NCBI GenBank assembly: GCA_007693335.1
Contig: REDU01000138.1
Coordinates: 1-64,000 of the forward strand
Length of the DNA: 64,000 nt
Direction: 5' to 3'
DNA from: Ilumatobacter sp.
GTDB taxonomy: Bacteria; Actinomycetota; Acidimicrobiia; Acidimicrobiales; Ilumatobacteraceae
Positions within the stretch are counted from its first letter, which is position 1, and every line of letters starts with the position of its first letter. The position numbers were made by a program, and so were the translations under genes. The notes below the pieces were generated by a model. That model saw only the letters and a list, made by a program, of their open reading frames with translations. It made no database searches and was not told where the DNA came from. Shown one piece after another: positions 1 to 64,000 of the stretch.

Positions 1-290
1 AGTTCCACGCCGACAACACGCCGGTGTTCTTCAACTTCGGCTGGGATCTCACCGACCAACTGCGCCAGGGGGGATTCACCACCACCGTCCTCGTCACCGA
101 GGAGTACGAGCAGGTGCTGCGCTCGGGTCGCACCGACCACGAGGCCGCGGTCGACGGCTTCCACCTCGACCAGCTCATCGAGCACGTGCGCCTCGACGAC
201 CTCACCACCGTGGCCACACCGCAGCAGGCTCGCCTGGTGGGCTTCCTCCCCGGCCACCACTTCGCGACCTGGGAGTGCCTCCGGCCGTAG
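1..290 (+). CDS. C-terminal end of a class I SAM-dependent methyltransferase (5' truncated by window)
   Basis: The reading frame is open from base 3 to the stop at 288-290, so the true start lies outside the window. The visible 95 residues contain FNFGWDLTDQLRQGGF. This resembles the segment near the C-terminus of many class I SAM-dependent methyltransferases, where a GWD(L/I) motif precedes a short helix ending in GF and a strand. The SAM-binding motif I would lie upstream and cannot be seen, so the family call rests on the tail alone. It runs toward the opposite-strand glycosyltransferase that ends at 312, with 21 bases between the two stops. A role in glycan methylation is inferred from its neighbours only. 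Confidence 0.55.
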   Translation, partial: FHADNTPVFFNFGWDLTDQLRQGGFTTTVLVTEEYEQVLRSGRTDHEAAVDGFHLDQLIEHVRLDDLTTVATPQQARLVGFLPGHHFATWECLRP

Positions 291-311
291 GCGATCGGTG
301 ACGCCACCCGA

Positions 312-1046
312 CTACCGGGCGCGGGGCGACACCCGCTCGCGCAGGCAGAGACCGATCATCTCGAGGCCGAGCTTCACCGCCGCACCCTGGTCACCCGTGA
401 CCGAGCTCTGCCCGACACGCGCCTGGTACTTCACCGGCACCTGCACCAGCGACAACCGGAGCTGGGCGACCAGCAGCATCATCTCGTAGCCGAACGACGA
501 ACCGTTGCCCCTGAAGTGCGGGCTGATCCGGTCGATCGCGCCGCGTCGGAGCACACGGAACGTACAGCCCACATCCGAGAGGTAGACGGTGTTGAAGAGC
601 ACCTCGGTGAGCTTGGCGACCGCCCAGTTGCCCCAGCGCAGGAACCACCCCATGTTCGCCCCGCTCAGGATGAAGGTCTGCACGGTGCGCGAGCCGAACA
701 CCACGTCGACGTCGCTGGTGAACGGCAGGAGCTTGAGCACGTCGGCCGGCTCGAACGTGCCGTCCGGTTCACAGACGCACACGAGGTCGGCCGTGGCCGT
801 CTCGGCGAACCCCCGTCGGATGGCGGCGCCGTAGCCCTGCGTCGGTTCGTGCACCTCGCGGGCACTGGTCGTGGCCACGGCGGGCGACGTGTCGGGGTGG
901 GCGTTGTTGTTGACCACCACGATGTCGTCGACGATCCCGAGCGCCTCGAACCCCCGGACGCAGTCGGCGATGCTGCCCGCCTCGTTGTAGGTCGGCAGGA
1001 TCACCGCCAACGTCTTGCCGTGCCACATGGGGGGTGATCCTCGCAC
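312..1046 (-). CDS. Family 2 glycosyltransferase, DPM1/polyprenol-phosphate type
   Basis: This 244-residue protein has a GT-A fold. It opens with AVILPTYNEAGSI, carries the acidic CEPDG segment expected to bind the nucleotide-sugar metal, and has LSDVGCTFRVLRR, which matches the (D)xGxxFR(V/L) region of dolichyl-phosphate-mannose-synthase-like GT2 enzymes. There is no C-terminal membrane pair, so it is the short soluble form. A likely role is transfer of a sugar to polyprenyl phosphate on the cytoplasmic face. The start at 1046 is the longest; an ATG at 1028 (MWHGKTLAV) begins right at the first strand and is equally plausible. It is the last gene of a minus-strand run that begins with the ABC ATPase at 5009. 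The donor sugar is not predictable. Confidence 0.85.
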   Translation of the reverse strand: MRGSPPMWHGKTLAVILPTYNEAGSIADCVRGFEALGIVDDIVVVNNNAHPDTSPAVATTSAREVHEPTQGYGAAIRRGFAETATADLVCVCEPDGTFEPADVLKLLPFTSDVDVVFGSRTVQTFILSGANMGWFLRWGNWAVAKLTEVLFNTVYLSDVGCTFRVLRRGAIDRISPHFRGNGSSFGYEMMLLVAQLRLSLVQVPVKYQARVGQSSVTGDQGAAVKLGLEMIGLCLRERVSPRAR

Positions 1047-1071
1047 AGCCGGGCCGGGTCGCCCAGCCGGC

Positions 1072-1107
1072 GGTCAGCCGGTGGTCAACCGGGGTCAGCC
1101 GGTGGTC
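1072..1107. repeat. Short direct repeat, two 15-bp copies
   Basis: The 15-mer GGTCAGCCGGTGGTC occurs at 1072-1086 and again at 1093-1107 in the 114-base gap between two minus-strand glycosyltransferase genes. It has no gene and no obvious palindrome, and may simply be a local duplication. Confidence 0.6.
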
Positions 1108-1160
1108 TCCAGCCGGATCGAGCCACCCATCAGCTCGATCCGCGAGGTCGTCGCGGATCG

Positions 1161-3791
1161 TCAGGGTCGTGGGAGGTAGAGCACCGTGTCGCCGATCACC
1201 AACCGGTCGTAGTCGTCCACCGGGAGGAGCAGCCTGGCCGGATCGTCGTCGTCGGGCTGGAACACGAACGCGACCACTCGGGGGTCGGCCGCCTCCGTCG
1301 TGCGCTGACGCTCGGGGAAACGCACCGGCAACGGAGCCAACACGGCGCCGGTGATCGTGTCGTTCGACACGAACTCGACGGGCAGCACCCGCCAGTAGCT
1401 GCCGTTCACGTGCTCGAACCCGGCTGCGGAGATGCGATCGGCCACCTCGACGATGCCGGCGTTGGGGTCTCCGTCGGTCTCGTCGAGCAGCAACCGCAGC
1501 TGGGGTCCGAGGTAGCCGGCCACCCAGACGACGGCAGCCAGCGCCACGACGGCCGGCACCCCCGCGCCCTGCCGGGCGCCGGCCCACGAGGCCGCCCGGG
1601 AGATCGCCACGGCGAGCGCCACCACGATGAACGGGAACGAGATGATCCCGTACCGCCCGTCGGCGGCGAAGACGAGGGGCTGGAAGAGCGCCATGATCGG
1701 GAACACCGCCAGCAGCACCACGGGCAGCAGGAACCGGCTCGGGCGACGATCCCGTCGCACGGCGACGACCACCCCGAACAGCACCGACGCGATCAGCAGC
1801 GCGTACAGCGCCGGGCCGAGCACGGGGCCGGGCATCCACTCGAGCGCGCCATCGCGCAGACCGAAGGCGCGGGGCACGAGATCGCGGAGGAACGTCGTGA
1901 ACCGCTCGCCGTAGGTGCCCGGCACGTCGGTGGGCGACGTGAGCGACGGCCACGAGTTCAGTGCGTTCCAGAGCAGCAGCGGACCGCACCCGACGAGCCC
2001 ACCGACGGTCACCCCCACCCACACGGTGAGGTTCGTGCGATGACGCAGCACCACGACGAGCAGCATCGGCACCAGCGTCGAGAGGAACATCGGATGCATC
2101 CAGAACCCGAGCCCCGCCGCGAACCCGAGCGCGAACGGGACGCGCCACGACGGATCGTGGTGATCGGTGAGTCGGCGTGCCAACCAGAACGCCGTGGCGG
2201 TCACCGCCATCCCCGAGGCGTAGCTCTCGTAGGCGTTGGTCGACAGCGTCAGGAGGGCTCCGGGCGCGACCCACGCCAGTCCGCCGGCCAGCACGGCCGC
2301 CCTGTCGGCCGCGTGGTGACGGTCGGGACCGTCGAGACCCACCACGACGTCGCGCGCGATCGCGCCGATCACGATCGACGCGACCGCCCAGAAACCGGTG
2401 GCGACCAGCTTGAGCGACAGGATTCCTGCTCCGAACGTCGCGGCGTACGGCGCGTAGAGGTACGACTCGAACACGGCGGTGTAAGCGGTGCCACCCAGCA
2501 CCACCGGGAACTGACCGCGCAGGATCTCGAACGATTGCACGCCGGTATAGGCCTCGTCGGCGTTGAGCCGACCGGCCGACGACCGGAGCACGATCCAGCG
2601 GGCCACGATCCCGGCCACGGCGATGGCCACCACCGAGGCCACCAGCGCCGACGATGGACGGCGACGACCGGCAGTTGCGTCGATCACCTGCGTCGCCCAG
2701 TCGGCCCGCGACGCCACGAACACGTCCACCTCGCTGACGACCACCACCTCGAGACCGGCGCGGCGAGCGGCGACGAGTTCGGTCGGGGTGAGCGAGTCGC
2801 GGTGATCCGTCACGAACGTGACCCGGTCACGGGGCGCGCGTTCGGCCGCGTGCAGCGCGGCGCGGAAGCGCTCCGCCACCCGCCCACCGTCGGGCTCGCG
2901 TGCCACGTGGAGCACGCGGTTCCGGCACCGGCGATCGCGCAGCGCGAGCGCGCCAGCCGTGTCGTCGGGCCGCTGTGGCCGCCCCAGGAGTTCCTCCGCG
3001 TGAAGCTCTCGGAAGGTCGTGAGCGCCCGAGAGCTGAGTTCGTAGTCGCGGCCGGCTCCCCCACCACCACGCAGGTGGACGACCGGACGCGCCGCCACGA
3101 GACGGGTCACCTGTCCGGCTTGCTCGACCCGGAGCCCGTAGTCGGCGTCCTCGAAGTACGCAGGGTGGAACCGGCGATCGAAGCCACCGCGCTCGAGGTG
3201 CTCGTCACGGCGGACCAGCCAGCACGCCGCCGACGCGTAGTCGACGTCGCGGTCGAACAGCTGCCCGGTGTCGCCGGGGAACAGCTCGGGGCCGCCGATC
3301 GCCATCGTGAAGCCGTCGGCCAGCACCGCCTGCCCCGCCTCCTGCAACGAGCCGTCGGGGTCGAGCAGCGGCGGAGCGGCCACCGCCACGACCGGATCGT
3401 CGAGCGCCGCCATCAGCGGGGTGATCCAGCCCTCGGTCACGATCACGTCGGGATTGAGGAAGCACACCAGGTCCCCACGGGACCGCTCGACGCCGGCATC
3501 GCACCCACCCCCGAAACCCAGGTTCTCGTCCGGGGTCACCACGGTCACGCCCGCCGTGGTCGTGCGCAACAGGTCACGCGTCGAGCGGCCGGGCGCCGGA
3601 TTGTCGACCACGATCACCTCGTGGGGCACCGTGGTGTGCCGCGCGACGGCGGTGAGCGCATCGAGCACGACATCGTCGGTGCCGTACGTGACGATCACGA
3701 TCGAGACGACCGGTTCGGCGCACGGGGGCACGTCCACCCGGAGTCCGGTCGCAGACGCCCCCGTGAGCTCGAACGGCGAGCCGGCCGTCAC
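1161..3791 (-). CDS. Two-domain glycosyltransferase: GT2 fused to a GT-C-like membrane glycosyltransferase
   Basis: This is an 876-residue fusion. Residues about 25-270 form a rhamnosyltransferase-like GT2 domain: VSIVIVTYG at the first strand, FLNPDV (111-116) as the metal site, and HPAYFEDADYGLR (209-221) containing the catalytic acidic pair. A linker of about 100 residues follows. From residue 381 there are about ten hydrophobic segments with RLNADEAYTG (409-418); an acidic DE pair in the first extracytoplasmic loop is the hallmark of GT-C enzymes using polyprenyl-phosphate sugars (PMT/ArnT-like). The C-terminal 120 residues look extracytoplasmic. One protein could therefore act on both membrane faces. 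The GTG start follows a GGGAGGGG ribosome site and lies 15 bases after the Wzt stop, so it is cotranscribed with the exporter ATPase. Confidence 0.85.
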   Translation of the reverse strand: MTAGSPFELTGASATGLRVDVPPCAEPVVSIVIVTYGTDDVVLDALTAVARHTTVPHEVIVVDNPAPGRSTRDLLRTTTAGVTVVTPDENLGFGGGCDAGVERSRGDLVCFLNPDVIVTEGWITPLMAALDDPVVAVAAPPLLDPDGSLQEAGQAVLADGFTMAIGGPELFPGDTGQLFDRDVDYASAACWLVRRDEHLERGGFDRRFHPAYFEDADYGLRVEQAGQVTRLVAARPVVHLRGGGGAGRDYELSSRALTTFRELHAEELLGRPQRPDDTAGALALRDRRCRNRVLHVAREPDGGRVAERFRAALHAAERAPRDRVTFVTDHRDSLTPTELVAARRAGLEVVVVSEVDVFVASRADWATQVIDATAGRRRPSSALVASVVAIAVAGIVARWIVLRSSAGRLNADEAYTGVQSFEILRGQFPVVLGGTAYTAVFESYLYAPYAATFGAGILSLKLVATGFWAVASIVIGAIARDVVVGLDGPDRHHAADRAAVLAGGLAWVAPGALLTLSTNAYESYASGMAVTATAFWLARRLTDHHDPSWRVPFALGFAAGLGFWMHPMFLSTLVPMLLVVVLRHRTNLTVWVGVTVGGLVGCGPLLLWNALNSWPSLTSPTDVPGTYGERFTTFLRDLVPRAFGLRDGALEWMPGPVLGPALYALLIASVLFGVVVAVRRDRRPSRFLLPVVLLAVFPIMALFQPLVFAADGRYGIISFPFIVVALAVAISRAASWAGARQGAGVPAVVALAAVVWVAGYLGPQLRLLLDETDGDPNAGIVEVADRISAAGFEHVNGSYWRVLPVEFVSNDTITGAVLAPLPVRFPERQRTTEAADPRVVAFVFQPDDDDPARLLLPVDDYDRLVIGDTVLYLPRP

Positions 3792-3806
3792 GGCCCCTCC
3801 CGCATC

Positions 3807-5009
3807 TCAGTCCCGGGCGGCGGCGCCGATGCGCCAGGTCACCGGCATGTGGAACAGCCCGGCGTCGTTGGTGCCGAACTGACGCACCTCGAAGCGGACC
3901 TGGCGCTCCCAGTGGTCGTACTCGATGGTCTCACTGGGGTCGGTGATCGACACCGACAGGTCGTACGTGCCCTCGAGCAGTGGGAGTGCTGCGATGTCGA
4001 GGTCGACGCGACCGGGTCCGTCGACCAGCCCGATCGTCTTGCGGGCCAGACGGGTGCTCGTGCCCCACACGAGTTGACCGTGCACCGTGTCGATCCGGAA
4101 CCCCACGACGGCGTCCTCGAGCGGTTTGATCGACGTGTAGTCGATACGGAGACGGGCCGGCTCGAGCGTCGTGAGCAACGGCATCGGCGAACCATCGGCA
4201 TCGACGAAGCCAGCCGACGTGATCTCGGCCTCGCGGGTGCCCCAGCGCGTGCCGAGTTCGCCCTCGACCCGGGTGCCGTCGTGGCTCTCACCGCGGTACT
4301 TGGTGATCACCTCGTTGGCCGGACCGATGTCGACCAGCTCGCCGTGGTCGATCCACGCGACGCGCTCGCACAGCTGCTCGACCTGGTTGAGGCCGTGGCT
4401 CACGAACAAGATCGTGCGGCCGTCGCGGCGGAACTGCTCGATCTTCTCGGCGCACTGACGCTGGAACGATTCGTCGCCGACCGACAGCACCTCGTCGATC
4501 AGCAGCACATCGGGCTCGACGTGGGCGGCGACGGCGAACCCGAGCCGCACGAACATGCCCGACGAGTAGTTCTTCACGGGGGTGTCGATGAAGTCCTCGA
4601 GACCGGCGAAGGCCACGATGTCGTCGAAGCGGGCGTTCACGTCGCGCTTGGTGAGCCCGAGGATCGCACCGTTGAGGTAGACGTTCTCACGTCCGGTGAG
4701 CTCCTGGTGGAAACCGGCGCCCAGCTCGAGCAGGGCCGACAACCGGCCTTCGTGGCGGATCGAGCCCTTGTCGGGTCGCAGGATGCCGGCCAGGCACTTG
4801 AGCAACGTGCTCTTGCCCGAGCCGTTCGAGCCGATGACCCCGAAGGTCTGTCCGAACGGGACGTCGAACGTGATGCCCTTCAGCGCCCAGAACTCCTTGT
4901 AGGCGGCGCGCCGACCCTTGAGGACCGTGGCCTTCAGGTACTGGTTCTTCTCCTGGTAGAGCCGGAAGTTCTTCCAGACGTCATCCACCACGACAGCGTT
5001 GCCGGACAT
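3807..5009 (-). CDS. wzt: ABC transporter ATP-binding protein with C-terminal carbohydrate-binding domain (Wzt type)
   Basis: This is a 400-residue nucleotide-binding subunit of a polysaccharide exporter. Walker A is GSNGSGKST at 60-68, the ABC signature YSSGM is at 148-152, Walker B VLLIDE at 168-173 and the H-loop SHG at 204-206. Residues about 255-395 form a beta-rich extension matching Wzt C-terminal domains, which bind the finished end of the O-polysaccharide in E. coli O8/O9a-type systems. This suggests that the cargo carries a recognised terminal modification. It is divergent from the permease gene (start 5095), with 85 bases between the starts. The upstream region has no clear TANNNT box; a CAGACT element sits 10 bases before the start. 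A second, CBD-less ATPase exists at 16181. Confidence 0.93.
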   Translation of the reverse strand: MSGNAVVVDDVWKNFRLYQEKNQYLKATVLKGRRAAYKEFWALKGITFDVPFGQTFGVIGSNGSGKSTLLKCLAGILRPDKGSIRHEGRLSALLELGAGFHQELTGRENVYLNGAILGLTKRDVNARFDDIVAFAGLEDFIDTPVKNYSSGMFVRLGFAVAAHVEPDVLLIDEVLSVGDESFQRQCAEKIEQFRRDGRTILFVSHGLNQVEQLCERVAWIDHGELVDIGPANEVITKYRGESHDGTRVEGELGTRWGTREAEITSAGFVDADGSPMPLLTTLEPARLRIDYTSIKPLEDAVVGFRIDTVHGQLVWGTSTRLARKTIGLVDGPGRVDLDIAALPLLEGTYDLSVSITDPSETIEYDHWERQVRFEVRQFGTNDAGLFHMPVTWRIGAAARD

Positions 5010-5094
5010 GTGGCGCCAGTCTGTCGCATCGGCGACTCATTTCCGACCATCCGGGCTCCGGCGAGGACGCGGCCGATAACCTCGGGCGGCTGCC

Positions 5095-5922
5095 ATGAAA
5101 GCCGTCAAGCGTGTCTACGACGCCCGTGAGCTCCTCTGGAACTTCACGTTGCGTGAGCTCCGCACCAAGTACCGCCGATCGTTCCTCGGCTGGACCTGGT
5201 CGCTGCTCAACCCGTTGGCGGCCGTCGCCATCTACGGCTTCGTGTTCGGCATCGTGTTCCGGGCGGCACCTCCGGTGGGCGACCCGAGCGGCATCGACAA
5301 CTTCGCGTTGTTCCTCGTGGCCGGACTGATCCCGTGGAGCTTCTTCTCGCTGGTCAACAATCTCGGGCTCGGATCGATCGCAGCCAACTCGGCGCTGGTG
5401 AAGCGGGTGGCGTTCCCGCGCGAGATCCTCGTGTTCTCCAACGTGCTGCACGCGTGCGTGCAGTTCGCGATCGAGCTCACGCTGTTGTGCATCATCTTCG
5501 CACTGGCCGGCAGCCCGTTCTTCCCGTGGATCCCGATGATCGTGCTGACCGCTGTGCTGCTCGCGATCTTCGGCGCCGGCATCGCACTCGTGCTCGCTGC
5601 GCTGGCGGTGTACTTCCGTGACCTGAACTACCTGTGGCTGATCGTGCTGCAGGCGTGGTTCTTCGCGACGCCGATCGTGTACCCACCGTCGCTGGTCGAA
5701 GAAGCGATCCGCGAACGGCCGCGGGTACCCGACTGGACCCTCGACGTCCTCAACGCCAATCCGATGGCGGCGTTCGTGCGGGTGTTCCGCGTCCTGCTCT
5801 ACGACGGGACCGGCCCGGGCATGACCACCTGGTTCGGGCTGGTGGCGGTGTCGTTCGTCTCGCTGGCCGGCGGCTGGTGGATCTTCTCCAAGCTCTCCCC
5901 CCGCTTCGCCGAAGAAGCCTGA
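5095..5922 (+). CDS. wzm: Polysaccharide ABC exporter permease (Wzm type, ABC-2 family)
   Basis: This 275-residue integral membrane protein has six predicted membrane segments and the ABC-2 pattern. The N-terminal amphipathic stretch contains RELRTKYRRSFLGWTWSLLNP, the conserved entry sequence of Wzm permeases, and the centre has VKRVAFPREILVFSNV. It would form the channel for the ATPase encoded divergently at 5009-3807 and export an undecaprenyl-linked glycan. A TAACCT box at 5077-5082 lies 12 bases before the ATG, so the leader is probably only a few bases long. The next feature downstream is a 38-bp palindrome. Confidence 0.93.
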   Translation: MKAVKRVYDARELLWNFTLRELRTKYRRSFLGWTWSLLNPLAAVAIYGFVFGIVFRAAPPVGDPSGIDNFALFLVAGLIPWSFFSLVNNLGLGSIAANSALVKRVAFPREILVFSNVLHACVQFAIELTLLCIIFALAGSPFFPWIPMIVLTAVLLAIFGAGIALVLAALAVYFRDLNYLWLIVLQAWFFATPIVYPPSLVEEAIRERPRVPDWTLDVLNANPMAAFVRVFRVLLYDGTGPGMTTWFGLVAVSFVSLAGGWWIFSKLSPRFAEEA

Positions 5923-5963
5923 GCGCCCGAACCCCGCACCCCGAACCCCGAAACCCCGTTCGC

Positions 5964-6001
5964 GTCAGCGCACAGGGCGATCGGTCGATCTGTGAGCTGA
6001 C
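5964..6001. repeat. 38-bp palindromic repeat, copy A
   Basis: An imperfect inverted repeat begins with GTCAGC and ends with GCTGAC around a central CGATCGGTCGA. The flanks extend the pairing (GTTC at 5958, GAAC at 6004-6007). It lies between two convergent genes, 41 bases after the permease stop and 12 bases after the DUF559 gene stop. Two related copies are at 6997 and 58482. It could be a bidirectional terminator or a REP-like element; no T-run follows it. Confidence 0.8.
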
Positions 6002-6013
6002 GGGAACGTGAGT

Positions 6014-6934
6014 TCAGGGTGGCGTGGCCAGTCCGCTCCGCACGGTGGCGACCACGTACTCGGGCTCGGCCACGACCTGTCGGTAGACGAACTGGAGACA
6101 TCGACGACCGGCCAGCGCGAGAGCATTCGCCCGCTCGGCATCGACGGCCATCTGCGCCTGGGTCCGATGCCAGCGGTATCCGAGCACCTCCACCACGAGA
6201 TCGGTGCGCTCGAAGTGGAAGTCGACCCGGATGAGCCGGCCGCCCCGGCGACCGAGCACCCGCTGAGCCCGTGGGCGTGGTATCCGGGCCTCGGCCACGA
6301 GCGCGAGGAACCGCCGCTCGAGCCATGAGTGACCGCCCCGGGTGACCTCGCCACCCTCGAGCGCCTCGAGCAGGCGGGGGATGCCGGGCCGCCCGCTGCT
6401 GCGGAGCGCGACGATCCGCCGGTGCAGCAGGTCCTCGGAGATCAGACCATCGCGGAGCGCGCCGTCGATGAGCTCGGTCAGCCTCCCACGACTCGCTCCG
6501 GCAGCGAGGTCGATCAGCGTCCGAACCGGGCTGGTGACGGGGAGCCCGTCCCGCTCCTCGGTGTCGATCGGATCGATCGTGTCGGACGTGTGGATCTGCG
6601 CGCCGTGACGGCGGACGAACCGGCCCCTCGGCACGAGCAGGTGATACGGCTTGGTCAGCCGATGACCGTCGAAGCGGTGGATGGCGGCCGCGGACGAACC
6701 GGCCACCCAGCACGGCGCGCCGATGTCGATCACGTAGGCGTGCAGGTCGGCCAAGGCGGTGGCGGGCACCAATGTGGGGCGGAGCGTACGGGCTCCGAAC
6801 GTCTCCAGGAGGCCGCTCTGGACCTGGCCTCGAAGCTCGGGGCTCCCGATGCCGGCAGCCGATGCCTGCCGTCGGGTGAATGCGCCGAGCTGACCTGTCG
6901 AGTCCGCCGCGAGCCGGCGGTACCTGTCAGGCAC
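6014..6934 (-). CDS. AbiEi-like winged-helix N-terminus with C-terminal DUF559 (Vsr-like nuclease fold) domain
   Basis: The protein is about 306 residues. The N-terminal 80 residues (FTRRQASAAGI and following) resemble the winged-helix head of AbiEi-type proteins. The C-terminal 100 residues carry LIRVDFHFERTDLVVEVLGYRWHRTQAQMAVDAERANALA, rendered here as two blocks: RVDFHFE-DLVVEV and HRTQAQ-DAERANAL. These match DUF559 proteins of the very-short-patch-repair endonuclease fold, with the acidic D and E residues of the PD-(D/E)xK-like core. Function is unknown; such genes are often scattered in actinobacterial genomes. The longest start is GTG 6988, but GTG 6934 (MPDRYRRLAAD) fits family starts better. 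The gene is bracketed by two copies of the palindromic repeat. Confidence 0.75.
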   Translation of the reverse strand: MPDRYRRLAADSTGQLGAFTRRQASAAGIGSPELRGQVQSGLLETFGARTLRPTLVPATALADLHAYVIDIGAPCWVAGSSAAAIHRFDGHRLTKPYHLLVPRGRFVRRHGAQIHTSDTIDPIDTEERDGLPVTSPVRTLIDLAAGASRGRLTELIDGALRDGLISEDLLHRRIVALRSSGRPGIPRLLEALEGGEVTRGGHSWLERRFLALVAEARIPRPRAQRVLGRRGGRLIRVDFHFERTDLVVEVLGYRWHRTQAQMAVDAERANALALAGRRCLQFVYRQVVAEPEYVVATVRSGLATPP

Positions 6935-6996
6935 GTGCCCCAGTGAACCCCGCTGCGGCCGTCCCGCCAACCACCTCTCGCTCCCCACCGCTTCAC

Positions 6997-7034
6997 GTCA
7001 GCACAGAGGACGATCGATCGACCCGAGTGCTGAC
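6997..7034. repeat. 38-bp palindromic repeat, copy B
   Basis: The length and ends (GTCAGC / GCTGAC) are the same as in copies A and C, with central CGATCGATCGA. It lies 44 bases past the stop of the PIN-domain gene at 7079 and just upstream of the DUF559 gene. An extra half-site ATGCTGACC follows at 7041-7049. Confidence 0.8.
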
Positions 7035-7078
7035 ATGAACATGCTGACCTGGGCTCGGTCGTGGGTCGTGAACGGCCT

Positions 7079-7492
7079 TCAGGCGGCGAAGGGATTCTCG
7101 ATCCGGACGCCGCGCAGTTCGGCGCCGTCGGCGAGGTCCTCGGTGAGGAGTCGATCGCACCCGGCGGTGGCCGCCGCCTCCACGACCAGCGCGTCCCAGT
7201 ACGACAGCTGATGCATCCTCGCGGTGGCCAGCGCCGACCGCACGAGCGTGAGATCGGTCGGCACGACCGGCAACGTCGTCAACTCCTCCATCGCTGCCAC
7301 GGCATCCCCGACCGGGATCGGCCGAGCGAGCTTCCGGGTCACGGCCACGAAGAACTCGCCGAGCACCTGCGTGCTGATCACCAGATCGGGCGTGTCACGG
7401 ACGACGCCGAGCGCGATGGCACGTTTGGCGGGCTCGTCGGCATCGAATGCGTAGACGAAGACGTTCGTGTCGACGAATGTCCGGGAGGTCAC
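7079..7492 (-). CDS. PIN-domain ribonuclease toxin (VapC family)
   Basis: This 137-residue protein opens with RTFVDTNVFVYAFD, the first acidic motif of PIN nucleases. It continues with an ISTQVLGEFF block (conserved E) and HQLSYWDALVVEAA, where the second D sits, and ends with LLTEDLADG, supplying the last acidic residue. The four acidic residues are those that bind magnesium in VapC RNases. The start overlaps the stop of the upstream antitoxin gene by 4 bases (ATGA), so the two are translationally coupled. The target RNA is unknown. Confidence 0.92.
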   Translation of the reverse strand: MTSRTFVDTNVFVYAFDADEPAKRAIALGVVRDTPDLVISTQVLGEFFVAVTRKLARPIPVGDAVAAMEELTTLPVVPTDLTLVRSALATARMHQLSYWDALVVEAAATAGCDRLLTEDLADGAELRGVRIENPFAA

Positions 7493-7728
7493 GACGAACG
7501 CTCGTGGACGTCGTCACGTGTCCAACGTCGTCCTTCCGGCCCGCTGCCGGACGTGGCCGAGGCCGCCAACTCGGCGAAACGGCCCATCGCCTCCGACGCG
7601 ATCTCACCACCGGCGAACGCCTCCAGCTGCGTGCGCACGACGGCGTTCACCGACGTGCCGAGCTCGAGCGCACGGATCCGCGCCCGTCGCAGCAGCTCGT
7701 CGTCGATCGTCAACGTGAGGTTCGCCAC
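7489..7728 (-). CDS. Ribbon-helix-helix antitoxin (VapB type)
   Basis: This 79-residue protein reads VANLTLTIDDELLRRARIRAL at its start. This is the beta strand and first helix of ribbon-helix-helix DNA-binding proteins, followed by a second helix (SVNAVVRTQLEAFAG) and an acidic or disordered tail that would cover the PIN toxin. GTG 7728 is chosen over the longer open frame because a TACACT -10 box at 7740-7735 ends exactly six bases before it, giving a leaderless message that begins at the start codon. It would neutralise the adjacent PIN toxin and repress its own promoter. Confidence 0.88.
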   Translation of the reverse strand: MANLTLTIDDELLRRARIRALELGTSVNAVVRTQLEAFAGGEIASEAMGRFAELAASATSGSGPEGRRWTRDDVHERSS

Positions 7729-7734
7729 GCGATC

Positions 7735-7740
7735 AGTGTA
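7735..7740 (-). promoter_or_regulatory. -10 element for leaderless vapB
   Basis: TACACT, read on the minus strand, lies six bases before the GTG at 7728, so transcription is expected to begin at or within a base or two of the start codon. No convincing -35 is seen. Confidence 0.6.
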
Positions 7741-7776
7741 GCACTGGTCCCGTGGAGCACAGGTCATCCGACGCGG

Positions 7777-8484
7777 TCACGGCGCCTGGGTGCGCAGCCA
7801 GCGCTCCTTCCATCTGGGGATCCGATCGCGATCCCAGTTGGAGATCGAGGGGTCGGCGTGGGTGCGGTAGTACTGCTCCTCGGCCGAGAGGTTGGCGGAG
7901 TCGACGTACCACGGGAGATGGCGGGCCACGTACGGCGGGCCGGTGCGCAGCGACAGGTGGTCGTCGTGGCGGATGTCGAGATGCTTGTACAGCGCGAAGG
8001 TGGTGTCGATGTCGGCGTGGTACACACCGGGCTCCACCTCGATCTCGTCCCGCCAGAAGCGGGCCTCCCAGGCGCGCACCTCGGCCGCGAGTGTGTAGGT
8101 GTCGGCGAGGTCGTCGATCCGCAGCCCGAACCCCGCCTTGTGGAACATGTGGTGCCGGTCGAGCAGCGAGCGGAAGTGGTCGAGCGCGTCGAGCGGACAC
8201 TGCGGATCGGGCACCACGTCGGGATCGGTCACCACGAAGTACCGACCGTGAGCGTGCCGTTGCACCGAGCCGGTCAACCACGGCGATCGGTGGCCGAGGT
8301 TGTGATCCGATCGCACCACGTGGTGGTGCGTCTCGGCCAGGTAGTCGAGCAACGGCTCGTACGTCGAGGCGTTGTCGATCAGCCAGATCTCCTGCTGCCC
8401 CGCCGACTCCAGCCACTCGACCAGCTGACGCAGCGGGGTGACCCGGTCGCGGACGGGGATGAAGACGGGGTACTGCTCGGTCAT
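7777..8484 (-). CDS. GT2-like glycosyltransferase
   Basis: The protein has 235 residues. It reads YPVFIPVRDRVTPLRQLVEWLE then IWLIDNAS, a GT-A opening, and FVVTDPDVVPDPQCP supplies an acidic D-P-D cluster at the expected metal-binding position. Later it has HADIDTTFALY, typical of small GT2-like enzymes that recognise a linear acceptor. The ATG at 8484 overlaps the stop of the coiled-coil gene by 4 bases; the open frame extends further upstream but only as an antisense shadow of that gene. It is the last gene of a three-gene unit with the ligase-like protein (8774-10138), so it probably adds a sugar to the same glycan. Confidence 0.85.
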   Translation of the reverse strand: MTEQYPVFIPVRDRVTPLRQLVEWLESAGQQEIWLIDNASTYEPLLDYLAETHHHVVRSDHNLGHRSPWLTGSVQRHAHGRYFVVTDPDVVPDPQCPLDALDHFRSLLDRHHMFHKAGFGLRIDDLADTYTLAAEVRAWEARFWRDEIEVEPGVYHADIDTTFALYKHLDIRHDDHLSLRTGPPYVARHLPWYVDSANLSAEEQYYRTHADPSISNWDRDRIPRWKERWLRTQAP

Positions 8485-8777
8485 CTGGCACCGCCCCGCC
8501 GGGAGAGGAGACGGCCGTACGCGGCGCGGAGCGGGCGCGTCATCCTCAACACCCGGCTGTTCTCGAGCGACTGGATCTCCGCCTCCAGTGTCTCGACGCG
8601 GGCCTCGAGCTCCTCGATCCGCCGCTCGCCCGCGACCTGCTCGGTGACCGCGTCCTCCATCAGCCGGATCAGGTCGAGCGCCTTCGTGCGCAGCCGTTCG
8701 TTGTCGGCATCGAGTTGCTCGACCAGAGCGAGCAGTTCGGTGTCGTCGGGCGGGCGGTCGGCAGGTTGGTCGCTCAT
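8481..8777 (-). CDS. Small free-standing coiled-coil protein with SRVLRMTRPLR tail
   Basis: The protein has 98 residues. Residues about 12-75 are a heptad-rich coiled coil (repeated leucines among charged residues: ELLALVEQLDADNERL, RRIEELEARVETLEAEI). The tail SRVLRMTRPLRAAYGRLL resembles a short basic and hydrophobic motif that usually ends a coiled coil attached to glycosyltransferases or methyltransferases in surface loci. Here it stands alone. Four-base ATGA overlaps at both ends couple it to the ligase-like gene and the GT. A scaffold role that brings the GT to a complex is inference. Confidence 0.8.
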   Translation of the reverse strand: MSDQPADRPPDDTELLALVEQLDADNERLRTKALDLIRLMEDAVTEQVAGERRIEELEARVETLEAEIQSLENSRVLRMTRPLRAAYGRLLSRRGGAR

Positions 8778-10138
8778 GACGGATCCCGCTGGAGTTCGGC
8801 CAGGGCCCGTCCGGTGATGGCGGTGAGCAGGATCCAGGGGAGCAGGTTGGCGCCCACCATCGTCTCACCGAGGTTCACCGCAACTGCGTACACCGCGGCG
8901 CCGAACAGGAACACGCCGAGCGCGTCGGGGGTGCGCCATGTCACCGTGCCGACGCGACCGAGCATGACACCGACCGCCACGACCAGAGCGACGAGGCCGA
9001 TGATCCCGACCCCGAGGAGGACCTCCATGAAGCCCGAGTGCGCCTCGTACACCTCCCGGCCGTACTGCTCGGCGAGCGCATCGATGATCTCGGGGCGGGT
9101 CCAGACCGCCATGAAACCCCAGCCCTGGATCGGCCGCTCGCCCACGAACTGGAGCACGACGTCCCAGATCTCGGTACGTCCCGACAGGGTGGGTGACCGG
9201 TCGAGGCGGCTGGCGATCGCGCCGCTCGAGATCACCCCGACCACCACCACCAGCGTGACGCCGCTTCCGGCCACCACCGCGATCCGGCGACGCATCCTGG
9301 CGCGTGGCCCGGGCAACGTGAGCGCGAGGAGACCGACGGCCGTCAGGGCCACGACCAGACCGAACACCGGAGTGAGCGACCCGGACAGCCACCACACCCA
9401 GAGGTCGATCACCGCCACGAGACCGAGGAGGACGACGACGCCCCATCGTCGGGCACGGGCGGTGTGGACCGCGAGCGCGACGGCGGTGGCAGCCGCCAGC
9501 ACCGCGACCGGCCCGAGCGAGTTGCGGTTGAAGTAGACCCCGGCGAGATCGCCGTTGTGGTCGATCGCCAGCGGCCAGTCACGCCAGTACGAGAACAGAC
9601 TCGCGACCACCCCGGCGTGCATCGCAACCGCCAGCGCAGTCACGAGACCGAGGCGGGACAACGACGCGCCGGCGAGGAGCGCAGCAACGGTGCCGACCGC
9701 CATCATCGCCCCCTGCTCGACGGTGCGCGCCGAGTCCACCGACCAGAGTCCCGACACGGTGATGAGACCGACGACCGCCGCGAGCGTCACGAGCACGAGT
9801 GGATCGATTCGCAACGTCGTGATGGCCGGGAGGCAGAGGGCGATCACGACCAGCGCGCCGACCACGAACGCCCCTTGGACCCATCGGTCGTCGATGAAGT
9901 CGCCGGTGAACGGTGCTGCCTCGAAGCGGATGCGGAACACCGGCCCCTTGGTCACCATGAAGAACATCACGCTGGTGGCGAACCAGATGGCGGGCGGCCT
10001 CCAGCCGAGCGCCGACCAGCGGTCGATCGGCGAGCCGGGACCTTCGGCCGCGACGAACTCGTCGCCGGTCGGGACGGCGGCAGTCTCGGCGGTGACCTCG
10101 TCGCGTCCTGCGGGATGTTCGGTGGCGGTCTCGCTCAC
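8774..10138 (-). CDS. O-antigen ligase/polymerase family membrane protein
   Basis: The protein has 454 residues and about eleven to twelve hydrophobic segments. It has a large extracytoplasmic loop containing GRTEIWDVVLQFVGERPIQGWGF and EAHSGFMEVLLGVGIIG. The G-x-T-E-I-W and H-S-x-(F/L) features are those of the Wzy_C/WaaL family, which transfers or polymerises undecaprenyl-linked glycans. With two ABC exporters in the locus, a ligase attaching the exported chain to a carrier is more likely than a Wzy polymerase, but sequence alone cannot decide. The N-terminal 45 residues are polar. A TACCGT box at 10154-10149 lies ten bases before the GTG start; the gene is divergent from galE. Confidence 0.85.
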   Translation of the reverse strand: MSETATEHPAGRDEVTAETAAVPTGDEFVAAEGPGSPIDRWSALGWRPPAIWFATSVMFFMVTKGPVFRIRFEAAPFTGDFIDDRWVQGAFVVGALVVIALCLPAITTLRIDPLVLVTLAAVVGLITVSGLWSVDSARTVEQGAMMAVGTVAALLAGASLSRLGLVTALAVAMHAGVVASLFSYWRDWPLAIDHNGDLAGVYFNRNSLGPVAVLAAATAVALAVHTARARRWGVVVLLGLVAVIDLWVWWLSGSLTPVFGLVVALTAVGLLALTLPGPRARMRRRIAVVAGSGVTLVVVVGVISSGAIASRLDRSPTLSGRTEIWDVVLQFVGERPIQGWGFMAVWTRPEIIDALAEQYGREVYEAHSGFMEVLLGVGIIGLVALVVAVGVMLGRVGTVTWRTPDALGVFLFGAAVYAVAVNLGETMVGANLLPWILLTAITGRALAELQRDPS

Positions 10139-10148
10139 GGTGGGCCCA

Positions 10149-10154
10149 ACGGTA
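10149..10154 (-). promoter_or_regulatory. -10 element upstream of the ligase-like gene
   Basis: TACCGT, read on the minus strand, lies ten bases before GTG 10138 and implies a leader of no more than about three bases. Confidence 0.4.
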
Positions 10155-10171
10155 CTCCCGGTGTCCGTCGC

Positions 10172-10177
10172 TAACGT
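10172..10177 (+). promoter_or_regulatory. -10 element for leaderless galE
   Basis: TAACGT ends seven bases before the GTG at 10185. This spacing sets the start of galE and suggests a leaderless mRNA. Confidence 0.55.
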
Positions 10178-10184
10178 GCGCTCC

Positions 10185-11186
10185 GTGGCTCCCGAACCGA
10201 TCGCCGGACAGACCGTGCTCGTGACCGGCGGTGCCGGCTACATCGGCTCGCACACCGTCCGGGCGCTGCGGGCGGCCGACCGACCGGTGGTGGTGCTCGA
10301 CTCGCTCGAGCTCGGCACCGCGGACGCCGTGATCGACGCCCCGTTGGTGGTGGGCGACATCGCCGACGAGGCACTCGTCGAGCAGGTGTGCCGTGACCAC
10401 GACGTGGGCTCGGTGGTGCACTTCGCTGCGTACAAGAACGTGGGCGAGTCGATGACCGACCCCGGCAAGTACTTCCACAACAACGTCGACGGCACGGTCC
10501 ACCTGGTCGAGGCGGTGCTCCGGGCGGGTGTTCAGCAGATGGTGTTCTCGTCGTCGTGCTCGGTGTACGGCACGCCGCCGACGGTGCCCGTGGACGAGTC
10601 TGCCCCGATCGCACCCGAGAGCGTCTACGCCGACACCAAGGCGATGATCGAACGGGTGCTGCGCTGGTACGGCATGACGAGTGGGCTGCGAGCGGTGTCG
10701 CTGCGCTACTTCAACGCGGCAGGGGCGAGTGTCGACAGCCGCATCGGCGAGGACTGGTCGTACGCGCTGAACCTGATCCCGGTGGCGATGCGGGCGCTGC
10801 TGCTCGGCGACCCACCGCAGCTGCAGGTGTACGGGACCGACTACCCCACCCCCGACGGCACGTGTATCCGCGACTACATCCACGTGGACGATCTCGCCGA
10901 CGCCCACGTCAAGTCGCTCGACCACCTCGATCGCGGCGGCGACACCGTCGAGATCAACGTGGGCACCGGCATCGGTTCCTCGGTGCTCGAGGTGCTGAAC
11001 GCCATCGGAGCCGTGGCCGGTCGCCCGGTCCCCCACGAACTGGCGCCGCGGCGGGCCGGCGACCCGGTGTCGACGTACGCCGAGCCCTCCCGAGCCGCAG
11101 AGGTGCTCGGCTGGCGAGCGGCGCACGGTCTCGACGAGATCGTGCGCACGGCCTACGCCTGGCATCTCGCGCAACTGGGCGACTGA
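10185..11186 (+). CDS. galE: UDP-glucose 4-epimerase
   Basis: This 333-residue short-chain dehydrogenase interconverts UDP-glucose and UDP-galactose (or the GlcNAc/GalNAc pair) to supply sugar donors. The N-terminal NAD site reads VLVTGGAGYIGSHTV. The catalytic features are FSSSCSVYG (the S of S-x-Y-K), then YADTKAMIE with the Y-x-x-x-K pair, and RYFNAAGA. HVDDLADAHV and the NVGTGIGSSVLEV block are family typical. The frame is open further upstream, but GTG 10185 is favoured because a TAACGT box sits seven bases before it; GTG 10176 is an alternative. The next gene starts about 58 bases downstream. Confidence 0.95.
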   Translation: MAPEPIAGQTVLVTGGAGYIGSHTVRALRAADRPVVVLDSLELGTADAVIDAPLVVGDIADEALVEQVCRDHDVGSVVHFAAYKNVGESMTDPGKYFHNNVDGTVHLVEAVLRAGVQQMVFSSSCSVYGTPPTVPVDESAPIAPESVYADTKAMIERVLRWYGMTSGLRAVSLRYFNAAGASVDSRIGEDWSYALNLIPVAMRALLLGDPPQLQVYGTDYPTPDGTCIRDYIHVDDLADAHVKSLDHLDRGGDTVEINVGTGIGSSVLEVLNAIGAVAGRPVPHELAPRRAGDPVSTYAEPSRAAEVLGWRAAHGLDEIVRTAYAWHLAQLGD

Positions 11187-11244
11187 AGCGCTCCCGGTCG
11201 CTCCCGGTGGGTTGAGCGGCGGAGAGGTACGCTGGGAAAGCCCT

Positions 11245-12642
11245 ATGCGGGAGATGACGCGCCCCGAGACCGAGCCCACGAGCCAGCCGTTCCCGGCGGC
11301 GATCGAACGCGTCGTCACTCGTGCTCACCGGCCGCTCGGCTGGATGTGGAACCACGGGTTCAGATTCCTGTTCGCCCTCGACGCCGTCGGTCTGTTCGGT
11401 GCGATGGTGCTGATCAACTTCGCACGGTTCGGGACCGACTGGCCGTTCTATCCGTTGAGTCATTACCTGGTCGGCTTCTCGATCGCCACGGCCATCCATC
11501 TGTTCGTGAACTACTTCGCCGGGCTGTACGAGCGCGAGCCGCGACTCGGCTACCGGCCCTGGCTGCCGCGCTGCGCGGTCGCGATGGCCATCGGTGTGGG
11601 CGCGCAGGGCGTCACGTTCGTGCTCCTCGATCGATACCTCATGCCGCGTCTGAACCTCGTCGCCCTGCTGGTGATCGGGTCGATCGTGCTCACCGCGAAC
11701 CGCGGGATCAGCCGCACGCTGGCCGACCGCCGTCGGGGGCCGTCGAGGGTGCTCCTTGTCGGCACCGAACCGGCGATCGAGCGTGCCCGGGAGCACATCG
11801 CGATGAGCGAGCGACAAACGGTGGTTGCAGGAGCGGTGCCGAGCACCGATGGGTTGTTCGCCATCGTCCGCGAGACCGGAGCGACCGACGTACTCCTGCT
11901 GGACCTCACGGCCTTCGAGTCGGCGTTCCCCGAACCGCTGACCACGCTCGAGCGATACCAGGTCGGGGTCCACCAACGTGTGAGCGCCCACGAGACGCTG
12001 CTCGGGCTGAAGTCGGTCCGACAGGTGGCGGGAATGCCGTTCACACGGATGCGCACGCACGGGGTGGCCAACCACCAGCTGCACCTCAAACGCTTCTTCG
12101 ACCTGTTCCTGGTGATCGGCACGCTGCCGATCACCATCCCCGTCCTCCTGCTCCTGGCGCTCTACGTGCGGGGCAGAGCGGGCTCCCCCGTGCTGTACCG
12201 CCAGCGACGGGTCGGCCGCGACGGCACCCGGTTCTCGGTCGTGAAGTTCCGCACGATGGTGCCCGATGCCGAATCCGCCGGCCCCCAGCTGGCCGATCGT
12301 GACGACCAACGCGTCGTTCGGGGCATGGCATGGATGCGCTCGTCACGCGCTGACGAGCTCCCGCAGCTGTGGAACGTGCTCAAGGGCGAGATGTCGCTGG
12401 TGGGGCCGCGTCCGGAGCGCCCGGAGTTCGTGGCGGCGATCGAGGCCGAGGTACCTGGCTACGGTCGACGGCACGAGCTCCCACCGGGTCTGACCGGAAT
12501 GGCACAGGTCTACGGTCGATACGACACCTCGGCCGATCACAAGCTGGGATACGACCTGCAGTACCTCGTCAACTGGTCGCTCATCCTCGATGTCCAGATC
12601 CTGCTGCGCACCGTGTGGGTCGTGCTGAGCCAGCGTGTCTGA
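11245..12642 (+). CDS. Polyprenyl-phosphate sugar-1-phosphate transferase (WbaP/WcaJ type) initiating glycan synthesis
   Basis: This 465-residue enzyme has about four N-terminal membrane segments (residues about 40-170), then a soluble CoA-binding-like middle region starting near SRVLLVGTEPAIERA, then a re-entrant helix (KRFFDLFLVIGTLPITIPVLLLLALYV) and the catalytic bacterial sugar-transferase domain. In that domain, PVLYRQRRVGRDG, FSVVKFRTMV, RSSRADELPQLWNVLKGEMSLVGPRP and PPGLTGMAQVYGR are the classic conserved blocks, shown here in separate pieces. It transfers a hexose-1-phosphate from a UDP-sugar to undecaprenyl phosphate. ATG 11245 with a GGGAAAG site is chosen over TTG 11212. Confidence 0.93.
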   Translation: MREMTRPETEPTSQPFPAAIERVVTRAHRPLGWMWNHGFRFLFALDAVGLFGAMVLINFARFGTDWPFYPLSHYLVGFSIATAIHLFVNYFAGLYEREPRLGYRPWLPRCAVAMAIGVGAQGVTFVLLDRYLMPRLNLVALLVIGSIVLTANRGISRTLADRRRGPSRVLLVGTEPAIERAREHIAMSERQTVVAGAVPSTDGLFAIVRETGATDVLLLDLTAFESAFPEPLTTLERYQVGVHQRVSAHETLLGLKSVRQVAGMPFTRMRTHGVANHQLHLKRFFDLFLVIGTLPITIPVLLLLALYVRGRAGSPVLYRQRRVGRDGTRFSVVKFRTMVPDAESAGPQLADRDDQRVVRGMAWMRSSRADELPQLWNVLKGEMSLVGPRPERPEFVAAIEAEVPGYGRRHELPPGLTGMAQVYGRYDTSADHKLGYDLQYLVNWSLILDVQILLRTVWVVLSQRV

Positions 12643-13654
12643 GGACCCCGCACCGCCGGCCGACGGTTCGGGGTGGCCGTCGGTCTCCGTCGTCATGCCG
12701 GTGCGCAACGAGGCCGAGGGCTTGGCCGGCGCGGTGGCGAGCGTGCTCGACCAGGTGTATCCGCGGCCGATCGACGTGGTGCTGGCCGTGGGTCCGTCCG
12801 ATGACGGGACCGAAGAGGTCGCCGCCGACCTCGCCCGCGCCGACGAGCGCGTGCGCGCGGTCTCCAACCCCGCCGGACTCACTCCAGCCGGTCTGAACGC
12901 AGCGATCAGGGCGTCCGACGGTGAGATCGTGGTTCGGGTGGACGGACACGCGCGGCTGAGCGACGGCTACGTGCGCCGCGCTGTCGAGACGATGCAACGA
13001 ACGGGTGCCGTGAACGTGGGCGGCGTGCAGCACGCGGTCGGCACCACACCATTCGAGCGAGCGGTGGCCGTGGCGATGAGCTCGCGCTTCGGTACCGGAG
13101 GTGCCCGCTTCCACATCGGCGGTAACGAGGGCGCGGTCGACACGGTGTACCTGGGGGTCTTCCGACGCGATGCGATCCGGGAAGTCGGGTTGTTCGACGA
13201 GGGATTGGTGCGCAACCAGGACTACGAGCTGAACATCCGTCTGAGAGAGGCGGGCGGCACGATCTGGTTCGATCCCGAGCTGAGCGTCGAGTACCGACCT
13301 CGCGGGTCGGCCCGGCGGTTGGCGCGCCAGTACTTCGAGTACGGCTGGTGGAAAGCGGTGGTGGCACGGCGCCATCCCGGCTCGCTGCGGGCCCGACAGC
13401 TGGCGCCGGCGGTCGCCACGGCAGCCGTGGGTGTCGGCCTCGTCGCCGGCAGAAGGAGCCGGCTGCTGCGGATGGCACCGATCGGGTACGCCTCCGCCAC
13501 GGTGGTCGCGTCCGCGATGCGGGTCCGTGATGCACCCGGCGTGGCGGTCAGACTGCTCGTCGTCTACCCGGCCATGCACCTGTGCTGGGGCACAGGGTTC
13601 ATCACATCGGTCGTCACCTCGTGGTGGTCGCGGGATCGTCCAGCGGATCGATGA
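12635..13654 (+). CDS. GT2 glycosyltransferase of the ExoA/succinoglycan type
   Basis: The protein has 339 residues. VSVVMPVRNEAEGLAGAVAS opens the GT-A fold, EIVVRVDGHARLSDGY holds the DxD-like VDGHA motif typical of ExoA-family enzymes, and FDEGLVRNQDYELNIRLREAG gives the acidic catalytic block. The C-terminal third has two or three hydrophobic segments, so it is membrane associated. The start overlaps the stop of the initiating transferase by eight bases, placing it in the same operon and suggesting that it adds an early sugar. Its 3' end overlaps the opposite-strand methyltransferase by 41 bases. Confidence 0.88.
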   Translation: MSEDPAPPADGSGWPSVSVVMPVRNEAEGLAGAVASVLDQVYPRPIDVVLAVGPSDDGTEEVAADLARADERVRAVSNPAGLTPAGLNAAIRASDGEIVVRVDGHARLSDGYVRRAVETMQRTGAVNVGGVQHAVGTTPFERAVAVAMSSRFGTGGARFHIGGNEGAVDTVYLGVFRRDAIREVGLFDEGLVRNQDYELNIRLREAGGTIWFDPELSVEYRPRGSARRLARQYFEYGWWKAVVARRHPGSLRARQLAPAVATAAVGVGLVAGRRSRLLRMAPIGYASATVVASAMRVRDAPGVAVRLLVVYPAMHLCWGTGFITSVVTSWWSRDRPADR

Positions 13655-14378
13655 GTTCGATCACCACCACCCAGGCCAGGCGACGGGCGAGCGACGACCG
13701 CGCGAACAACCACTGATCGATCCGGTGGAGCCGCTCGATCAGCCCGGCGCACCGGTCGAAACGTCTCAGCGGCACCCCGGCCAACGCCGTGAGGTTGAAG
13801 TGCTGCACCCGACACTCGCGGAAACCGAGCGTCACCGACGTGATCGACGCAATTCGGAGCGGCTCCTCGTCGACGCTGCGCATCGCCGGCGTGAACCGGC
13901 GGTACACGTTGATCAACGGATTGTGACCGAGCGGTTCCACGAACACGGCAGCACCGCCCGGCCGTAGCACGCGACGAATCTCTGCGACAGCCGGTGCGAG
14001 CTCGAGGTGATGGAGGATGCCCGATCCGCTGACGAGGTCGAACGACCGGTCCGGGAAGTCGAGCGACTGGGCATCCATCTCGACGAACGTCGCGCCGACC
14101 TTCGCTCGCCTGGCCCGCTTCCGGGCCCTGGCCAATGCAACCGGCGAGATGTCGATCCCGACCACGTCGCTCCCCGATCGGGCGAGGTCGAGCGCGAGGC
14201 TGCCCGTCCCACACCCGTACTCGAGGACACGGAACTCGGGACCACCGCGCTCGAGGACGAGTCGTCGATACACGTCCTTACCGGCATCGACCGCGTAGTA
14301 CTTCCGAGCGTTCCTGCGAGGTCCGGTCGCGAACCGATGGTCGTGGAACTCGCGCTCTCGGTCCTGCCTGGTGCTCAT
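13614..14378 (-). CDS. Class I SAM-dependent methyltransferase
   Basis: The protein has 254 residues. Motif I is VLEYGCGTGSLALDLA, followed by VVGIDISPVALARAR (acidic ribose-binding residue), MDAQSLDFPDRSFDLVSG and an LRPGGAAVFVEPLG strand, the Methyltransf_11 layout. After residue 160 it has the NPLINVYRRFTPAMRSVDEEPLR type of tail found in methyltransferases of surface glycan loci. It lies downstream of a rhamnosyltransferase-like gene with a 10-base gap. The acceptor is unknown; glycan O-methylation fits the locus. Confidence 0.88.
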   Translation of the reverse strand: MSTRQDREREFHDHRFATGPRRNARKYYAVDAGKDVYRRLVLERGGPEFRVLEYGCGTGSLALDLARSGSDVVGIDISPVALARARKRARRAKVGATFVEMDAQSLDFPDRSFDLVSGSGILHHLELAPAVAEIRRVLRPGGAAVFVEPLGHNPLINVYRRFTPAMRSVDEEPLRIASITSVTLGFRECRVQHFNLTALAGVPLRRFDRCAGLIERLHRIDQWLFARSSLARRLAWVVVIELIDPLDDPATTTR

Positions 14379-14388
14379 GTTCGAGTAC

Positions 14389-15282
14389 TCACAGGACCGG
14401 TGGACGACCGAGACGGGTCAGGCGAACGACCGTGGACCATCGGATCGGCCGGCGCGGACCGATGCGCGACCGCCATCCGGCGCGATATCCGTTCAGGGTG
14501 GGCCGCAGGTCACCCGGCGACCGGAGGATCGTCACCACCAACCAATTGACGAGATAGACGACGGCCAGGGGCAACGGGAGCGTTCGATGCACCAACCAGA
14601 CCCGGTTCCGGGCGGTCCGGGTTGCCGCGTCCGGATGGCGGCTCGGCTCCGTTCGGGGATGACGGATCTGCAGATCGGCGTCGTACCAGATCCTCCAGCC
14701 GGCGTCCGCGAGGCGCCATGCGAGATCGGTCTCCTCCATCGAGTAGAAGAACTCGCCGGCGTATCCGCCGACGGACTCGAATGCCGACCGACGGATGGCC
14801 ACCACCCCACCGAGGAAGCTGGTGACCTCACCGGAGCTGGTGGCGCTCGCACGACCCCAGCGGGGCACATGGCGTTGCGCGGTATGGCCGTGTTCGTCCA
14901 CGATCCGAGTACCGATGACCCCCAGATCGGACTCCCGCTCGAATCGGTGCGCGAGCTGGGCAAACGTGTCCGCGTCGACGATCTCGGCGTCGTCGTCGAG
15001 GAAGAAGAGGTACACGCCGCTCGCGTGTCGGGCGCCGACGTTGCGGCCCTCGGGGATCCCCAGGTTCTCGGCGAGCGCGATGTCACGCACGGGTGGGGTC
15101 CGGTCGGCGTGGACGCCGGCTCGATCAGGGTCGACGGGTGCGCACCCGTTCCACACCACCAGCACCTCGGTGCGGACGCCGGATTGGCCCGTTGCGCTCG
15201 CCACGGCGGCATCGAGCGCCTCGGTCCGGTCGCCGCGGGTGAGCACCACCACGCTCACCTCGGGGGATGCGACCTCGGACAC
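14389..15282 (-). CDS. GT2 glycosyltransferase, rhamnosyltransferase-like
   Basis: The protein has 297 residues. VSVVVLTRGDRTEALDAAVAS begins the GT-A fold, and VYLFFLDDDAEIVDADTF provides a clear DDD metal motif. The SMEETDLAWRLADAGWRIWYD block gives the catalytic acidic residues and the usual ED(x)DL-x-R-x-x-x-x-G pattern. It is predicted to transfer a deoxyhexose or hexose to the growing repeat. The GTG start has a TACACT box nine bases upstream (15297-15292) and is divergent from the second exporter permease, whose own box is only 40 bases away. Confidence 0.88.
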   Translation of the reverse strand: MSEVASPEVSVVVLTRGDRTEALDAAVASATGQSGVRTEVLVVWNGCAPVDPDRAGVHADRTPPVRDIALAENLGIPEGRNVGARHASGVYLFFLDDDAEIVDADTFAQLAHRFERESDLGVIGTRIVDEHGHTAQRHVPRWGRASATSSGEVTSFLGGVVAIRRSAFESVGGYAGEFFYSMEETDLAWRLADAGWRIWYDADLQIRHPRTEPSRHPDAATRTARNRVWLVHRTLPLPLAVVYLVNWLVVTILRSPGDLRPTLNGYRAGWRSRIGPRRPIRWSTVVRLTRLGRPPVL

Positions 15283-15291
15283 TGCGGACGC

Positions 15292-15297
15292 AGTGTA
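15292..15297 (-). promoter_or_regulatory. -10 element upstream of the GT2 gene at 15282
   Basis: TACACT on the minus strand lies nine bases before the GTG at 15282, so the leader would be two or three bases or absent. Confidence 0.45.
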
Positions 15298-15336
15298 GGG
15301 CGAGCCCTGCAGCGGCCATCGTGGGGCACCGCTCGT

Positions 15337-15342
15337 TACACT
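15337..15342 (+). promoter_or_regulatory. -10 element for the leaderless second wzm
   Basis: TACACT ends six bases before GTG 15349. The box and spacing are identical to those of the vapB gene at 7728. Confidence 0.6.
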
Positions 15343-15348
15343 GCCGGC

Positions 15349-16188
15349 GTGTCAGTCACGTCCCCTGATGGTGTCCGGGAACTGCAGCCTGCGGGCTCGT
15401 ACGCCTCGTTCGGCGTGTATCTCCGACGGTTGTGGGAGCGACGGGAATACCTGATCCACGTTCCGCGTAACGAACTGCGGAGCCGCAACATGAACACCGT
15501 GTTCGGCAACCTGTGGAACCTGCTGAACCCGATCCTCGCGATCGCGGTGTACTACCTGGTGTTCGGTGTCCTGCTCGGGGTCACGCGTGGCGTGGAGTAC
15601 TTCATCCCGTTCCTCGCGATCGGCGTGTTCGCCTACCAGTACACGCAGCGGAGCACGACGCAAGGAGCCAAGAGCCTGGTCGGCAACCTCGGTCTGCTCC
15701 GGTCCATCAGCTTTCCGCGAGCCATGCTCCCGCTCACGACGGTGATCACCGAGACCCTGGCGTTCCTGCCGACCGTGGCCGTGGCGTTCGCGGTGGCGCT
15801 GATCGCCGGGGTACCCGTCAGCATCACCTGGCTGGTGGTCATCCCCATCGTGGTGCTGCACGTGTTGTTCAACGCCGGTGCTGCGTTCGTGGTGGCACGG
15901 CTGAACCACGGATTCCGCGACATCGAGAACATCTTGCCGTTCCTGTTCCGTCTGCTGTTCTACGGCTCGGGAGTGATCTTCTACGTGGGGGCATACCTCG
16001 AGAACCCGAACCTGCGGTGGATCTTCATCGGGAATCCGCTGTTCTCGTTCCTCGCCCTGTACCGCTGGGCGGTGCTCGACATGCCGGCGGTCTGGACCGA
16101 GCTGGTGTCGGTGCTCGTGTGGACGTTCGTCTTGCTGATCGGCGGGCTGTGGTGGTTCCGGCGAGCGGAGGCTTCGTACGGTGGTTGA
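15349..16188 (+). CDS. Second polysaccharide ABC exporter permease (Wzm/ABC-2)
   Basis: This 279-residue permease has six predicted membrane segments, NELRSRNMNTVFGNLWNLLNP at the N-terminal interface helix, and LLRSISFPRAMLPLTTVITE in the middle, the standard Wzm pattern. The start is set by the TACACT box six bases upstream; the frame remains open further upstream but only as an antisense shadow. It is followed with an eight-base overlap by its ATPase. It is only distantly like the permease at 5095, so the locus has two separate exporters rather than a recent duplication. Confidence 0.93.
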   Translation: MSVTSPDGVRELQPAGSYASFGVYLRRLWERREYLIHVPRNELRSRNMNTVFGNLWNLLNPILAIAVYYLVFGVLLGVTRGVEYFIPFLAIGVFAYQYTQRSTTQGAKSLVGNLGLLRSISFPRAMLPLTTVITETLAFLPTVAVAFAVALIAGVPVSITWLVVIPIVVLHVLFNAGAAFVVARLNHGFRDIENILPFLFRLLFYGSGVIFYVGAYLENPNLRWIFIGNPLFSFLALYRWAVLDMPAVWTELVSVLVWTFVLLIGGLWWFRRAEASYGG

Positions 16189-16951
16189 TGTGTCCACGCT
16201 CGATCCCTCGGCACGAGCCGTGACCGACGACATCGCCATCTCGGTACGCGACCTCCATGTGCGGTTCAAGGTCTACGCCGACCGGTCGTTCACGATGCGA
16301 CGGATGTTCACCGGCGGTTTCAAGGGCCGGGTGGCCGACGAGGTCCACGCCGTCAGGGGGGTCTCGTTCGACGTCAAGGTGGGCGAGGTCGTGGGCGTTC
16401 TCGGCTCGAACGGCTCGGGCAAGAGCACGCTGCTCGGTGCGATCGCCGGTCTGCTCCCGCCCACCCAGGGAACGGTGATGGTTCGCCATCAGGCAGTGCT
16501 GCTCGGCGTGAACGCCGCGCTCAACAAGCATCTGTCGGGCAACCGGAACATCTACCTGGGATGCCTGGCGATGGGAATGTCGATGGCCGAGATCCGGGAC
16601 CGGATCGACGAAGTGGCCGAGTTCACCGAACTCGGCAAAGCGCTACAGCGACCACTGCGCACCTATTCGTCTGGTATGCGGGCCCGGCTGGCCTTCGCCA
16701 TCGCGACGTTGCAACAGCCCGAGATCCTCCTGATCGACGAAGCACTTGCGGTCGGCGACCGCAGGTTCCGCAAGAAGAGCCTCGATCGGGTTCGCGAGAT
16801 CCAGGCGAACACCGGGACCATCGTGATGGTCACGCACAACCTCAACGAGATCCGCTCGACGTGCACGCGAGCGCTGTGGATCGACGAGGGTGAGTTGCGG
16901 ATGGACGGCGCGGTCGACGAGGTCGTCGACCTGTACGAGAGTGGTTCGTGA
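16181..16951 (+). CDS. Second exporter ATPase (Wzt type, no carbohydrate-binding domain)
   Basis: The protein has 256 residues. Walker A GSNGSGKST is at 75-83, signature YSSGM at 162-166, Walker B ILLIDEA at 182-188, and the H-loop is in MVTHNLNEI. It ends shortly after the ABC core, so it lacks the Wzt C-terminal glycan-binding domain seen in the ATPase at 3807-5009. This resembles teichoic-acid (TagH-like) or capsule ATPases that do not read the chain end. It starts with GTG overlapping the permease stop by eight bases, and its own stop overlaps the LicD gene by four bases, tying export to that transferase. Confidence 0.93.
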   Translation: MVDVSTLDPSARAVTDDIAISVRDLHVRFKVYADRSFTMRRMFTGGFKGRVADEVHAVRGVSFDVKVGEVVGVLGSNGSGKSTLLGAIAGLLPPTQGTVMVRHQAVLLGVNAALNKHLSGNRNIYLGCLAMGMSMAEIRDRIDEVAEFTELGKALQRPLRTYSSGMRARLAFAIATLQQPEILLIDEALAVGDRRFRKKSLDRVREIQANTGTIVMVTHNLNEIRSTCTRALWIDEGELRMDGAVDEVVDLYESGS

Positions 16952-18933
16952 CGGGTTCGCTGTACGACTCGCTGAGGCGCTCGAGGTTCACTCGTCGGTT
17001 CCGGACCACCGTGCTGAAGTTCGAGCCGACGGCCCAGCGAGCGGGACAGTATCTGGCGCCACCACCGTACCGAGCCGTCGCGCGTGCGCGCACCGCCGCC
17101 CGTCGCCGGGACTGGGACGCGGCGTGTCGGGCCTGGGAGGGCCTCCTCCACTCCAAGGCTCGCACGCATCCCGCCTGGCACTACGAGTACGCACAGGTTC
17201 TCGACCATCTGTGGCGGATCGACGACGCCGGCCACCAACGCCACCGAGCGCTCGAGCACTCCAGCCACAACGTGTACGATTTTCATCGCCTCGCGGGACG
17301 CGCAGCCGCCGATGAGGCGTGGGAGTTGGCTTCGGCCGCGTTCGAACGGGCCGCGTCGTTCGACACGTCGAGCGAGTCGTTGATCCGAGCCGCTGACGCC
17401 GCGCTCGATGCGGGGGACGCAATGCGCGCAGCCGACCTGTACCGATCTGCGATCGAAGGCGCCGACGAACCGGTACCGGCGCCATACGCCGGTCTCGGCA
17501 ACGCCCTGCGCAAAGCCGGTCGGCTCGACGAAGCCGAGAGTGCGCTCGCCGATGCCAGACGACAGTTCCCGAACTCGGCGGCCGTGCTCGCGGCCCATGC
17601 GTGGGTGGCCACCGAGCGACGCGAGTGGGAGGCGGCATCACACCGTTGGCCGCTGGCATTCGCGACCCGGCGACGGCGCCTCCCGCCTCGATGGGTGTTC
17701 CGTTACGGCGAAGCACTCGAACGACTCGGACGTCACCGCGACGCCGCCGAGGCCTACGACCTCGCACTGATCCTCCTGCAGGCCGTCGACGAGCCGTGGG
17801 CGCACTGGGCCCTCCTCGAGTGGGAGTTCCGACGTGCGGTCTGCCGGCATCGCTGCGGCGACGAGCGACACGACGACCCCGCCTTCTCCGTCGACGTCGC
17901 CGGGCGCCCCCCGGGCGCGACGATCCCCGTGGATGCAGTCGGACGTTTCGCCCTCGACGTGAACCACCTCGGTCTCCGGGTGCACGGTCGACTCGGCGAT
18001 CCGTCCGCGTCGAACGTCGAGATCCGGGTGAACGGGGTCGCGATCAAACAGGTCGACGTCGACCATGAGACGCCGACGCCCCACTTCGCCTTCACCATCC
18101 GTCACTCCGCGCTCACGACGTTCCCCCGGACAACAGGTGTCTCGGTGGTGACGGAGACGGGTCCGTTGCTCCACGAGTACGGGCAGGAGATCGGCGAGGT
18201 CGACAACCCATTCGGCGACGAGTCGTTGTTCACCCGGCTCGGCACATCGGAGGTGTTCACCAAGAAGGGCGCGCTCGTCTCACACGAACTCGCCGAGATC
18301 TCCCCACGACAGCTGCTCGATGCGTACTCGACGGTGCGGGCATTCTTCACCGACCAGCTCGGTCTCGATCTGTTCCTGATGTACGGGACGCTGCTCGGAT
18401 GCCACCGTGACGGGCGATTCATCCCGGGCGACGACGATCTCGACGTCGGATATCTGACATCCTGCACCGATCCGGAACAGCTGAAGCAGGAGACCCGGGA
18501 TGTGGTGCGGGCGCTGCTCGACGCCGGCTTCGACATCAGCACTCGCCACGGTGGGAGCCTGTTCAAGATCTGGCAGGGCCAGATCGACATCGATGTGTAT
18601 CCCGTGTGGTTCCATCGAGGTCGAGCTTGGGGATACGACGCCATCGACGCCACGCCCGGCGACTACCACCCGGCGGTCGAGCGCGACCTGCTGGGCACAC
18701 TCGTGCTCGTGCCACACCGACCGGAGGCCCTGCTGAGCGCCACGTACGGACCGGACTGGAGGATCCCACAGCCGGGCTTCCGGCACTACCGCCGGAACGA
18801 CGTGCTGAACGTCCTCAAACGGAGTTCACTGACACCGTTCGAGGCGCGAGACCTGCTCGACGCGAACGCCACAGCGCGGGAACTCGATCCGGCGATCGGC
18901 CGATTCGCAATGCACAACGGGGGCATCCGCTGA
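16948..18933 (+). CDS. TPR protein with C-terminal LicD-family phosphotransferase domain
   Basis: The protein has 661 residues in three parts. Residues about 30-270 are helical repeats of the TPR type (DWDAACRAWEGLLHSK, WELASAAFERAASFD, GRLDEAESALADARRQF). Residues about 300-410 form a beta-rich domain of unknown type. Residues about 440-650 are a LicD domain: DLFLMYGTLLGCHRDGRFIP, then GDDDLDVGY near 493-501, which is the GTLLG...PxDDDxD nucleotidyltransferase-fold signature, followed by IDIDVYPVWF. LicD enzymes transfer phosphocholine from CDP-choline, and relatives are proposed to transfer phosphonates from CMP donors. With a CMP-phosphonate pathway at 47 kb, this is the leading candidate to attach HEP to the glycan. 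It is coupled to the second exporter. Confidence 0.88.
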   Translation: MTGSLYDSLRRSRFTRRFRTTVLKFEPTAQRAGQYLAPPPYRAVARARTAARRRDWDAACRAWEGLLHSKARTHPAWHYEYAQVLDHLWRIDDAGHQRHRALEHSSHNVYDFHRLAGRAAADEAWELASAAFERAASFDTSSESLIRAADAALDAGDAMRAADLYRSAIEGADEPVPAPYAGLGNALRKAGRLDEAESALADARRQFPNSAAVLAAHAWVATERREWEAASHRWPLAFATRRRRLPPRWVFRYGEALERLGRHRDAAEAYDLALILLQAVDEPWAHWALLEWEFRRAVCRHRCGDERHDDPAFSVDVAGRPPGATIPVDAVGRFALDVNHLGLRVHGRLGDPSASNVEIRVNGVAIKQVDVDHETPTPHFAFTIRHSALTTFPRTTGVSVVTETGPLLHEYGQEIGEVDNPFGDESLFTRLGTSEVFTKKGALVSHELAEISPRQLLDAYSTVRAFFTDQLGLDLFLMYGTLLGCHRDGRFIPGDDDLDVGYLTSCTDPEQLKQETRDVVRALLDAGFDISTRHGGSLFKIWQGQIDIDVYPVWFHRGRAWGYDAIDATPGDYHPAVERDLLGTLVLVPHRPEALLSATYGPDWRIPQPGFRHYRRNDVLNVLKRSSLTPFEARDLLDANATARELDPAIGRFAMHNGGIR

Positions 18934-18973
18934 CGGTCGTCCACCGACTGTGCCCTCCCCGGTCGGTGGTCCG

Positions 18974-20686
18974 ATGACCGCTACCCTCCCGGCGGTGGGC
19001 GCCATGTGGAGACGTGTCTCGGCCGCTGCGGTGCGGCTCCGACGTCTCGTCGGCCGTCAGCGCCTCGATGGCCGCATGGCCGAACCCACGGCGACCCTGA
19101 TCGGCCACCTGCTGCGCTTCTGGTGGGCCGCTGCGGTGGCTCGTCTCGTCCAGGTACGGCCCCTCACCACCCGTCCGATACGTCTGTGCCCCGACGTCCC
19201 CCCGCCGGGAACCTGGCGCCGATGGCGCACGACGGGGTCGATCGACCGTCCCGTCGGTGAACTCGCCCATCAACTGGCCGACGAGGTGATCGCGGTGCTC
19301 ACCGACGCCGGGGTCGATCCGATCCTCGTCGACCACGCGCACCACATCCACCTCGCCGTGCCGGCCGAATCGCGTGGAGTCGCTCTCGGATCGCTCGAGC
19401 AGCTCGGCCCCCACGGCGCCTGGTATCTCCGCTGGCGACGGGGCCACCGATGGCGGCTCCACCCGGTCGGCTCTCGTCGCTCGATGCGAGCCCGTCACGC
19501 CGAGTCGTGGCGGGTGTTCCGGTGCGTGGAGCTCGGCACCGAACTGGCTGCCGGCGCCCACGAAGCGGTCGAGGTGTCGTTCTGGGCGGTCGGCGCCGAG
19601 GGCCGACGTGAACGGCTCGGCGTACGTGGCCTCGAGCGCTACGAGCCCGACAGCCCTCCCACCGTCGAGACGATCGACCGTCACCGGTACCGGGGGTCCG
19701 CAGCGTTCCCGGTCGAGCGCGCGCTCGGTCGTGTCCGCGAGCCCATCGACGTCGTGTACACCTGGGTCGACGGGGACGATCCCGGATGGCGTACGGAGTT
19801 CGAGCGGTGGCGGGGGATCGAACGCCCCGACGACCGTCGCGACCATGCGGCACACGCGGCGCGATACACCTCGCACGACGAGCTCCGCTACTCGCTGCGC
19901 TCGCTGTGGATGTACGCCGACTGGGTACGACACGTCTACGTGGTCACCGCCGATCAGCAACCCGACTGGCTCCGACCCGACCAGCGGCTCACGGTCGTCT
20001 CACACCGCGACATCCTGCCTGCCGCAGCGCTCCCGACGTTCAACTCCCACGCCATCGAGTCGCGTCTGCACCACGTCCCCGGTCTCGCCGAGCAGTTCCT
20101 CTACTTCAACGACGACATGTTCCTCGGCCGGCCGGTCCGGCCCGAGCAGTTCTTCACCCCGAACGGCCTCGCACGCTTCTTCGAGAGCGGGGCCCGGGTG
20201 CCCACCAGCCCTGACGGATCGGCGCTGGCCGTCGACACCGCTGCACGTCGAGGACGGGCGATGCTCGAAGCCGAGTACGGGGTCACGGTGTCCCACAAAC
20301 TCCACCACGCCCCCTATGCACTGCGTCGCAGCGTGATGGAGGAGATCGAGTCGCGCTTCGCCGAGACCGTCACCGCCACGACCCACTCGCGGTTCCGTCA
20401 TCCCGACGATCTCAGCGTTCCCTCTGCGTTCGCCCACCACTACGCATTCCTCACCGGACGGTCCGTCCATGGTGAGCTGCACGTCGGGTACGAGAACCTG
20501 GGCGGTCGGCGTCTGGCGTTGTTCTTGGAGCGGACAAGGCTGGGACGCGATTTCGATGTCTTCTGCCTCAACGAGACGGAACGCTGGGAGACCGATCCGG
20601 TGCGCACCGGTGAGCGGGTCCACCAGTTCCTCGACAGCTACTTCCCGGTGCCGTCGCCCTGGGAACTGTCATCGACGCTCCCATGA
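18974..20686 (+). CDS. Stealth-family phosphotransferase 1
   Basis: The protein has about 570 residues. The N-terminal 250 residues are a variable domain. Stealth CR1 is DVVYTWVDGDDPGW near 258-271. CR2 is DELRYSLRSLWMYADWVRH near 302, followed by LPTFNSHAIESRLHHVPGL and FNDDMFLGRPV. CR3 is the KLHHAPYALRR...RFRHPDDLSVPSAF region, and CR4 is DVFCLNETE near 528. Stealth proteins are hexose-1-phosphotransferases that build phosphodiester-linked capsules; the human relative is GlcNAc-1-phosphotransferase. ATG 18974 and ATG 19004 are both possible starts; a TACCCT box at 18982-18987 would favour 19004. It overlaps the next GT by four bases. Confidence 0.9.
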   Translation: MTATLPAVGAMWRRVSAAAVRLRRLVGRQRLDGRMAEPTATLIGHLLRFWWAAAVARLVQVRPLTTRPIRLCPDVPPPGTWRRWRTTGSIDRPVGELAHQLADEVIAVLTDAGVDPILVDHAHHIHLAVPAESRGVALGSLEQLGPHGAWYLRWRRGHRWRLHPVGSRRSMRARHAESWRVFRCVELGTELAAGAHEAVEVSFWAVGAEGRRERLGVRGLERYEPDSPPTVETIDRHRYRGSAAFPVERALGRVREPIDVVYTWVDGDDPGWRTEFERWRGIERPDDRRDHAAHAARYTSHDELRYSLRSLWMYADWVRHVYVVTADQQPDWLRPDQRLTVVSHRDILPAAALPTFNSHAIESRLHHVPGLAEQFLYFNDDMFLGRPVRPEQFFTPNGLARFFESGARVPTSPDGSALAVDTAARRGRAMLEAEYGVTVSHKLHHAPYALRRSVMEEIESRFAETVTATTHSRFRHPDDLSVPSAFAHHYAFLTGRSVHGELHVGYENLGGRRLALFLERTRLGRDFDVFCLNETERWETDPVRTGERVHQFLDSYFPVPSPWELSSTLP

Positions 20687-21942
20687 TGGAACTCGCCCGG
20701 ATCGCCAGCGGCGTGAGGCAGCGGTCGTGGAGACTGCGCCTCGCGGCGCGCCGATGGTGGCCGGAGCGCCGGGTCGAGCCCCTCCTGGACGTGACCGGTC
20801 ACCGGTGGTTCGTCGGGTTGTTCCGACCCGAGTTCGCCACGGTGTGCAGATGGCCGCTGCTGCACCGGATGCCACGCTGGCAGCGATCCCGCACGCAGTC
20901 GCTCCGAATCATCGGTCCGGGCTCGACGGTCTCCACCGGGAGCGAGCCGGAAGGATGCGGATTCCGGACCGCCACGGCGAACCAACTGGACGACCGACCG
21001 TTCATCCAGCCGTTGACGATGAACCCGTCACGGCGACGATCGATCCGTCCCAGGGGGATGCCCACCGACTTCGCCGAGCTCGCGGGCGCGGCCCGGCGAG
21101 AGGTCGCGCCGCCACGACCGACACGACGCAGACCGGGGTCGACCGACGCGTGGCTCGCGGCGACCTCGACAGCGCACGAGCGGTACCGGGTCGCACACGA
21201 ACGCACGACATCGCACGTCGTCGACGAGGCGCTCCGCTCGACTGCTCGAGCTCCGCTCCCCCACGACCGAGAGGTCGCGGTGTTGTGCGCAACACGGCGA
21301 CCGCACCAGCTCGAGAACGTCATCGCGAACTTCGAGCGCCAGATCCACCCCGAGCGGCAGCTGGTCGTCATCACGAACTCATCGGCCTTCGATCGCGACG
21401 CGGTCGGGCGACGGCTGGAGCTCGTCGAGCGAGCGTCGGTCGTCCACGTGGACGAGGAGGCCTCCCTCGGCGAATGTCTCAACGCCGGCCTCGATTCCGT
21501 GGACTCTCGCTACGTCGCGAAGTTCGACGACGACGACCGGTACGGTCCGGCGTTCCTGCTCGATCTGATGATCGCCCACCGTTTCGCCCGTGCAGGCGTG
21601 GTGGGCAAACACAGCCACTTCGCCCTGTTCCAGGCGGACGGACGGGCGTATCTCCGATTTCCGGGACGGGAGTTCGGATACACCTCGTGGGTGGCTGGGG
21701 GGACGCTCGTGATCGACCGTCATCGAACCGGGACGCTGCGATTCCGTGACCGCTCCGTCGGGGAGGACGGCGCCTTCCTCGCAGACTGCCAGCGAGCAGG
21801 CCACGCCGTGTTCGCTGCGGACCGGTTCAACTACGTCCAACATCGCACCGACGACAACACGTGGCAACAGGCTCGTCGTCACTATCTCCGAAACGCTGTG
21901 GAGCTCGCGACCGAGGACCCGATCGGACTGATCGAACGATGA
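20683..21942 (+). CDS. GT2-like glycosyltransferase with long unassigned N-terminus
   Basis: The protein has 419 residues. The first about 190 residues are arginine rich and match no domain I know. From REVAVLCATRRPHQLENVIAN a GT-A domain begins; SRYVAKFDDDDRYGPAFLLD holds the metal-binding acidic run, and FRDRSVGEDGAFLADCQRAG gives the catalytic acidic block. It lies between two Stealth genes, with a four-base overlap to the first, so it probably supplies sugar to the acceptor that they phosphorylate. Its C-terminus ends 77 bases before the next gene. Confidence 0.85.
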   Translation: MMELARIASGVRQRSWRLRLAARRWWPERRVEPLLDVTGHRWFVGLFRPEFATVCRWPLLHRMPRWQRSRTQSLRIIGPGSTVSTGSEPEGCGFRTATANQLDDRPFIQPLTMNPSRRRSIRPRGMPTDFAELAGAARREVAPPRPTRRRPGSTDAWLAATSTAHERYRVAHERTTSHVVDEALRSTARAPLPHDREVAVLCATRRPHQLENVIANFERQIHPERQLVVITNSSAFDRDAVGRRLELVERASVVHVDEEASLGECLNAGLDSVDSRYVAKFDDDDRYGPAFLLDLMIAHRFARAGVVGKHSHFALFQADGRAYLRFPGREFGYTSWVAGGTLVIDRHRTGTLRFRDRSVGEDGAFLADCQRAGHAVFAADRFNYVQHRTDDNTWQQARRHYLRNAVELATEDPIGLIER

Positions 21943-21990
21943 CACTCCCGCGAGGTGCCGCGTGGCTCCTTTCACGCCCGCACCGACGGA

Positions 21991-21996
21991 TACATT
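21991..21996 (+). promoter_or_regulatory. -10 element upstream of the glycerophosphotransferase-Stealth fusion
   Basis: TACATT is followed 14 bases later by GGTGGA (22011-22016) and the ATG at 22020. This gives a short leader with a ribosome site, unlike the leaderless genes. Confidence 0.4.
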
Positions 21997-22019
21997 GACC
22001 AGTCCACGTCGGTGGATCC

Positions 22020-24707
22020 ATGTACGACATCGCATTCCTCGTCACCAATCGCTATCAGCTCCACCACTACGCCCCCGTCGCTCGCGCCCTGGGCCAGCGG
22101 TGCAGTGTCGTCATCGAGTTGCGCGATCAGGACTTCGGCGTCGACGAGGACGCGGTGCGGCGACACCTCCCCGACGCACGGATCTCATGGATCCACCAGC
22201 GCGAGCTCCGCCGGCTCGACGGCCGCCACGACGCGATCGTGTGCCAGACACCCGTGCTCCCCCACGCCTTCCTCGACCGAACGCTCGTGATCGCCCAGCA
22301 GTACAGCCTCGCCAAGGAGCGGTACCAGTACGGAACGTGGAGATCGCTCGCGGACCTCAATCTGATGTTCGGCGAGCACTCCCACTCGAGGGTTCGTGGT
22401 TTCGCTTCCGCCGTCGCCGTCGGCAACCCGCTGTTCGACGAACACTTCTCGGCGCAGGCCTCACTCGAGAACGGCCCGAGGCCACGCCGCGACGGGCGGG
22501 TCCGTGCCCTCTACCTACCGACGTACGGATCACTCACATCACTCGACTCGGTGATCGACCAAATGGGTCCCGACGACGTCGAGGTCACGGTCAAGCTCCA
22601 CCACATGGCCAGCGAGGACGAACGACGGCGCTTGCCGGAGTGGTGGAAGGTGGTCGAGAGCGACGTCAGTCCCGTGACGCTGATCGAAGCGGCCGACGTG
22701 ATCATCAGCGACTTCTCCGGGGCGGCGTTCGATGCCGCGTACGCTCGCCGCCCGCTCATCCTGGTCGGCGATCCGACACCGAGCGGACGCGACTTCTCCA
22801 GGCTGTCGGCCGCAGATCTCGACAGGAGTCTGTTGGCCGACGTCTCGGTCCAGTACCGGCACGACACGCCGTTCGATGACCTGGTCGACCAGGCATCGGC
22901 GATGATCGACGACGACCACGCCTACGAGGCGTTCGTCGAGCAGTTCTACACGAACCATGGGACCGCTGCGCCCGCCTGCGCAGCGGCGATCCACGAACTC
23001 CTCGAGTCCGGGCCCCGGCGCGACCTCGCCGCGAGCGTGGTGCGGGCGAGCACACGCGACCTGATCCTCCGGAACCGGGCGCTCTCCGAGGAGATCCGAC
23101 ATCTCCGACGGGCGAACGACCGGCTGCGATCGAGATCGGGACGCACGGTCGCGTCGTACACCGAACGCTCGCGCCGCCGGGCGAAGGCCTTCGTCTCGAG
23201 ATCGCCCGCACTCGAGCGACGGGCGGTCCAGGTCAAGCATGTCTTGGGACGCGCTGTCCGCACCGGGGGCGCACCCAGCACTGGACGACCTCCCGACGAG
23301 ATCCGAGCGACGGCGACCACACCATGGCAGCGGCGCGATGCGCTCGCACTCGATGTCGAGGCCGGCGTCGCATCGGCCGGTGCCGTCGTCCGCCGGATCA
23401 TCGTCGACGGACGCCCGCTGCTCGCCGTGTCCGCGGATCAGCGCTCGACACTGGCCGCAGTGGTCCGGGAACTCGCCAGAGACCATCCCGGTCTCACGGC
23501 CGTGGTACGGGGCGGTTCGTTGCCCGCCGACACGATCCGCACGATCGATCTCCAGGCATCGGACTCGCTCGTCCTCCGACTCGGCGGGGGTACGGCTCCC
23601 ACAGAGCTCCGGATCGACTTCGCCGACCACCGTCCGACCCTCGGACGCACCCTGTCGCTCGACTCCCGGTCGCCAGTGGTGGACTGGACCTCCCATCTCG
23701 GGGGCGGATCGCCGGCAGTCACGCAATCACCGGCCGTCATCACGCGGGGGTTCACCGATGAGATCGACCTCGTCTACACCTGGGTCGATGCAGCTGACCC
23801 GGTCTGGGACGCGCGGCGTCGGCAGCACTCCGCCGGCACGGCCCAGTTGCCGAGCGCAGCGAACGACGAGCGGTTCCTCGATCGTGACGAGCTCCGTTAC
23901 TCGCTCCGATCCATCTGGAACCACATGCCGTTCGTTCGACGCATCCACCTCGTGACCGACGGTCAGGTGCCTGCGTGGCTCGACACCACCGACTCGCGGA
24001 TCTCGCTGATCGATCATCGCGAGATCTTCCCGGACCCCTGCGCGCTCCCGACGTTCAACTCCCACGCGATCGAAGCGTGCCTGCACCGGATTCCTGGGCT
24101 GGCCGAGCACTTCATCTACGCGAACGACGATTTCTTCGTCGGTCGGGAGGTGGCCCCTGACACGTTCTTCACCCGGGTCGGACTCCCCAGGTCCCGATTC
24201 GCGCCGTCACAGTTCATCTACTCCGGCGAACCCCGGCCCGATGCGATCCCGACCGATTGGGCCGCCTTCAACACCACGCGCCTCATCGAACGCGACTTCG
24301 GCATCTCGTTCGACCGGAAGCACCAACACGTGCCGTACGCCCTCACGAAGTCGTTGCTCTCCGAACTCGAGGGACGGTATCCCGACGAGTTCGACCGAAC
24401 GCGCCGCGCCCGATTCCGCTCACGAACCGACGTGGCGGTGCCGAGCATGTTGGCCCACTTCTACGCGATCGCAACCGGCAGAGGCATCGAGTGGGAGACC
24501 GCGCCCGGCGACTACATCTATGCCGACACGGGCCGCGCCGATGCGCTCCGTCGGTTCCGGGACATCCGGAACGGTCGACCGAGGTTCTTCTGCCTCAACT
24601 CCACACTCCATCGCGTGCTCGACCTCTCCGACCAGTCGATCGAGGTGTCGTTGCTGCTCAGCGAGTTGTTCCCGCATCCGAGTCCGTGGGAGCTCGCACC
24701 GGAGTGA
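22020..24707 (+). CDS. Fusion of CDP-glycerol glycerophosphotransferase-like domain and Stealth phosphotransferase (2)
   Basis: The protein has 895 residues. Residues 1-330 resemble the TagF/Glyphos_transf family: DLNLMFGEHSHSRVRGF, LYLPTYGSLTSLDSVID, VTVKLHHM, and VTLIEAADVIISDFSGAAFDAAYARRP, the conserved D-S/x-S-x-x-x-D/E-x-x polymerase block. Residues about 340-400 are coiled coil. Residues about 440-560 are a Stealth-associated domain also seen in the protein at 40425. Stealth follows: DLVYTWVDAADPVW near 581-594, DELRYSLRSIWNHMPFVRR, LPTFNSHAIEACLHRI, NDDFFVGREV, and CR4 RFFCLNST near 855. It may make an alternating glycerol-phosphate or sugar-phosphate backbone. Its 3' end overlaps the opposite-strand GT by 50 bases. 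Confidence 0.9.
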   Translation: MYDIAFLVTNRYQLHHYAPVARALGQRCSVVIELRDQDFGVDEDAVRRHLPDARISWIHQRELRRLDGRHDAIVCQTPVLPHAFLDRTLVIAQQYSLAKERYQYGTWRSLADLNLMFGEHSHSRVRGFASAVAVGNPLFDEHFSAQASLENGPRPRRDGRVRALYLPTYGSLTSLDSVIDQMGPDDVEVTVKLHHMASEDERRRLPEWWKVVESDVSPVTLIEAADVIISDFSGAAFDAAYARRPLILVGDPTPSGRDFSRLSAADLDRSLLADVSVQYRHDTPFDDLVDQASAMIDDDHAYEAFVEQFYTNHGTAAPACAAAIHELLESGPRRDLAASVVRASTRDLILRNRALSEEIRHLRRANDRLRSRSGRTVASYTERSRRRAKAFVSRSPALERRAVQVKHVLGRAVRTGGAPSTGRPPDEIRATATTPWQRRDALALDVEAGVASAGAVVRRIIVDGRPLLAVSADQRSTLAAVVRELARDHPGLTAVVRGGSLPADTIRTIDLQASDSLVLRLGGGTAPTELRIDFADHRPTLGRTLSLDSRSPVVDWTSHLGGGSPAVTQSPAVITRGFTDEIDLVYTWVDAADPVWDARRRQHSAGTAQLPSAANDERFLDRDELRYSLRSIWNHMPFVRRIHLVTDGQVPAWLDTTDSRISLIDHREIFPDPCALPTFNSHAIEACLHRIPGLAEHFIYANDDFFVGREVAPDTFFTRVGLPRSRFAPSQFIYSGEPRPDAIPTDWAAFNTTRLIERDFGISFDRKHQHVPYALTKSLLSELEGRYPDEFDRTRRARFRSRTDVAVPSMLAHFYAIATGRGIEWETAPGDYIYADTGRADALRRFRDIRNGRPRFFCLNSTLHRVLDLSDQSIEVSLLLSELFPHPSPWELAPE

Positions 24708-25677
24708 GGTGCTGCGGGGTCGCCGCACGTGCGTACCGCATCGGGTCGTCGTTCCGTGCGTCACGGGAGACGATCAACTCTGCGAGCACCCCGAGACTGA
24801 TGAGCTGCACCGCGAGGATCACGAGGAGCACACCCAGCAGCAACAGCGGTCGGTTTCCGATCGGGTCGTCGGTGAGGAACCAGACCCCGGCCAGCCAGCA
24901 CAGGATCACCGATCCGACCACACCGAAGATGAGACCGATTCCCCCGAAGAGGTGTGCGGGTCGGCGCGCGTACCGCGTCAGGGTGACCACGGTGAACAGA
25001 TCGAGGCACCCGCGTGCGTATCGCTCGAGCCCGAACTTCGACCGGCCATGCAGACGGGGGCGGTGGTTCACGGGCTGCTCGACCACGAGGAACCCGTTCG
25101 CGTGGGTGATCGCCGCGAAGAAACGGTGCATCTCTCCGTAGAGCGGCAGTGCCTCGAAGACCTCACGGCGGGCCACTTTGAGCCCACAGTTGTGGTCGCG
25201 GAGTTTCAAGCCGGTGACCGCACTCGTCGTACGGTTGAAGAGCCTCGACGGCAGACGCTTCCCGAGCGGATCACGCCGAACCACCTTGTGGCCAGCGACC
25301 ATGTCGACCTCTGCGTCGAGCAGGTGACCGATCATCGCAGGGATCTCGGCGGGGTCGTCCTGAAGGTCTCCGTCGATCGTCGCGATCAACGCTCCCTTCG
25401 ACTCGGCGAACGCTGCTGCGAGCGCCGTCGACTTGCCCACGTTCCGCCGCAACCTGAGGGCGCGTAGTCGATGGTCCGACGCAGCCAAGGTGTGCAGGAC
25501 CGACCAGCTCCCGTCAGTGCTCCCGTCGTCGACCACCACGACCTCCCATCCCCCGTCACGGATGGGACCCGGAGCGTCGAGCGCGGCGACGAGCTCGTGG
25601 AACAGCTGGGCGAGCGACTCCGACTCGTCCTTGGCGGCCACGAGCACCGAGAGCAACGGCCTCCTGTCGTCAGCCAT
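24658..25677 (-). CDS. Polyprenyl-phosphate glycosyltransferase (GtrB/DPM1 type)
   Basis: The protein has 339 residues. LLSVLVAAKDESESLAQLF opens the GT-A domain; IATIDGDLQDDPAEIPAM is the D-x-D plus L-Q-D-D-P signature of GtrB/ArnC/DPM1 enzymes. The LKLRDHNCGLKVARREV block is also family specific. Two C-terminal membrane segments (FGGIGLIFGVVGSVILCWL and LLLLGVLLVILAVQLISLG) match GtrB. It should charge polyprenyl phosphate with a sugar for an outer-face GT-C enzyme, perhaps one of the membrane proteins at 1161 or 26458. The stop of the upstream methyltransferase overlaps its start by eight bases. Confidence 0.92.
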   Translation of the reverse strand: MADDRRPLLSVLVAAKDESESLAQLFHELVAALDAPGPIRDGGWEVVVVDDGSTDGSWSVLHTLAASDHRLRALRLRRNVGKSTALAAAFAESKGALIATIDGDLQDDPAEIPAMIGHLLDAEVDMVAGHKVVRRDPLGKRLPSRLFNRTTSAVTGLKLRDHNCGLKVARREVFEALPLYGEMHRFFAAITHANGFLVVEQPVNHRPRLHGRSKFGLERYARGCLDLFTVVTLTRYARRPAHLFGGIGLIFGVVGSVILCWLAGVWFLTDDPIGNRPLLLLGVLLVILAVQLISLGVLAELIVSRDARNDDPMRYARAATPQHLTPVRAPTDSDAGTTR

Positions 25678-26437
25678 CCGTCGCGATTGCCATGAGCGAG
25701 AGCCCGTACGGGAGCGACCGACGAGGGATGACGTGACGTTCGAGCAACATCGCTCTCAGCATCAGGGAGTTGAGCCGTTCCGACGGGGCGTCGTGTCCCG
25801 GCGAAGCCGACGACGACGTCAAGCGGGTGAGGAGTCGAGCGGCCATCGCGAGAGGGAACAACACCGTGTTGAAGTAGGAACAGTACTGAACCTGGAGATC
25901 CGCAGCTGAGATCGCCTCGATCAGACTCGACTTCCGGTACCGCCGACGGTGATGCAGCATCTCGTCATGTGGCGACCACATCCACGAGTACGCCGGCACC
26001 GTGATGATGACGCGTGCGTCCGGTGCGAGGTGAGCTCGCACCGCTCGGAGCGCGCCGACATCATCGTCGAGGTGCTCGAGAACGTCGAAGAGGGCGATCA
26101 GGTGGAACACCTCACCGGCCGCGAGGACCTCCTGGCCAGGCCAGTATCCCGCTCGCAGGTCGACGGCACCTCCGCCTCGTGACGTGGTCAGGGATCGAGC
26201 CGTCGCGTTCGGCTCGATCAAGGTCAGCTCCCCGAAACCGGTGAGGAGATCGATGTTGCCGCCGGTGCCACTCCCGATCTCCAACACCCTGCGCCCGCCG
26301 GCCGGCTGCGGCTCGCCGAGCACGTGTTCGACCAGGGCCCGACGGCCACGGTGGAACCAATGGACCCCTTCGCGCGCTGCGAGCGCCCGAAAGGCATCCT
26401 CCTCCACTTCGTCAGTGTATTCCCCGGCCATTCTCAC
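25670..26437 (-). CDS. Class I SAM-dependent methyltransferase
   Basis: The protein has 255 residues. Motif I is RVLEIGSGTGGNIDLLTGFG, then LIEPNATARSL, then FHLIALFDVLEHLDDDVGALRAV, the Methyltransf_23 pattern, with a following APDARVIITVPAYSWMWS strand. The HDEMLHHRRRYRKSSL block is shared by many methyltransferases next to GtrB-type genes. It may methylate a polyprenyl-linked sugar. The first start is GTG 26437; ATG 26431 is an alternative. It is divergent from the membrane protein at 26458 with only 20 bases between starts. Confidence 0.88.
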   Translation of the reverse strand: MRMAGEYTDEVEEDAFRALAAREGVHWFHRGRRALVEHVLGEPQPAGGRRVLEIGSGTGGNIDLLTGFGELTLIEPNATARSLTTSRGGGAVDLRAGYWPGQEVLAAGEVFHLIALFDVLEHLDDDVGALRAVRAHLAPDARVIITVPAYSWMWSPHDEMLHHRRRYRKSSLIEAISAADLQVQYCSYFNTVLFPLAMAARLLTRLTSSSASPGHDAPSERLNSLMLRAMLLERHVIPRRSLPYGLSLMAIATDG

Positions 26438-26445
26438 CGCCTCAG

Positions 26446-26451
26446 TAGAGT
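26446..26451 (+). promoter_or_regulatory. -10 element for the leaderless membrane-protein gene at 26458
   Basis: TAGAGT ends six bases before GTG 26458. The box lies within the 20-base gap to the divergent methyltransferase. Confidence 0.6.
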
Positions 26452-26457
26452 GAACCC

Positions 26458-28119
26458 GTGAGCGAGCAGGATCCAGCCCACGCTCACCCTGTACCGACGG
26501 TGCGCGGTCGTTCCGTCCAACTCTTCATCGCCGCGCTGGCCGCCCTCTTACCGCTCCACCTCCTGGTGCTGGTGCTGAGGGGCTCGGCGTTCAGCGGTTT
26601 CGACTACTTCGAGATGGTCCCCCAGGTGGTGGCCGCCGACGGTTCGGTGATCTGGTCGGGTCTGTTCACGCACCAGAACGATCACCTGGTCGCCCTTCCG
26701 AAGGTGATCTATCTCGCCAACATCTGGTTGTTCAGCGGCTCGAACGTGTCGCTCGGTGTCGTCGTCTGGCTGCTCGCCGTGCTGGTCGGGGTGGCACTCG
26801 TGTGGGGAATGCGACATCAGCTCCCCACCTCGGGATGGAACTTCGTCATCGTGTGCTGGCTCCTCGCGGTGTACCTCTTCCCACTCCAGGGTCAACACAA
26901 CTTCCGTCTCGCGATGAGCGGCGCGTCGTGGATCCTCGCCAACGTGTTCGCCGTCGCTGCGGTCGCGCTGCTCGTCCACGGCCGACCCGTCCTCGCCGGC
27001 GTCTCGGGCGCGCTCGCGACCATCAGCTACGGGACCGGACTCGCAGTCTGGCCCGCGCTCGCAGTGATCGCCGTGGTGCGACGGCGGTTCGGCAAGGGTG
27101 AGATCGCCATGGTCGCGCTCGGCGCGGCGAGTGTGGGCCTCCAGCGGCTCACCGCTGACTCCGACCGCGCCGCGTTCTACAACTGGAACGTGCTCGAGAT
27201 CGGACGGTCGATGACGGTGACCGTCGGCGGCTTGGTCACCGACGAGGCCGACGTTGCGTCACTCGTCGGTCTCGCCGCCATGATCGCTGCTGCGACGGCG
27301 ATCATCCGCCTCGGATCCAGACTCGCCGACCCGGCGCCGCTGGTCCTCATCGGCGTGATCACGTACACGATGACCGGCCTCGCACTGTTCGGGATCTCTC
27401 GAGGGATCTTCGGCGACGACGCGTTCCTCGCGAGCCGCTACATGACGTTCGCTGCGCTGTTCGTGCTGGCAACGTCCCTGCTCGTGCTGTCGATCGACCA
27501 TCGATCGGACCTCGCTCGGGGGCTCATCGTGGTGATGGCGCTCGGCAGTGTTCTGGCGTCGGGCGCAACGACAGATCGACTCGACGGACGGCAGCTCCGA
27601 GCCGATGTCCACATGGTGGCGGCGTACATGGGTGCGGGCGTCGGCGTGATCCCGCTCTACTCCGACGCCACCGACGCCGCGTTCCGGGCGAGCGGACACA
27701 TCCCGTTCCACGGGGGCTTCGCCGCCGATTGCGGGCGATTCGGTCAGCAGCTCGACCCGGGAGCGATCGGCATCAGCGACGACGTCACCGGGCGGGCCGC
27801 GACGCTCCGGTTGCCGGGCACCGACGATCCGATACTGGCGCCGGCCGCCGTCGACGTCGTCCCGGCATTCGAGATCTCCGGATGGCTCGACGCCCCCGAG
27901 GATGTCGAGTGCGTCCTGATCGTGGACGACGACGCGGTGGTGGTCGGAATCGCGATCCTCGGCCGACCCCGTCTCGAGGCAACAGGCCCCGACGCAACGC
28001 TGCGAGCCGTGACCGGCTGGGACGGATACGTTCTGCAGGGCTCGAACCCGGGCCGAGCGCTGGTCAAGCTCCGCGACGACGATCGGTTCTTCGTGATCGA
28101 CCGCGTCCCTGACCACTGA
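26458..28119 (+). CDS. Polytopic membrane protein, possible GT-C-type glycosyltransferase
   Basis: The protein has 553 residues and about eleven predicted membrane segments between residues 20 and 370, then a soluble C-terminal region of about 170 residues rich in beta strands. The first outer loop reads FSGFDYFEMVPQVVAADGSVIWSG followed by HQNDHLVALPKVIY. Acidic residues here and the paired N-D-H are reminiscent of GT-C enzymes, but no diagnostic motif is present, so the family is not established. The context supports a polyprenyl-sugar user: a GtrB-type GT is divergent upstream and a flippase-like protein is directly downstream. The GTG start is fixed by the TAGAGT box six bases upstream. 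Confidence 0.75.
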   Translation: MSEQDPAHAHPVPTVRGRSVQLFIAALAALLPLHLLVLVLRGSAFSGFDYFEMVPQVVAADGSVIWSGLFTHQNDHLVALPKVIYLANIWLFSGSNVSLGVVVWLLAVLVGVALVWGMRHQLPTSGWNFVIVCWLLAVYLFPLQGQHNFRLAMSGASWILANVFAVAAVALLVHGRPVLAGVSGALATISYGTGLAVWPALAVIAVVRRRFGKGEIAMVALGAASVGLQRLTADSDRAAFYNWNVLEIGRSMTVTVGGLVTDEADVASLVGLAAMIAAATAIIRLGSRLADPAPLVLIGVITYTMTGLALFGISRGIFGDDAFLASRYMTFAALFVLATSLLVLSIDHRSDLARGLIVVMALGSVLASGATTDRLDGRQLRADVHMVAAYMGAGVGVIPLYSDATDAAFRASGHIPFHGGFAADCGRFGQQLDPGAIGISDDVTGRAATLRLPGTDDPILAPAAVDVVPAFEISGWLDAPEDVECVLIVDDDAVVVGIAILGRPRLEATGPDATLRAVTGWDGYVLQGSNPGRALVKLRDDDRFFVIDRVPDH

Positions 28120-28130
28120 CCTCAGCGGCC

Positions 28131-29108
28131 ATGACGAGCGGACAGGAATCCTCGCACCATCGACCCGGGCGGGTGACCGACCCGTCGCGGTCGGCCGATC
28201 GTTCGCTGCGTACCCGCGCCGCCCGCTTCGTGCCGATCGTGTTCGTGGTCGCGACCGCCTTCTTCGCGTGGTGGCAACTGCGGGATCAGTGGAGCGACAT
28301 CGTCACGGCGATGACCGGGTTGCCGCCGGGGCGTTGGCTCGCCGCAGGCGTTCTCATCGGGCTCGGCACACTCACCACTGCCATCGCGTGGTTCGTGACG
28401 CTCACCCGATTCGGCCATCGGATCGCCTGGCGCGACGCCCTGGCGATCCTGTTCGTCGGACAACTCGGGCGCTATCTACCGGGGTCGCTCTGGTCGGTGG
28501 GTGCGCAAGCGAAGATGGCCCGACGGTGCGGAGTTCCCGTTCGGGTCTCGGTGGCCACGGGACTGATCTTCATCGGGTGGCACCTGGCGACGGCGGTCGC
28601 CGTCGGTTCCACCGCCGTTCTCGTCGATGTGATCGACGTGTCGCTACCGACGTGGCTGGCGGCGGTCGCGCTCTCGATCTCGGTGGCCTCCACCTCCCCT
28701 CCGGTGATCAACCGGGTGGGAACACGCCTCGTCGGCGGACAGGCGGCCCTCGCCGGGCGATGGGCCGACTGGGCGGGCATCTGGCTGGTCTTCGTCCTCA
28801 CATGGTCGATGTTCGGGTGTGCCCTGGCCCTGCTCAACTCGCCCGACGGCGCCACGCTGCCGGTGGGCACCTCCATCGGAGCATTCACGCTCGCCTATGC
28901 GATCGGGTTGGTCGTGGTCATCGCTCCTGCAGGGCTCGGCGCCAGGGAGGTGGCAGTGGTCTCCCTGGTGAGCCCGGCGATCGGGACGAGCCAAGCGGCG
29001 GCGGCAGTCCTCCTCAGTCGCGTCCTGTTCGTGGTGACCGACTTCTTGATCGCGTCGATCACCTGGGGGCTCCATCGACGGACGACCGGGCACGTCAGGG
29101 AGACGTGA
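28131..29108 (+). CDS. LPG-synthase-TM/AglD-like integral membrane protein (possible lipid or glycolipid flippase)
   Basis: The protein has 325 residues and about eight membrane segments. FVGQLGRYLPGSLWSVGAQAK is the conserved loop of the lysylphosphatidylglycerol-synthase TM-region family (UPF0104), and IAPAGLGAREVAVVSLV near the C-terminus is its second hallmark (P-A-G-x-G-x-R-E). Members include flippase domains of MprF and proteins next to DPM1-like transferases. It follows the membrane protein at 26458 by 11 bases and is probably in the same operon. A role in flipping a polyprenyl-phosphate sugar is inference from context. Confidence 0.85.
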   Translation: MTSGQESSHHRPGRVTDPSRSADRSLRTRAARFVPIVFVVATAFFAWWQLRDQWSDIVTAMTGLPPGRWLAAGVLIGLGTLTTAIAWFVTLTRFGHRIAWRDALAILFVGQLGRYLPGSLWSVGAQAKMARRCGVPVRVSVATGLIFIGWHLATAVAVGSTAVLVDVIDVSLPTWLAAVALSISVASTSPPVINRVGTRLVGGQAALAGRWADWAGIWLVFVLTWSMFGCALALLNSPDGATLPVGTSIGAFTLAYAIGLVVVIAPAGLGAREVAVVSLVSPAIGTSQAAAAVLLSRVLFVVTDFLIASITWGLHRRTTGHVRET

Positions 29109-29460
29109 CCCGGAGACCGACCATGACTCGACGGTGTCCGCCGCTCACGGGTCGACAGGTGCAGGTGCTCGGGACGTTGTACCCGGACTGGTTCTCACGA
29201 ACGAGCCAACCCGTGGCAGGCCAGCGTGTCTCGTTCGGGGGACTCGGCCCGTCGGACACCAGAGGGTCGTCGATCATCGGCCTCGCCGCGGGAGTATTCC
29301 ACCAATCCCCGCACGCAGGTCTGCACGAACCGACCCGCCTGCACGGCGTGATCGCGCGGCACCGGGGTCCTGGGGGCTACCGTTCGGACTCGGCGCAGCC
29401 TCGGTCCCGATGGACCCGGTCAGATCGCCTCGACACCGATCGACGACACGAGGAGACTCG
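29109..29460. other. 352-base gap without a supported gene
   Basis: No open frame here has a family match. A TACCGT at 29378-29383 could be a -10 box for the methyltransferase that starts at 29461, giving a leader of roughly 70 bases. A GAGGAG ribosome site lies at about 29450-29455. I see no strong hairpin. Confidence 0.4.
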
Positions 29461-30828
29461 TTGCACCACTCAAGCACGAAGAACATCCGTCGCTGCCTCA
29501 AGCGACACCTCTTGACCGATCCCGTTCTCGGCCGCCAGGACGACCTCCGCGTGCTGGACGTGGGAGGAGCCGACTACAACGGCTCGTACCGTCCGCTCAT
29601 CGAGCGGTTGGGTTACACCTACACCTCCGCGGACATCAGCGAGGGCAACTCGGTCGACGTGGTGATGACCGATCCGGACCGACTTCCGTTCGACGACGCT
29701 TCATTCGATCTCGTCATCTGCGGACAGACCTTCGAGCACAGCCCTCGCTTCTGGGTGCTGTTCGCCGAGATGGTGAGGGTCTGTCACGACGATGGGATGA
29801 TCATCGTGGCCGCCCCGTCGGCTGGTCCCGTACATCGCTTCCCGGTCGACTGTTATCGGTTCCTCCCCGACAGCTTCGAATCGATCGCGGACGACCACGG
29901 TCTCGTGCTGCTCGAGGCATGGACGAGTTCCGTCGGTCCGTTCTTCGACGTGGTCGCTGCGTTCATGCGGCATTCCCGGACGGAGGCGTGCATCGAGCCC
30001 GATCCCGATCGATGGCGGGCACTCGACGACACCGCACAGAACGAGGCCCCGGCCGACGTCGACCCGGCACAGGAGACGATGCTCGGCGTCGAACCCGCTC
30101 TCGACTTCCTCACCCGGGTGCACCGGACCCTGGTCCCGCGTGGGTACCTCGAGATCGGCGTGTGGAAAGGGTTCAGCCTGGTCAAGGCGAAATGCCCGGC
30201 GGTGGGTGTCGATCCGTACCCACAAGTGACCGCCAAGCTGCGTGACAACCATCGCGTGATGCCGATGACGGCAGAGGACTTCTTCGAGATGGAGGACGTC
30301 CCGGCACTGGTCGAGCCGCTCGACCTCGTGTACGTCGACGGTCTCCACGTCGTCGAGCACGCGCTGATGGATTTCATGAATGCCGAACGCGTCTCGCACC
30401 GAGGCACGGTGATCATCATCGACGACGTCTATCCCAACCATCCGGCACAAGCGTCTCGAGAGCGCATCACCCGCGCCTGGACGGGCGACGTGTGGAAGAT
30501 CACGATGATCCTCGCAGTGGCACGGCCCGATCTCGTGCTCGTCCCGATCGACACGTTCCCGACCGGGAGCCTGATGGTGCTCGGTGCCGACCCCACGAGC
30601 ACCGTGTTGTGGGACACCTACGATGCGATGATCGCCGGTGAGATGGAACCTCGCGACCCCGACGACATGACGCTCCACCGGTCGGGCGCCATCAGCCCCA
30701 CCGATCGACTCCTCGACCGGCTCCTCCGGACCATCCGCGAACAGCGGGATCAGCCCGAAGGCCCCGACATCGAATCACTTCGAACACTCGTACAGGGATC
30801 CCGACCACGACGGCTGGTGCGATCGTGA
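29461..30828 (+). CDS. Double methyltransferase: two class I SAM domains in one protein
   Basis: The protein has 455 residues. The first domain (about 20-190) has LRVLDVGGADYNGSYRPLI, SADISEGNSVDVV, DRLPFDDASFDLVICGQTFEH and a VAAPSAGPVHRFPVDCYRF block, a known methyltransferase type in surface loci. The second domain (about 215-390) has GYLEIGVWKGFSLVKA, then AVGVDPYP, then LVYVDGLHVVEHALMDFMN and VIIIDDVYP, matching the Methyltransf_24/cephalosporin-hydroxylase-like group with D-G-x-H. The TTG start at 29461 is chosen because a GAGGAG site sits six bases upstream; longer starts exist. Its stop overlaps the next GT by four bases. Confidence 0.85.
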   Translation: MHHSSTKNIRRCLKRHLLTDPVLGRQDDLRVLDVGGADYNGSYRPLIERLGYTYTSADISEGNSVDVVMTDPDRLPFDDASFDLVICGQTFEHSPRFWVLFAEMVRVCHDDGMIIVAAPSAGPVHRFPVDCYRFLPDSFESIADDHGLVLLEAWTSSVGPFFDVVAAFMRHSRTEACIEPDPDRWRALDDTAQNEAPADVDPAQETMLGVEPALDFLTRVHRTLVPRGYLEIGVWKGFSLVKAKCPAVGVDPYPQVTAKLRDNHRVMPMTAEDFFEMEDVPALVEPLDLVYVDGLHVVEHALMDFMNAERVSHRGTVIIIDDVYPNHPAQASRERITRAWTGDVWKITMILAVARPDLVLVPIDTFPTGSLMVLGADPTSTVLWDTYDAMIAGEMEPRDPDDMTLHRSGAISPTDRLLDRLLRTIREQRDQPEGPDIESLRTLVQGSRPRRLVRS

Positions 30829-31901
30829 GCGGCGATCTCCTGTCCATCGTGGTCGTGCACTACAACATCCCGCGGGAGTTCCCCCGAACGCTGTACTCGC
30901 TCTCGCCTGCGTTCCAACAGGGCATCGAACCCGACGAGTACGAGGTGATCGTGGTCGACAACGGCTCAGCGAAGCCGCCCTCGTTGAAGGCAGCGAAGAA
31001 GCTCGGCCTCGACGTCCACCTGATCGAGGTGGACGATCCCCTGACGAGCCCCGCTCGTGCGATCAACATCGGGCTGAATGCATCGTGCGGGCGCCATGTC
31101 GGCGTGATGATCGACGGGGCGCGCCTGGCATCACCCGGCCTGCTCAGCACCGCTCGAGCGGCACTCCGGTTCGACGAACGCGCCGTCGTCGGGAGCCGCG
31201 GTCGCTACCTCGGGCCGAAGCCGCAGCGCGACAGCATGCTCGATGGGTACACCCGCAAGGTGGAGGACGAGCTCCTCGAGTCGATCGATTGGAAGCACAA
31301 CGGGTACGACCTGTTCAAGATCTCGGTGTTCGACGAATCGTCCGGCCCCCATTGGTTCAGACCCGTCAGCGAGAGCAACTCGATCTTCATGTCCCGCCAG
31401 CTGTGGGGAGAGCTCGACGGCTACAGCGAACTGTTCGATGAGCCCGGCGGCGGCTACGTCAACCTGGACACCTGGCGGCGAGCCTGCCTGCTCCCGGACG
31501 TGACACCGATCCTGCTGTTGGGTGAAGCGACATTCCACCAGTTGCACGGCGGGGTGGCCACCAACGCGCCCGAGTCCGAGACGGCCCGGATGCGCGCCGA
31601 CTACGCAGAGATCCGTGGTGAACCGTTCTCGGTGCCGCCGGTGCGCCTGCGGTACTGGGGGACCATGGACAAGCGTCCCCCACTGAAGGAGCTGGGTCTG
31701 ACCCGCAAGGAGCACCGATCGATCGCAGCCGCCGAGCAGCGACGGATCGAGCGGACGTCCACCTCGTTACGGGCGCGAACCCGACGCTTCGTCCGGGGGC
31801 CGTTGCGCACCAGACGCCGGCAGGCCGTGATCCGCACGAAACGCGTCATCCTCACGATCCCGGGTGTTCGACGAGTCCAACGAGTACTCCGCAGGCGCTG
31901 A
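30825..31901 (+). CDS. GT2 family glycosyltransferase
   Basis: The protein has 358 residues. LLSIVVVHYNIPREFPRTLYS is the first strand and helix, and YEVIVVDNGSA the second. The position of the usual DxD reads VGVMIDGARLASPGLL, so only one aspartate is visible (IDGA). RPVSESNSIFMSRQLWGELDGYSELFDEPGGGYVNLD holds the acceptor and catalytic region in two blocks. The last 60 residues are strongly basic (RTSTSLRARTRRFVRGPLR) and may bind membrane. It lies between two methyltransferase genes in one operon. Confidence 0.82.
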   Translation: MSGDLLSIVVVHYNIPREFPRTLYSLSPAFQQGIEPDEYEVIVVDNGSAKPPSLKAAKKLGLDVHLIEVDDPLTSPARAINIGLNASCGRHVGVMIDGARLASPGLLSTARAALRFDERAVVGSRGRYLGPKPQRDSMLDGYTRKVEDELLESIDWKHNGYDLFKISVFDESSGPHWFRPVSESNSIFMSRQLWGELDGYSELFDEPGGGYVNLDTWRRACLLPDVTPILLLGEATFHQLHGGVATNAPESETARMRADYAEIRGEPFSVPPVRLRYWGTMDKRPPLKELGLTRKEHRSIAAAEQRRIERTSTSLRARTRRFVRGPLRTRRRQAVIRTKRVILTIPGVRRVQRVLRRR

Positions 31902-31907
31902 GCGGCG

Positions 31908-32753
31908 ATGTCCACGACGACAAGGCGCTTCCGGCGGATCCGATCGTGGCAGGAACTCCTGCACGTCGCCTCGATCCCACTGCTGGCGATCTTCACGCTC
32001 GATCCCCGAACTCTGCACCCGTCGTACCGGATGACCCTTCGGCGACGTCTGGCACTCGTGTTCCGCCTCTGGCGGAACACACGACGGATCGAGACCGGCA
32101 TCTCGTACAAGGCGCATGTCGCGATGGCCGCCAAGCTGCTCGCGACACCGCCAGAGGTCGACGGCGTGGTGGTGGAATGCGGCTCGTGGAACGGCGGCAC
32201 GACCGCCAACCTGTCGCTGATCTGCCGCGTGGCCGGACGCCAGTTGATCGTGTACGACTCGTTCGAGGGTCTCCCGGCAGCCGAGCCCGGTGACCGCCAT
32301 GCCCGCCCGGAAGCGCGGGGCCTGTACTGCGGCGACCTCGACACCGTACGCAGCAACGTGTCCCGGTACGGGGACATCTCACGATGTGAGTTCCGCCAGG
32401 GTTGGTTCGCTGACACGCTCCCTCATCACGACCGACGCATCGTGCTCATGTACCTCGATGTCGACTTCCAGTCCAGCCTGCACGACTGCGTCGTCAATCT
32501 GTGGCCACACCTGACACGCAAGGGGTACACCTTCGTCGACGAATACGTCCTGCTCGACTACTGCGGACTCTTCTGGTCCGAATCGTTCTGGGAGCGGCAC
32601 TTCGCGGCCCGCCCGCCGGGACTCATGGGATCGGGCACCGGCGTGGGCGTCGGGCAGTACTACCTCGGCCCGTTCGACTGGTCGGTCGATCCGACGAGTG
32701 TCGCTTACACCCGCAAGGACTTCAGCGGTCTCTGGGGGTACGAGCGGAGCTGA
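31908..32753 (+). CDS. TylF/MycF-family O-methyltransferase
   Basis: The protein has 281 residues. VVVECGSWNGGTTANLSLI is the SAM motif I with the E-C/V-G-x-x-x-G-G pattern of the TylF family. QLIVYDSFEGLPAAEPGD supplies the D-S-F-E-G-L-P signature, and RRIVLMYLDVDFQSSLHDC gives the metal-binding D-x-D. TylF and MycF methylate hydroxyls of deoxysugars in macrolides, so sugar O-methylation of the glycan is likely. Upstream spacing to the GT is six bases. It ends 48 bases before a convergent gene. Confidence 0.88.
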   Translation: MSTTTRRFRRIRSWQELLHVASIPLLAIFTLDPRTLHPSYRMTLRRRLALVFRLWRNTRRIETGISYKAHVAMAAKLLATPPEVDGVVVECGSWNGGTTANLSLICRVAGRQLIVYDSFEGLPAAEPGDRHARPEARGLYCGDLDTVRSNVSRYGDISRCEFRQGWFADTLPHHDRRIVLMYLDVDFQSSLHDCVVNLWPHLTRKGYTFVDEYVLLDYCGLFWSESFWERHFAARPPGLMGSGTGVGVGQYYLGPFDWSVDPTSVAYTRKDFSGLWGYERS

Positions 32754-32801
32754 CCGGGTCGACGCGCACGGTTGCACTCCCGAATCCCGGGTCGGTTCCG
32801 A

Positions 32802-34604
32802 TCAGTCGTCGCCGACCATGGTGAACAACAGCTCGATGTCGGCCCGCACCGACCGGAGCGCCTCGTTGCGTGCGAGCGCTCGCAGCGCGCGCTTCGGTCG
32901 TGCGTCACCCCATCGGGCGCGCAGATTGGTCGCAGCGATCGATTTCAGATCGGCGATCGATCCACCGGTGTAGCTCCTGCTCTTCGCGTGGTACACGTAC
33001 GTGTCGAGTGCAACGGCCAGTTCGACGCCCGCGTCGACAGCCCGGAAGCACCAGTCCACCTCCTCGCCGTACCCTCGTTCGAACAGGTCGAGGTCGAACC
33101 CGCCGACGAGGTCGAGCGCACCCCGGGTGAACGCCATGCAGAACCCGTTCAGGACGGGGACACGAACCGATACCGGTTCCGGCTCGCGAGCGGCGAGGAA
33201 GCGGTTGACCGCGTCGACGTCGACACTGCTCGGTGGCTCGTTCCGCTCGTGGTGTGACCAGTCGATCGTGGAGTCGGTGACATGAGGGACCGATTGATGA
33301 CGGGCATCGTTGGACAGCGGACCGATCGCACCGATCGCAGGCTCGCGTCGCAGGTGTGCCTGCAAGCGCTCGACCCAGCCTCGAGGGACGACGGTGTCAC
33401 TGTTCAGGACCACGACGTGCTCGTGGCCGGCAGCAGCATCGAGACCGCGGTTCGCGGCAGCACCGAAACCTGACGCGTTCTCACTCCGGAGGAGGGTGGC
33501 GTCGTGATCGCTCGCGAAGCGCGCGCAGATCCCAGCCGTCTCTCCGGCCGAGCCGTCGTCGACGATGAAGAGATCGGCGTGATCGGGAACGGTGGCGACG
33601 ACGCTCTCGAGGCAGCGCACGGTGAAATCCGGAGCGTCGTGGACGGGCACGATCACGGCCAAGCTCGGGCCGCCGGGCGGCGTCTGCTGGAGCACCGCCT
33701 CATGGCGAACGACAGCCGCATGAACCCGCTCTCGCTCGACCGACGGATCGAAGGCTGCGCCCTTGGCACGACCGATCTTGACCGGTGGCTGATCCAGCAT
33801 CGATCGATGTGCTTGTTGAAAGGCAGTACCGAGAACATCCGTCCTGATCCCCGTCACGGCCATCGCGAGGTGGAGACACGCATCGTCGCTCGCACCGGTG
33901 GCGAGCGAGGCGGACCACCAGGCACGGTCGAACACAGTGGCCCGAGGCGAACGGTTCGCACGCACGAGGAGCACCGAGGTCCCGATGAGGTCGCGTCGGC
34001 CGTCGCGTAGTGCCCGGTCGACGAGTTCGTGGAACGGGGCGGTTCCGGACACGCCACTTCGTGACAGTCGCTCGAGCTCGAGGTCGACCCCATCGGGTTC
34101 CGAGGGGAGACAGCACAGCTCGGCGGTGGCGGATGTCGAGGCCTGGAGTGCATCGACGACAACGTCGGTCGAGCGACCGCCGAGGAGGGCCGGTGCGATC
34201 CAGACCGTGGCGTCGTACTGCTCGAGGAGCGTGGCCGGGTGCGACGCAACGTAGAGCCGAGTCTGCGCGGCGTTCGTCCCCCAGTACGGCAGCGGGCGAG
34301 ACGTCCACCCGTGCGGAACGAGCTGCGGGTCAGGACTGAAGCACACATGATCGACACCGCTGTCGGGCTCGGTCTCGACCGGCGCTGGCCGAGAGCCGGC
34401 GTCGAGGACCGCCGTGTACACCGCAACTCGCGACGCAACGCCCTCGTCCCGGATCGAAACCGTCGGGCGATCCGTCGCCGTGACGGGCTCGACCGGTGCC
34501 GAGGTGGGCCGCCGAGGCCGGGTCTGGTCCGCGCGTCGGCGCTCGTCGGCACGTTGGGAGCGAGCGAGCGCTGCGATCAGCGCTGCAGTTTCGATCTCGG
34601 TCAC
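32802..34604 (-). CDS. Two-domain protein: DUF616-like N-terminus and GT2 C-terminus
   Basis: The protein has 600 residues. Residues about 50-260 contain SRVAVYTAVLDAG, DHVCFSPDPQLVPHGWTSRPL and QTRLYVASHPATLLEQYDATVWI, resembling the DUF616/TOD1 glycosyltransferase-like domain. Residues about 300-560 are GT2: SLAVIVPVHDAPDFTVRCLES, DLFIVDDGSA, HVVVLNSDTVVPRGWVERL (NSDT metal site), and FERGYGEEVDWCFRAVDAGVE as the acidic catalytic block. The two domains may act one after the other. It is last in a minus-strand operon after a GT2 and a PhyH-family gene. Confidence 0.85.
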   Translation of the reverse strand: MTEIETAALIAALARSQRADERRRADQTRPRRPTSAPVEPVTATDRPTVSIRDEGVASRVAVYTAVLDAGSRPAPVETEPDSGVDHVCFSPDPQLVPHGWTSRPLPYWGTNAAQTRLYVASHPATLLEQYDATVWIAPALLGGRSTDVVVDALQASTSATAELCCLPSEPDGVDLELERLSRSGVSGTAPFHELVDRALRDGRRDLIGTSVLLVRANRSPRATVFDRAWWSASLATGASDDACLHLAMAVTGIRTDVLGTAFQQAHRSMLDQPPVKIGRAKGAAFDPSVERERVHAAVVRHEAVLQQTPPGGPSLAVIVPVHDAPDFTVRCLESVVATVPDHADLFIVDDGSAGETAGICARFASDHDATLLRSENASGFGAAANRGLDAAAGHEHVVVLNSDTVVPRGWVERLQAHLRREPAIGAIGPLSNDARHQSVPHVTDSTIDWSHHERNEPPSSVDVDAVNRFLAAREPEPVSVRVPVLNGFCMAFTRGALDLVGGFDLDLFERGYGEEVDWCFRAVDAGVELAVALDTYVYHAKSRSYTGGSIADLKSIAATNLRARWGDARPKRALRALARNEALRSVRADIELLFTMVGDD

Positions 34605-34626
34605 CTCGAACGCGCCAGGCAGACGA

Positions 34627-35658
34627 TCAGACGAGGAGCGGAACGCGATCGAAGGGGTAGTGGGACGCTGCGAAGAACCATGCCTCGATGGCCTTGCGGC
34701 GCTGACTCATCCCCGGCCGGGTGGCGGTCGAGTGGAGGTTGAGCTCATCGAAGAACACGACGTCGCCGGCTTCGAACTCCAGCCATGCCGGTTCGACCCC
34801 ACCCGTGATCTCCCGGAGACGTTCGGTGTCGACGGACCATGAGAACGCAGCCCCTCCGGTACCGGCATTGACGAGCTGATCGATGCGATGCGGGACCATC
34901 TGCAATCCGGGCGCGTGACGTCCGCACGCCGTCAGTGCGACCCACAGGTTGAGCGAACGCACACCAGCCCCGAGAAACGCCCCGTCTTGGTGCCACCCCG
35001 CTCCGACCGACGCATCGGGTTCGACGATCCGCAAGGTGGTCTTCAGCACCGAGAGCGCAGCTCGTTCAGCGAAGTACGTCTCCACCAGCCGAGTGATACC
35101 CGCCCGCTCGAGCACGTCGGTGAGATGGAACATCGCTCGCGGTGACTCGGCTGCGTACACGCCGCCACCGGCGCGGATCCAGCGCCGAGGATGCTCCGCT
35201 GGAGCATGCTCTCCGGAGATCTCGAACGGCGCGAACCAGGGATCAGCAGGATCGACCCGCTTGCCGTGCCGAGATCGGTCGTACGCGGCGAACGCCTGGT
35301 CGACATCGGCAGCGAGCATCTCGACATCGTGATGCGGCACCAGCCCACGAACGATGAGGGCGCCGCGGCCGAACACCCCGGCTCTCACGGCGTCAGCGCT
35401 CAGTTGGTCCGCCGAGATCTCGGGAACCCCATCGACGTGGGCGAACCGATCGGAATGCGAGGGAGGCCACGCAGCCGACGCGCACTGGGGCAGCCGGTGG
35501 AAGGCTTCGTTGCGCAGACGGAGCAGCAGACGCTCACGCTCCGGCGACGGGGAGCGCCGATTCGCCTGCATGAGCATCTGGATCGCCCGTTCGAACTCAC
35601 CGTTCGAACGGGCTCGCTCCGCCATGCGATCGTGCATCCGCGCTCGCAGACTGCTCAT
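34627..35658 (-). CDS. PhyH-family Fe(II)/2-oxoglutarate dioxygenase
   Basis: The protein has 343 residues. GAGWHQDGAFLGAG contains the H-x-D iron motif. FFDELNLHSTATRPGMSQRRKAIEAWFF has the distal histidine and the arginine expected to bind 2-oxoglutarate, shown as LHSTATRPG and RRKAIEAWF. The N-terminal 45 residues are a helical extension with NGEFERAIQMLMQANRR. The ATG at 35658 follows a GGAGGTGAG ribosome site. PhyH-family enzymes hydroxylate small metabolites, including phosphonates in some pathways, so the substrate may be a glycan part, a lipid or HEP; none can be chosen from sequence. It lies in an operon between two glycosyltransferases. Confidence 0.88.
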   Translation of the reverse strand: MSSLRARMHDRMAERARSNGEFERAIQMLMQANRRSPSPERERLLLRLRNEAFHRLPQCASAAWPPSHSDRFAHVDGVPEISADQLSADAVRAGVFGRGALIVRGLVPHHDVEMLAADVDQAFAAYDRSRHGKRVDPADPWFAPFEISGEHAPAEHPRRWIRAGGGVYAAESPRAMFHLTDVLERAGITRLVETYFAERAALSVLKTTLRIVEPDASVGAGWHQDGAFLGAGVRSLNLWVALTACGRHAPGLQMVPHRIDQLVNAGTGGAAFSWSVDTERLREITGGVEPAWLEFEAGDVVFFDELNLHSTATRPGMSQRRKAIEAWFFAASHYPFDRVPLLV

Positions 35659-35675
35659 GCTCACCTCCGGAAGCG

Positions 35676-37652
35676 TCACGATAGCGCTGCCCACCGGTCG
35701 ACGATGTCGCCAGAACGGATGTCGGGCATGTGCTCGTATCCCTCGACCAGTGCTGCAGGACACCATCTGGTGACGCGCTCGGTGGCGACGATCTGCCCCG
35801 TGCAGACGAGCCGGACGAGTTCGCCGTCGATCGCCTCCCATACCTCCGACGCGATGTCGAGGCCGTGGGCCGGGAGGTGGACCATCCCGACCGTTCGTCC
35901 TGCTGCTCGATGAGCCGCCACATCGGCCAGCACCTCGCGCAGCACGACCGACGACGGGTGGAGATCCGCGATCACGATCTCGTCGAAGCGGGTGATGGGT
36001 GATGACCGGTTCGCCTCGTCCGGTGAGACCGCCGACGACGATCCTCGCCGGAGCGCATCGGGCACGAGAAACGGCTTCGCACCCTTGCGCTCCAGCGGGA
36101 GGAACGCTGCGAAGTCGGGGCCTCCCATCCAGTGCTCGTACGCGCGACGGTGGATGAATCGGGCACCGGTCGGCCACAGCAATGACGCCAGGGGGGTCGA
36201 GGAACTGCGACTCAAGGAGTCCGGAGCGAGCCGGCACAGGGCGAGTGGCGCACCTGGCTCGACGGTCGCGACCGAGTCGTCGCCGTATCGCGTCCGGAGC
36301 CGGGCGAGGAACTCGCTGTCGGCGCCGGCGGACACAGGATCCCAGGCTCCGACCTCCTCGATGACGTCGCGCCGGAAGAGCAACGACGAGAGATTGCGCT
36401 GCATCAGCTCCAGCCGCGGCCACGGGCGCGAGTGGACGAACCGGAAACCGTCGTCGACCCTCGACATCATCGACACGCTCGCAACCGTCCCATCGTTCTC
36501 CTGCAACGCCCGCACCTGTCGAGCGATCTTCTCGGGATGCGACCAATCATCGGCATCGTGCACCGTCACGACGTCACCGCTGGCATGCGCGAGGCCGGCA
36601 TTCCTCGCGAGATAGGCACCGCTGTTGACGGTCCGGATCAAGGTGACCCTCGGGTCGTCCGTCGAATGACGTTCGGCCACCTCTGCCGTGCGATCGGTGC
36701 TCCCGTCGTCGACGACGATGATCTCGAGGCGGCTCCACGTCTGGGACCTGAGCGATCCGAGGGCGATGTCGAGCCACTCGGCACCGTTGAACACCGGCAT
36801 GATCACGCTGACGAGACGGTCGCACGACTCGCTCCGGGGCGGATCCGACATGAGGTTGGCGAGCGAGAGCGGCACGGACGGATCAGCCACCACGACGCGA
36901 TGCAGTCCGTCCGAGTGGTGTTCGTACACGGCGTTCAGACCGCCGAGGACATCTCCTGCAGCCGAGTCGGCGGCACGCGTCAGGTTCGCCCGACGGAGCA
37001 ACAGGCTCGAGGAGTGGGCGATCTCGTGTTCGTCGAGCACGTGCGCCGCCAGCGAGACATCGCCACGCTCGAGATGGGTGTCGACGTGCAGCGCCACGAG
37101 CTCGTCGCTGGTGAACCCCTCCTGCAGGGTCAGTGCGTGGTCGGCGTACAGGCGCGCTGCGTCGAGATCGCCACGCCCGAGGCTCCACCAGCCGAGCACG
37201 AGCGCAGCAGCGGCCCGTTCGTCACGATCCGCGGTGGCGTCACCCATCACCTCTCGGAGCACCGGGCATGCGTCGGTGGCGAATCCGGCATGGAGCCTCG
37301 TCCGCATCGACCGCACCCGCTTGCTCGAGCGAGCTCGTGCCGGGCGCGAGGGTGACGGGCTCGATGACGGATCGTGAGAACGCGAAGACCGTGAGCCGGG
37401 GAGGGCCCGACGACCCTTCGTCGCCCGTGTCCGTCGGACGTACCTGACGATGGTCGCCGACAGGACGCTCATCACCGCGGCGTAGGTGATGGCGGTGACG
37501 AGGCTCCCGCTGACGAGCATCACCACGATGACAGAGCCGATGACCGCGCCGATACCGGTGACGGTTCGAGGACCGGTGAATCGAGGTCTGGGCACGGGTG
37601 GTTCGGGATGCCTCGGCAGTGCGATGTCGCCGGACCGACGACCATACGACAC
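35676..37652 (-). CDS. Membrane-anchored GT2 glycosyltransferase with helical-repeat linker
   Basis: The protein has about 658 residues. An N-terminal hydrophobic hairpin (IGAVIGSVIVVMLVSGSLVTAITYAAV) probably anchors it. Residues about 120-260 are helical with TPR-like features (AAAALVLGWWSLGRGDLDAAR). The GT2 domain follows: LVSVIMPVFNGAEWLDIALGS, EIIVVDDGSTDRTAEVAE, DVVTVHDADDWSHPEKIA (DAD metal site) and AGADSEFLARLRTRYG. The C-terminal 120 residues are separate and unassigned. GTG 37652 is a tentative start: there is no good ribosome site, and the gene is divergent from Stealth 3 with about 67 bases between starts. Confidence 0.82.
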   Translation of the reverse strand: MSYGRRSGDIALPRHPEPPVPRPRFTGPRTVTGIGAVIGSVIVVMLVSGSLVTAITYAAVMSVLSATIVRYVRRTRATKGRRALPGSRSSRSHDPSSSPSPSRPARARSSKRVRSMRTRLHAGFATDACPVLREVMGDATADRDERAAAALVLGWWSLGRGDLDAARLYADHALTLQEGFTSDELVALHVDTHLERGDVSLAAHVLDEHEIAHSSSLLLRRANLTRAADSAAGDVLGGLNAVYEHHSDGLHRVVVADPSVPLSLANLMSDPPRSESCDRLVSVIMPVFNGAEWLDIALGSLRSQTWSRLEIIVVDDGSTDRTAEVAERHSTDDPRVTLIRTVNSGAYLARNAGLAHASGDVVTVHDADDWSHPEKIARQVRALQENDGTVASVSMMSRVDDGFRFVHSRPWPRLELMQRNLSSLLFRRDVIEEVGAWDPVSAGADSEFLARLRTRYGDDSVATVEPGAPLALCRLAPDSLSRSSSTPLASLLWPTGARFIHRRAYEHWMGGPDFAAFLPLERKGAKPFLVPDALRRGSSSAVSPDEANRSSPITRFDEIVIADLHPSSVVLREVLADVAAHRAAGRTVGMVHLPAHGLDIASEVWEAIDGELVRLVCTGQIVATERVTRWCPAALVEGYEHMPDIRSGDIVDRWAALS

Positions 37653-37719
37653 TATCCGTGACCGGTCCCCACGTACCGCATGCGCCAGAATCTGTGTCCC
37701 ACGATGCAAGGAGCGCGTT

Positions 37720-39174
37720 CTGCCCGACGACCGATCACTCGACAGCGCCGCGACACGGCGGTGCTTGGCATCCACGGTCGTTCGCGTCGCAGCCGACGTG
37801 GGGATCTCGTGCGTCCGGCTCCCGAGCGAGACCGGGATCCGGCTCGGCTACGTCACCTCGTCACTGTCCGAGCCGCCGACCGAACTGCTGGCCGGGCTCG
37901 AGTCCCTGGGCGCCGTGGTGACGCCGGTGGAGTCGACCATGCGAACCAACTCCTACGAGTTCAGCACGCCGCACCCGCTCGAGGGCACCGCATTCACCTA
38001 CCACCGGGTCTCACCCGGTTCCCCGGGGACGGAGAACCCGTCCTTCCTCCGACGCCAGTGGGTGTCGGTCGAGCCACTCCTCACCGAGGGCGAGAGCGAG
38101 AGCGACGATCTGATCGTGCCGCGAGCGGGAGCGGGACCGCGCCGGTACCGGCTGGAACACCTCGACATCCTGCATCCATCGGGGCGTGATCACTTCGACA
38201 TCGGACGGGCACCGCCGTTCCCGATCGACCTCGTCACGACGTGGGTCGATGGGCAGGATCCAGGTTGGCAGCGCGACTTCGAGCGGGCGGCGAGCCACGT
38301 CGACCTCGAAGCCCTCCCCCGGTTCGCCGCCAACCGAGGTCGCTGGACCTCTCGTTCCGAGCTCCGGTACAGCCTCCGTTCGGTATGGATGTACGCGCCC
38401 TTCGTGCGCCGGATCTTCGTCGTCACGAACGGTCAGCGACCCGCATGGCTCCACGAGAGCGAGCAGGTCCGCATCGTGCGACACGGCGAGATCTTTCCCG
38501 ACCCGGCGGTACTCCCGACGTTCAACTCTCGTGCGATCGAGTCGGTCCTCCATCGGATTCCCGATCTGGCCGAACACTTCATCTACCTGAACGACGACTT
38601 CTTCTTCGGCCGTCCACAACGTTTCGAGCAGTACTTCAGTCGCGGCGGTCTCACCCGCCACTTCCGCTCGAAGCGGCACCTCGATCCCGACCCGCCGCGA
38701 CCCGACGATCGCGCCACGGTCGTCGGGCACAAACGGACCCGCGCCCTGCTCCGCGAGCGATACGGCATCGAGTCCGACCACAAGTTCCAGCATGCGCCCT
38801 ACTGCATGAGGCGATCGATCTGGCAACGGATCGAAGCCGACTGCGCCGACGAACTGGACGTGCTGCGCCATGCCCGCTTTCGCAGCTGGGAGTCGATCAC
38901 CGCAGTGAGCTTCCTCTACGACCACCTGGCGATCGAGCTCGGGCACGGGGATTACGCCGAGCTCGACTACGCCTACGCCGAGTTGGAGGCCGGAGCGCCG
39001 AACTCACAGGTCGAGCGAGTACTCAACCGGAGTCTCGATGTGTTCTGCATCAACGATGCCGATTCCGAGGCCGACGACGGTGGCTCGGGCGCTCTCGAGG
39101 GGCTTCTCGCCCGGCGATTTCCCGTCCTTCCGCCATGGGAGGATCCCTCTCGCTCAGCGACGAACGGTTCGTGA
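37720..39174 (+). CDS. Stealth-family phosphotransferase 3
   Basis: The protein has about 484 residues. CR1 is DLVTTWVDGQDPGW near 169; the usual tyrosine before T-W-V-D is threonine here. CR2 is SELRYSLRSVWMYAPFVRR, then LPTFNSRAIESVLHRIPDL and LNDDFFFGRPQ. CR3 has HKFQHAPYCMRRSIWQRI and RFRSWESITAV, and CR4 is DVFCINDAD near 440. It is predicted to transfer sugar-1-phosphate. The start is uncertain: no ATG or GTG is well placed; CTG 37720 has an AAGGAG site six bases upstream, and TTG 37765 is an alternative. It is divergent from the GT2 at 37652. Confidence 0.87.
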   Translation: MPDDRSLDSAATRRCLASTVVRVAADVGISCVRLPSETGIRLGYVTSSLSEPPTELLAGLESLGAVVTPVESTMRTNSYEFSTPHPLEGTAFTYHRVSPGSPGTENPSFLRRQWVSVEPLLTEGESESDDLIVPRAGAGPRRYRLEHLDILHPSGRDHFDIGRAPPFPIDLVTTWVDGQDPGWQRDFERAASHVDLEALPRFAANRGRWTSRSELRYSLRSVWMYAPFVRRIFVVTNGQRPAWLHESEQVRIVRHGEIFPDPAVLPTFNSRAIESVLHRIPDLAEHFIYLNDDFFFGRPQRFEQYFSRGGLTRHFRSKRHLDPDPPRPDDRATVVGHKRTRALLRERYGIESDHKFQHAPYCMRRSIWQRIEADCADELDVLRHARFRSWESITAVSFLYDHLAIELGHGDYAELDYAYAELEAGAPNSQVERVLNRSLDVFCINDADSEADDGGSGALEGLLARRFPVLPPWEDPSRSATNGS

Positions 39175-39316
39175 GAGACCTCGCTTCTGTGGTCATCGAC
39201 CTCGAGCAGCGACACCTCGGTGAACCCACGACAGGCGACGACGGTCGGCACCACTGCCACGAGGCCGGGCTCACAGCACCCTGAGAGCGACTCGGTTGGT
39301 GGTCCAGGGCTTCGGG

Positions 39317-39322
39317 TACAGT
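39317..39322 (+). promoter_or_regulatory. -10 element upstream of the FkbM gene at 39333
   Basis: TACAGT lies ten bases before GTG 39333, giving at most a very short leader. Confidence 0.4.
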
Positions 39323-39332
39323 CGACGGTGTC

Positions 39333-40271
39333 GTGGGCTATTTCGTTGCGCTGCCGTCGCTGGATCCTCTCAGCGGTGAACGCGGTCCCGAGTATCTCGA
39401 CATCGTCGATGGGGCCACGACCGCAGTTCAACGTGGGCTTCGCCGCACCGGTCTGTCGGGGTTCGCACCGACGTGCACGGCGCTGTTGACGGCGTTCGCC
39501 CGTCAGCGGCCAGGCTTCACCTTCTTCGACGTCGGCGCCAACGTCGGGATCTATTCCTCACTGTGCTCGGTGCTGTTCGAACCGGCCACCGTCGTCGCAT
39601 TCGAGCCCACGCCCTCGACCGCTGCGGTGACCCGCCAGATCGCAGCAGCCAACGGACTCGACGTCGTCGTCGAACAGACCGCCGTCGCGAGCGCGCCAGG
39701 AACAGCAACCCTTCAGCTCTCCGCGACCTCCGACGCATCGAATTCCCTGCGAGAGGGCTTCAAGCGGAGCGTTGGCACGATCGATGTGCCCGTCACCTCG
39801 ATCGACAGGTATGTCTCCGAGACCGGAACGGCGCCATCGGTCATGAAGGTCGACGTCGAATCGCTCGAAGCGGAGGTCATCACAGGAGCTGCGGCAACCA
39901 TTCGAGAGCATCGCCCGCTCCTCGTGGTCGAGGTGTCCTATCGGAGCGAGCGGGACTACGGCGCCGAACTCGACCAGCTCATGAACGAGTTCGACTACTG
40001 CTACTACCGACTGGTCGAATCGCCCACCTGGAAACCTCGCGAGAAGATCCGGAGCACACCGAAATCCCCACACCGCGACTGGCTCCTGGCCCCACAGGAA
40101 CTCGACGGCGGGTTCGTCAGGGAGTACCAGGTCTGGGCGGAGGCGCTCTCTCGGTGCACGCCGGCACTCAACCTCAAGGTCCGCCAGCCTGCGCCCGAGG
40201 AACCGCCTCACCAGCGCGGCGGTCTCGGATCGGCGATCCGCCGATTGGTGCGATCCGTCACCGAGAGGTAG
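39333..40271 (+). CDS. FkbM-family methyltransferase 1
   Basis: The protein has 312 residues. FTFFDVGANVGIYSSLCSVL is the FkbM (Methyltransf_21) motif I, VVAFEPTPSTAAV the ribose-binding block, and SVMKVDVESLEAEVITGA the conserved K-(I/V)-D-(V/I)-E-(G/S) strand. LLVVEVS follows. FkbM-type enzymes methylate hydroxyl groups of sugars or polyketides. It is a clear paralog of the protein at 42174-43088, sharing GFAPTCT-LLT and GFTF-DVGA blocks. It lies between Stealth 3 and Stealth 4 on the same strand with about 150-base gaps, so it is probably transcribed from its own promoter. Confidence 0.9.
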   Translation: MGYFVALPSLDPLSGERGPEYLDIVDGATTAVQRGLRRTGLSGFAPTCTALLTAFARQRPGFTFFDVGANVGIYSSLCSVLFEPATVVAFEPTPSTAAVTRQIAAANGLDVVVEQTAVASAPGTATLQLSATSDASNSLREGFKRSVGTIDVPVTSIDRYVSETGTAPSVMKVDVESLEAEVITGAAATIREHRPLLVVEVSYRSERDYGAELDQLMNEFDYCYYRLVESPTWKPREKIRSTPKSPHRDWLLAPQELDGGFVREYQVWAEALSRCTPALNLKVRQPAPEEPPHQRGGLGSAIRRLVRSVTER

Positions 40272-40410
40272 TCCACTCGGTCCAGCGGTGGTTCGCGGGC
40301 GGTCACCGAGCCGACCGGCGGGATCGAGAGGCCGGGACCATCGTCGATCGACCGCGGGTCGCCCAGGTGGCTTGTCCGAACGGCAGGGACGGGTTCGACC
40401 TCGTCACGCC

Positions 40411-40416
40411 TAGAGT
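40411..40416 (+). promoter_or_regulatory. -10 element for leaderless Stealth 4 gene
   Basis: TAGAGT ends eight bases before ATG 40425. Confidence 0.5.
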
Positions 40417-40424
40417 GCCCGCCT

Positions 40425-42143
40425 ATGCGTGAGCGGATCAAGCGCTTGACGTTCGACCTCCTCCAACGGTTCGGACACATCGAAACTGCGCTGGAACTCC
40501 GTTATCGATTCAACTCGCGGAGAACAAGAATCGGCGACAGCGTGGCGCTGAGAATGACTCCACAACGGATCCGCCAGGAGGCGCGAGCCGAAGGAACTGG
40601 GCTCGCCGTCCATCGCACAGATGGCACACGACCTCTCGCCGTGGTCTTCCGACGGCGAGATGACCCCTCGATCGTCGCCGTCGCCGACAGCAATTCGAGG
40701 ATCGTCGAGGAGTGTCTGGATCGAGGGGGGATTCCGACCCGCGCGATTCCCATCAGCTCGGTCAACCGGGCGAGACTGGCCGTCCTGGACGACGATCGCG
40801 ACCGTGTGATCCAGGCGCTCCGGCGGTACGGGCCGTCCACGCTGTACCTCTACATCGACGATCGCACCATCCCCCGGAGACGGCGGCTCCATCACATTGC
40901 CTCCGCCGGCAAGCGGTTCGATCGAGCCATCGCAGACGCTGGCATCGTCAGGGTCTTCGAGTTCCGTGCCGATGCACTCGCGAACGATGTCTCCGGTGAT
41001 CTGTACGGGTGCGAGATCGAGTTCTGGGGCGACGCCGCTGAAGCGGAGGATGACGGAGGGGAGGCATTCGGGAGTGACGGCGGGGACCTGGTCCGAGCAC
41101 ACCGCGCCAACCTCGAGTCGACGTTGCTGCCGCGCACCGAGTTCTCGCACCGCTCGACCCGATCGGACCTCGACCTCCTCCCACTCATCGAGGACGTCAC
41201 GTTCGACGTCGACGTGGTCTACACCTGGGTCGACGGTGACGATCCGGACTGGCTGTCACGGCGCGAGGCCGCGCTCGGAGGGTCCCCGTCGGACCACATT
41301 CACGAGGAGGCGGCGAGCGACGCTCGGTACACGTCATTCGACGAACTCCGCTATTCGTTGCGATCACTCGAACGATTTGCTGACTTCGTACGCCACGTGT
41401 ACCTCGTGACCGATGCACAGCGACCTGTGTGGCTCGTCGACGACCACCCCAGGCTGTCGGTGGTGGACCACCGTCAGATCTTCGACGACCACTCGTGCCT
41501 CCCGACGTTCAACTCGCACTCGATCGAGTCCCGACTGCACCACATTCCCGGATTGTCCGAGCACTACGTGTACATGAACGATGACTTCCTCTTCGGACGC
41601 CGGGTCGTTGCCAGTAACTTCTTCTTCGGCAACGGCATCGCCAAGTTCTTTCCCTCAGCGGCAATGGTCCCATCCGGCGCGATCGACGTTCACACGAAGC
41701 CGGTCGACATGGCGGCGATGAACGGCCGGGATCTCGTCGAGCGAGAATTCTCCCGCCGGGTGATCCGCAAGATGCGGCACGCGCCCTATCCCCAGCTCCG
41801 CACGGTCCAGCTCGACATCGAACGTCGCTTTCCCGCCGAGGTCGCCCGCACGACAGCGAGTCGGGTCCGCAGCCAGACCGATCTGTCGCTCGCATCCTTT
41901 CTCCACCATCACGTCGCCCACGCGACGGGACGAGCGCTACCGGCCACGATTCGCAACGAGTACGTCGACCTCGGACGACCGGATCTCGAACGCAAGCTCG
42001 CTCGACTCGCCAGCACGCAAACCTTCGACACACTGTGCCTCAACGACACCGACAGTCTTGCCGTGAGCCGAGCGACGAAGCAGCGGATCGTGCAGTCGTT
42101 CCTCGAAACCTACCTGCCCGAAGCATCGTCATTCGAGCGTTAG
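40425..42143 (+). CDS. Stealth-family phosphotransferase 4
   Basis: The protein has 572 residues. The N-terminal 250 residues contain a domain like that preceding Stealth in the 895-residue fusion (ALRRYGPSTLYLYIDDRTI). CR1 is DVVYTWVDGDDPDW near 263, CR2 is DELRYSLRSLERFADFVRH near 306, then LPTFNSHSIESRLHHIPGL and MNDDFLFGRRV; CR3 is KMRHAPYPQLRTV...RVRSQTDLSLASF and CR4 is TLCLNDTDS near 536. All four conserved regions are intact. It is predicted to be a sugar-1-phosphate or related phosphotransferase. A TAGAGT box eight bases upstream of the ATG indicates its own promoter. It converges with the FkbM 2 gene with 30 bases between stops. Confidence 0.9.
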   Translation: MRERIKRLTFDLLQRFGHIETALELRYRFNSRRTRIGDSVALRMTPQRIRQEARAEGTGLAVHRTDGTRPLAVVFRRRDDPSIVAVADSNSRIVEECLDRGGIPTRAIPISSVNRARLAVLDDDRDRVIQALRRYGPSTLYLYIDDRTIPRRRRLHHIASAGKRFDRAIADAGIVRVFEFRADALANDVSGDLYGCEIEFWGDAAEAEDDGGEAFGSDGGDLVRAHRANLESTLLPRTEFSHRSTRSDLDLLPLIEDVTFDVDVVYTWVDGDDPDWLSRREAALGGSPSDHIHEEAASDARYTSFDELRYSLRSLERFADFVRHVYLVTDAQRPVWLVDDHPRLSVVDHRQIFDDHSCLPTFNSHSIESRLHHIPGLSEHYVYMNDDFLFGRRVVASNFFFGNGIAKFFPSAAMVPSGAIDVHTKPVDMAAMNGRDLVEREFSRRVIRKMRHAPYPQLRTVQLDIERRFPAEVARTTASRVRSQTDLSLASFLHHHVAHATGRALPATIRNEYVDLGRPDLERKLARLASTQTFDTLCLNDTDSLAVSRATKQRIVQSFLETYLPEASSFER

Positions 42144-42173
42144 CAGCACGGCTCGGACCGCTGGGCTGGACGA

Positions 42174-43088
42174 TCACCGGAACAGCGGCCGAGCGGCGAG
42201 CTTGCGCCTCAGCCGTCCGGGCACCGATGGTTGAGCCGCCTCGGGATCGCCAGGGTTCAGGCTGGCGGTACAGGCCTGGACCTTGGGGGCCATGCGTCGG
42301 TACTCGCGTACGAACCGGTAGTCGAGGTCGCGCGGTGTCAGCAGCCAGTAACGATGCGGTGATCCCGGCTTGCTCGTGATCGATCGCCGCCGATTCCATT
42401 CGGGCTGCGCGGCGAGTCGGTAGTAGCGGTATCCCAAACCGGACATCGCCTCGGTGATGAGAGCGCCGTGGTCGTGCTCGCGGTGGACCACCTCCACGAC
42501 GAGGATGGGCCGGTGCTCGCTGATGGTGTGGCGGGCCCCCGCGATGACCTCCGGCTCGTAGGTGGCTGCGCTGATCTTCATCACGTTCGGAGCGATCGAG
42601 TTCGTCGAGACGTACTCATCGACGGTCGTGAGCGGGACGTTCACCGAGCGTGTCGACTCGCGGAAACCCTCACGGAGCGAGTTCGACGATTCCGACGTCG
42701 GCGACAGCCGAAGTTCGGCAATCCCGGAGCGGTCGCCGAGAGCCGTTTGCTCGAGTGCCACATCGAGACCGTTCAATTCTGCGAGACGACCGGCCATCGC
42801 AGCTGTCTCCGGTGTCGGCTCGAACGCGACCACACCGGAGGGCTCGTACAACAGCGCACACAGCGACGAGTAGAGACCGATACCGGCGCCGACGTCGAGA
42901 AAGGTGAAGCCGGGCGTCTGGCGGGAGAAGAGCGTCAGCAGCGTCGTGCAGGTCGGAGCGAATCCGGCGAGTCCTTCTCGCCGGAGTTTCCGCTGAGTCG
43001 CTGTGGTCCGCCCATCGACGATGTCGAACATCCTCATCGACGACGAGGCGTCGTGCGACATGTTCGGAACGTTGATCCAAAAACTCAT
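42174..43088 (-). CDS. FkbM-family methyltransferase 2 (paralog with altered motif)
   Basis: The protein has 304 residues. FTFLDVGAGIGLYSSLCALL and VVAFEPTPETAAM are intact FkbM blocks. The strand that reads MKVDVESLE in paralog 1 reads MKISAATYEPEV here, so the conserved aspartate and first glutamate are replaced. Either the active site differs or the enzyme has lost that step. The ATG at 43088 is chosen because the frame above it is antisense to nothing useful and a TACGCT box lies ten bases upstream. It follows the acyltransferase gene by 74 bases on the same strand. Confidence 0.88.
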   Translation of the reverse strand: MSFWINVPNMSHDASSSMRMFDIVDGRTTATQRKLRREGLAGFAPTCTTLLTLFSRQTPGFTFLDVGAGIGLYSSLCALLYEPSGVVAFEPTPETAAMAGRLAELNGLDVALEQTALGDRSGIAELRLSPTSESSNSLREGFRESTRSVNVPLTTVDEYVSTNSIAPNVMKISAATYEPEVIAGARHTISEHRPILVVEVVHREHDHGALITEAMSGLGYRYYRLAAQPEWNRRRSITSKPGSPHRYWLLTPRDLDYRFVREYRRMAPKVQACTASLNPGDPEAAQPSVPGRLRRKLAARPLFR

Positions 43089-43098
43089 GGCACGATCA

Positions 43099-43104
43099 AG
43101 CGTA
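43099..43104 (-). promoter_or_regulatory. -10 element upstream of FkbM 2
   Basis: TACGCT, minus strand, ten bases before ATG 43088. Confidence 0.4.
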
Positions 43105-43162
43105 GCTCGATGGACCGATCGCGATGCGCTTGTCGCTGCGCTCATGCCACCGGGTGCCGGCG

Positions 43163-45223
43163 TCACTCCAACGGACCGAAGAGGCCACTGACCTCGAACG
43201 CGTCGACGAGGATGGGAGCGAGTGTGCGAGCGTAGGTATCCGAGATGTGATTGTCGTCGCGGTACACCAACACGTTCCCGACGACCGCGGGGCATCGCTC
43301 CTCCGAGCAGAAGTAGTCGGTCAGGTCGATGAGATACGTCGAATCGGGCACCACTCCGGTCAACTCGTCGATCTCCTGATCGGAGAAGACATCCCGCCAT
43401 GCCACCGAGCACTCATCGCTGCTCGGCCCGTGCGTCGCCACGCACTCCAGTGGATCGAACGGGAAGTTGGGCGTATCGCGGACTGCGATCACGTTGACGC
43501 CCGCCTGGTCGAGCTTCGACCAGGCCGAGACGTACCCGCTCGGCACGTACTCCTCGTCGGCCCGGGTGATCGAGGCTGTCGTGAAGATTGCGTGTGGTCG
43601 CTCCTCGATCAGGTATCGGAGCACCAGCTGATTCCATCGCGAGCACTCCTCACTCGCGTCATCGAGAGGCGGCACCGAGAACCGGCAACCGTCTCGGATC
43701 AGTGTGGTGAACCGGAGATCCATCTCGGCCGCGACCAGCTCCAGACCAGCCCGCCAGTGCCGAGCGTGCGACGCGCCGACGAGCACGAGGTCGTGCTCGG
43801 CATCCTGGTTTCCGAACTGGCACGTCAACAGTTCGTCGGGTTGCGGCGATCGCGCTCGTTGGGAGCAGCCCGCATTCGCAGCGCGATCGGACCGGGCTTC
43901 GACGAGCGGGGGAATCGGATCGGCATCGTAGGACTCGGCAGCTTCGACGGCGGCCGTGAACACCAGCGCACCGGGGTGGTCGCCGACCGGCTGACCCGCG
44001 TCGGCGGGAGTTCCAGCGCCGCCGAGTGTGAGCGGCAGCGCCACCACGATGACGAGGATGAACATCGGCAGGAGTGCGTCGAGTCGCACGAGCGCCGACG
44101 AACCGGATCGCGACGCGCGCACGGCCTCGAACGGTCGTTCCAGACCTCGTGAGGTGACGACTGCCAGCGCGAGTGAGCACAGCACGATGCCGACGCCCGC
44201 CGTGACTCCGAGGTCGACACGACCGAGTTCGGCCCGGGTGAACACCAGGAGCGGCCAGTGCCAGAGGTAGAAGGCATAGGAGACGCCGCCGAAGAGTACG
44301 AGCGGTCTCCACCCGAGGAGTCGCGCCGAGATCGGCAACTTCGCGCCGTCGGAACTCGTGAAACCCGCAGCGATCACGCCCATCGCAGACAGCACGGGGA
44401 CGAGCACGACCGGGCCCGGCGCCCCGCGGCCGATGTCGAGCAGCAGTCCGCCACCGAGGATCCCGAGCAGTCCGAGACCACCGAGGACGCTGCGCACACG
44501 GGGTCCGAGGTCCCAGGTTGCTGGAACGAGCGCCAGCAGCCCACCGACCGAGAACTCCCAGAGTCTGGCTCTCGTATCGAAGTAGGCGTAGGGCTGAGCC
44601 GAATCGACACCCCGAAGAGCGAACCAGAACGAGGTCACCGAGACGATGATCAACCCCACCACGACTCCGAGTGGTGGTCGACTCGGGATGATCCGCGCTG
44701 CGAGCCAGACCAGCGCACCGACGATCAACGGCCAGACCACGTAGAACTGCCCCTGGACCGACATCGCCCACATGTGGAGCACCGGGCTGGCGCTCGAGTC
44801 GACGGCGTTGTAGTCGATGTGAGCGTGCGCGAAGTGCCAGTTGGCGACGTAGAGCAGGCTCGCCCGGATGTCACCATCGACCGAGATCCAGGTGACCGGG
44901 CTGAGCACCCGCGGCGCCACGACGACGACTGTTGCCAGCACGAGCATTGCCGCAGGGAGGATCCGTCGCGCGATCCGGAGCAGATGGGCCCGGTAGCTGA
45001 ACGATCCGACCGTCACCTGTCGGACGATCGTGCGTGTCATCAGGTACCCGGAGACGACGAAGAAGACATCCACGCCACCCGAGATCCGATCGAACCAGAT
45101 GTGGTAGACCGCGACGAGCAGTGCCGCGATGCCGCGCAGTCCCTCGAGATCGTCGCGCCTGGTCCGTCCCGGCTGTGCGGTCGGACTCGGTGGCTGCCGA
45201 CCGAGCGGCCGGGAGACCGCCAT
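43163..45223 (-). CDS. Acyltransferase-3 membrane protein with C-terminal SGNH domain (OafA/OafB type)
   Basis: The protein has 686 residues. The N-terminal about 360 residues are ten membrane segments of the acyltransferase-3 family: DDLEGLRGIAALLVAVYHIWF, GGVDVFFVVSGYLMTR, and SPVLHMWAMSVQGQFYVVWPL. The C-terminal 230 residues are an SGNH hydrolase-like domain: DLVLVGASHARHWRAGLELV supplies the serine and DDNHISDTYARTL the D-x-x-H pair. Such two-part proteins O-acetylate surface polysaccharides across the membrane. The ATG overlaps the stop of the sulfotransferase gene by one base (TGATG), so the two are coupled. Confidence 0.93.
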   Translation of the reverse strand: MAVSRPLGRQPPSPTAQPGRTRRDDLEGLRGIAALLVAVYHIWFDRISGGVDVFFVVSGYLMTRTIVRQVTVGSFSYRAHLLRIARRILPAAMLVLATVVVVAPRVLSPVTWISVDGDIRASLLYVANWHFAHAHIDYNAVDSSASPVLHMWAMSVQGQFYVVWPLIVGALVWLAARIIPSRPPLGVVVGLIIVSVTSFWFALRGVDSAQPYAYFDTRARLWEFSVGGLLALVPATWDLGPRVRSVLGGLGLLGILGGGLLLDIGRGAPGPVVLVPVLSAMGVIAAGFTSSDGAKLPISARLLGWRPLVLFGGVSYAFYLWHWPLLVFTRAELGRVDLGVTAGVGIVLCSLALAVVTSRGLERPFEAVRASRSGSSALVRLDALLPMFILVIVVALPLTLGGAGTPADAGQPVGDHPGALVFTAAVEAAESYDADPIPPLVEARSDRAANAGCSQRARSPQPDELLTCQFGNQDAEHDLVLVGASHARHWRAGLELVAAEMDLRFTTLIRDGCRFSVPPLDDASEECSRWNQLVLRYLIEERPHAIFTTASITRADEEYVPSGYVSAWSKLDQAGVNVIAVRDTPNFPFDPLECVATHGPSSDECSVAWRDVFSDQEIDELTGVVPDSTYLIDLTDYFCSEERCPAVVGNVLVYRDDNHISDTYARTLAPILVDAFEVSGLFGPLE

Positions 45224-46314
45224 CAGGTCGCGGACTGATCTCGGTGTTCGACGGCCTTGTGCAGCACTCCGAAGAGCAGACGAACCGCAATGTCGGCAGC
45301 TACCAGGTCGGGTTCGGGCGGCGTTGGTGCCTCGTCGATCGGTCCATCCGGAACGTACGACTCGGTGGCGCCCATCACGTGACAACCCGACGCCAGGATC
45401 TTCGTGAGAGCGAACCGACCGTGCTCCCGAGCGCGTTGGACAGCCCAGGAGGGGGTGTGGAGCCGGCGCTCGTCCGGCGGGGGACGACGGTTCTCGACGA
45501 GATCGAGGATGCCTCCCTGTCGAAGCAGCCGATTGTAGATGTCGAAGTCGATGACCTCGGCCGCAACCTCGTTGAGCTGACGGATGACCTCGACTTCTGA
45601 CGCGCTGAGCGACCGATTCGACACGGCGTGCGGGTCCGGTTGCAGCGTGCCCTCGGGCAGACCGATGAGATGGTCGAAGCCTCTGAACAAGCCGGACCGA
45701 TCGCTGTCGTCGACGAAGAAGGCGCAGGTTCGCTCGGCCCCCACGATCCCCGACCACCGTTCGATCAGCGCGACGTGATCATTGCGCGTCCAGAACGACG
45801 GCGTCGGCGAGGATGAACGGCCGGGCCCCTCCATCACCTCCTCCAGCCACTGCTCGTATCGCATCGAGAGCCCGGTCTTCACGTACTGCTGCCAGTTGCT
45901 CGGAAGCAGCGATTCGAGCGGTCTGAGCGTGATCAGCACGCGGACACGCTCGGGTGCGAGGTCATCGACGATTCGACGCGCCTGCTGCTCGGTCGCCTGA
46001 CAGATGGCCTCGCTGCTGACGACCACCTTGTCAGAGGTGCTCCAGACGTCTTCGACAAGTCGATCCCATTGCTCGGCCGGCACCATCTGGCCGCCCTTCG
46101 CCCAGCCGCGGCGCGTCTCCAGGGCGGCGAGTGAAGCGAGGTAGTGCGAGACCCTCCTGCCCGGGTACGTGACGCCGTTGCGGCGCAACTGGGACCGCGC
46201 TGCAGCGAGCGATGCCTGGATGGCCGTGGTCCCGGTCTTGTGGACGCCGATGTGGAGGAGCACATCTTGGCGATCGAGCCATGCGCCGTTCATCTCGTTG
46301 TCGTTGACCACCAC
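45223..46314 (-). CDS. Sulfotransferase-family P-loop protein
   Basis: The protein has 363 residues. VLLHIGVHKTGTTAIQASLA is the 5'-phosphosulfate-binding loop of PAPS-dependent sulfotransferases; VRVLITLRPLESLLPSNWQQYVK is the 3'-phosphate-binding region. The rest is helical as expected. It probably sulfates a sugar hydroxyl of the surface glycan, although some family members act on other acceptors. GTG 46314 with a GGAGAG site is preferred; ATG 46293 is an alternative. It is the first gene of a two-gene unit with the acyltransferase. No PAPS synthesis genes are in the window. Confidence 0.87.
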   Translation of the reverse strand: MVVNDNEMNGAWLDRQDVLLHIGVHKTGTTAIQASLAAARSQLRRNGVTYPGRRVSHYLASLAALETRRGWAKGGQMVPAEQWDRLVEDVWSTSDKVVVSSEAICQATEQQARRIVDDLAPERVRVLITLRPLESLLPSNWQQYVKTGLSMRYEQWLEEVMEGPGRSSSPTPSFWTRNDHVALIERWSGIVGAERTCAFFVDDSDRSGLFRGFDHLIGLPEGTLQPDPHAVSNRSLSASEVEVIRQLNEVAAEVIDFDIYNRLLRQGGILDLVENRRPPPDERRLHTPSWAVQRAREHGRFALTKILASGCHVMGATESYVPDGPIDEAPTPPEPDLVAADIAVRLLFGVLHKAVEHRDQSAT

Positions 46315-46387
46315 GTCAGCTCTCCATCGCGCTCATGACCCGTCGCTCGATTGCAGGGTACGGGGTTGGCCGTCGTCGATGCCAGGT

Positions 46388-47197
46388 TCATGGGGACGGC
46401 AGAAAGGTCGTCATGTCACGGAAGCCATAGACACGAGCCCGCTCGAAGCAGAGCCGTTGCGGCCCTGCGTCACGATCTGATGCCCCGAGGCGCTCGGCAC
46501 CGACGGTGGCCGTCTTACGGTCGCGCCAGTAGCCCAGGGTGACGTGCGGACGCCATTCACTCCCGAGATCGACGGACCAGCGCTCGGACAGACACCGCAA
46601 CAGATCTCGGCGTCGGTCGACGATCCGGGCGTGACGCTCGACCGATGCCGGTTCCGGCTCGAGCGCTGCGACCAGTGCGGAACCGCGCGCTGACAGCCCC
46701 GCGAAGGCGAAGCAGATCCCTCCCGAGCAAGCCTCGATCAGGCGCCGGAGTTCATCGGCGCATCCGCCGGCGAGACGTTCCGACGGCGACCTCGCCTCGG
46801 CCGAAGCGGCCAACACCCGCTCGAGTTCCGGTTTGTCGGCCGGAGCGATCCGCTTCACGAGGCCATCCGACAGTCCGTCGAGAACCGTGACGTGGTAGCT
46901 GCGGGATGGCAGTAGGAGCGGTGCAGCGCCCCGAAGTCGCGCCTCGGTCTCGTGTGCACGTCGCTCCAGCAACGCCAAGAAGTCGCGATCACCGGCAGGG
47001 GACGACGACGAATCGAGCGTTCGGTCGGGAACCGATCGGGGCGCATCCGGCTCTGGCGAACCAGGGGTGCTGCCCGCGTCTCGATCACCGTCGTGCTGTC
47101 GAGGCTCGAACAGGACGGACCATCCTCGGAACCTCGCCCAACCGAGACCGTCAGGACGCAACTTCGGATTTCCACCTCGGGTGCTGATCCCGTGCAC
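46388..47197 (-). CDS. 2H phosphoesterase superfamily protein (DUF1868-like)
   Basis: The protein has about 269 residues. Two H-x-T motifs, SYHVTVLDG and RPHVTLGYW, about 110 residues apart, are the paired catalytic motifs of 2H phosphoesterases (2'-5' RNA ligase, cyclic phosphodiesterase). The N-terminal PKLRPDGLGWARFRGWSVLF and DRDFLALLERRAHETEARL fit the DUF1868 subgroup. The fold usually opens cyclic phosphodiesters. It is divergent from the PEP mutase operon with 114 bases between starts; a role in phosphonate metabolism is possible but only suggested by position. GTG 47197 is the chosen start. Confidence 0.8.
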   Translation of the reverse strand: MHGISTRGGNPKLRPDGLGWARFRGWSVLFEPRQHDGDRDAGSTPGSPEPDAPRSVPDRTLDSSSSPAGDRDFLALLERRAHETEARLRGAAPLLLPSRSYHVTVLDGLSDGLVKRIAPADKPELERVLAASAEARSPSERLAGGCADELRRLIEACSGGICFAFAGLSARGSALVAALEPEPASVERHARIVDRRRDLLRCLSERWSVDLGSEWRPHVTLGYWRDRKTATVGAERLGASDRDAGPQRLCFERARVYGFRDMTTFLPSP

Positions 47198-47311
47198 CGT
47201 ACCTGACGGCCGGGAGCGGACCGTCGGGGGACCGCATCGATGCCTGACAGCCTCGCCCGACGCCGGAGTAAGGTGCCCCTCGTTCACAGTCCGTTGACCC
47301 AAGGTTCATCG

Positions 47312-48622
47312 ATGCCCAACTCCCCTCGCGTTTACGTCGGCATGAGTGCCGATCTCATCCATCCCGGACACATCAACATCCTGCATCGTGCCGCGGAACT
47401 CGGAGAGGTCACGGTCGGCCTGCTCACCGATCGGGCGATCGCGAGCTACAAGCGGCTCCCTCACATGACGTACGAGCAGCGTCGCGAGGTCGTGAGCAAC
47501 CTGCGTGATGTCCATGAAGTGATCCCGCAGGAGACACTCGACTACGTACCGAACCTGCGCCAACTCCGGCCCGACTTCGTGGTGCACGGCGACGATTGGC
47601 AATCAGGTGTCCAGCGCGAGACCCGCGCTCGCGTCATCGAGGCACTCTCCGAGTGGGGCGGCGAGCTGGTCGAGGTGGCGTACACCCCCGGGATCAGCTC
47701 CACCCAACTCAACGCCTCGCTGAAGCAGATCAGCACCACCCCCAACGTCAGGATGGCCCGACTCCGCCGCCTCATCGACAACAAGCCGATCGTACGGCTG
47801 ATGGAGGCCCACAGCGGACTGTCCGGCCTGATCGTGGAGAACACGTCGATCGAGGATGACGGACTGCGCCTCGAGTTCGACGGGATGTGGTCGAGTTCGC
47901 TCACCGACTCGACCTCGCGCGGCAAGCCCGACATCGAGGCCGTCGACATCAGCTCCCGGCTGCAGATGATCAACGAGATCTTCGAGGTCACGACCAAGCC
48001 CTTGGTGTTCGACGGCGACACCGGGGGCAAGCCGGAGCACTTCGCGTTCACCGTCCGGTCGCTCGAACGGCTCGGTGTCTCTGCAGTGATCATCGAGGAC
48101 AAAGAGGGTCTCAAGCGCAACTCGCTGTTCGGCAACGACGTCGAGCAGACCCAGTCGTCGATCGAGGATTTCTGCGGCCGGCTGCGCGTCGGCAAGGAGT
48201 CCCAGATCACCGACGACTTCATGGTGATCGCACGCATCGAGAGTCTCATCCTCGATCGCGGGCTCGACGATGCGCTCGAGCGCGCCGAGGCGTACGTCGA
48301 CGCCGGCGCCGACGCGGTCATGATCCACAGCCGTCAACGCGACGCCGGCGAGGTGTTCGAGTTCTGCCGGCGTCTCCGTCAGGTCGACACGCGGGTTCCC
48401 ATCGTGGCGGTGCCCACCTCGTACCACCACGTCACCGAGGACGAACTGGCGGCTGCCGGCGTGAACGTCGTGATCTACGCCAACCACATGTTGCGCGCCG
48501 CGTACCCCCAGATGCGCAAGGTGGCCGAGAGCGTGCTCGAGCACCGACGGGCGCTCGAGGCCGACGGTCTCCTGTCCAGCATCTCGGAGGTACTCAGCAT
48601 CATCCCCGAGAACGCTCGATGA
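47312..48622 (+). CDS. Cytidylyltransferase-PEP mutase fusion (phosphonate biosynthesis entry and activation)
   Basis: The protein has 436 residues. Residues 1-135 are a TagD/CTP_transf_like nucleotidyltransferase: HPGH at 17-20 and ISST at 128-131 are its nucleotide-binding motifs. Residues about 150-430 are phosphoenolpyruvate mutase: DGDTGG at 234-239, the diagnostic [10 protein letters not shown] at 262-271, and ARIESLI. PEP mutase converts PEP to phosphonopyruvate, making the C-P bond. The fused domain is expected to load a product onto CMP. ATG 47312 follows an AAGGTT site; GTG 47273 is possible. The ATGA overlap with the decarboxylase gene shows a tight operon. PEP mutase versus isocitrate-lyase-like relatives is settled by the EDKxGxKxNS motif. 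Confidence 0.95.
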
Positions 48623-49752
48623 TCACGCCGGACGACTTCGTCGGCTGGCTGGACGATGCTGGTATCGGCGTGTTCGCTGGGGTCCCCGACAGCCTGCTGA
48701 AGGAGTTCGGCGCACACGTCATGACCGAGCTCCCGCCGGAGCGCCACGTCATCACCGCCAACGAGGGCTCTGCGGTGGCCGTCGCGATCGGCTCGTACCT
48801 GCGGACCGGGCGCCCGGGGCTCGTGTACCTCCAGAACTCAGGGTTCGGGAACGCGGTCAATCCGATCCTGTCATTGGCGGATCCGGCGGTGTACGGCGTG
48901 CCGATGGTCTTGCTGGTCGGCTGGCGCGGCCAACCGGGTGTGCCCGACGAGCCACAGCACGTCACCCAGGGCCGGGTGATGACATCGATGATCGACGGCA
49001 TGGACCTCCCCTGGGCCCGGCTCCCACGTTCCCCGCTCGAAGCTGCCGAGGTCGTCGCGGAAGCCGTGCGCACCGCCGTCGACGAGGCGACGCCGTACGT
49101 GCTCCTCGTGGAGAAGGACACGTTCGAGCCGGCGACCCGACGACCGACCACGTCCGACGCCGCCACCACCACCCGGGAGGCAGCGCTCGCGGCCGTCCTC
49201 GAACACATCGCGGACGATGCCGCCATCGTCTCCACCACGGGGATGTTGAGCCGCGAGCTGTTCGAGCTGCGCAACGCGACCGGGGAGTCCGGAGACCGCG
49301 ATTTCCTGACGGTGGGCGGGATGGGACACGCGAGCTCGATCGCGCTCGGGATCGCGTTGCACGAGCACGACCGAGAGGTCTGGTGCCTGGACGGCGACGG
49401 TGCACTGCTCATGCACACCGGCGCTCTGCCGGTGATCGCCGACCGTGCGCCGAGCACGTTCTTCCACGTCGTGTTCAACAACGGCGTGCACGACAGCGTC
49501 GGCGGGCAACCCACGTCGATCGGGGTCGTCGACATCCCCGCCCTCGCCCGGGCGTGCGGCTACTCGTGGGCTGGACGGCTGAGCGACCTCGACGACCTCG
49601 ACGGCCTCATCGGCGAGATGCGCCTGGCACGTGGTCCTCGGCTCCTCGAACTCCGGGTCCGCCCCGGAGCACGGCCCGATCTGGGACGACCGACGAGAAC
49701 TCCCGCCGAGAGCAGACGTCTGTTCATGGCGGCCCTCGAGACCGGACCATGA
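48619..49752 (+). CDS. Phosphonopyruvate decarboxylase (ThDP dependent)
   Basis: The protein has 377 residues. [12 protein letters not shown] and [17 protein letters not shown] (catalytic E49) open the PYR domain; [20 protein letters not shown] is typical of phosphonopyruvate and sulfopyruvate decarboxylases. The second half has [18 protein letters not shown] near 255-270 and [16 protein letters not shown], the ThDP and magnesium site. It converts phosphonopyruvate to phosphonoacetaldehyde, pulling the unfavourable mutase step forward. It overlaps by four bases with the genes on both sides. Sulfopyruvate decarboxylase is excluded by the neighbours. Confidence 0.95.
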
Positions 49753-50906
49753 CGACCCCGCATCGAGCCCGACGAACTCTCTACGGACCCGGAGCGATCT
49801 TCCGGCTCACCGAGATCGTCCGGGAACTCGATGCCCGACGAGTCCTGCTCGTCACCGGTGGCCGGTCGTTCGAGTCGAGCGGCGCAGCAGATGCGCTCCC
49901 TGCGCTCGAACAGGTCGCCGAGGTCACGCGTTGGTGCGATTTCGCGCCCAACACCGACGCCGACGACCTCGCCATCGGTCGCGACGTGCTCGAAACGGCC
50001 GATCCCGAACTGGTGGTGGGGATCGGTGGGGGCAGCGTCATGGACATGGCCAAGCTCCTGGTGGCCTTCGACCACGTCTCGCCCAGCGGACTCCATGAGG
50101 CGATCCGAGCTGGAGCAGTGGTCCCCGCCCGCCGGCGAGGTCTCGTGCTCGCCCCGACCACGAGTGGCTCCGGCAGCGAGGCGACCCACTTTGCCGTCGT
50201 GTACATCGGTGACTCGAAGTACTCGATCGCCGGCGAGACGCTGCGCGCCGACCGGGTGCTCCTCGACCCCGATCTCGCCCGGAGCGGATCGCGACATCAG
50301 CGCGCCACCTCCGGTGTGGACGCGCTGTGCCAAGCGACCGAGAGCCTCTGGGCGGTGAACTCGACGCCGGTGAGTCGTCGCTACGCGCGGCACGGACTCG
50401 AGTTGGTGATGTCGGCGCTGATCCCGTTCACCGATGAACCAACCGCTCGAGCGGCCCGTGCGATGTCGATCGGAAGTCACCTGGCAGGTCGTGCCATCGA
50501 CATCTCGAAGACCACCGCCGCCCACGCGCTCTCGTACGGCATCACCAAACGCTACGGGACCGATCACGGCAACGCAGTGGCCGTCACACTCGGCCCCTTC
50601 ATCGACGAACATCTCCATGCGATGCCCGGCGACCTCCAGCCCGGTGTGGATCCGACCGTGCACCGCGACGCCATGGAGACCATCCGCCGAGTGCTCCGGA
50701 TCGACGGCTCCCGCACCGGGACGGAGTCGATTCGAGCGGTGCTGCGGCGCATCGGCCTCGCGGCCACCCTGACGGAGGTGGGCGCCGACTCCGACCACGC
50801 CATCGCGTCGCTCGCGGCCGCCGTGAACGTCGAACGTCTGGGGAACAATCCTGTCCGGTTCGACCCCGACGGCCTCGTCCGAGTCCTCGTCGCTGCGACA
50901 CGATGA
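49749..50906 (+). CDS. Iron-type alcohol dehydrogenase, probable phosphonoacetaldehyde reductase
   Basis: The protein has 385 residues. VVGIGGGSVMDMAKLL is the NAD(P) site, and APTTSGSGSEATHFAVVY is the family block. The metal region reads GVDALCQATESLWAVNST; the Q at the usual histidine place and the ESxWxVNST run are typical of reductases next to PEP mutase. Two further histidines lie in AHALSYGITKRYGTDHGNAV. It should reduce phosphonoacetaldehyde to 2-hydroxyethylphosphonate (HEP). No aminotransferase that would give aminoethylphosphonate is present, so HEP is the predicted product. It overlaps both neighbours by four bases. Confidence 0.93.
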   Translation: MTTPHRARRTLYGPGAIFRLTEIVRELDARRVLLVTGGRSFESSGAADALPALEQVAEVTRWCDFAPNTDADDLAIGRDVLETADPELVVGIGGGSVMDMAKLLVAFDHVSPSGLHEAIRAGAVVPARRRGLVLAPTTSGSGSEATHFAVVYIGDSKYSIAGETLRADRVLLDPDLARSGSRHQRATSGVDALCQATESLWAVNSTPVSRRYARHGLELVMSALIPFTDEPTARAARAMSIGSHLAGRAIDISKTTAAHALSYGITKRYGTDHGNAVAVTLGPFIDEHLHAMPGDLQPGVDPTVHRDAMETIRRVLRIDGSRTGTESIRAVLRRIGLAATLTEVGADSDHAIASLAAAVNVERLGNNPVRFDPDGLVRVLVAATR

Positions 50907-52267
50907 GAACGCGAGCGCGCACCCTGCTTCGACGCTTGCGGACGAAGATGGCGCGGTCGTCCCGACCGGAAGCCTCGCCGGACTCCAGCCAGGGCGTCAC
51001 CAAACGACCCAGGGTGCCCGAGGCGCTCCGAGAGGTCGACGAGCTCGCGTCTCGCGACGACATCGACGGGCTGGTCCAGTTGTTCGAAGCGACGGATGAA
51101 CTCGACCCCGATCGACAGGAGCGGACTCATCGGCGCTTCTACACGGCGTTCCAGAGCATGGACCGGAGCGATCTCGCCCGACGGGCCCTCACCCGGGCGG
51201 CCGGACCGCACAACCACCTGGCGTCCAGCGTGTGGGGGAGGGACGAACCGACGGGGTTCGCCGCCTCGCGGAGACAATTCGCCGAGGCCCTGGACCTGAT
51301 CTGTCCTGGTCCGGAGCGGGATGTCTGGATGAACTGCTTCGATCGGCTCGCAGATGGGGCGACAACGGTTGCCGACACGTCCGTCGAGACACCCCGGTTC
51401 GATGCCGCGACGGGTCACCGATGGCGCATGTTGGCGGTGGCCGGGATGGGGTGGTCCGGATCGGGCGCCGTGTACGACGCGCTCCGCGGCTACCAGCGCG
51501 CCGCGCCTGTCCACGGCGAGAACCGCTTGATCGAGGGACGGTACGGCCTCTTGCGGCTCGGAGAACGCTCTCGCACCCATCCTCAGCGAGCGTTCGTCGA
51601 CTTCTTCCGATACTGCCTCTTCGGCTTCGCCCCATGTCACGACTGGGAGGACTACCGGCACGTACGCAACGCACGACGAGCGTCCACCGGTCGGAGCCCT
51701 GAGCAGTACGCCGTGGCGTGTCGGGCGGCACTCACATCCATCATGTCGGCCGCCGTCGACGACCTCGACGAGGTCTCGACCCGATGGCGGATGCCGCTGC
51801 TCGAGTCGGCCTCGCTCTCGCAGCTCGGAACGACCGACGTCGTGCCGATCCTCGACAACGTGGTGCACATCGAGAACCTCTCGATCGCCCCCTCCCTTCC
51901 ACATGTCCTGTTCTTCGCCGTCGTCCGCGACCCTCGGGATCAGTTCATCGACCTGCTCAACAGCAATCCGAGATTCCACGGTGACCCACAGCGGTTCATC
52001 AAGAAGTATCGGAGCACCCGCCGGAAGCTCGAGAGCGCGTCGACGTCCGAAGCGGTCCGCTTCGTCCGGTTCGAGGACTTCGTGCGGAACGAGACCACCC
52101 GGGAGCGGGTGCTCGCGGACGTGGTCGATGTGCTCGGCCCACCCGGTGACCGCCAACGGTTCGACCCGGCGATCTCCTCGAAGAACGTCGGTCTCTGGCG
52201 CGCCGTTCCCGACGACCCTGCCATCGAACTGATCAGCCGCGAGCTCGATTCGTTCCTGGTGGACTGA
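50903..52267 (+). CDS. Sulfotransferase-like P-loop protein 1 (phosphonate operon)
   Basis: The protein has 454 residues. The N-terminal about 160 residues are helical repeats. GMGWSGSGAVYDALRGY at 181-197 is the P-loop, in the place of the 5'-phosphosulfate loop. VLFFAVVRDPRDQFIDLLN near 335-353 is the 3'-phosphate-binding R-D-P-R-D motif of sulfotransferases. Later it has FVRFEDFVRN and a NVGLWR tail. It overlaps the reductase gene by four bases, so it belongs to the phosphonate operon. It could sulfate the same glycan or use a nucleotide donor such as CMP-HEP; the second is speculation. A paralog lies at 56294-57694. Confidence 0.82.
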   Translation: MRTRARTLLRRLRTKMARSSRPEASPDSSQGVTKRPRVPEALREVDELASRDDIDGLVQLFEATDELDPDRQERTHRRFYTAFQSMDRSDLARRALTRAAGPHNHLASSVWGRDEPTGFAASRRQFAEALDLICPGPERDVWMNCFDRLADGATTVADTSVETPRFDAATGHRWRMLAVAGMGWSGSGAVYDALRGYQRAAPVHGENRLIEGRYGLLRLGERSRTHPQRAFVDFFRYCLFGFAPCHDWEDYRHVRNARRASTGRSPEQYAVACRAALTSIMSAAVDDLDEVSTRWRMPLLESASLSQLGTTDVVPILDNVVHIENLSIAPSLPHVLFFAVVRDPRDQFIDLLNSNPRFHGDPQRFIKKYRSTRRKLESASTSEAVRFVRFEDFVRNETTRERVLADVVDVLGPPGDRQRFDPAISSKNVGLWRAVPDDPAIELISRELDSFLVD

Positions 52268-52290
52268 CCGGGTTCGGGCCGGGGTACGGA

Positions 52291-53406
52291 CTAACCACTC
52301 AGCGGGAGTTGCACCTTCGCCGCGTTGCGCACGTAGGTGCTGTAACTCGGATGCTCGAATCGGTGCATGGTGTAGATGGAGTGATGCCACGTGAAGTTCA
52401 CCGGGAGGGATCTGAAGTAGCGGTCCTCGACGAGCTTGACGTGGGAGTTGGCAGCATTGAACTCGTCGATCGCCAAGAGCTCGCCGGTGAACTCGTTGTA
52501 CTCCTGCCCCTTGTTCCCGACGACGTCGTCGAAATACGACGAGACACGGGGGAGGAAACATCCCGCCGATGCATCGTCACCCATGTACCCGAGGACCCCT
52601 GCGGTGGCCGAGTAGTAGTCCATGTCGAACGACATGGCGCCGATCGGCGCCGACCCGAAGCGGTCCAACGCGTCCGGGAACGTCTCCGCTGCGTCACCGA
52701 AGACGAGCTCCGCATGCTCGAGTCGCTTCATGAGGGAATCGACGTCCATCGCGTAGCTCCCGGGGCTGAAATGGTACGGCATGTCGCGGAAGTCACGCGG
52801 CGCGAACAGACCCTCACCGGTGTCGAACCCGATCACGTCGATCGCAACCCCGGTCAGCCCGGTGATCCGAGCCGAGTGCGTCTCCATGGCCACCAGGCCG
52901 TTCCCGCCCGCCACGCCGAACTCGATCACGGAGATGCGTGCGATGCCGAGTGCTGCCGCCAGCTTCGCCGCCTTGAGGATGCAGTGGGCGTAGTCCGGTC
53001 GCCGGATGAGGGCCAGGTCGATCTGCTCGGTCAACGGCAACTCCGGAAGCTTCGGACGCTCGCCGGGAGGAAGCGCCCGCCGATTCGCAGCCGCCCGTCG
53101 ATACGCCTCGCGGGCGCCGTACCAGTCACCTGAGCGCTCGAGCACTCGCCCGAGCCGGTGCATCCACTCGGGTGGTTCCTCCCCCCTGAGAACGATGGCA
53201 TGGCGATACGCGGCCGCCGCACCGAGCCACTGCTCTCGCTTCTCCATCATCCGGCCCTGCCGGTGGAACGACTCGGCACCCTCGCCGTCGAGTTGGTACC
53301 CGACGGCGGTCGTGTCGTCGAACCGGCTCCGGTACGCGGCTGCCGCCGCTCGCCAAGGGCGGGTCGCCCGGATGCGAGCGGGTGGACGGAGACGACGAGC
53401 TGACAT
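52291..53406 (-). CDS. TPR-containing SAM methyltransferase-like protein
   Basis: The protein has 371 residues. Residues about 40-115 are helical repeats (QWLGAAAAYRHAIVL, DWYGAREAYRRAAANR). The second half has ISVIEFGVAGGNGLVAMETH, a SAM motif I with E-F-G-V-x-x-G-x-G, then DVIGFDTGEGLF and IGAMSFDMDYYSAT, in which the acidic pair fits TylF-like metal sites. The family appears in capsule loci without a known product. The ATG follows an AAGGAT site. It converges with the P-loop protein gene with 23 bases between stops. Confidence 0.78.
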   Translation of the reverse strand: MSARRLRPPARIRATRPWRAAAAAYRSRFDDTTAVGYQLDGEGAESFHRQGRMMEKREQWLGAAAAYRHAIVLRGEEPPEWMHRLGRVLERSGDWYGAREAYRRAAANRRALPPGERPKLPELPLTEQIDLALIRRPDYAHCILKAAKLAAALGIARISVIEFGVAGGNGLVAMETHSARITGLTGVAIDVIGFDTGEGLFAPRDFRDMPYHFSPGSYAMDVDSLMKRLEHAELVFGDAAETFPDALDRFGSAPIGAMSFDMDYYSATAGVLGYMGDDASAGCFLPRVSSYFDDVVGNKGQEYNEFTGELLAIDEFNAANSHVKLVEDRYFRSLPVNFTWHHSIYTMHRFEHPSYSTYVRNAAKVQLPLSG

Positions 53407-53525
53407 CTGGGATCATCCTTCACTGCCGTGCCCGCTCGCCCGCACACTGGGCGGAACACTCCCGAAGGTAGCCGCCGCGACGCGCTTCGCACACCTCGAT
53501 CATCCCGAGATGCGGCTCGAATCGC

Positions 53526-54284
53526 TCAGACGGCTGCCACGTTGCGGACCCGATCGAGCCAGCCGAGCAGGATCGCGATCGCCCGCGGATCGTGACGGAG
53601 CCGGTGGCCGGCGCCCGGGAGCAGGCAGAGCTCTGCCGCCCCGTGGGCTTGAGCGAGCTGGCGGGAATCACTGGTCGGGACGCTCTCGTCGTCTTCGCCG
53701 TGCATCACCAGCAGCGGACGTGGAGCGAACCGGCGGGCGGCAACTGCCGGGCGGAACCGGCGGAACGCCCGGGTCCAGTCGTCGAACGACGTCGGGAACC
53801 CGGGGGTTCGCACCGCCCCGATCTCCCGGGCGTGGTCGAGGAAGCGGCGCGGATGATCGGCCCAGTCGTCGAAGTCGGCGCGCGGGCTGAGCAGCGCGGC
53901 CGACGACACACGTGGATCGTCAGCGCCCACGCAGATCGCGATCGAGCCGCCGGTGTTGGTCCCGATCAGCACGAGCTCGTCGACCCCGAACGATGTGACC
54001 AGGTGGTCGATCGCGTTGCGGAGATCGTCGATCCAACCCTGTAGCGAGAAGTCTCCGGTGCTCTCGCCACATCCGCGGAACGTGAACGTCATCGCCGTGT
54101 ACCCGACGTCGTGCGCGATGCGGTCGATCAGTTCGGGAAAGGTGCCGGCCGAGCGACGGGCGTCGAGCGGGCCGATCGGGAAACCGTGGCACAGGATCAG
54201 ACCGGGCATCTTCTCGGTGCGGCCAGCCGGTGTCGAGATGTGGCACGCGAGGGTGTGCCCGGCGCTCGCGAACCTGCCGTTCAC
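53526..54284 (-). CDS. Alpha/beta hydrolase
   Basis: The protein has about 252 residues. GLILCHGFPIG is the oxyanion-hole strand; ELVLIGTNTGGSIAICVG is the nucleophile elbow, but the usual G-x-S-x-G serine is replaced by threonine-asparagine-threonine (GTNTGG), so classical serine catalysis is doubtful. LLVMHGEDDESVPTSDSRQL carries the acidic residue, and LLPGAGHRLRHDP the histidine. It starts 16 bases after the small gene at 54301 and is probably in the same transcript. GTG 54284 is the chosen start. Confidence 0.82.
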   Translation of the reverse strand: MNGRFASAGHTLACHISTPAGRTEKMPGLILCHGFPIGPLDARRSAGTFPELIDRIAHDVGYTAMTFTFRGCGESTGDFSLQGWIDDLRNAIDHLVTSFGVDELVLIGTNTGGSIAICVGADDPRVSSAALLSPRADFDDWADHPRRFLDHAREIGAVRTPGFPTSFDDWTRAFRRFRPAVAARRFAPRPLLVMHGEDDESVPTSDSRQLAQAHGAAELCLLPGAGHRLRHDPRAIAILLGWLDRVRNVAAV

Positions 54285-54300
54285 CTCGACGCCCCGACCG

Positions 54301-54525
54301 TCACGCGCGTGGCTTGCGCTTGATGCGGGTCCTGCCCGGGGTGGCCAGCGTGTACCCCCGGTTACGAGCCTCGGCGAGCGTGTCGGGACCGAACGATGCA
54401 CCCACCTCGGCGGCCACGATGTCGTCGATCACCTCGGCATCGTCCCACTCGTCGAGGTCGTACACGAGCTGGGTGCGCTTGTCACCGAGGTAACGGCTGT
54501 GCTCGAAACGGATCGGACGCTCCAT
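54301..54525 (-). CDS. Small hypothetical protein
   Basis: The protein has 74 residues, acidic in the middle (YDLDEWDDAEVIDDIVAAE) and basic at the end (GRTRIKRKPRA). I do not recognise a family. ATG 54525 is selected over ATG 54543 because TATCGT at 54538-54533 lies seven bases upstream of it, fitting a leaderless mRNA. It leads into the alpha/beta hydrolase gene. Confidence 0.7.
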   Translation of the reverse strand: MERPIRFEHSRYLGDKRTQLVYDLDEWDDAEVIDDIVAAEVGASFGPDTLAEARNRGYTLATPGRTRIKRKPRA

Positions 54526-54532
54526 GACGGTC

Positions 54533-54538
54533 ACGATA
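54533..54538 (-). promoter_or_regulatory. -10 element for leaderless small gene at 54525
   Basis: TATCGT, minus strand, seven bases before ATG 54525. Confidence 0.55.
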
Positions 54539-54591
54539 CCCACCTGCGCCGTCCGAATCCGTGCCGCCCGGATCAGCGCCGCCCAGACGCG

Positions 54592-54623
54592 GAACGAGGG
54601 AGCGCCGGAGCACTCCCTCGTTC
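54592..54623. terminator. Perfect 11-bp stem-loop, possible terminator
   Basis: The arm GAACGAGGGAG at 54592-54602 pairs exactly with CTCCCTCGTTC at 54613-54623 around a 10-base loop. No T-run follows on either strand. It lies downstream of the minus-strand operon that ends at 54922 and upstream of the small gene at 54525. Confidence 0.55.
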
Positions 54624-54734
54624 ACGTGACTGATTGAGACCGGTCGATCCCGGTGTTCGCCGCGGGGACCAGCTGCGGCAGGATCGATCCGGCGGGGGTT
54701 GGCGGGTATTCGCCAGGCGGTCCAGCCTGTTGGC

Positions 54735-54779
54735 CTAGCGGCCAACCACCTCCAGGGTCCCATTACTACTGTCAGGCAT
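54735..54779 (-). other. Possible 14-codon leader peptide ending in a palindrome
   Basis: The frame reads MPDSSNGTLEVVGR and stops inside the palindrome GTTGGCC-TAGC-GGCCAAC (54729-54746). AGAGGAGG at 54798-54791 could be its ribosome site, although the 11-base spacer is long. It may be chance. Confidence 0.25.
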
Positions 54780-54921
54780 TGTCTGGACCACCTCCTCTCT
54801 CTGGTGAGAGAAATTGAAGCACAACTGCGACGTGGTTGGGAGGTCGGTTTCGACGGATTCGACGAAGTTCACATCCTCGACACATCGTCGAGCGCAACGT
54901 CAGCTGGGCTTCTCAGGACGC

Positions 54922-55740
54922 TCAGACGGTGTAGGCGAGGTTGGCGAGCACTCGCTCGCCCAGCTCGATGTCGCCCACCACGTCGATCAGCTCGCGTGCC
55001 GGCTCGACGGCCGTGCGGCCGCCGCACAACCGGGTGAACTGCAGGACCGGCAGCCGGATCGTGACCGATGCCGGTGTATCCAGGCTCTCGACCACTGCCG
55101 CGCGCTCCCCCACCTCCACGTGAATGGTCCGAGCGCCCGATCCGGTCAGCTCGAACGTCACGCTCTCGCCCTGCGGGACACCTGCCCGCTTGCCGACCAC
55201 GAACCCCATCGCCGTCGTCAGCTCGTCGAGCGTGACATCGACGGCCACACCGTCGACATGCCCGGGACGGCTCACCGCCTCACGGATGTCCTGCTCGTGG
55301 AACCAGCAGTCGAACACCCGGATCTGCATGAAGCGGCCGTAGGTGTCCTTCCCGGCCGGGGTGAACGACTCGGCGTCCCACTCGGTCCGGGACATGTCAC
55401 GCAGCGCGGCCAGCCGACGACTCGTCACGTCTCGGAACATCGCGAGCACCTCGGCCGGTGAGCGGCCATCGAGTTCGCGCACCCACACCTCGTTGAACGC
55501 CCCGATGTCGTTGCGCACGTGCGGTGTGCCATCACGGTCGATCGTGATGTCGGGCCCCGGAACGCCCAGCAGCATCTGCTCGGTACCGATCACGTGCGCC
55601 ACGTTCGCCTGCACGTCCCACCCCTCGAGCACCGTGGGCGTCGCCCACTGCTCGGTGTCGAGCGACGACAACAACTCATCCAGGCTCGCCCACACCGCCG
55701 CGAGCGCCTCGATCGTCCGGTCCTTCGGGATGATGCTCAC
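54922..55740 (-). CDS. Mycothiol-dependent maleylpyruvate-isomerase-like (DinB superfamily) protein
   Basis: The protein has 272 residues. The N-terminal helical bundle has LLSSLDTEQWATPTVLEGWDVQANVAHVIGTEQMLLG, in two blocks LDTEQWATPT and WDVQANVAHV, with the metal-binding histidine of the DinB/MDMPI family; DCWFHEQDIREAV gives the second histidine. The C-terminal part resembles the MDMPI_C sterol-carrier-like domain. Members use mycothiol, the actinobacterial thiol. The reaction is unknown. GTG 55740 overlaps the stop of the upstream membrane-anchored gene by four bases (GTGA). Confidence 0.87.
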   Translation of the reverse strand: MSIIPKDRTIEALAAVWASLDELLSSLDTEQWATPTVLEGWDVQANVAHVIGTEQMLLGVPGPDITIDRDGTPHVRNDIGAFNEVWVRELDGRSPAEVLAMFRDVTSRRLAALRDMSRTEWDAESFTPAGKDTYGRFMQIRVFDCWFHEQDIREAVSRPGHVDGVAVDVTLDELTTAMGFVVGKRAGVPQGESVTFELTGSGARTIHVEVGERAAVVESLDTPASVTIRLPVLQFTRLCGGRTAVEPARELIDVVGDIELGERVLANLAYTV

Positions 55741-56198
55741 AGCACGTCGTCCAATCCGGCGCTCGGGCCGACCGCCCCGATCGCCTCGAAGTAGCGGAGA
55801 TGGGCGTCGGCCACGGCCACGGCATCGACATCGTCGAGCAGCTCGATGCCCTCGCGCTCCGCCTCGCCGAGCAGATAGGCGATCAGGGTGTCCTCGGTGA
55901 TCACGACCTGCTCGCCGATGTCCTGTTTCCGGTCGATCACCCGGTCGGGCTGCAGACCCTTGGCGTGGAGCCACCGCATGTGCAGCAGCAGCAGCTGCTC
56001 GACCTCTTCGGGGGTGAGGCGGGCCTGGCTGGACTCGGGGAGTCGATCACAGACGAAGTCGACGGCCTCGTCGAGTTGGTACACCACGCGGGGCGCCACC
56101 GCATCGAGGCGGTGCGCCTCCCGACCGATGGCCACCGCCGCGATCACGAACACGAGGATCGCCGCGATGACTGCGAACACGATGGTGATGCCGTCCAT
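55737..56198 (-). CDS. N-terminally membrane-anchored protein of unknown function
   Basis: The protein has 153 residues. Residues 4-25 (ITIVFAVIAAILVFVIAAV) form one membrane segment. The remainder is soluble and acidic with LTPEEVEQLLLLHMRWLHAKGL, and no motif that I recognise. ATG 56198 follows GAGGTGAC, and a TAACGT box lies ten bases upstream. It is coupled to the DinB-type gene, so the two may act together. Confidence 0.8.
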   Translation of the reverse strand: MDGITIVFAVIAAILVFVIAAVAIGREAHRLDAVAPRVVYQLDEAVDFVCDRLPESSQARLTPEEVEQLLLLHMRWLHAKGLQPDRVIDRKQDIGEQVVITEDTLIAYLLGEAEREGIELLDDVDAVAVADAHLRYFEAIGAVGPSAGLDDVL

Positions 56199-56208
56199 GT
56201 CACCTCGG

Positions 56209-56214
56209 ACGTTA
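56209..56214 (-). promoter_or_regulatory. -10 element upstream of 56198
   Basis: TAACGT, minus strand, ten bases before ATG 56198. Confidence 0.4.
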
Positions 56215-56293
56215 CCGACTCGACTCCGCTGACCGGGCCGTGGTCGAGCATCGGCGTCACGCACCACGTCACGCCCACCCACTCCCACTGCGT

Positions 56294-57694
56294 TCAGTAC
56301 GAGCAGACGTGTTCGGACAACTCACGAGTGATCAGGTCGATCTCCGACTCCACGCGGTGAGATTTCCAGAGTCCGATGTTCCGTTGCGATGTCGACGCGT
56401 CGAAGCTGGCCGTCGCGCGAGGCTTCGTCAGGCCGAGGGCGTTCACCAGGTCAGCGCGAACGCTGGCCTCGCGCACGAAGGTCTCGAACTGGACGACCTG
56501 GACATTGGGAGCCGTTGCGACGACCTCCTCGAGAACGCCACGCATCTTGCGGTACCGCTTGACGAAGCGCCTGACGTCGCGTCGGAAGTTGGGATTGTTC
56601 AGTACGTTGTCGACGAACTGATCACGAGGATCCCGGACCGTCGCGAAGAAGGTCCAGGCCGGAAGGTCACGCGCCAGCTCCAAGTTCGGCACGTGCACGA
56701 CATTGTCGAGTAGCGGCACAGAACTCTGGTCGATCAGACGCGATCGCGCCACGGACTCGGCGAAGTCGGGCAGCGATGCTCGGAGGGTGACGACTCGCTC
56801 GCCGGCAGACGCGCCGCAGACCCGGCGAAGCAACTCCTGACACTCCACCGCGTACTCGAGCCCGTCACGGCTCTCAACGAAGCGGCGGCTGTTGGCGACG
56901 TGACGGAATTCGTCGTAGTTGCGACATGGGGTCACCCCCACGAGCGAGAAGCGGAAGAAGTCGACAAGTGCCGCACCGAACGCGTCCGGATCGGGCGATT
57001 CGGCAGCGCCGAGCAGACCTTTGAATCCGTGGCGCCCCTCGATGAGGCGGGCTTCACCGGTGACGGCTTCCACCCCGTGAAACCCGCGAAGGAAGTCGTA
57101 CACGGCCCCGGAACCTGACCACCCCATACCCGAGACGGCGTACACGCCGCCCGAACGAGGCGGCGCGGCGTCGGTGCCGGATGCTGGAACCGCGGCCAGG
57201 TTCCCGACGAGATGATCGGCCAGGAGGTCGAACGATGCGAGCCAGATCGGGACCACCCGTCCGCTGACGATGGTTCCGAGAATGGACTCGAACTCAGCTC
57301 GTGCCACGTCGCGGTTCCCGGCGTCCAGCGCGCTCCAGACCCTGCCCGCACGCGAGTTCCCGGGTCCGGCTGCGACCGTGATGATGTGTCGGGCGCCGTC
57401 GAGATCTCCCTGGGCGACCAAGGCCCGGTAGAGCTCGACCTGCAGAGGCACCCGGTGCTTCCCCGGACATCTGACCAACGCTTCTCTGAGCAGGAGAACC
57501 GCCGCGTTCGTCTGCCCGTCGTTGCGCAGCGATCGGGCTGCTCGGAGCGTGCTGTCGAGGGTGACCGGATCGGCACCGCGGCGCTGGTCGATGTATCGCT
57601 TGAGGGCCACCACCGGCTTCATCACGGTCATCGTCCGAACCCGCGCCCTCACGCTGGGGCTGAGACCCGGCACCGCACACCTCATGACGTCCAC
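56294..57694 (-). CDS. Sulfotransferase-like P-loop protein 2 (paralog of 50903-52267)
   Basis: The protein has 466 residues. GMGWSGSGAVYDFLRGF at 189-205 repeats the P-loop of the phosphonate-operon protein almost exactly, and TFFATVRDPRDQFVDNVLNN repeats its second motif. LIEGRHG, DFFRF, VPLLDNVVHVPNL and a NIGLWK tail are also shared. The N-terminal 170 residues are helical repeats. It is monocistronic, about 4 kb from its paralog. The start is uncertain: 57694, 57685, 57631 and 57622 are all in-frame ATG codons. The acceptor is unknown; sulfation or another nucleotide-linked transfer to the glycan is likely. Confidence 0.82.
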   Translation of the reverse strand: MDVMRCAVPGLSPSVRARVRTMTVMKPVVALKRYIDQRRGADPVTLDSTLRAARSLRNDGQTNAAVLLLREALVRCPGKHRVPLQVELYRALVAQGDLDGARHIITVAAGPGNSRAGRVWSALDAGNRDVARAEFESILGTIVSGRVVPIWLASFDLLADHLVGNLAAVPASGTDAAPPRSGGVYAVSGMGWSGSGAVYDFLRGFHGVEAVTGEARLIEGRHGFKGLLGAAESPDPDAFGAALVDFFRFSLVGVTPCRNYDEFRHVANSRRFVESRDGLEYAVECQELLRRVCGASAGERVVTLRASLPDFAESVARSRLIDQSSVPLLDNVVHVPNLELARDLPAWTFFATVRDPRDQFVDNVLNNPNFRRDVRRFVKRYRKMRGVLEEVVATAPNVQVVQFETFVREASVRADLVNALGLTKPRATASFDASTSQRNIGLWKSHRVESEIDLITRELSEHVCSY

Positions 57695-57786
57695 ATCAGA
57701 CCGTGTCGCTCCGCACCCGGTCGGGCCACACGGGAAGATGGCGATGGGTTCCGGGCACTCCCGACGCTACCCATCTGGCGACCACC

Positions 57787-58179
57787 TCACCAGAAGGTGC
57801 CACACGGGAACCGTCCGAAGACAGGATCGCTCGTGACCAACGCGACACCCATGATCATCGACTGTGCCGCCAGCATGCGGTCGAACGGATCGCGGTGGTC
57901 GATCCGGAACCTCCCTGCTGCGAGGGCATGTGCCGAGGTGATCGCCAGCTCCTCAGCGCCGAACATCCGGAGATGGTCGATGAACCCGACGACCACCTCG
58001 TCCGCCTCGGGTAGCTTGCCGAGGCGGTGCTTGGTTGCGATCTCCCACGCCGAAGCTGCCGACACCAAGACGTTGGACGTGCGGTCGCTCAGCACGTCGC
58101 GCACCGGCGTGCTGAGGCGCGCCGGTTCCATGAGGGCCCAGAGCACCGTGTGGGTGTCGAGCAGCACCGTCACTGCCAT
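57787..58179 (-). CDS. PIN-domain toxin (VapC family)
   Basis: The protein has 130 residues. VTVLLDTHTVLWALME is the D-T-H-x-x-(L/I)-W opening of the VapC subgroup paired with Phd antitoxins. VLVSAASAWEIATKHRLGKL has the conserved E, and DHRDPFDRMLAAQSM the H-R-D-P-F-D block, followed by LVTSDPVFG. All acidic residues are present. ATG 58179 overlaps the antitoxin gene by ten bases. A predicted RNase. Confidence 0.93.
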   Translation of the reverse strand: MAVTVLLDTHTVLWALMEPARLSTPVRDVLSDRTSNVLVSAASAWEIATKHRLGKLPEADEVVVGFIDHLRMFGAEELAITSAHALAAGRFRIDHRDPFDRMLAAQSMIMGVALVTSDPVFGRFPCGTFW

Positions 58180-58394
58180 GCGGCGAGCTCGGTGTCGTCG
58201 AGAGGCTCGAAGAACGCCTCGGTCAGGCGACCTCCGACGAATCCGAGCGGCCGTTCCGAGGGGGCGCCGATCGGCACGAGCCGGGCGAACGGTCGGCCCG
58301 CCTTGGCGAGCACGATCTCCTCGCCGCCGGCCACGTCGTCGAGCAGGCGCGACAGGTGGGTCTTGGCCTCGTGCACGTTGACGATCCGGGTCAT
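58170..58394 (-). CDS. Phd/YefM-type antitoxin
   Basis: The protein has 74 residues. TRIVNVHEAKTHLSRLLDDVAGGEEIVLAKAGRP is the Phd DNA-binding fold (split here as VHEAKTHLSRLLDDV and EEIVLAKAGRP), and the C-terminal acidic part would bind the PIN toxin. The ATG lies six bases after a TAGACT -10 box, inside a 6-bp-arm palindrome that is probably its own operator. Confidence 0.93.
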   Translation of the reverse strand: MTRIVNVHEAKTHLSRLLDDVAGGEEIVLAKAGRPFARLVPIGAPSERPLGFVGGRLTEAFFEPLDDTELAAWQ

Positions 58395-58411
58395 CCACTG
58401 AGTCTAGTGGA
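58394..58411. promoter_or_regulatory. Palindromic operator overlapping the phd -10 box and start
   Basis: TCCACT (58394-58399) and AGTGGA (58406-58411) are perfect arms around GAGTCT. On the minus strand the -10 TAGACT (58406-58401) lies inside and the ATG begins at its edge, so Phd binding would block transcription. This suits autoregulation of a toxin-antitoxin pair. Confidence 0.5.
58401..58406 (-). promoter_or_regulatory. -10 element for leaderless phd
   Basis: TAGACT, minus strand, six bases before ATG 58394. Confidence 0.6.
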
Positions 58412-58481
58412 TCAAGTCCAGTTGGTCCGCACACACATCAACCACCGGCACGCTCCCTCCCCGTGATCAGCGGCCGTTCGC

Positions 58482-58519
58482 GTCAGCACCCGGGTCGATC
58501 GGTCGACCCGGGTGCTGAC
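58482..58519. repeat. 38-bp palindromic repeat, copy C (perfect arms)
   Basis: Two perfect 17-base arms (58482-58498 and 58503-58519) surround the four-base loop TCGG; GTTC at 58476 and GAAC at 58522-58525 extend it. It has the same length, ends and centre as the copies at 5964 and 6997. It lies 46 bases after the stop of the acyl-CoA dehydrogenase gene. Confidence 0.85.
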
Positions 58520-58565
58520 GAGAACACACTCGATTTCGGATGACGGCAGCGGTGCCGCCGATCGG

Positions 58566-59681
58566 TCAGATGCCGATGCGCTGGGCGAGCTGCTCGCGGT
58601 GGTAGGTCGGGTCGCCGAACATCAGCTCGGAGCTCTTGGCCCGCTTGAAGTAGAGGTGGGCCGGGTGCTCCCAGGTGAAGCCGATGCCGCCGTGGATCTG
58701 GATGTTCTCGGCGGTGGCGTGGAAGTAGGCCTCCGAGCAGTACGCCTTGGCGAGCGAGGCGACCGAGGGCAGCTCGTCGTTCATCTCGCTGGCGCACCAC
58801 AGGCCGTAGTAGGCGGCCGACTTGGCCGACTCGACCTCGAGCAGCATGTCGGCGCACTTGTGCTTGATCGCCTGGAACGAACCGATCGGGCGGCCGAACT
58901 GGACGCGCACCTTGGCGTACTCGACGGCCATCTCGAGCGTCTTCTGGGCGCCACCGACCTGCTCGGCGGCGAGGCTCACGGCGGCGAGGTCGAGCACGGT
59001 CTCGAGCACCGACCAGCCGGCACCCTCGGTACCGATCAGCTTGGCGGGGGTGTTCTCGAACTCGAGCTTGGCCTGCTTGCGGGTCTGGTCCATGGTCGAC
59101 AGCGCCGTGCGGGTGAGGCCCGAGGCGTCGCCGTCGACGGCGAACAGGCTCACGCCGGCACCGGTGCGGGCCGCCACGATGATGAGGTCGGCGGTGTGGC
59201 CGTCGATCACGAACATCTTCGTGCCCGAGAGGGTGTAGCCGTCGCCCGAGGAGGTGGCTTCCATCTCGATGCCGGCCTCGTCCCATTTGCCCGACGGCTC
59301 GGTGTAGGCGAGCGTGGCGATGGTCTCGCCGCTGGCGATACCCGGGAGGTACTCGGCCTTGGCAGCGTCGTCACCCGAGTGGATGAGCGTGTTCGCGGCC
59401 AGCACCACCGACGAGAAGAACGGGGCACAGATCAGCGATCGACCCATCTCCTCGAGCACGATGCCGAGCTCGACGTAGCCGAAGCCCGACCCGCCGTACT
59501 CCTCGGGGATGTGGAGGCCCTGGAGGCCCATCTGCTCGGCCATCTGCTTCCACACCGCGGTGTCGTAGCCGGCCTCGGTCTCCATCTGCTCGCGCACGGC
59601 TTCCTCGGAGCTCTTGGACTCGAGGAAGGCACGTACGGTGCTGCGGAGTTCTTCTTGTTCATCGGTGAAAGCGAAGTTCAT
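58566..59681 (-). CDS. Acyl-CoA dehydrogenase
   Basis: The protein has 371 residues. MNFAFTDEQEELRSTVRAFLE is the family N-terminus, GFGYVELGIVLEEMGRSL the second helix block, IATLAYTEPSGKWD the FAD/substrate strand, and ENIQIHGGIGFTWEHPAHLYF the C-terminal H-G-G-x-G-(F/Y)-T signature. It oxidises an acyl-CoA using FAD. The substrate is not predictable. Its ATG at 59681 overlaps the tail of the sialyltransferase-like gene by 23 bases, an odd pairing with surface-sugar genes. The palindrome at 58482 may terminate its transcript. Confidence 0.94.
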   Translation of the reverse strand: MNFAFTDEQEELRSTVRAFLESKSSEEAVREQMETEAGYDTAVWKQMAEQMGLQGLHIPEEYGGSGFGYVELGIVLEEMGRSLICAPFFSSVVLAANTLIHSGDDAAKAEYLPGIASGETIATLAYTEPSGKWDEAGIEMEATSSGDGYTLSGTKMFVIDGHTADLIIVAARTGAGVSLFAVDGDASGLTRTALSTMDQTRKQAKLEFENTPAKLIGTEGAGWSVLETVLDLAAVSLAAEQVGGAQKTLEMAVEYAKVRVQFGRPIGSFQAIKHKCADMLLEVESAKSAAYYGLWCASEMNDELPSVASLAKAYCSEAYFHATAENIQIHGGIGFTWEHPAHLYFKRAKSSELMFGDPTYHREQLAQRIGI

Positions 59682-60741
59682 GGGACGCAGTGTGGTGGGC
59701 CCGCTCCCCACTCGCCAAGTCGGGATGTGTACACGCGCGTACTCCAGAGTCGGCGATCGTCTCGGCGAGCGCTCGCATCGATGCCGGTGCACCGGGCATC
59801 CACCAGTCGGCGGGGACAGAGGTGCACTCCACCCGCGTCGACGGCGAGATCGACCGGAGCGTCAGCACCGTCGTGGACGGCAGCGTGACGAACCGGGTCG
59901 ACGGGCTCGTCCGATGGGCGATCAGCTCGATCGGCAGTCCCGCGGTGGTCGCGACCGAACCCCCGAGCGAGCGCACCAGCCGTGCGACGCTCGGCGACTC
60001 CCGGCGATGGGCGAAGAACACCGGGGCGCCGCCGAGGTCGGCTCCAGCGAGATCGGCACCGGCCCCGGCCCCGAGCTGATCGCGCAGCCAACGGTGGTAC
60101 GCCGCCTCGCTGATGAGACCGTCGGCGGCCAGTGCGCTCCCGAGCACGATCACGGGCGTGCGGGGCGGCAACCAACCGAACTCGACGTCGCGTGCCCAGG
60201 AGAACGCATGCCGCAACACGGGGATCTCCACCGGTGACACCGCGTCGACCGGAAGACCCGACGACAGCGACAGGCGACCGGACGCGGATCGGCGCCGCAA
60301 CAGCGCGTGTGCCGCCCGCCCGAGCAGCGCCCGACCGGTGGTCGGGGTGCTTCTCGGGCGACGGAGGGTGCTGCTCGACCGCCCGAGGTGCTCGAGTGCT
60401 GCGAGGGTGGACGACCCGTCGTCCACCAGCGTCACCGATGTGGGCCGGGTCGACACCACGAGTGACTGCACCGCCCCGGAGAACAGATCGCCGACCACGA
60501 AGGTGTCGGTCGCACCCACGAGCCCACGAACCGCCCGCCACGGTGGTGCCGGCACCACCGACAGACCGTCCACCCGGTGGATGTCGAGCAGGTCGACGAG
60601 ACTCCGGTACGAGCCGACCGAGCCGCGTGCGAACACGATCAGCCGTGGCGGGAGGTTCCCGGCAGCGGCACCCTCGATCACCGAGAGCAGCTGGAACGGC
60701 GATTCCACCCACGCCACCGCCGACCCCGCACACGACGTCAT
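59659..60741 (-). CDS. Putative sialyltransferase/polysialyltransferase-like protein
   Basis: The protein has about 360 residues. VAWVESPFQLLSVIEGAA is the start typical of capsular sialyltransferase and polysialyltransferase-like (GT52 or alpha-2,8-type) proteins: an E-S-P-F-Q-L block. VTLVDDGSSTLAALEHL and APVFFAHRRESPS follow the same plan. The end is VPADWWMPGAPASM. It overlaps the DUF6716-type gene by four bases, and both follow neuB, so a nonulosonic acid donor (CMP-activated) is expected. ATG 60741 is chosen; the longer open frame is antisense-like. Confidence 0.75.
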   Translation of the reverse strand: MTSCAGSAVAWVESPFQLLSVIEGAAAGNLPPRLIVFARGSVGSYRSLVDLLDIHRVDGLSVVPAPPWRAVRGLVGATDTFVVGDLFSGAVQSLVVSTRPTSVTLVDDGSSTLAALEHLGRSSSTLRRPRSTPTTGRALLGRAAHALLRRRSASGRLSLSSGLPVDAVSPVEIPVLRHAFSWARDVEFGWLPPRTPVIVLGSALAADGLISEAAYHRWLRDQLGAGAGADLAGADLGGAPVFFAHRRESPSVARLVRSLGGSVATTAGLPIELIAHRTSPSTRFVTLPSTTVLTLRSISPSTRVECTSVPADWWMPGAPASMRALAETIADSGVRACTHPDLASGERAHHTASHELRFHR

Positions 60742-61922
60742 GACGCCCACTGTCCCTGGTCCGTCGGGCGAAGCTGCTGCCTGGCGGTCGCGGCCACCGA
60801 CCGCACGAACGCCTTCGCTGCCTCCGAGGTGATGCCACGCTCGATCGCCCGACCCGTGCTCGGGCCATGTCCGACCCGTCCCAGCACCCGTTCGATCCAG
60901 TCGTCGTCGGACCGAGGGTGGAGGTAGTTGTCGTGCGCCCAGCGAGCGTCGGGCCGACACCCATTCCCGTCGAAACCGGTCAATGGGGCGAGACAGCCGC
61001 TACCGACGAAGACACGGTTGATCAACGAGTCGTCCACGCCGAAGTCGTCGGCGAGGAGCACCGGTACGCCGAGCGCCATCGCCTCGAGCGCCGCTGTGGA
61101 GCTGACGGTCACCAGGCACCGGGCCGTCCGGAGCGACGCCGACATCGGTCCATCACGGAAGACCACGTCGTCGGGCCCGAGCACCCCATCCGCAACGAGG
61201 TCGTGGACGATCTCGGGATAGGGGAACGGCTCGTGGTGGGTGGTGGCCTCACCGTCGCCCGAACGGAGCTTCAGGATCGGGGGGACGGGGCTACCGGCCA
61301 CGAGTCGCTGAACCAGAACGCTGCGCTGGAGTGGACGCGCCGGCACCCGCGCCTGGGTGGCGAGGACGACGTCGTCCCCACCGTCTCCGTCGAGATCGGG
61401 GCCCGTCGGCAGGAACGGGAGGCGCGCCAGCACGACTTCGGTCGGCCCGCCCACGGCGTCGAACGCTCGCTGGTAGTGCTCGCGCTCGACGTGACTGTGG
61501 GCGACGAACACGTCGACCGTGCGGCGGAGCTCCACGGCGCGGCGGTGCACCGGCAGCGCCACGCCAGGCACACCCGCCACCACCAGCGGACGGGTCCGAC
61601 CAGAGGTGGCAGTCGCCCGCCCCAGTAGCGAGATCAGTGGCCCCGTGCACGCCATGAGCACCACGTCGGGTTGGAGCTCCGAGAGGAGTCGCCGTACCTC
61701 GAGCACGCCGGCACGCCGGACATCGCCGACGGTGAACGACGTCCCCACGAGCGCGGCGGCCACCTGCCGATCGGTCGGGCTGGACGGGTACGACACCAGC
61801 ACCAGCGACGACCGCCAGTCACCGGGCGCAGAGTCGAGCAACCACGCCGCCCACTTGAGGAACGAGTCGCTCTCGACCAGCGCGACCACCGTCGGGCCGG
61901 AGCCGAATGGGTCAACCGGCAC
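60738..61922 (-). CDS. DUF6716-type putative glycosyltransferase
   Basis: The protein has about 394 residues. VVALVESDSFLKWAAWLLDS opens it; DVVLMACTGPLISLLGR and VSSTAALEAMALGVPVLLADD are the GT-B-like donor-site features seen in proteins next to neuB in actinobacteria. GTG 61922 is chosen because it overlaps the neuB stop by eleven bases; ATG 61976 would overlap by 65. It would act with the sialyltransferase-like protein on the same glycan. The donor is not shown by sequence. Confidence 0.78.
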   Translation of the reverse strand: MPVDPFGSGPTVVALVESDSFLKWAAWLLDSAPGDWRSSLVLVSYPSSPTDRQVAAALVGTSFTVGDVRRAGVLEVRRLLSELQPDVVLMACTGPLISLLGRATATSGRTRPLVVAGVPGVALPVHRRAVELRRTVDVFVAHSHVEREHYQRAFDAVGGPTEVVLARLPFLPTGPDLDGDGGDDVVLATQARVPARPLQRSVLVQRLVAGSPVPPILKLRSGDGEATTHHEPFPYPEIVHDLVADGVLGPDDVVFRDGPMSASLRTARCLVTVSSTAALEAMALGVPVLLADDFGVDDSLINRVFVGSGCLAPLTGFDGNGCRPDARWAHDNYLHPRSDDDWIERVLGRVGHGPSTGRAIERGITSEAAKAFVRSVAATARQQLRPTDQGQWAS

Positions 61923-62790
61923 GGCGGAGACGGCGACGGGGTTCCTCCTCGCCGGGGAAGACTCGTTTGACACCATCGCCCAACGCCGTCTCGACCACGC
62001 GGATGTCACGGAGCAGATGCCGGACGCCCTGGGGCTCGACGGATGCCGCCTGATCGGTGCCCCACATCGTGCGGTCGAGTGTGATGTGCCGCTCGATCGC
62101 GACGGCGCCCATCGCTACGGCCGCCACCGAGATCTGCAACCCCCGCTCGTGACCGGAGTACCCGACGGGCACGCCATAGCGATCGGCCAGTGTCCGGATC
62201 GTGCGCAGGTTCGACTCTTCCGGGGGGCAGGGGTAGGTGGACGTCGAGTGCATCAGCAACAGCCGCTCGGTGCCGAGCACCTCCACGGCGTGATCCACCT
62301 CGTCGACGGTGGACATGCCGGTGGACACGATCAGCGGCTTCCCGCTGTCACGCAGCGCGACGAGCAGTTCGTCGTCGGTCAGGCACGCGGACGCCACCTT
62401 GTGCGTCGGCACCTCGAGATCCTCGAGGAACTCCACCGAGGGCACGTCCCACGGCGAGGCGAACCAGTGGACGCCGCGCTCGTCGGCGTGCCTCGCCAGC
62501 TTCTCGTAGTCCGCACGATCGAACTCGACGCGCTCTTTGTACTCGAGGTACGTCATCGTGCCCCACGGTGTCTCCCGCATCACGCCCTGTTGCTCCAACG
62601 GCACGCACAGCGCGGGGGTCCGCTTCTGGAACTTCACCGCGTCACAGCCGGCATCCGCCGCGACGTCGATGAGCGCCTTGGCGATCGCGACCTCACCGTT
62701 GTGATTGATCCCGATCTCGCCGATCACGTAGACCGGGTGACCCGAACCCACCCGGCGACCCGCGATCTCGATGGGCGGTCCCTCAACCAT
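61912..62790 (-). CDS. neuB: N-acetylneuraminate (nonulosonate) synthase
   Basis: The protein has 292 residues. YVIGEIGINHNGEVAIAKALI is the NeuB signature, followed by AVKFQKRTP, then HWFASPWDVPSVEFLEDL and VSTGMSTVDEVDHAVEVL; GLQISVAAVAMGAVAIERHITLDR ends the barrel, in two blocks. It condenses PEP with a six-carbon amino sugar to make a nine-carbon acid. It is a core TIM-barrel enzyme; the C-terminal antifreeze-like SAF domain of longer NeuB proteins is missing (292 versus about 340-350 residues). It overlaps the NeuA-type gene by eight bases. Confidence 0.93.
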   Translation of the reverse strand: MVEGPPIEIAGRRVGSGHPVYVIGEIGINHNGEVAIAKALIDVAADAGCDAVKFQKRTPALCVPLEQQGVMRETPWGTMTYLEYKERVEFDRADYEKLARHADERGVHWFASPWDVPSVEFLEDLEVPTHKVASACLTDDELLVALRDSGKPLIVSTGMSTVDEVDHAVEVLGTERLLLMHSTSTYPCPPEESNLRTIRTLADRYGVPVGYSGHERGLQISVAAVAMGAVAIERHITLDRTMWGTDQAASVEPQGVRHLLRDIRVVETALGDGVKRVFPGEEEPRRRLRRAG

Positions 62791-64000
62791 GCAGCACCTC
62801 CGTGCCGATCGTGGACCGGGATGTCCGGTCCGTTCGTCGTTCGATCTCCTCGATGACCCGGTCGACCACCTCGCGCACGGCACCGTGACCGCCCGGGTGT
62901 TCCGTGACGACCCGGGCGAGCGGCCGCACACTCGGGTGGGCGTCGGACACCACGATCGGCCATCCCACGAGTTCCAGGCAGCCGGCATCGTTACGGTCGT
63001 TGCCCACGTAGGCGGTACGGCCCGCTTCGATGCCGTGGTCGAACAGCCAGCGCTCCAGCGCGCCGACTTTGTCGTCGCACCCGTTGATGCACTGGACGCC
63101 CAGCTTCTCGGCCCGTCGACGAACGACCGGGTTGGCCTCGGTCGACAGTACGAGTACCTCCACGCCTCGGCGGCCGAGCTCCGCCAGCCCGAGTCCGTCG
63201 GACCGGTTCGCACGCACCGACTCGACACCGTGCTCGTCCACCCAGACGGTGTTGTCGGTGTGCACGCCGTCGAAGTCGGTCACGAGCGCATCGATCGGGC
63301 CGATGGGCCCCTCGGACCAGAGGTGTCTGCCATGGCCGTGCGACAAACCGAGGACGGCCGACCGGGCGACGGCCAGTCGTCGGGCCGCCTCGAGATCGGC
63401 CGGCTCGTCGATCTCCAGTTCGGTGCCGTGCTCGACCACCTCCACGTCGACCCGGCCGAAGAACCGGTGCCGATGCCCGACGAACCCCTCACGGCGCATC
63501 ACGTAGAACGCACCCGTCTCGCGGAACTCGGTCGGCCGGTCCTGACGGCGCTCGCGGCGATGGAGTTCGTGGTTGACCCCGACCACACCGTGGTCGGACC
63601 GGCGCCACAGGAACTCGTGGGTCGGGACCGCCGAGAAGACCACGTCGGCCTGGCCCGCGACGACCCGCCCCACCGCCCGGTCGAGCGATGCCGGGTCGAT
63701 GAACGGACTCGTGCACTGGACGAACACCACGACATCAGGTGGGACATCAGGTGGGACATCAGGTGGGACATCAGGTGGGACATCAGGTGGCCCGTCAGAT
63801 CGCACGTCGGCTCGGCCCGACGGGTCGAGCGAGGCGAGCGTGTGCAGCAGCGCCGCTTCGGACCCGGCGTCGTCGGTGGCGAGGGCTCCGGGGCGCCGGA
63901 CGACCTGCGCACCCGCGACCGCCGCCTCGGCGGCGATCTCGTCGTCGTCGGTCGAGACGACCACACGATCGATCGACGAGGCAGCGAGACACGCCGCCAC
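62783..64000 (-). CDS. Fusion of CMP-nonulosonate cytidylyltransferase (NeuA) and KdsC-like HAD phosphatase (5' end beyond window)
   Basis: About 405 residues are visible; the N-terminal P-x-R-x-G-S-K region lies past base 64000. The NeuA part has SSIDRVVVSTDDDEIAAEA, VVVFVQCTSPFIDPASLDRAV and TEFRETGAFYVMRREGF. The HAD part has DALVTDFDGVHTDNTVWVD, the nucleophile D-x-D motif, then VLVLSTEANPVVRRRAEKLGV and AYVGNDRNDAGCLELVG. It would activate the sugar with CTP and remove the 9-phosphate from the precursor. Between the two strands lies a five-fold PPDV insertion encoded by a 12-bp tandem repeat. It overlaps neuB. Confidence 0.92.
   Translation of the reverse strand: MAACLAASSIDRVVVSTDDDEIAAEAAVAGAQVVRRPGALATDDAGSEAALLHTLASLDPSGRADVRSDGPPDVPPDVPPDVPPDVPPDVVVFVQCTSPFIDPASLDRAVGRVVAGQADVVFSAVPTHEFLWRRSDHGVVGVNHELHRRERRQDRPTEFRETGAFYVMRREGFVGHRHRFFGRVDVEVVEHGTELEIDEPADLEAARRLAVARSAVLGLSHGHGRHLWSEGPIGPIDALVTDFDGVHTDNTVWVDEHGVESVRANRSDGLGLAELGRRGVEVLVLSTEANPVVRRRAEKLGVQCINGCDDKVGALERWLFDHGIEAGRTAYVGNDRNDAGCLELVGWPIVVSDAHPSVRPLARVVTEHPGGHGAVREVVDRVIEEIERRTDRTSRSTIGTEVLHG
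63731..63790. repeat. In-frame 12-bp tandem repeat, five units
   Basis: The unit GACATCAGGTGG occurs exactly five times from 63731 to 63790, with a degenerate sixth at 63791-63802. Read on the minus strand it encodes PPDV five times in the NeuA part, just before the VVVFVQCTSP strand. Since 12 is a multiple of three, copy change would alter length but not frame. Confidence 0.92.

Follow-up and report, generated by a model that had tools for sequence, protein, structure and literature searches.

The Pnt pathway, to which Ppm, PntC and a LicD-like protein belong, combines a CMP-activated phosphonate with LicD-like genes in a surface-glycan context; transfer of the CMP-phosphonate by the LicD-like protein has already been proposed, and the steps after CMP-phosphonate formation were termed enigmatic (Rice et al. 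2019, PMC6697681). The same combination is seen in the window, the whole stretch of 64,000 nucleotides of Ilumatobacter sp. analysed here. However, the studied PntC enzymes pair AEP with a MobA-type NTP transferase, whereas the window pairs 2-hydroxyethylphosphonate (HEP) with a Fom1-type enzyme (PF01467) and carries TagF-like and Stealth proteins in addition. A fused cytidylyltransferase/PEP mutase (CyTase-PepM) followed by ppd and adh is also found in Streptomyces wedmorensis, the fusion of strain NRRL 3426 being 71% identical to that of the window, but in the fosfomycin locus of this species CMP-HEP is led to the antibiotic and no LicD or TagF-like gene lies within 10 kb.

Glycomyces and Stackebrandtia are genera of known HEP-glycan makers, and Yu and colleagues, whose 2014 work is cited by PMC8931226, are said to have purified HEP phosphonoglycans from Glycomyces sp. 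NRRL B-16210. The locus of this strain (L035) contains CyTase-PepM, ppd, adh, a TagF-like gene and two LicD genes, and in the Stackebrandtia relatives L150 and L151 LicD adjoins a TagF-Stealth fusion. In these loci LicD or TagF is placed at most 10 kb from pepM, whereas in the window LicD belongs to an exporter operon and three further Stealth genes are present. Given this gene set and the proposal of Rice et al., the original prediction that a combined LicD, Stealth and HEP system matches no described pathway was too strong.

The single enzymes of the window also have described counterparts. Its Stealth proteins share the regions CR1-CR4 and the catalytic E/N/D/R residues with CpsY and GNPTAB, but they stand in a phosphonate-gene context, their donor is a putative one, and one of them is fused to a TagF-like domain. 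The TagF-like capsule polymerases (PMC5974469) resemble the window fusion in joining a TagF-like GT-B domain to a second transferase; the fusion differs from them in its Stealth partner, in a first half where the canonical catalytic histidine motif is not obvious, and in a genome where no glycerol-3-phosphate cytidylyltransferase was found (see below). New are the TagF-like alternative to LicD and the TagF-Stealth fusion: neither TagF-like enzymes in the gene position discussed below nor a TagF-Stealth fusion with HEP was found described in an incomplete literature search.

The HEP cassette and the exporter operon

The cassette starts with a CTP-transferase/PEP mutase fusion of the Fom1 type (phosphonopyruvate, CMP-HEP; 47240..48622, + strand; PF13714 and PF01467), whose PEP mutase scores 419 bits with TIGR02320 (cut-off 320), contains the PepM motif EDKx5NS and is fused to the PF01467 cytidylyltransferase. 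On the same strand follow the phosphonopyruvate decarboxylase gene ppd (48619..49752; TIGR03297, 435 bits, cut-off 313), the Fe-alcohol dehydrogenase gene adh (49749..50906; PF00465 and PF25137), encoding a putative phosphonoacetaldehyde reductase giving HEP, and a gene for a sulfotransferase-like protein (50903..52267), with successive overlaps of 4 bp. The last protein gave no Pfam or NCBIfam match; its homologues are encoded directly 3' of adh in loci L026, L027 and L032, and in L074 the same position is taken by Sulfotransfer_3 (Pfam). Fom1 of S. wedmorensis is cited in PMC6697681 as making CMP-HEP and thus, with the PepM motif and the 71% identity to the fusion of that species, the supply of CMP-HEP is well founded. 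A CMP-phosphonate supply had been expected 25 kb away from the LicD and Stealth genes (16948-24707); it is real (PepM fusion, ppd and adh), but starts 22.5 kb after this interval.

Between 15.3 and 24.7 kb the + strand carries, in this order, the second ABC exporter, a TPR-LicD protein, a Stealth protein, a GT2-like glycosyltransferase and a TagF-like/Stealth fusion. The exporter permease (15349..16188, from a candidate GTG start) has homologues in family genomes G012 and G019 with 46-47% identity; the longer open reading frame from 14371 gave no Pfam match. The exporter ATPase (16181..16951; PF00005, E 4.2e-24) is followed by the TPR-LicD protein (16948..18933; PF04991 plus TPR, the LicD domain covering approximately residues 448-661), which is a candidate CMP-HEP transferase, and by the Stealth protein (18950..20686; PF17101/11380/17102/17103), a candidate sugar-1-phosphate transferase of the core glycan. 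The GT2-like assignment (20683..21942; PF00535, 22.5 bits, slightly below the cut-off) draws also on synteny, a gene of this kind coming after the same type of Stealth gene in relatives. The fusion (22020-24707) comprises the TagF-like GT-B domain (22020..23060), a second candidate CMP-HEP transferase, and a Stealth domain (23730..24707) with CR1-CR4 and the catalytic residues kept. The genes from the exporter to GT2 overlap or lie at most 17 bp apart and a gap of 78 bp precedes the fusion, so that the entire run is read as one operon. Pfam, profile comparison and models confirmed the TPR-LicD and Stealth proteins predicted beside the second ABC exporter and supported the glycerophosphotransferase-like domain.

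With a little more confidence than doubt, the locus is read as directing the synthesis of a HEP-decorated glycan, in which LicD and the TagF-like domain would be the candidate CMP-HEP transferases and Stealth the sugar-1-phosphate transferase. The domains, catalytic residues, operon layout, co-occurrence and shared gene position used here are direct observations. The donors, acceptors and chemistry that we infer are as follows. CyTase-PepM, Ppd and ADH would produce HEP and CMP-HEP, and a CMP-dependent transferase would pass HEP from CMP-HEP to a glycan hydroxyl with release of CMP. For this step the TPR-LicD protein comes first as a candidate and the TagF-like domain second, the latter maybe serving a different acceptor in the same way. 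The backbone would receive sugar-1-phosphate from NDP-sugars through the Stealth domains, which would not handle HEP, and the ABC transporter would export the finished product, predicted to be a surface glycan, probably O-methylated, that carries HEP.

A shared gene position after adh

A contig scan yielded 80 CyTase-PepM loci from Actinobacteria, Bacteroidales and other phyla, and transferases were counted within approximately 10 kb in 73 informative loci, including 4 added from a phylum search. LicD was present in 34 of the 73 and a TagF-like gene in 26, and 58 had at least one of LicD, TagF-like or CDP-alcohol transferase; the 15 loci with none of the three families count against the proposed reading. 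None of these families was seen in 40 control regions (584 kb). The comparison (58/73 versus 0/40; Fisher 2e-18) treats the loci as independent, which does not hold, and uses search profiles partly built from pepM-locus matches; the controls are arbitrary regions and not glycan loci, and part of the enrichment may be a feature of glycan loci as such.

The position directly 3' of adh, 2.1–2.4 kb past pepM, is usually taken in Bacteroidales and others by a gene for a LicD or a TagF-like protein, and the two never occur together in one locus outside Actinobacteria. Pfam confirms Glyphos_transf in the five examples tested (L049, L054, L058, L059 and L086), and CDP-OH_P_transf is found in this slot in L051 (Pfam). 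As LicD and TagF-like genes share the slot and are mutually exclusive outside Actinobacteria, two unrelated CMP-HEP transferases are suggested; read most simply, one job, the transfer of HEP from CMP-HEP to an acceptor, would be done by unrelated enzymes. A genome-wide search gave no LicD match in six genomes with TagF in the slot (L047, L054, L056, L060, L068 and L070), where TagF would therefore have to act alone. The likely transferases of several phyla can be named from one slot after pepM-ppd-adh, filled by LicD, TagF-like or CDP-alcohol transferase, and the comparison offers a testable rule for the phosphonate-tailoring step that Rice et al. left enigmatic. PMC8931226 counts HEP among the most abundant phosphonates in the high-molecular-weight fraction of marine dissolved phosphorus, so that its mode of attachment bears on its release.

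In a sample of 200 genomes from the family to which the window belongs, CyTase-PepM is found in three genomes (G000, G012 and G019) and LicD in the same three plus G133; the chance that both other pepM genomes carry LicD is 1.5e-4, with genomes taken as independent. For G012 and G019 it was the family profile that found the LicD genes, whole-protein similarity with the window LicD having missed them. Gene calling was based on GC3 and gave some antisense open reading frames (e.g. 22314-27983 in G012), which were replaced by domain evidence. In G012, pepM, ppd and adh are flanked by three LicD-domain genes, one of them with two LicD domains, and no TagF-like gene of the type seen in the window is present. 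In G019 a TagF-Stealth gene is placed directly beside pepM and a GT2-LicD gene just past adh. In G133 (83% complete), LicD and Stealth occur without pepM, which counts against the HEP reading.

A further point against this reading comes from the window itself, where the gene after adh is the sulfotransferase-like one and LicD and TagF lie 23–30 kb away in the exporter operon. This distance, together with the tendency of capsule islands to gather many modules, would suit a HEP cassette and LicD/Stealth genes that are carried along independently of each other in a large glycan island; the LicD genes flanking pepM in G012, the TagF-Stealth gene adjoining it in G019 and the cassette-less loci of G098 and G078, which also lack LicD and TagF, make such an origin very unlikely.

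The LicD and TagF-like domains

PF04991 recognises the LicD protein of 16948-18933 with 30.0 bits (cut-off 22.6) over profile positions 3-34 only, and a complete LicD domain is seen in a 35-row alignment and in an AlphaFold model (pLDDT 87.5). The top 13 structure matches of the model were all FKRP, including complexes with CMP and CDP-ribitol (E 4e-8; VIA Z 12.6–13.8 over 151–160 residues at 3.0–3.7 Å). The domain presents a nucleotidyltransferase-like (FKRP-type) fold with an acidic metal motif, where D75/D77/D79 and D129 (numbering of the 18208-18930 fragment) align with the metal motif of FKRP; D75 and D79 are invariant in the 35 rows and D129 is conserved in at least 90%. The TPR-LicD protein is probably a CMP-HEP transferase and is taken as the first candidate.

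Among LicD and FKRP enzymes, those that have been characterised take CDP-choline or CDP-ribitol as donor. LicD could thus transfer phosphocholine, glycerol-phosphate or ribitol-phosphate, HEP being used for a separate small molecule, and a weak NCBIfam match of the window LicD is to a cholinephosphotransferase; the FKRP complexes among the structure matches point the same way. On the other hand, LicD tracks pepM in the family and comes after pepM-ppd-adh in many loci, while the Streptomyces small-molecule-type clusters L038, the locus of a fosfomycin species, and L044, which we take to be that of a fosfomycin producer, have neither LicD nor TagF-like genes in the locus and no LicD anywhere in the genome. 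A donor of this other kind is considered unlikely.

The N-terminus of the fusion matches Glyphos_transf/TagF (PF04464) with 22.0 bits, under the cut-off of 22.1, and is hence called TagF-like and not TagF. Its profile, compared with the TagF-like genes 3' of adh elsewhere, reached an hhalign probability of 97% (E 1e-11). The model of the domain has a GT-B fold (pLDDT 71.7) and matches TagF (3l7k; E 4.5e-8, Z 15.0), tied with many GT-B enzymes (epimerases and glycosyltransferases); as these matches are general, the structure search cannot separate a polyol-phosphate transferase from a glycosyltransferase, and the link to TagF rests on sequence. Searched against PDB sequences, the TagF-like profile found a single marginal, unrelated match. 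In the domain, both histidines of the KLHH motif are invariant, as is the SDxSG..FD motif. Where H444, the first catalytic histidine of TagF, would be expected, the sequence is QQYSxxKExxQxG in an uncertain alignment, and activity is therefore held to be less certain for this domain than for LicD. In a phylum sample of 396 genomes the TagF-like subtype is seen in G000 and G019 only, both with pepM and too few for statistics. The domain is the second candidate CMP-HEP transferase, perhaps for another acceptor.

The PF01467 members of the genome of the window (94% complete) are CoaD, NadD, a RibF-like match (assigned by size alone), a weak fragment and the PepM fusion; no full-length member of the glycerol-3-phosphate cytidylyltransferase type was found besides this fusion. 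The absence of such an enzyme favours CMP-HEP as the cytidylyl donor that the TagF-like domain would use, though an IspD-type enzyme may supply CDP-ribitol or a cytidylyltransferase gene may have been lost in assembly gaps. It likewise weakens the proposal that HEP transfer is left to LicD alone and that the fusion is a bifunctional capsule polymerase of the usual kind, which would take CDP-glycerol or CDP-ribitol together with an NDP-sugar. Such a role would agree with the use of CDP-glycerol by TagF-containing capsule polymerases (PMC5974469) and with G012, whose LicD genes surround pepM without a TagF-like gene of the window type; against it, TagF-like genes fill the LicD slot in other loci and the gene next to pepM in G019 is a TagF-Stealth fusion. 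We hold this division of labour to be possible, if rather doubtful. Quite unlikely, in our estimate, is that the fusion acts as a bifunctional polymerase of a teichoic-acid-like backbone where HEP replaces glycerol-phosphate, the TagF half joining the HEP phosphonate to a sugar and the Stealth half joining sugar-1-phosphate to the HEP hydroxyl, which would give alternating phosphonate and phosphate diesters.

Stealth proteins and the core glycan

The two Stealth proteins originally predicted are both encoded in 16948-24707, but the window contains four in total, the third (37486..39174; PF11380, 132 bits) and fourth (40425..42143; PF11380, 137 bits) also on the + strand and with the catalytic residues kept. 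CR1-CR4 are found in all four by Pfam, each over the cut-off in the 18950-20686 protein and with CR3 and CR4 slightly below it in the 37486 protein. The 18950 protein matches CpsY (8j2n; E 1.8e-69) and GNPTAB (7s6n; E 1.3e-39). CpsY acts on UDP-GlcNAc and requires E305, N322, D324 and R419 (PMC10668966), a catalytic set that is kept in the four proteins of the window.

Each of the three family genomes with CyTase-PepM also carries Stealth (chance 1.8e-3), which could suggest that these proteins transfer HEP themselves. Seven further family genomes, however, have Stealth without CyTase-PepM, and no Stealth domain was seen in the examined flanks of the 80 CyTase-PepM loci (in Stackebrandtia L046 a TagF-Stealth gene starts within the flank and runs out of it, its Stealth half falling outside). 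In the G019 fusion beside pepM, none of the four catalytic residues is left in the Stealth half, whereas the TagF half is conserved. The locus of G098, placed entirely on one contig, consists of Bac_transf, GT, FkbM, GT2, Stealth, exporter, epimerase and hydrolase genes, with no pepM, LicD or TagF, and the G078 locus shows the same core, likewise without them; both genomes are 78–81% complete, with continuous synteny on the contig. From these HEP-less cores and the decayed Stealth half of G019, Stealth is placed with the backbone and LicD/TagF with the HEP module. Stealth as HEP transferase was rejected on the same two observations and, with UDP-GlcNAc as the substrate of the characterised enzyme CpsY, is regarded as hardly credible; Stealth probably transfers sugar-1-phosphate and not HEP. 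Where LicD, Stealth and the glycerophosphotransferase had been predicted together as HEP or sugar-phosphate transferases, LicD and the TagF-like domain are retained as HEP candidates (slot and co-occurrence), and Stealth is withdrawn from that role (catalytic set, HEP-less cores and decay in G019).

The third and fourth Stealth genes are separated by a gene for an FkbM methyltransferase (39333..40271, + strand; PF05050), part of a conserved Stealth-GT2-FkbM core; FkbM adjoins Stealth-GT2 in G012, G019, G078, G098 and G133.

A sulfotransferase-like gene next to adh, and a relative

The position after adh is occupied in the window by a gene for a sulfotransferase-like protein (50903–52267, + strand), which overlaps adh by 4 bp and has a relative at 56294–57694 (− strand), neither protein giving a match to a sulfotransferase family. 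A homologue of this gene likewise follows adh in three of the CyTase-PepM loci used for comparison (L026, L027 and L032), and no LicD or TagF gene was seen in their examined flanks. These proteins may represent another HEP-linked step.

Neighbours of adh and pepM in other loci

In Methylonatrum kenyense adh is followed by a TagF-like gene of the window subtype (L058:13707–16589, +), fused to a capsule-synthesis-like domain. The same slot holds a CDP-alcohol phosphotransferase gene in L051 (13608–14363, +), which suggests HEP-headgroup lipids in Desulfuromusa. In the relative G019, pepM is adjoined by a TagF-Stealth fusion (L011:5552–8089, −) in which none of the four catalytic residues of the Stealth half is retained.

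Possible glycan modification and other reading frames

Methyltransferases are numerous in the window (29134–30828, 31908–32753, 39333–40271, 42174–43412 and, assigned by eye only, 13614–14378 and 25670–26437), one double and one TylF-like among them. This abundance fits an O-methylated glycan, as is found in Glycomyces. At the window end, a fusion protein (62783–64000, −) combines a CMP-sugar synthetase with a KdsC-like phosphatase and adjoins a DUF6716 glycosyltransferase, which suggests a nonulosonic-acid glycan in the vicinity.

The weak 2′-5′ RNA ligase-like ORF directly ahead of pepM (46388–47302, −) may be no real gene. By eye only, a small gene pair (7079–7767, −) resembles a PIN-domain toxin and its antitoxin.
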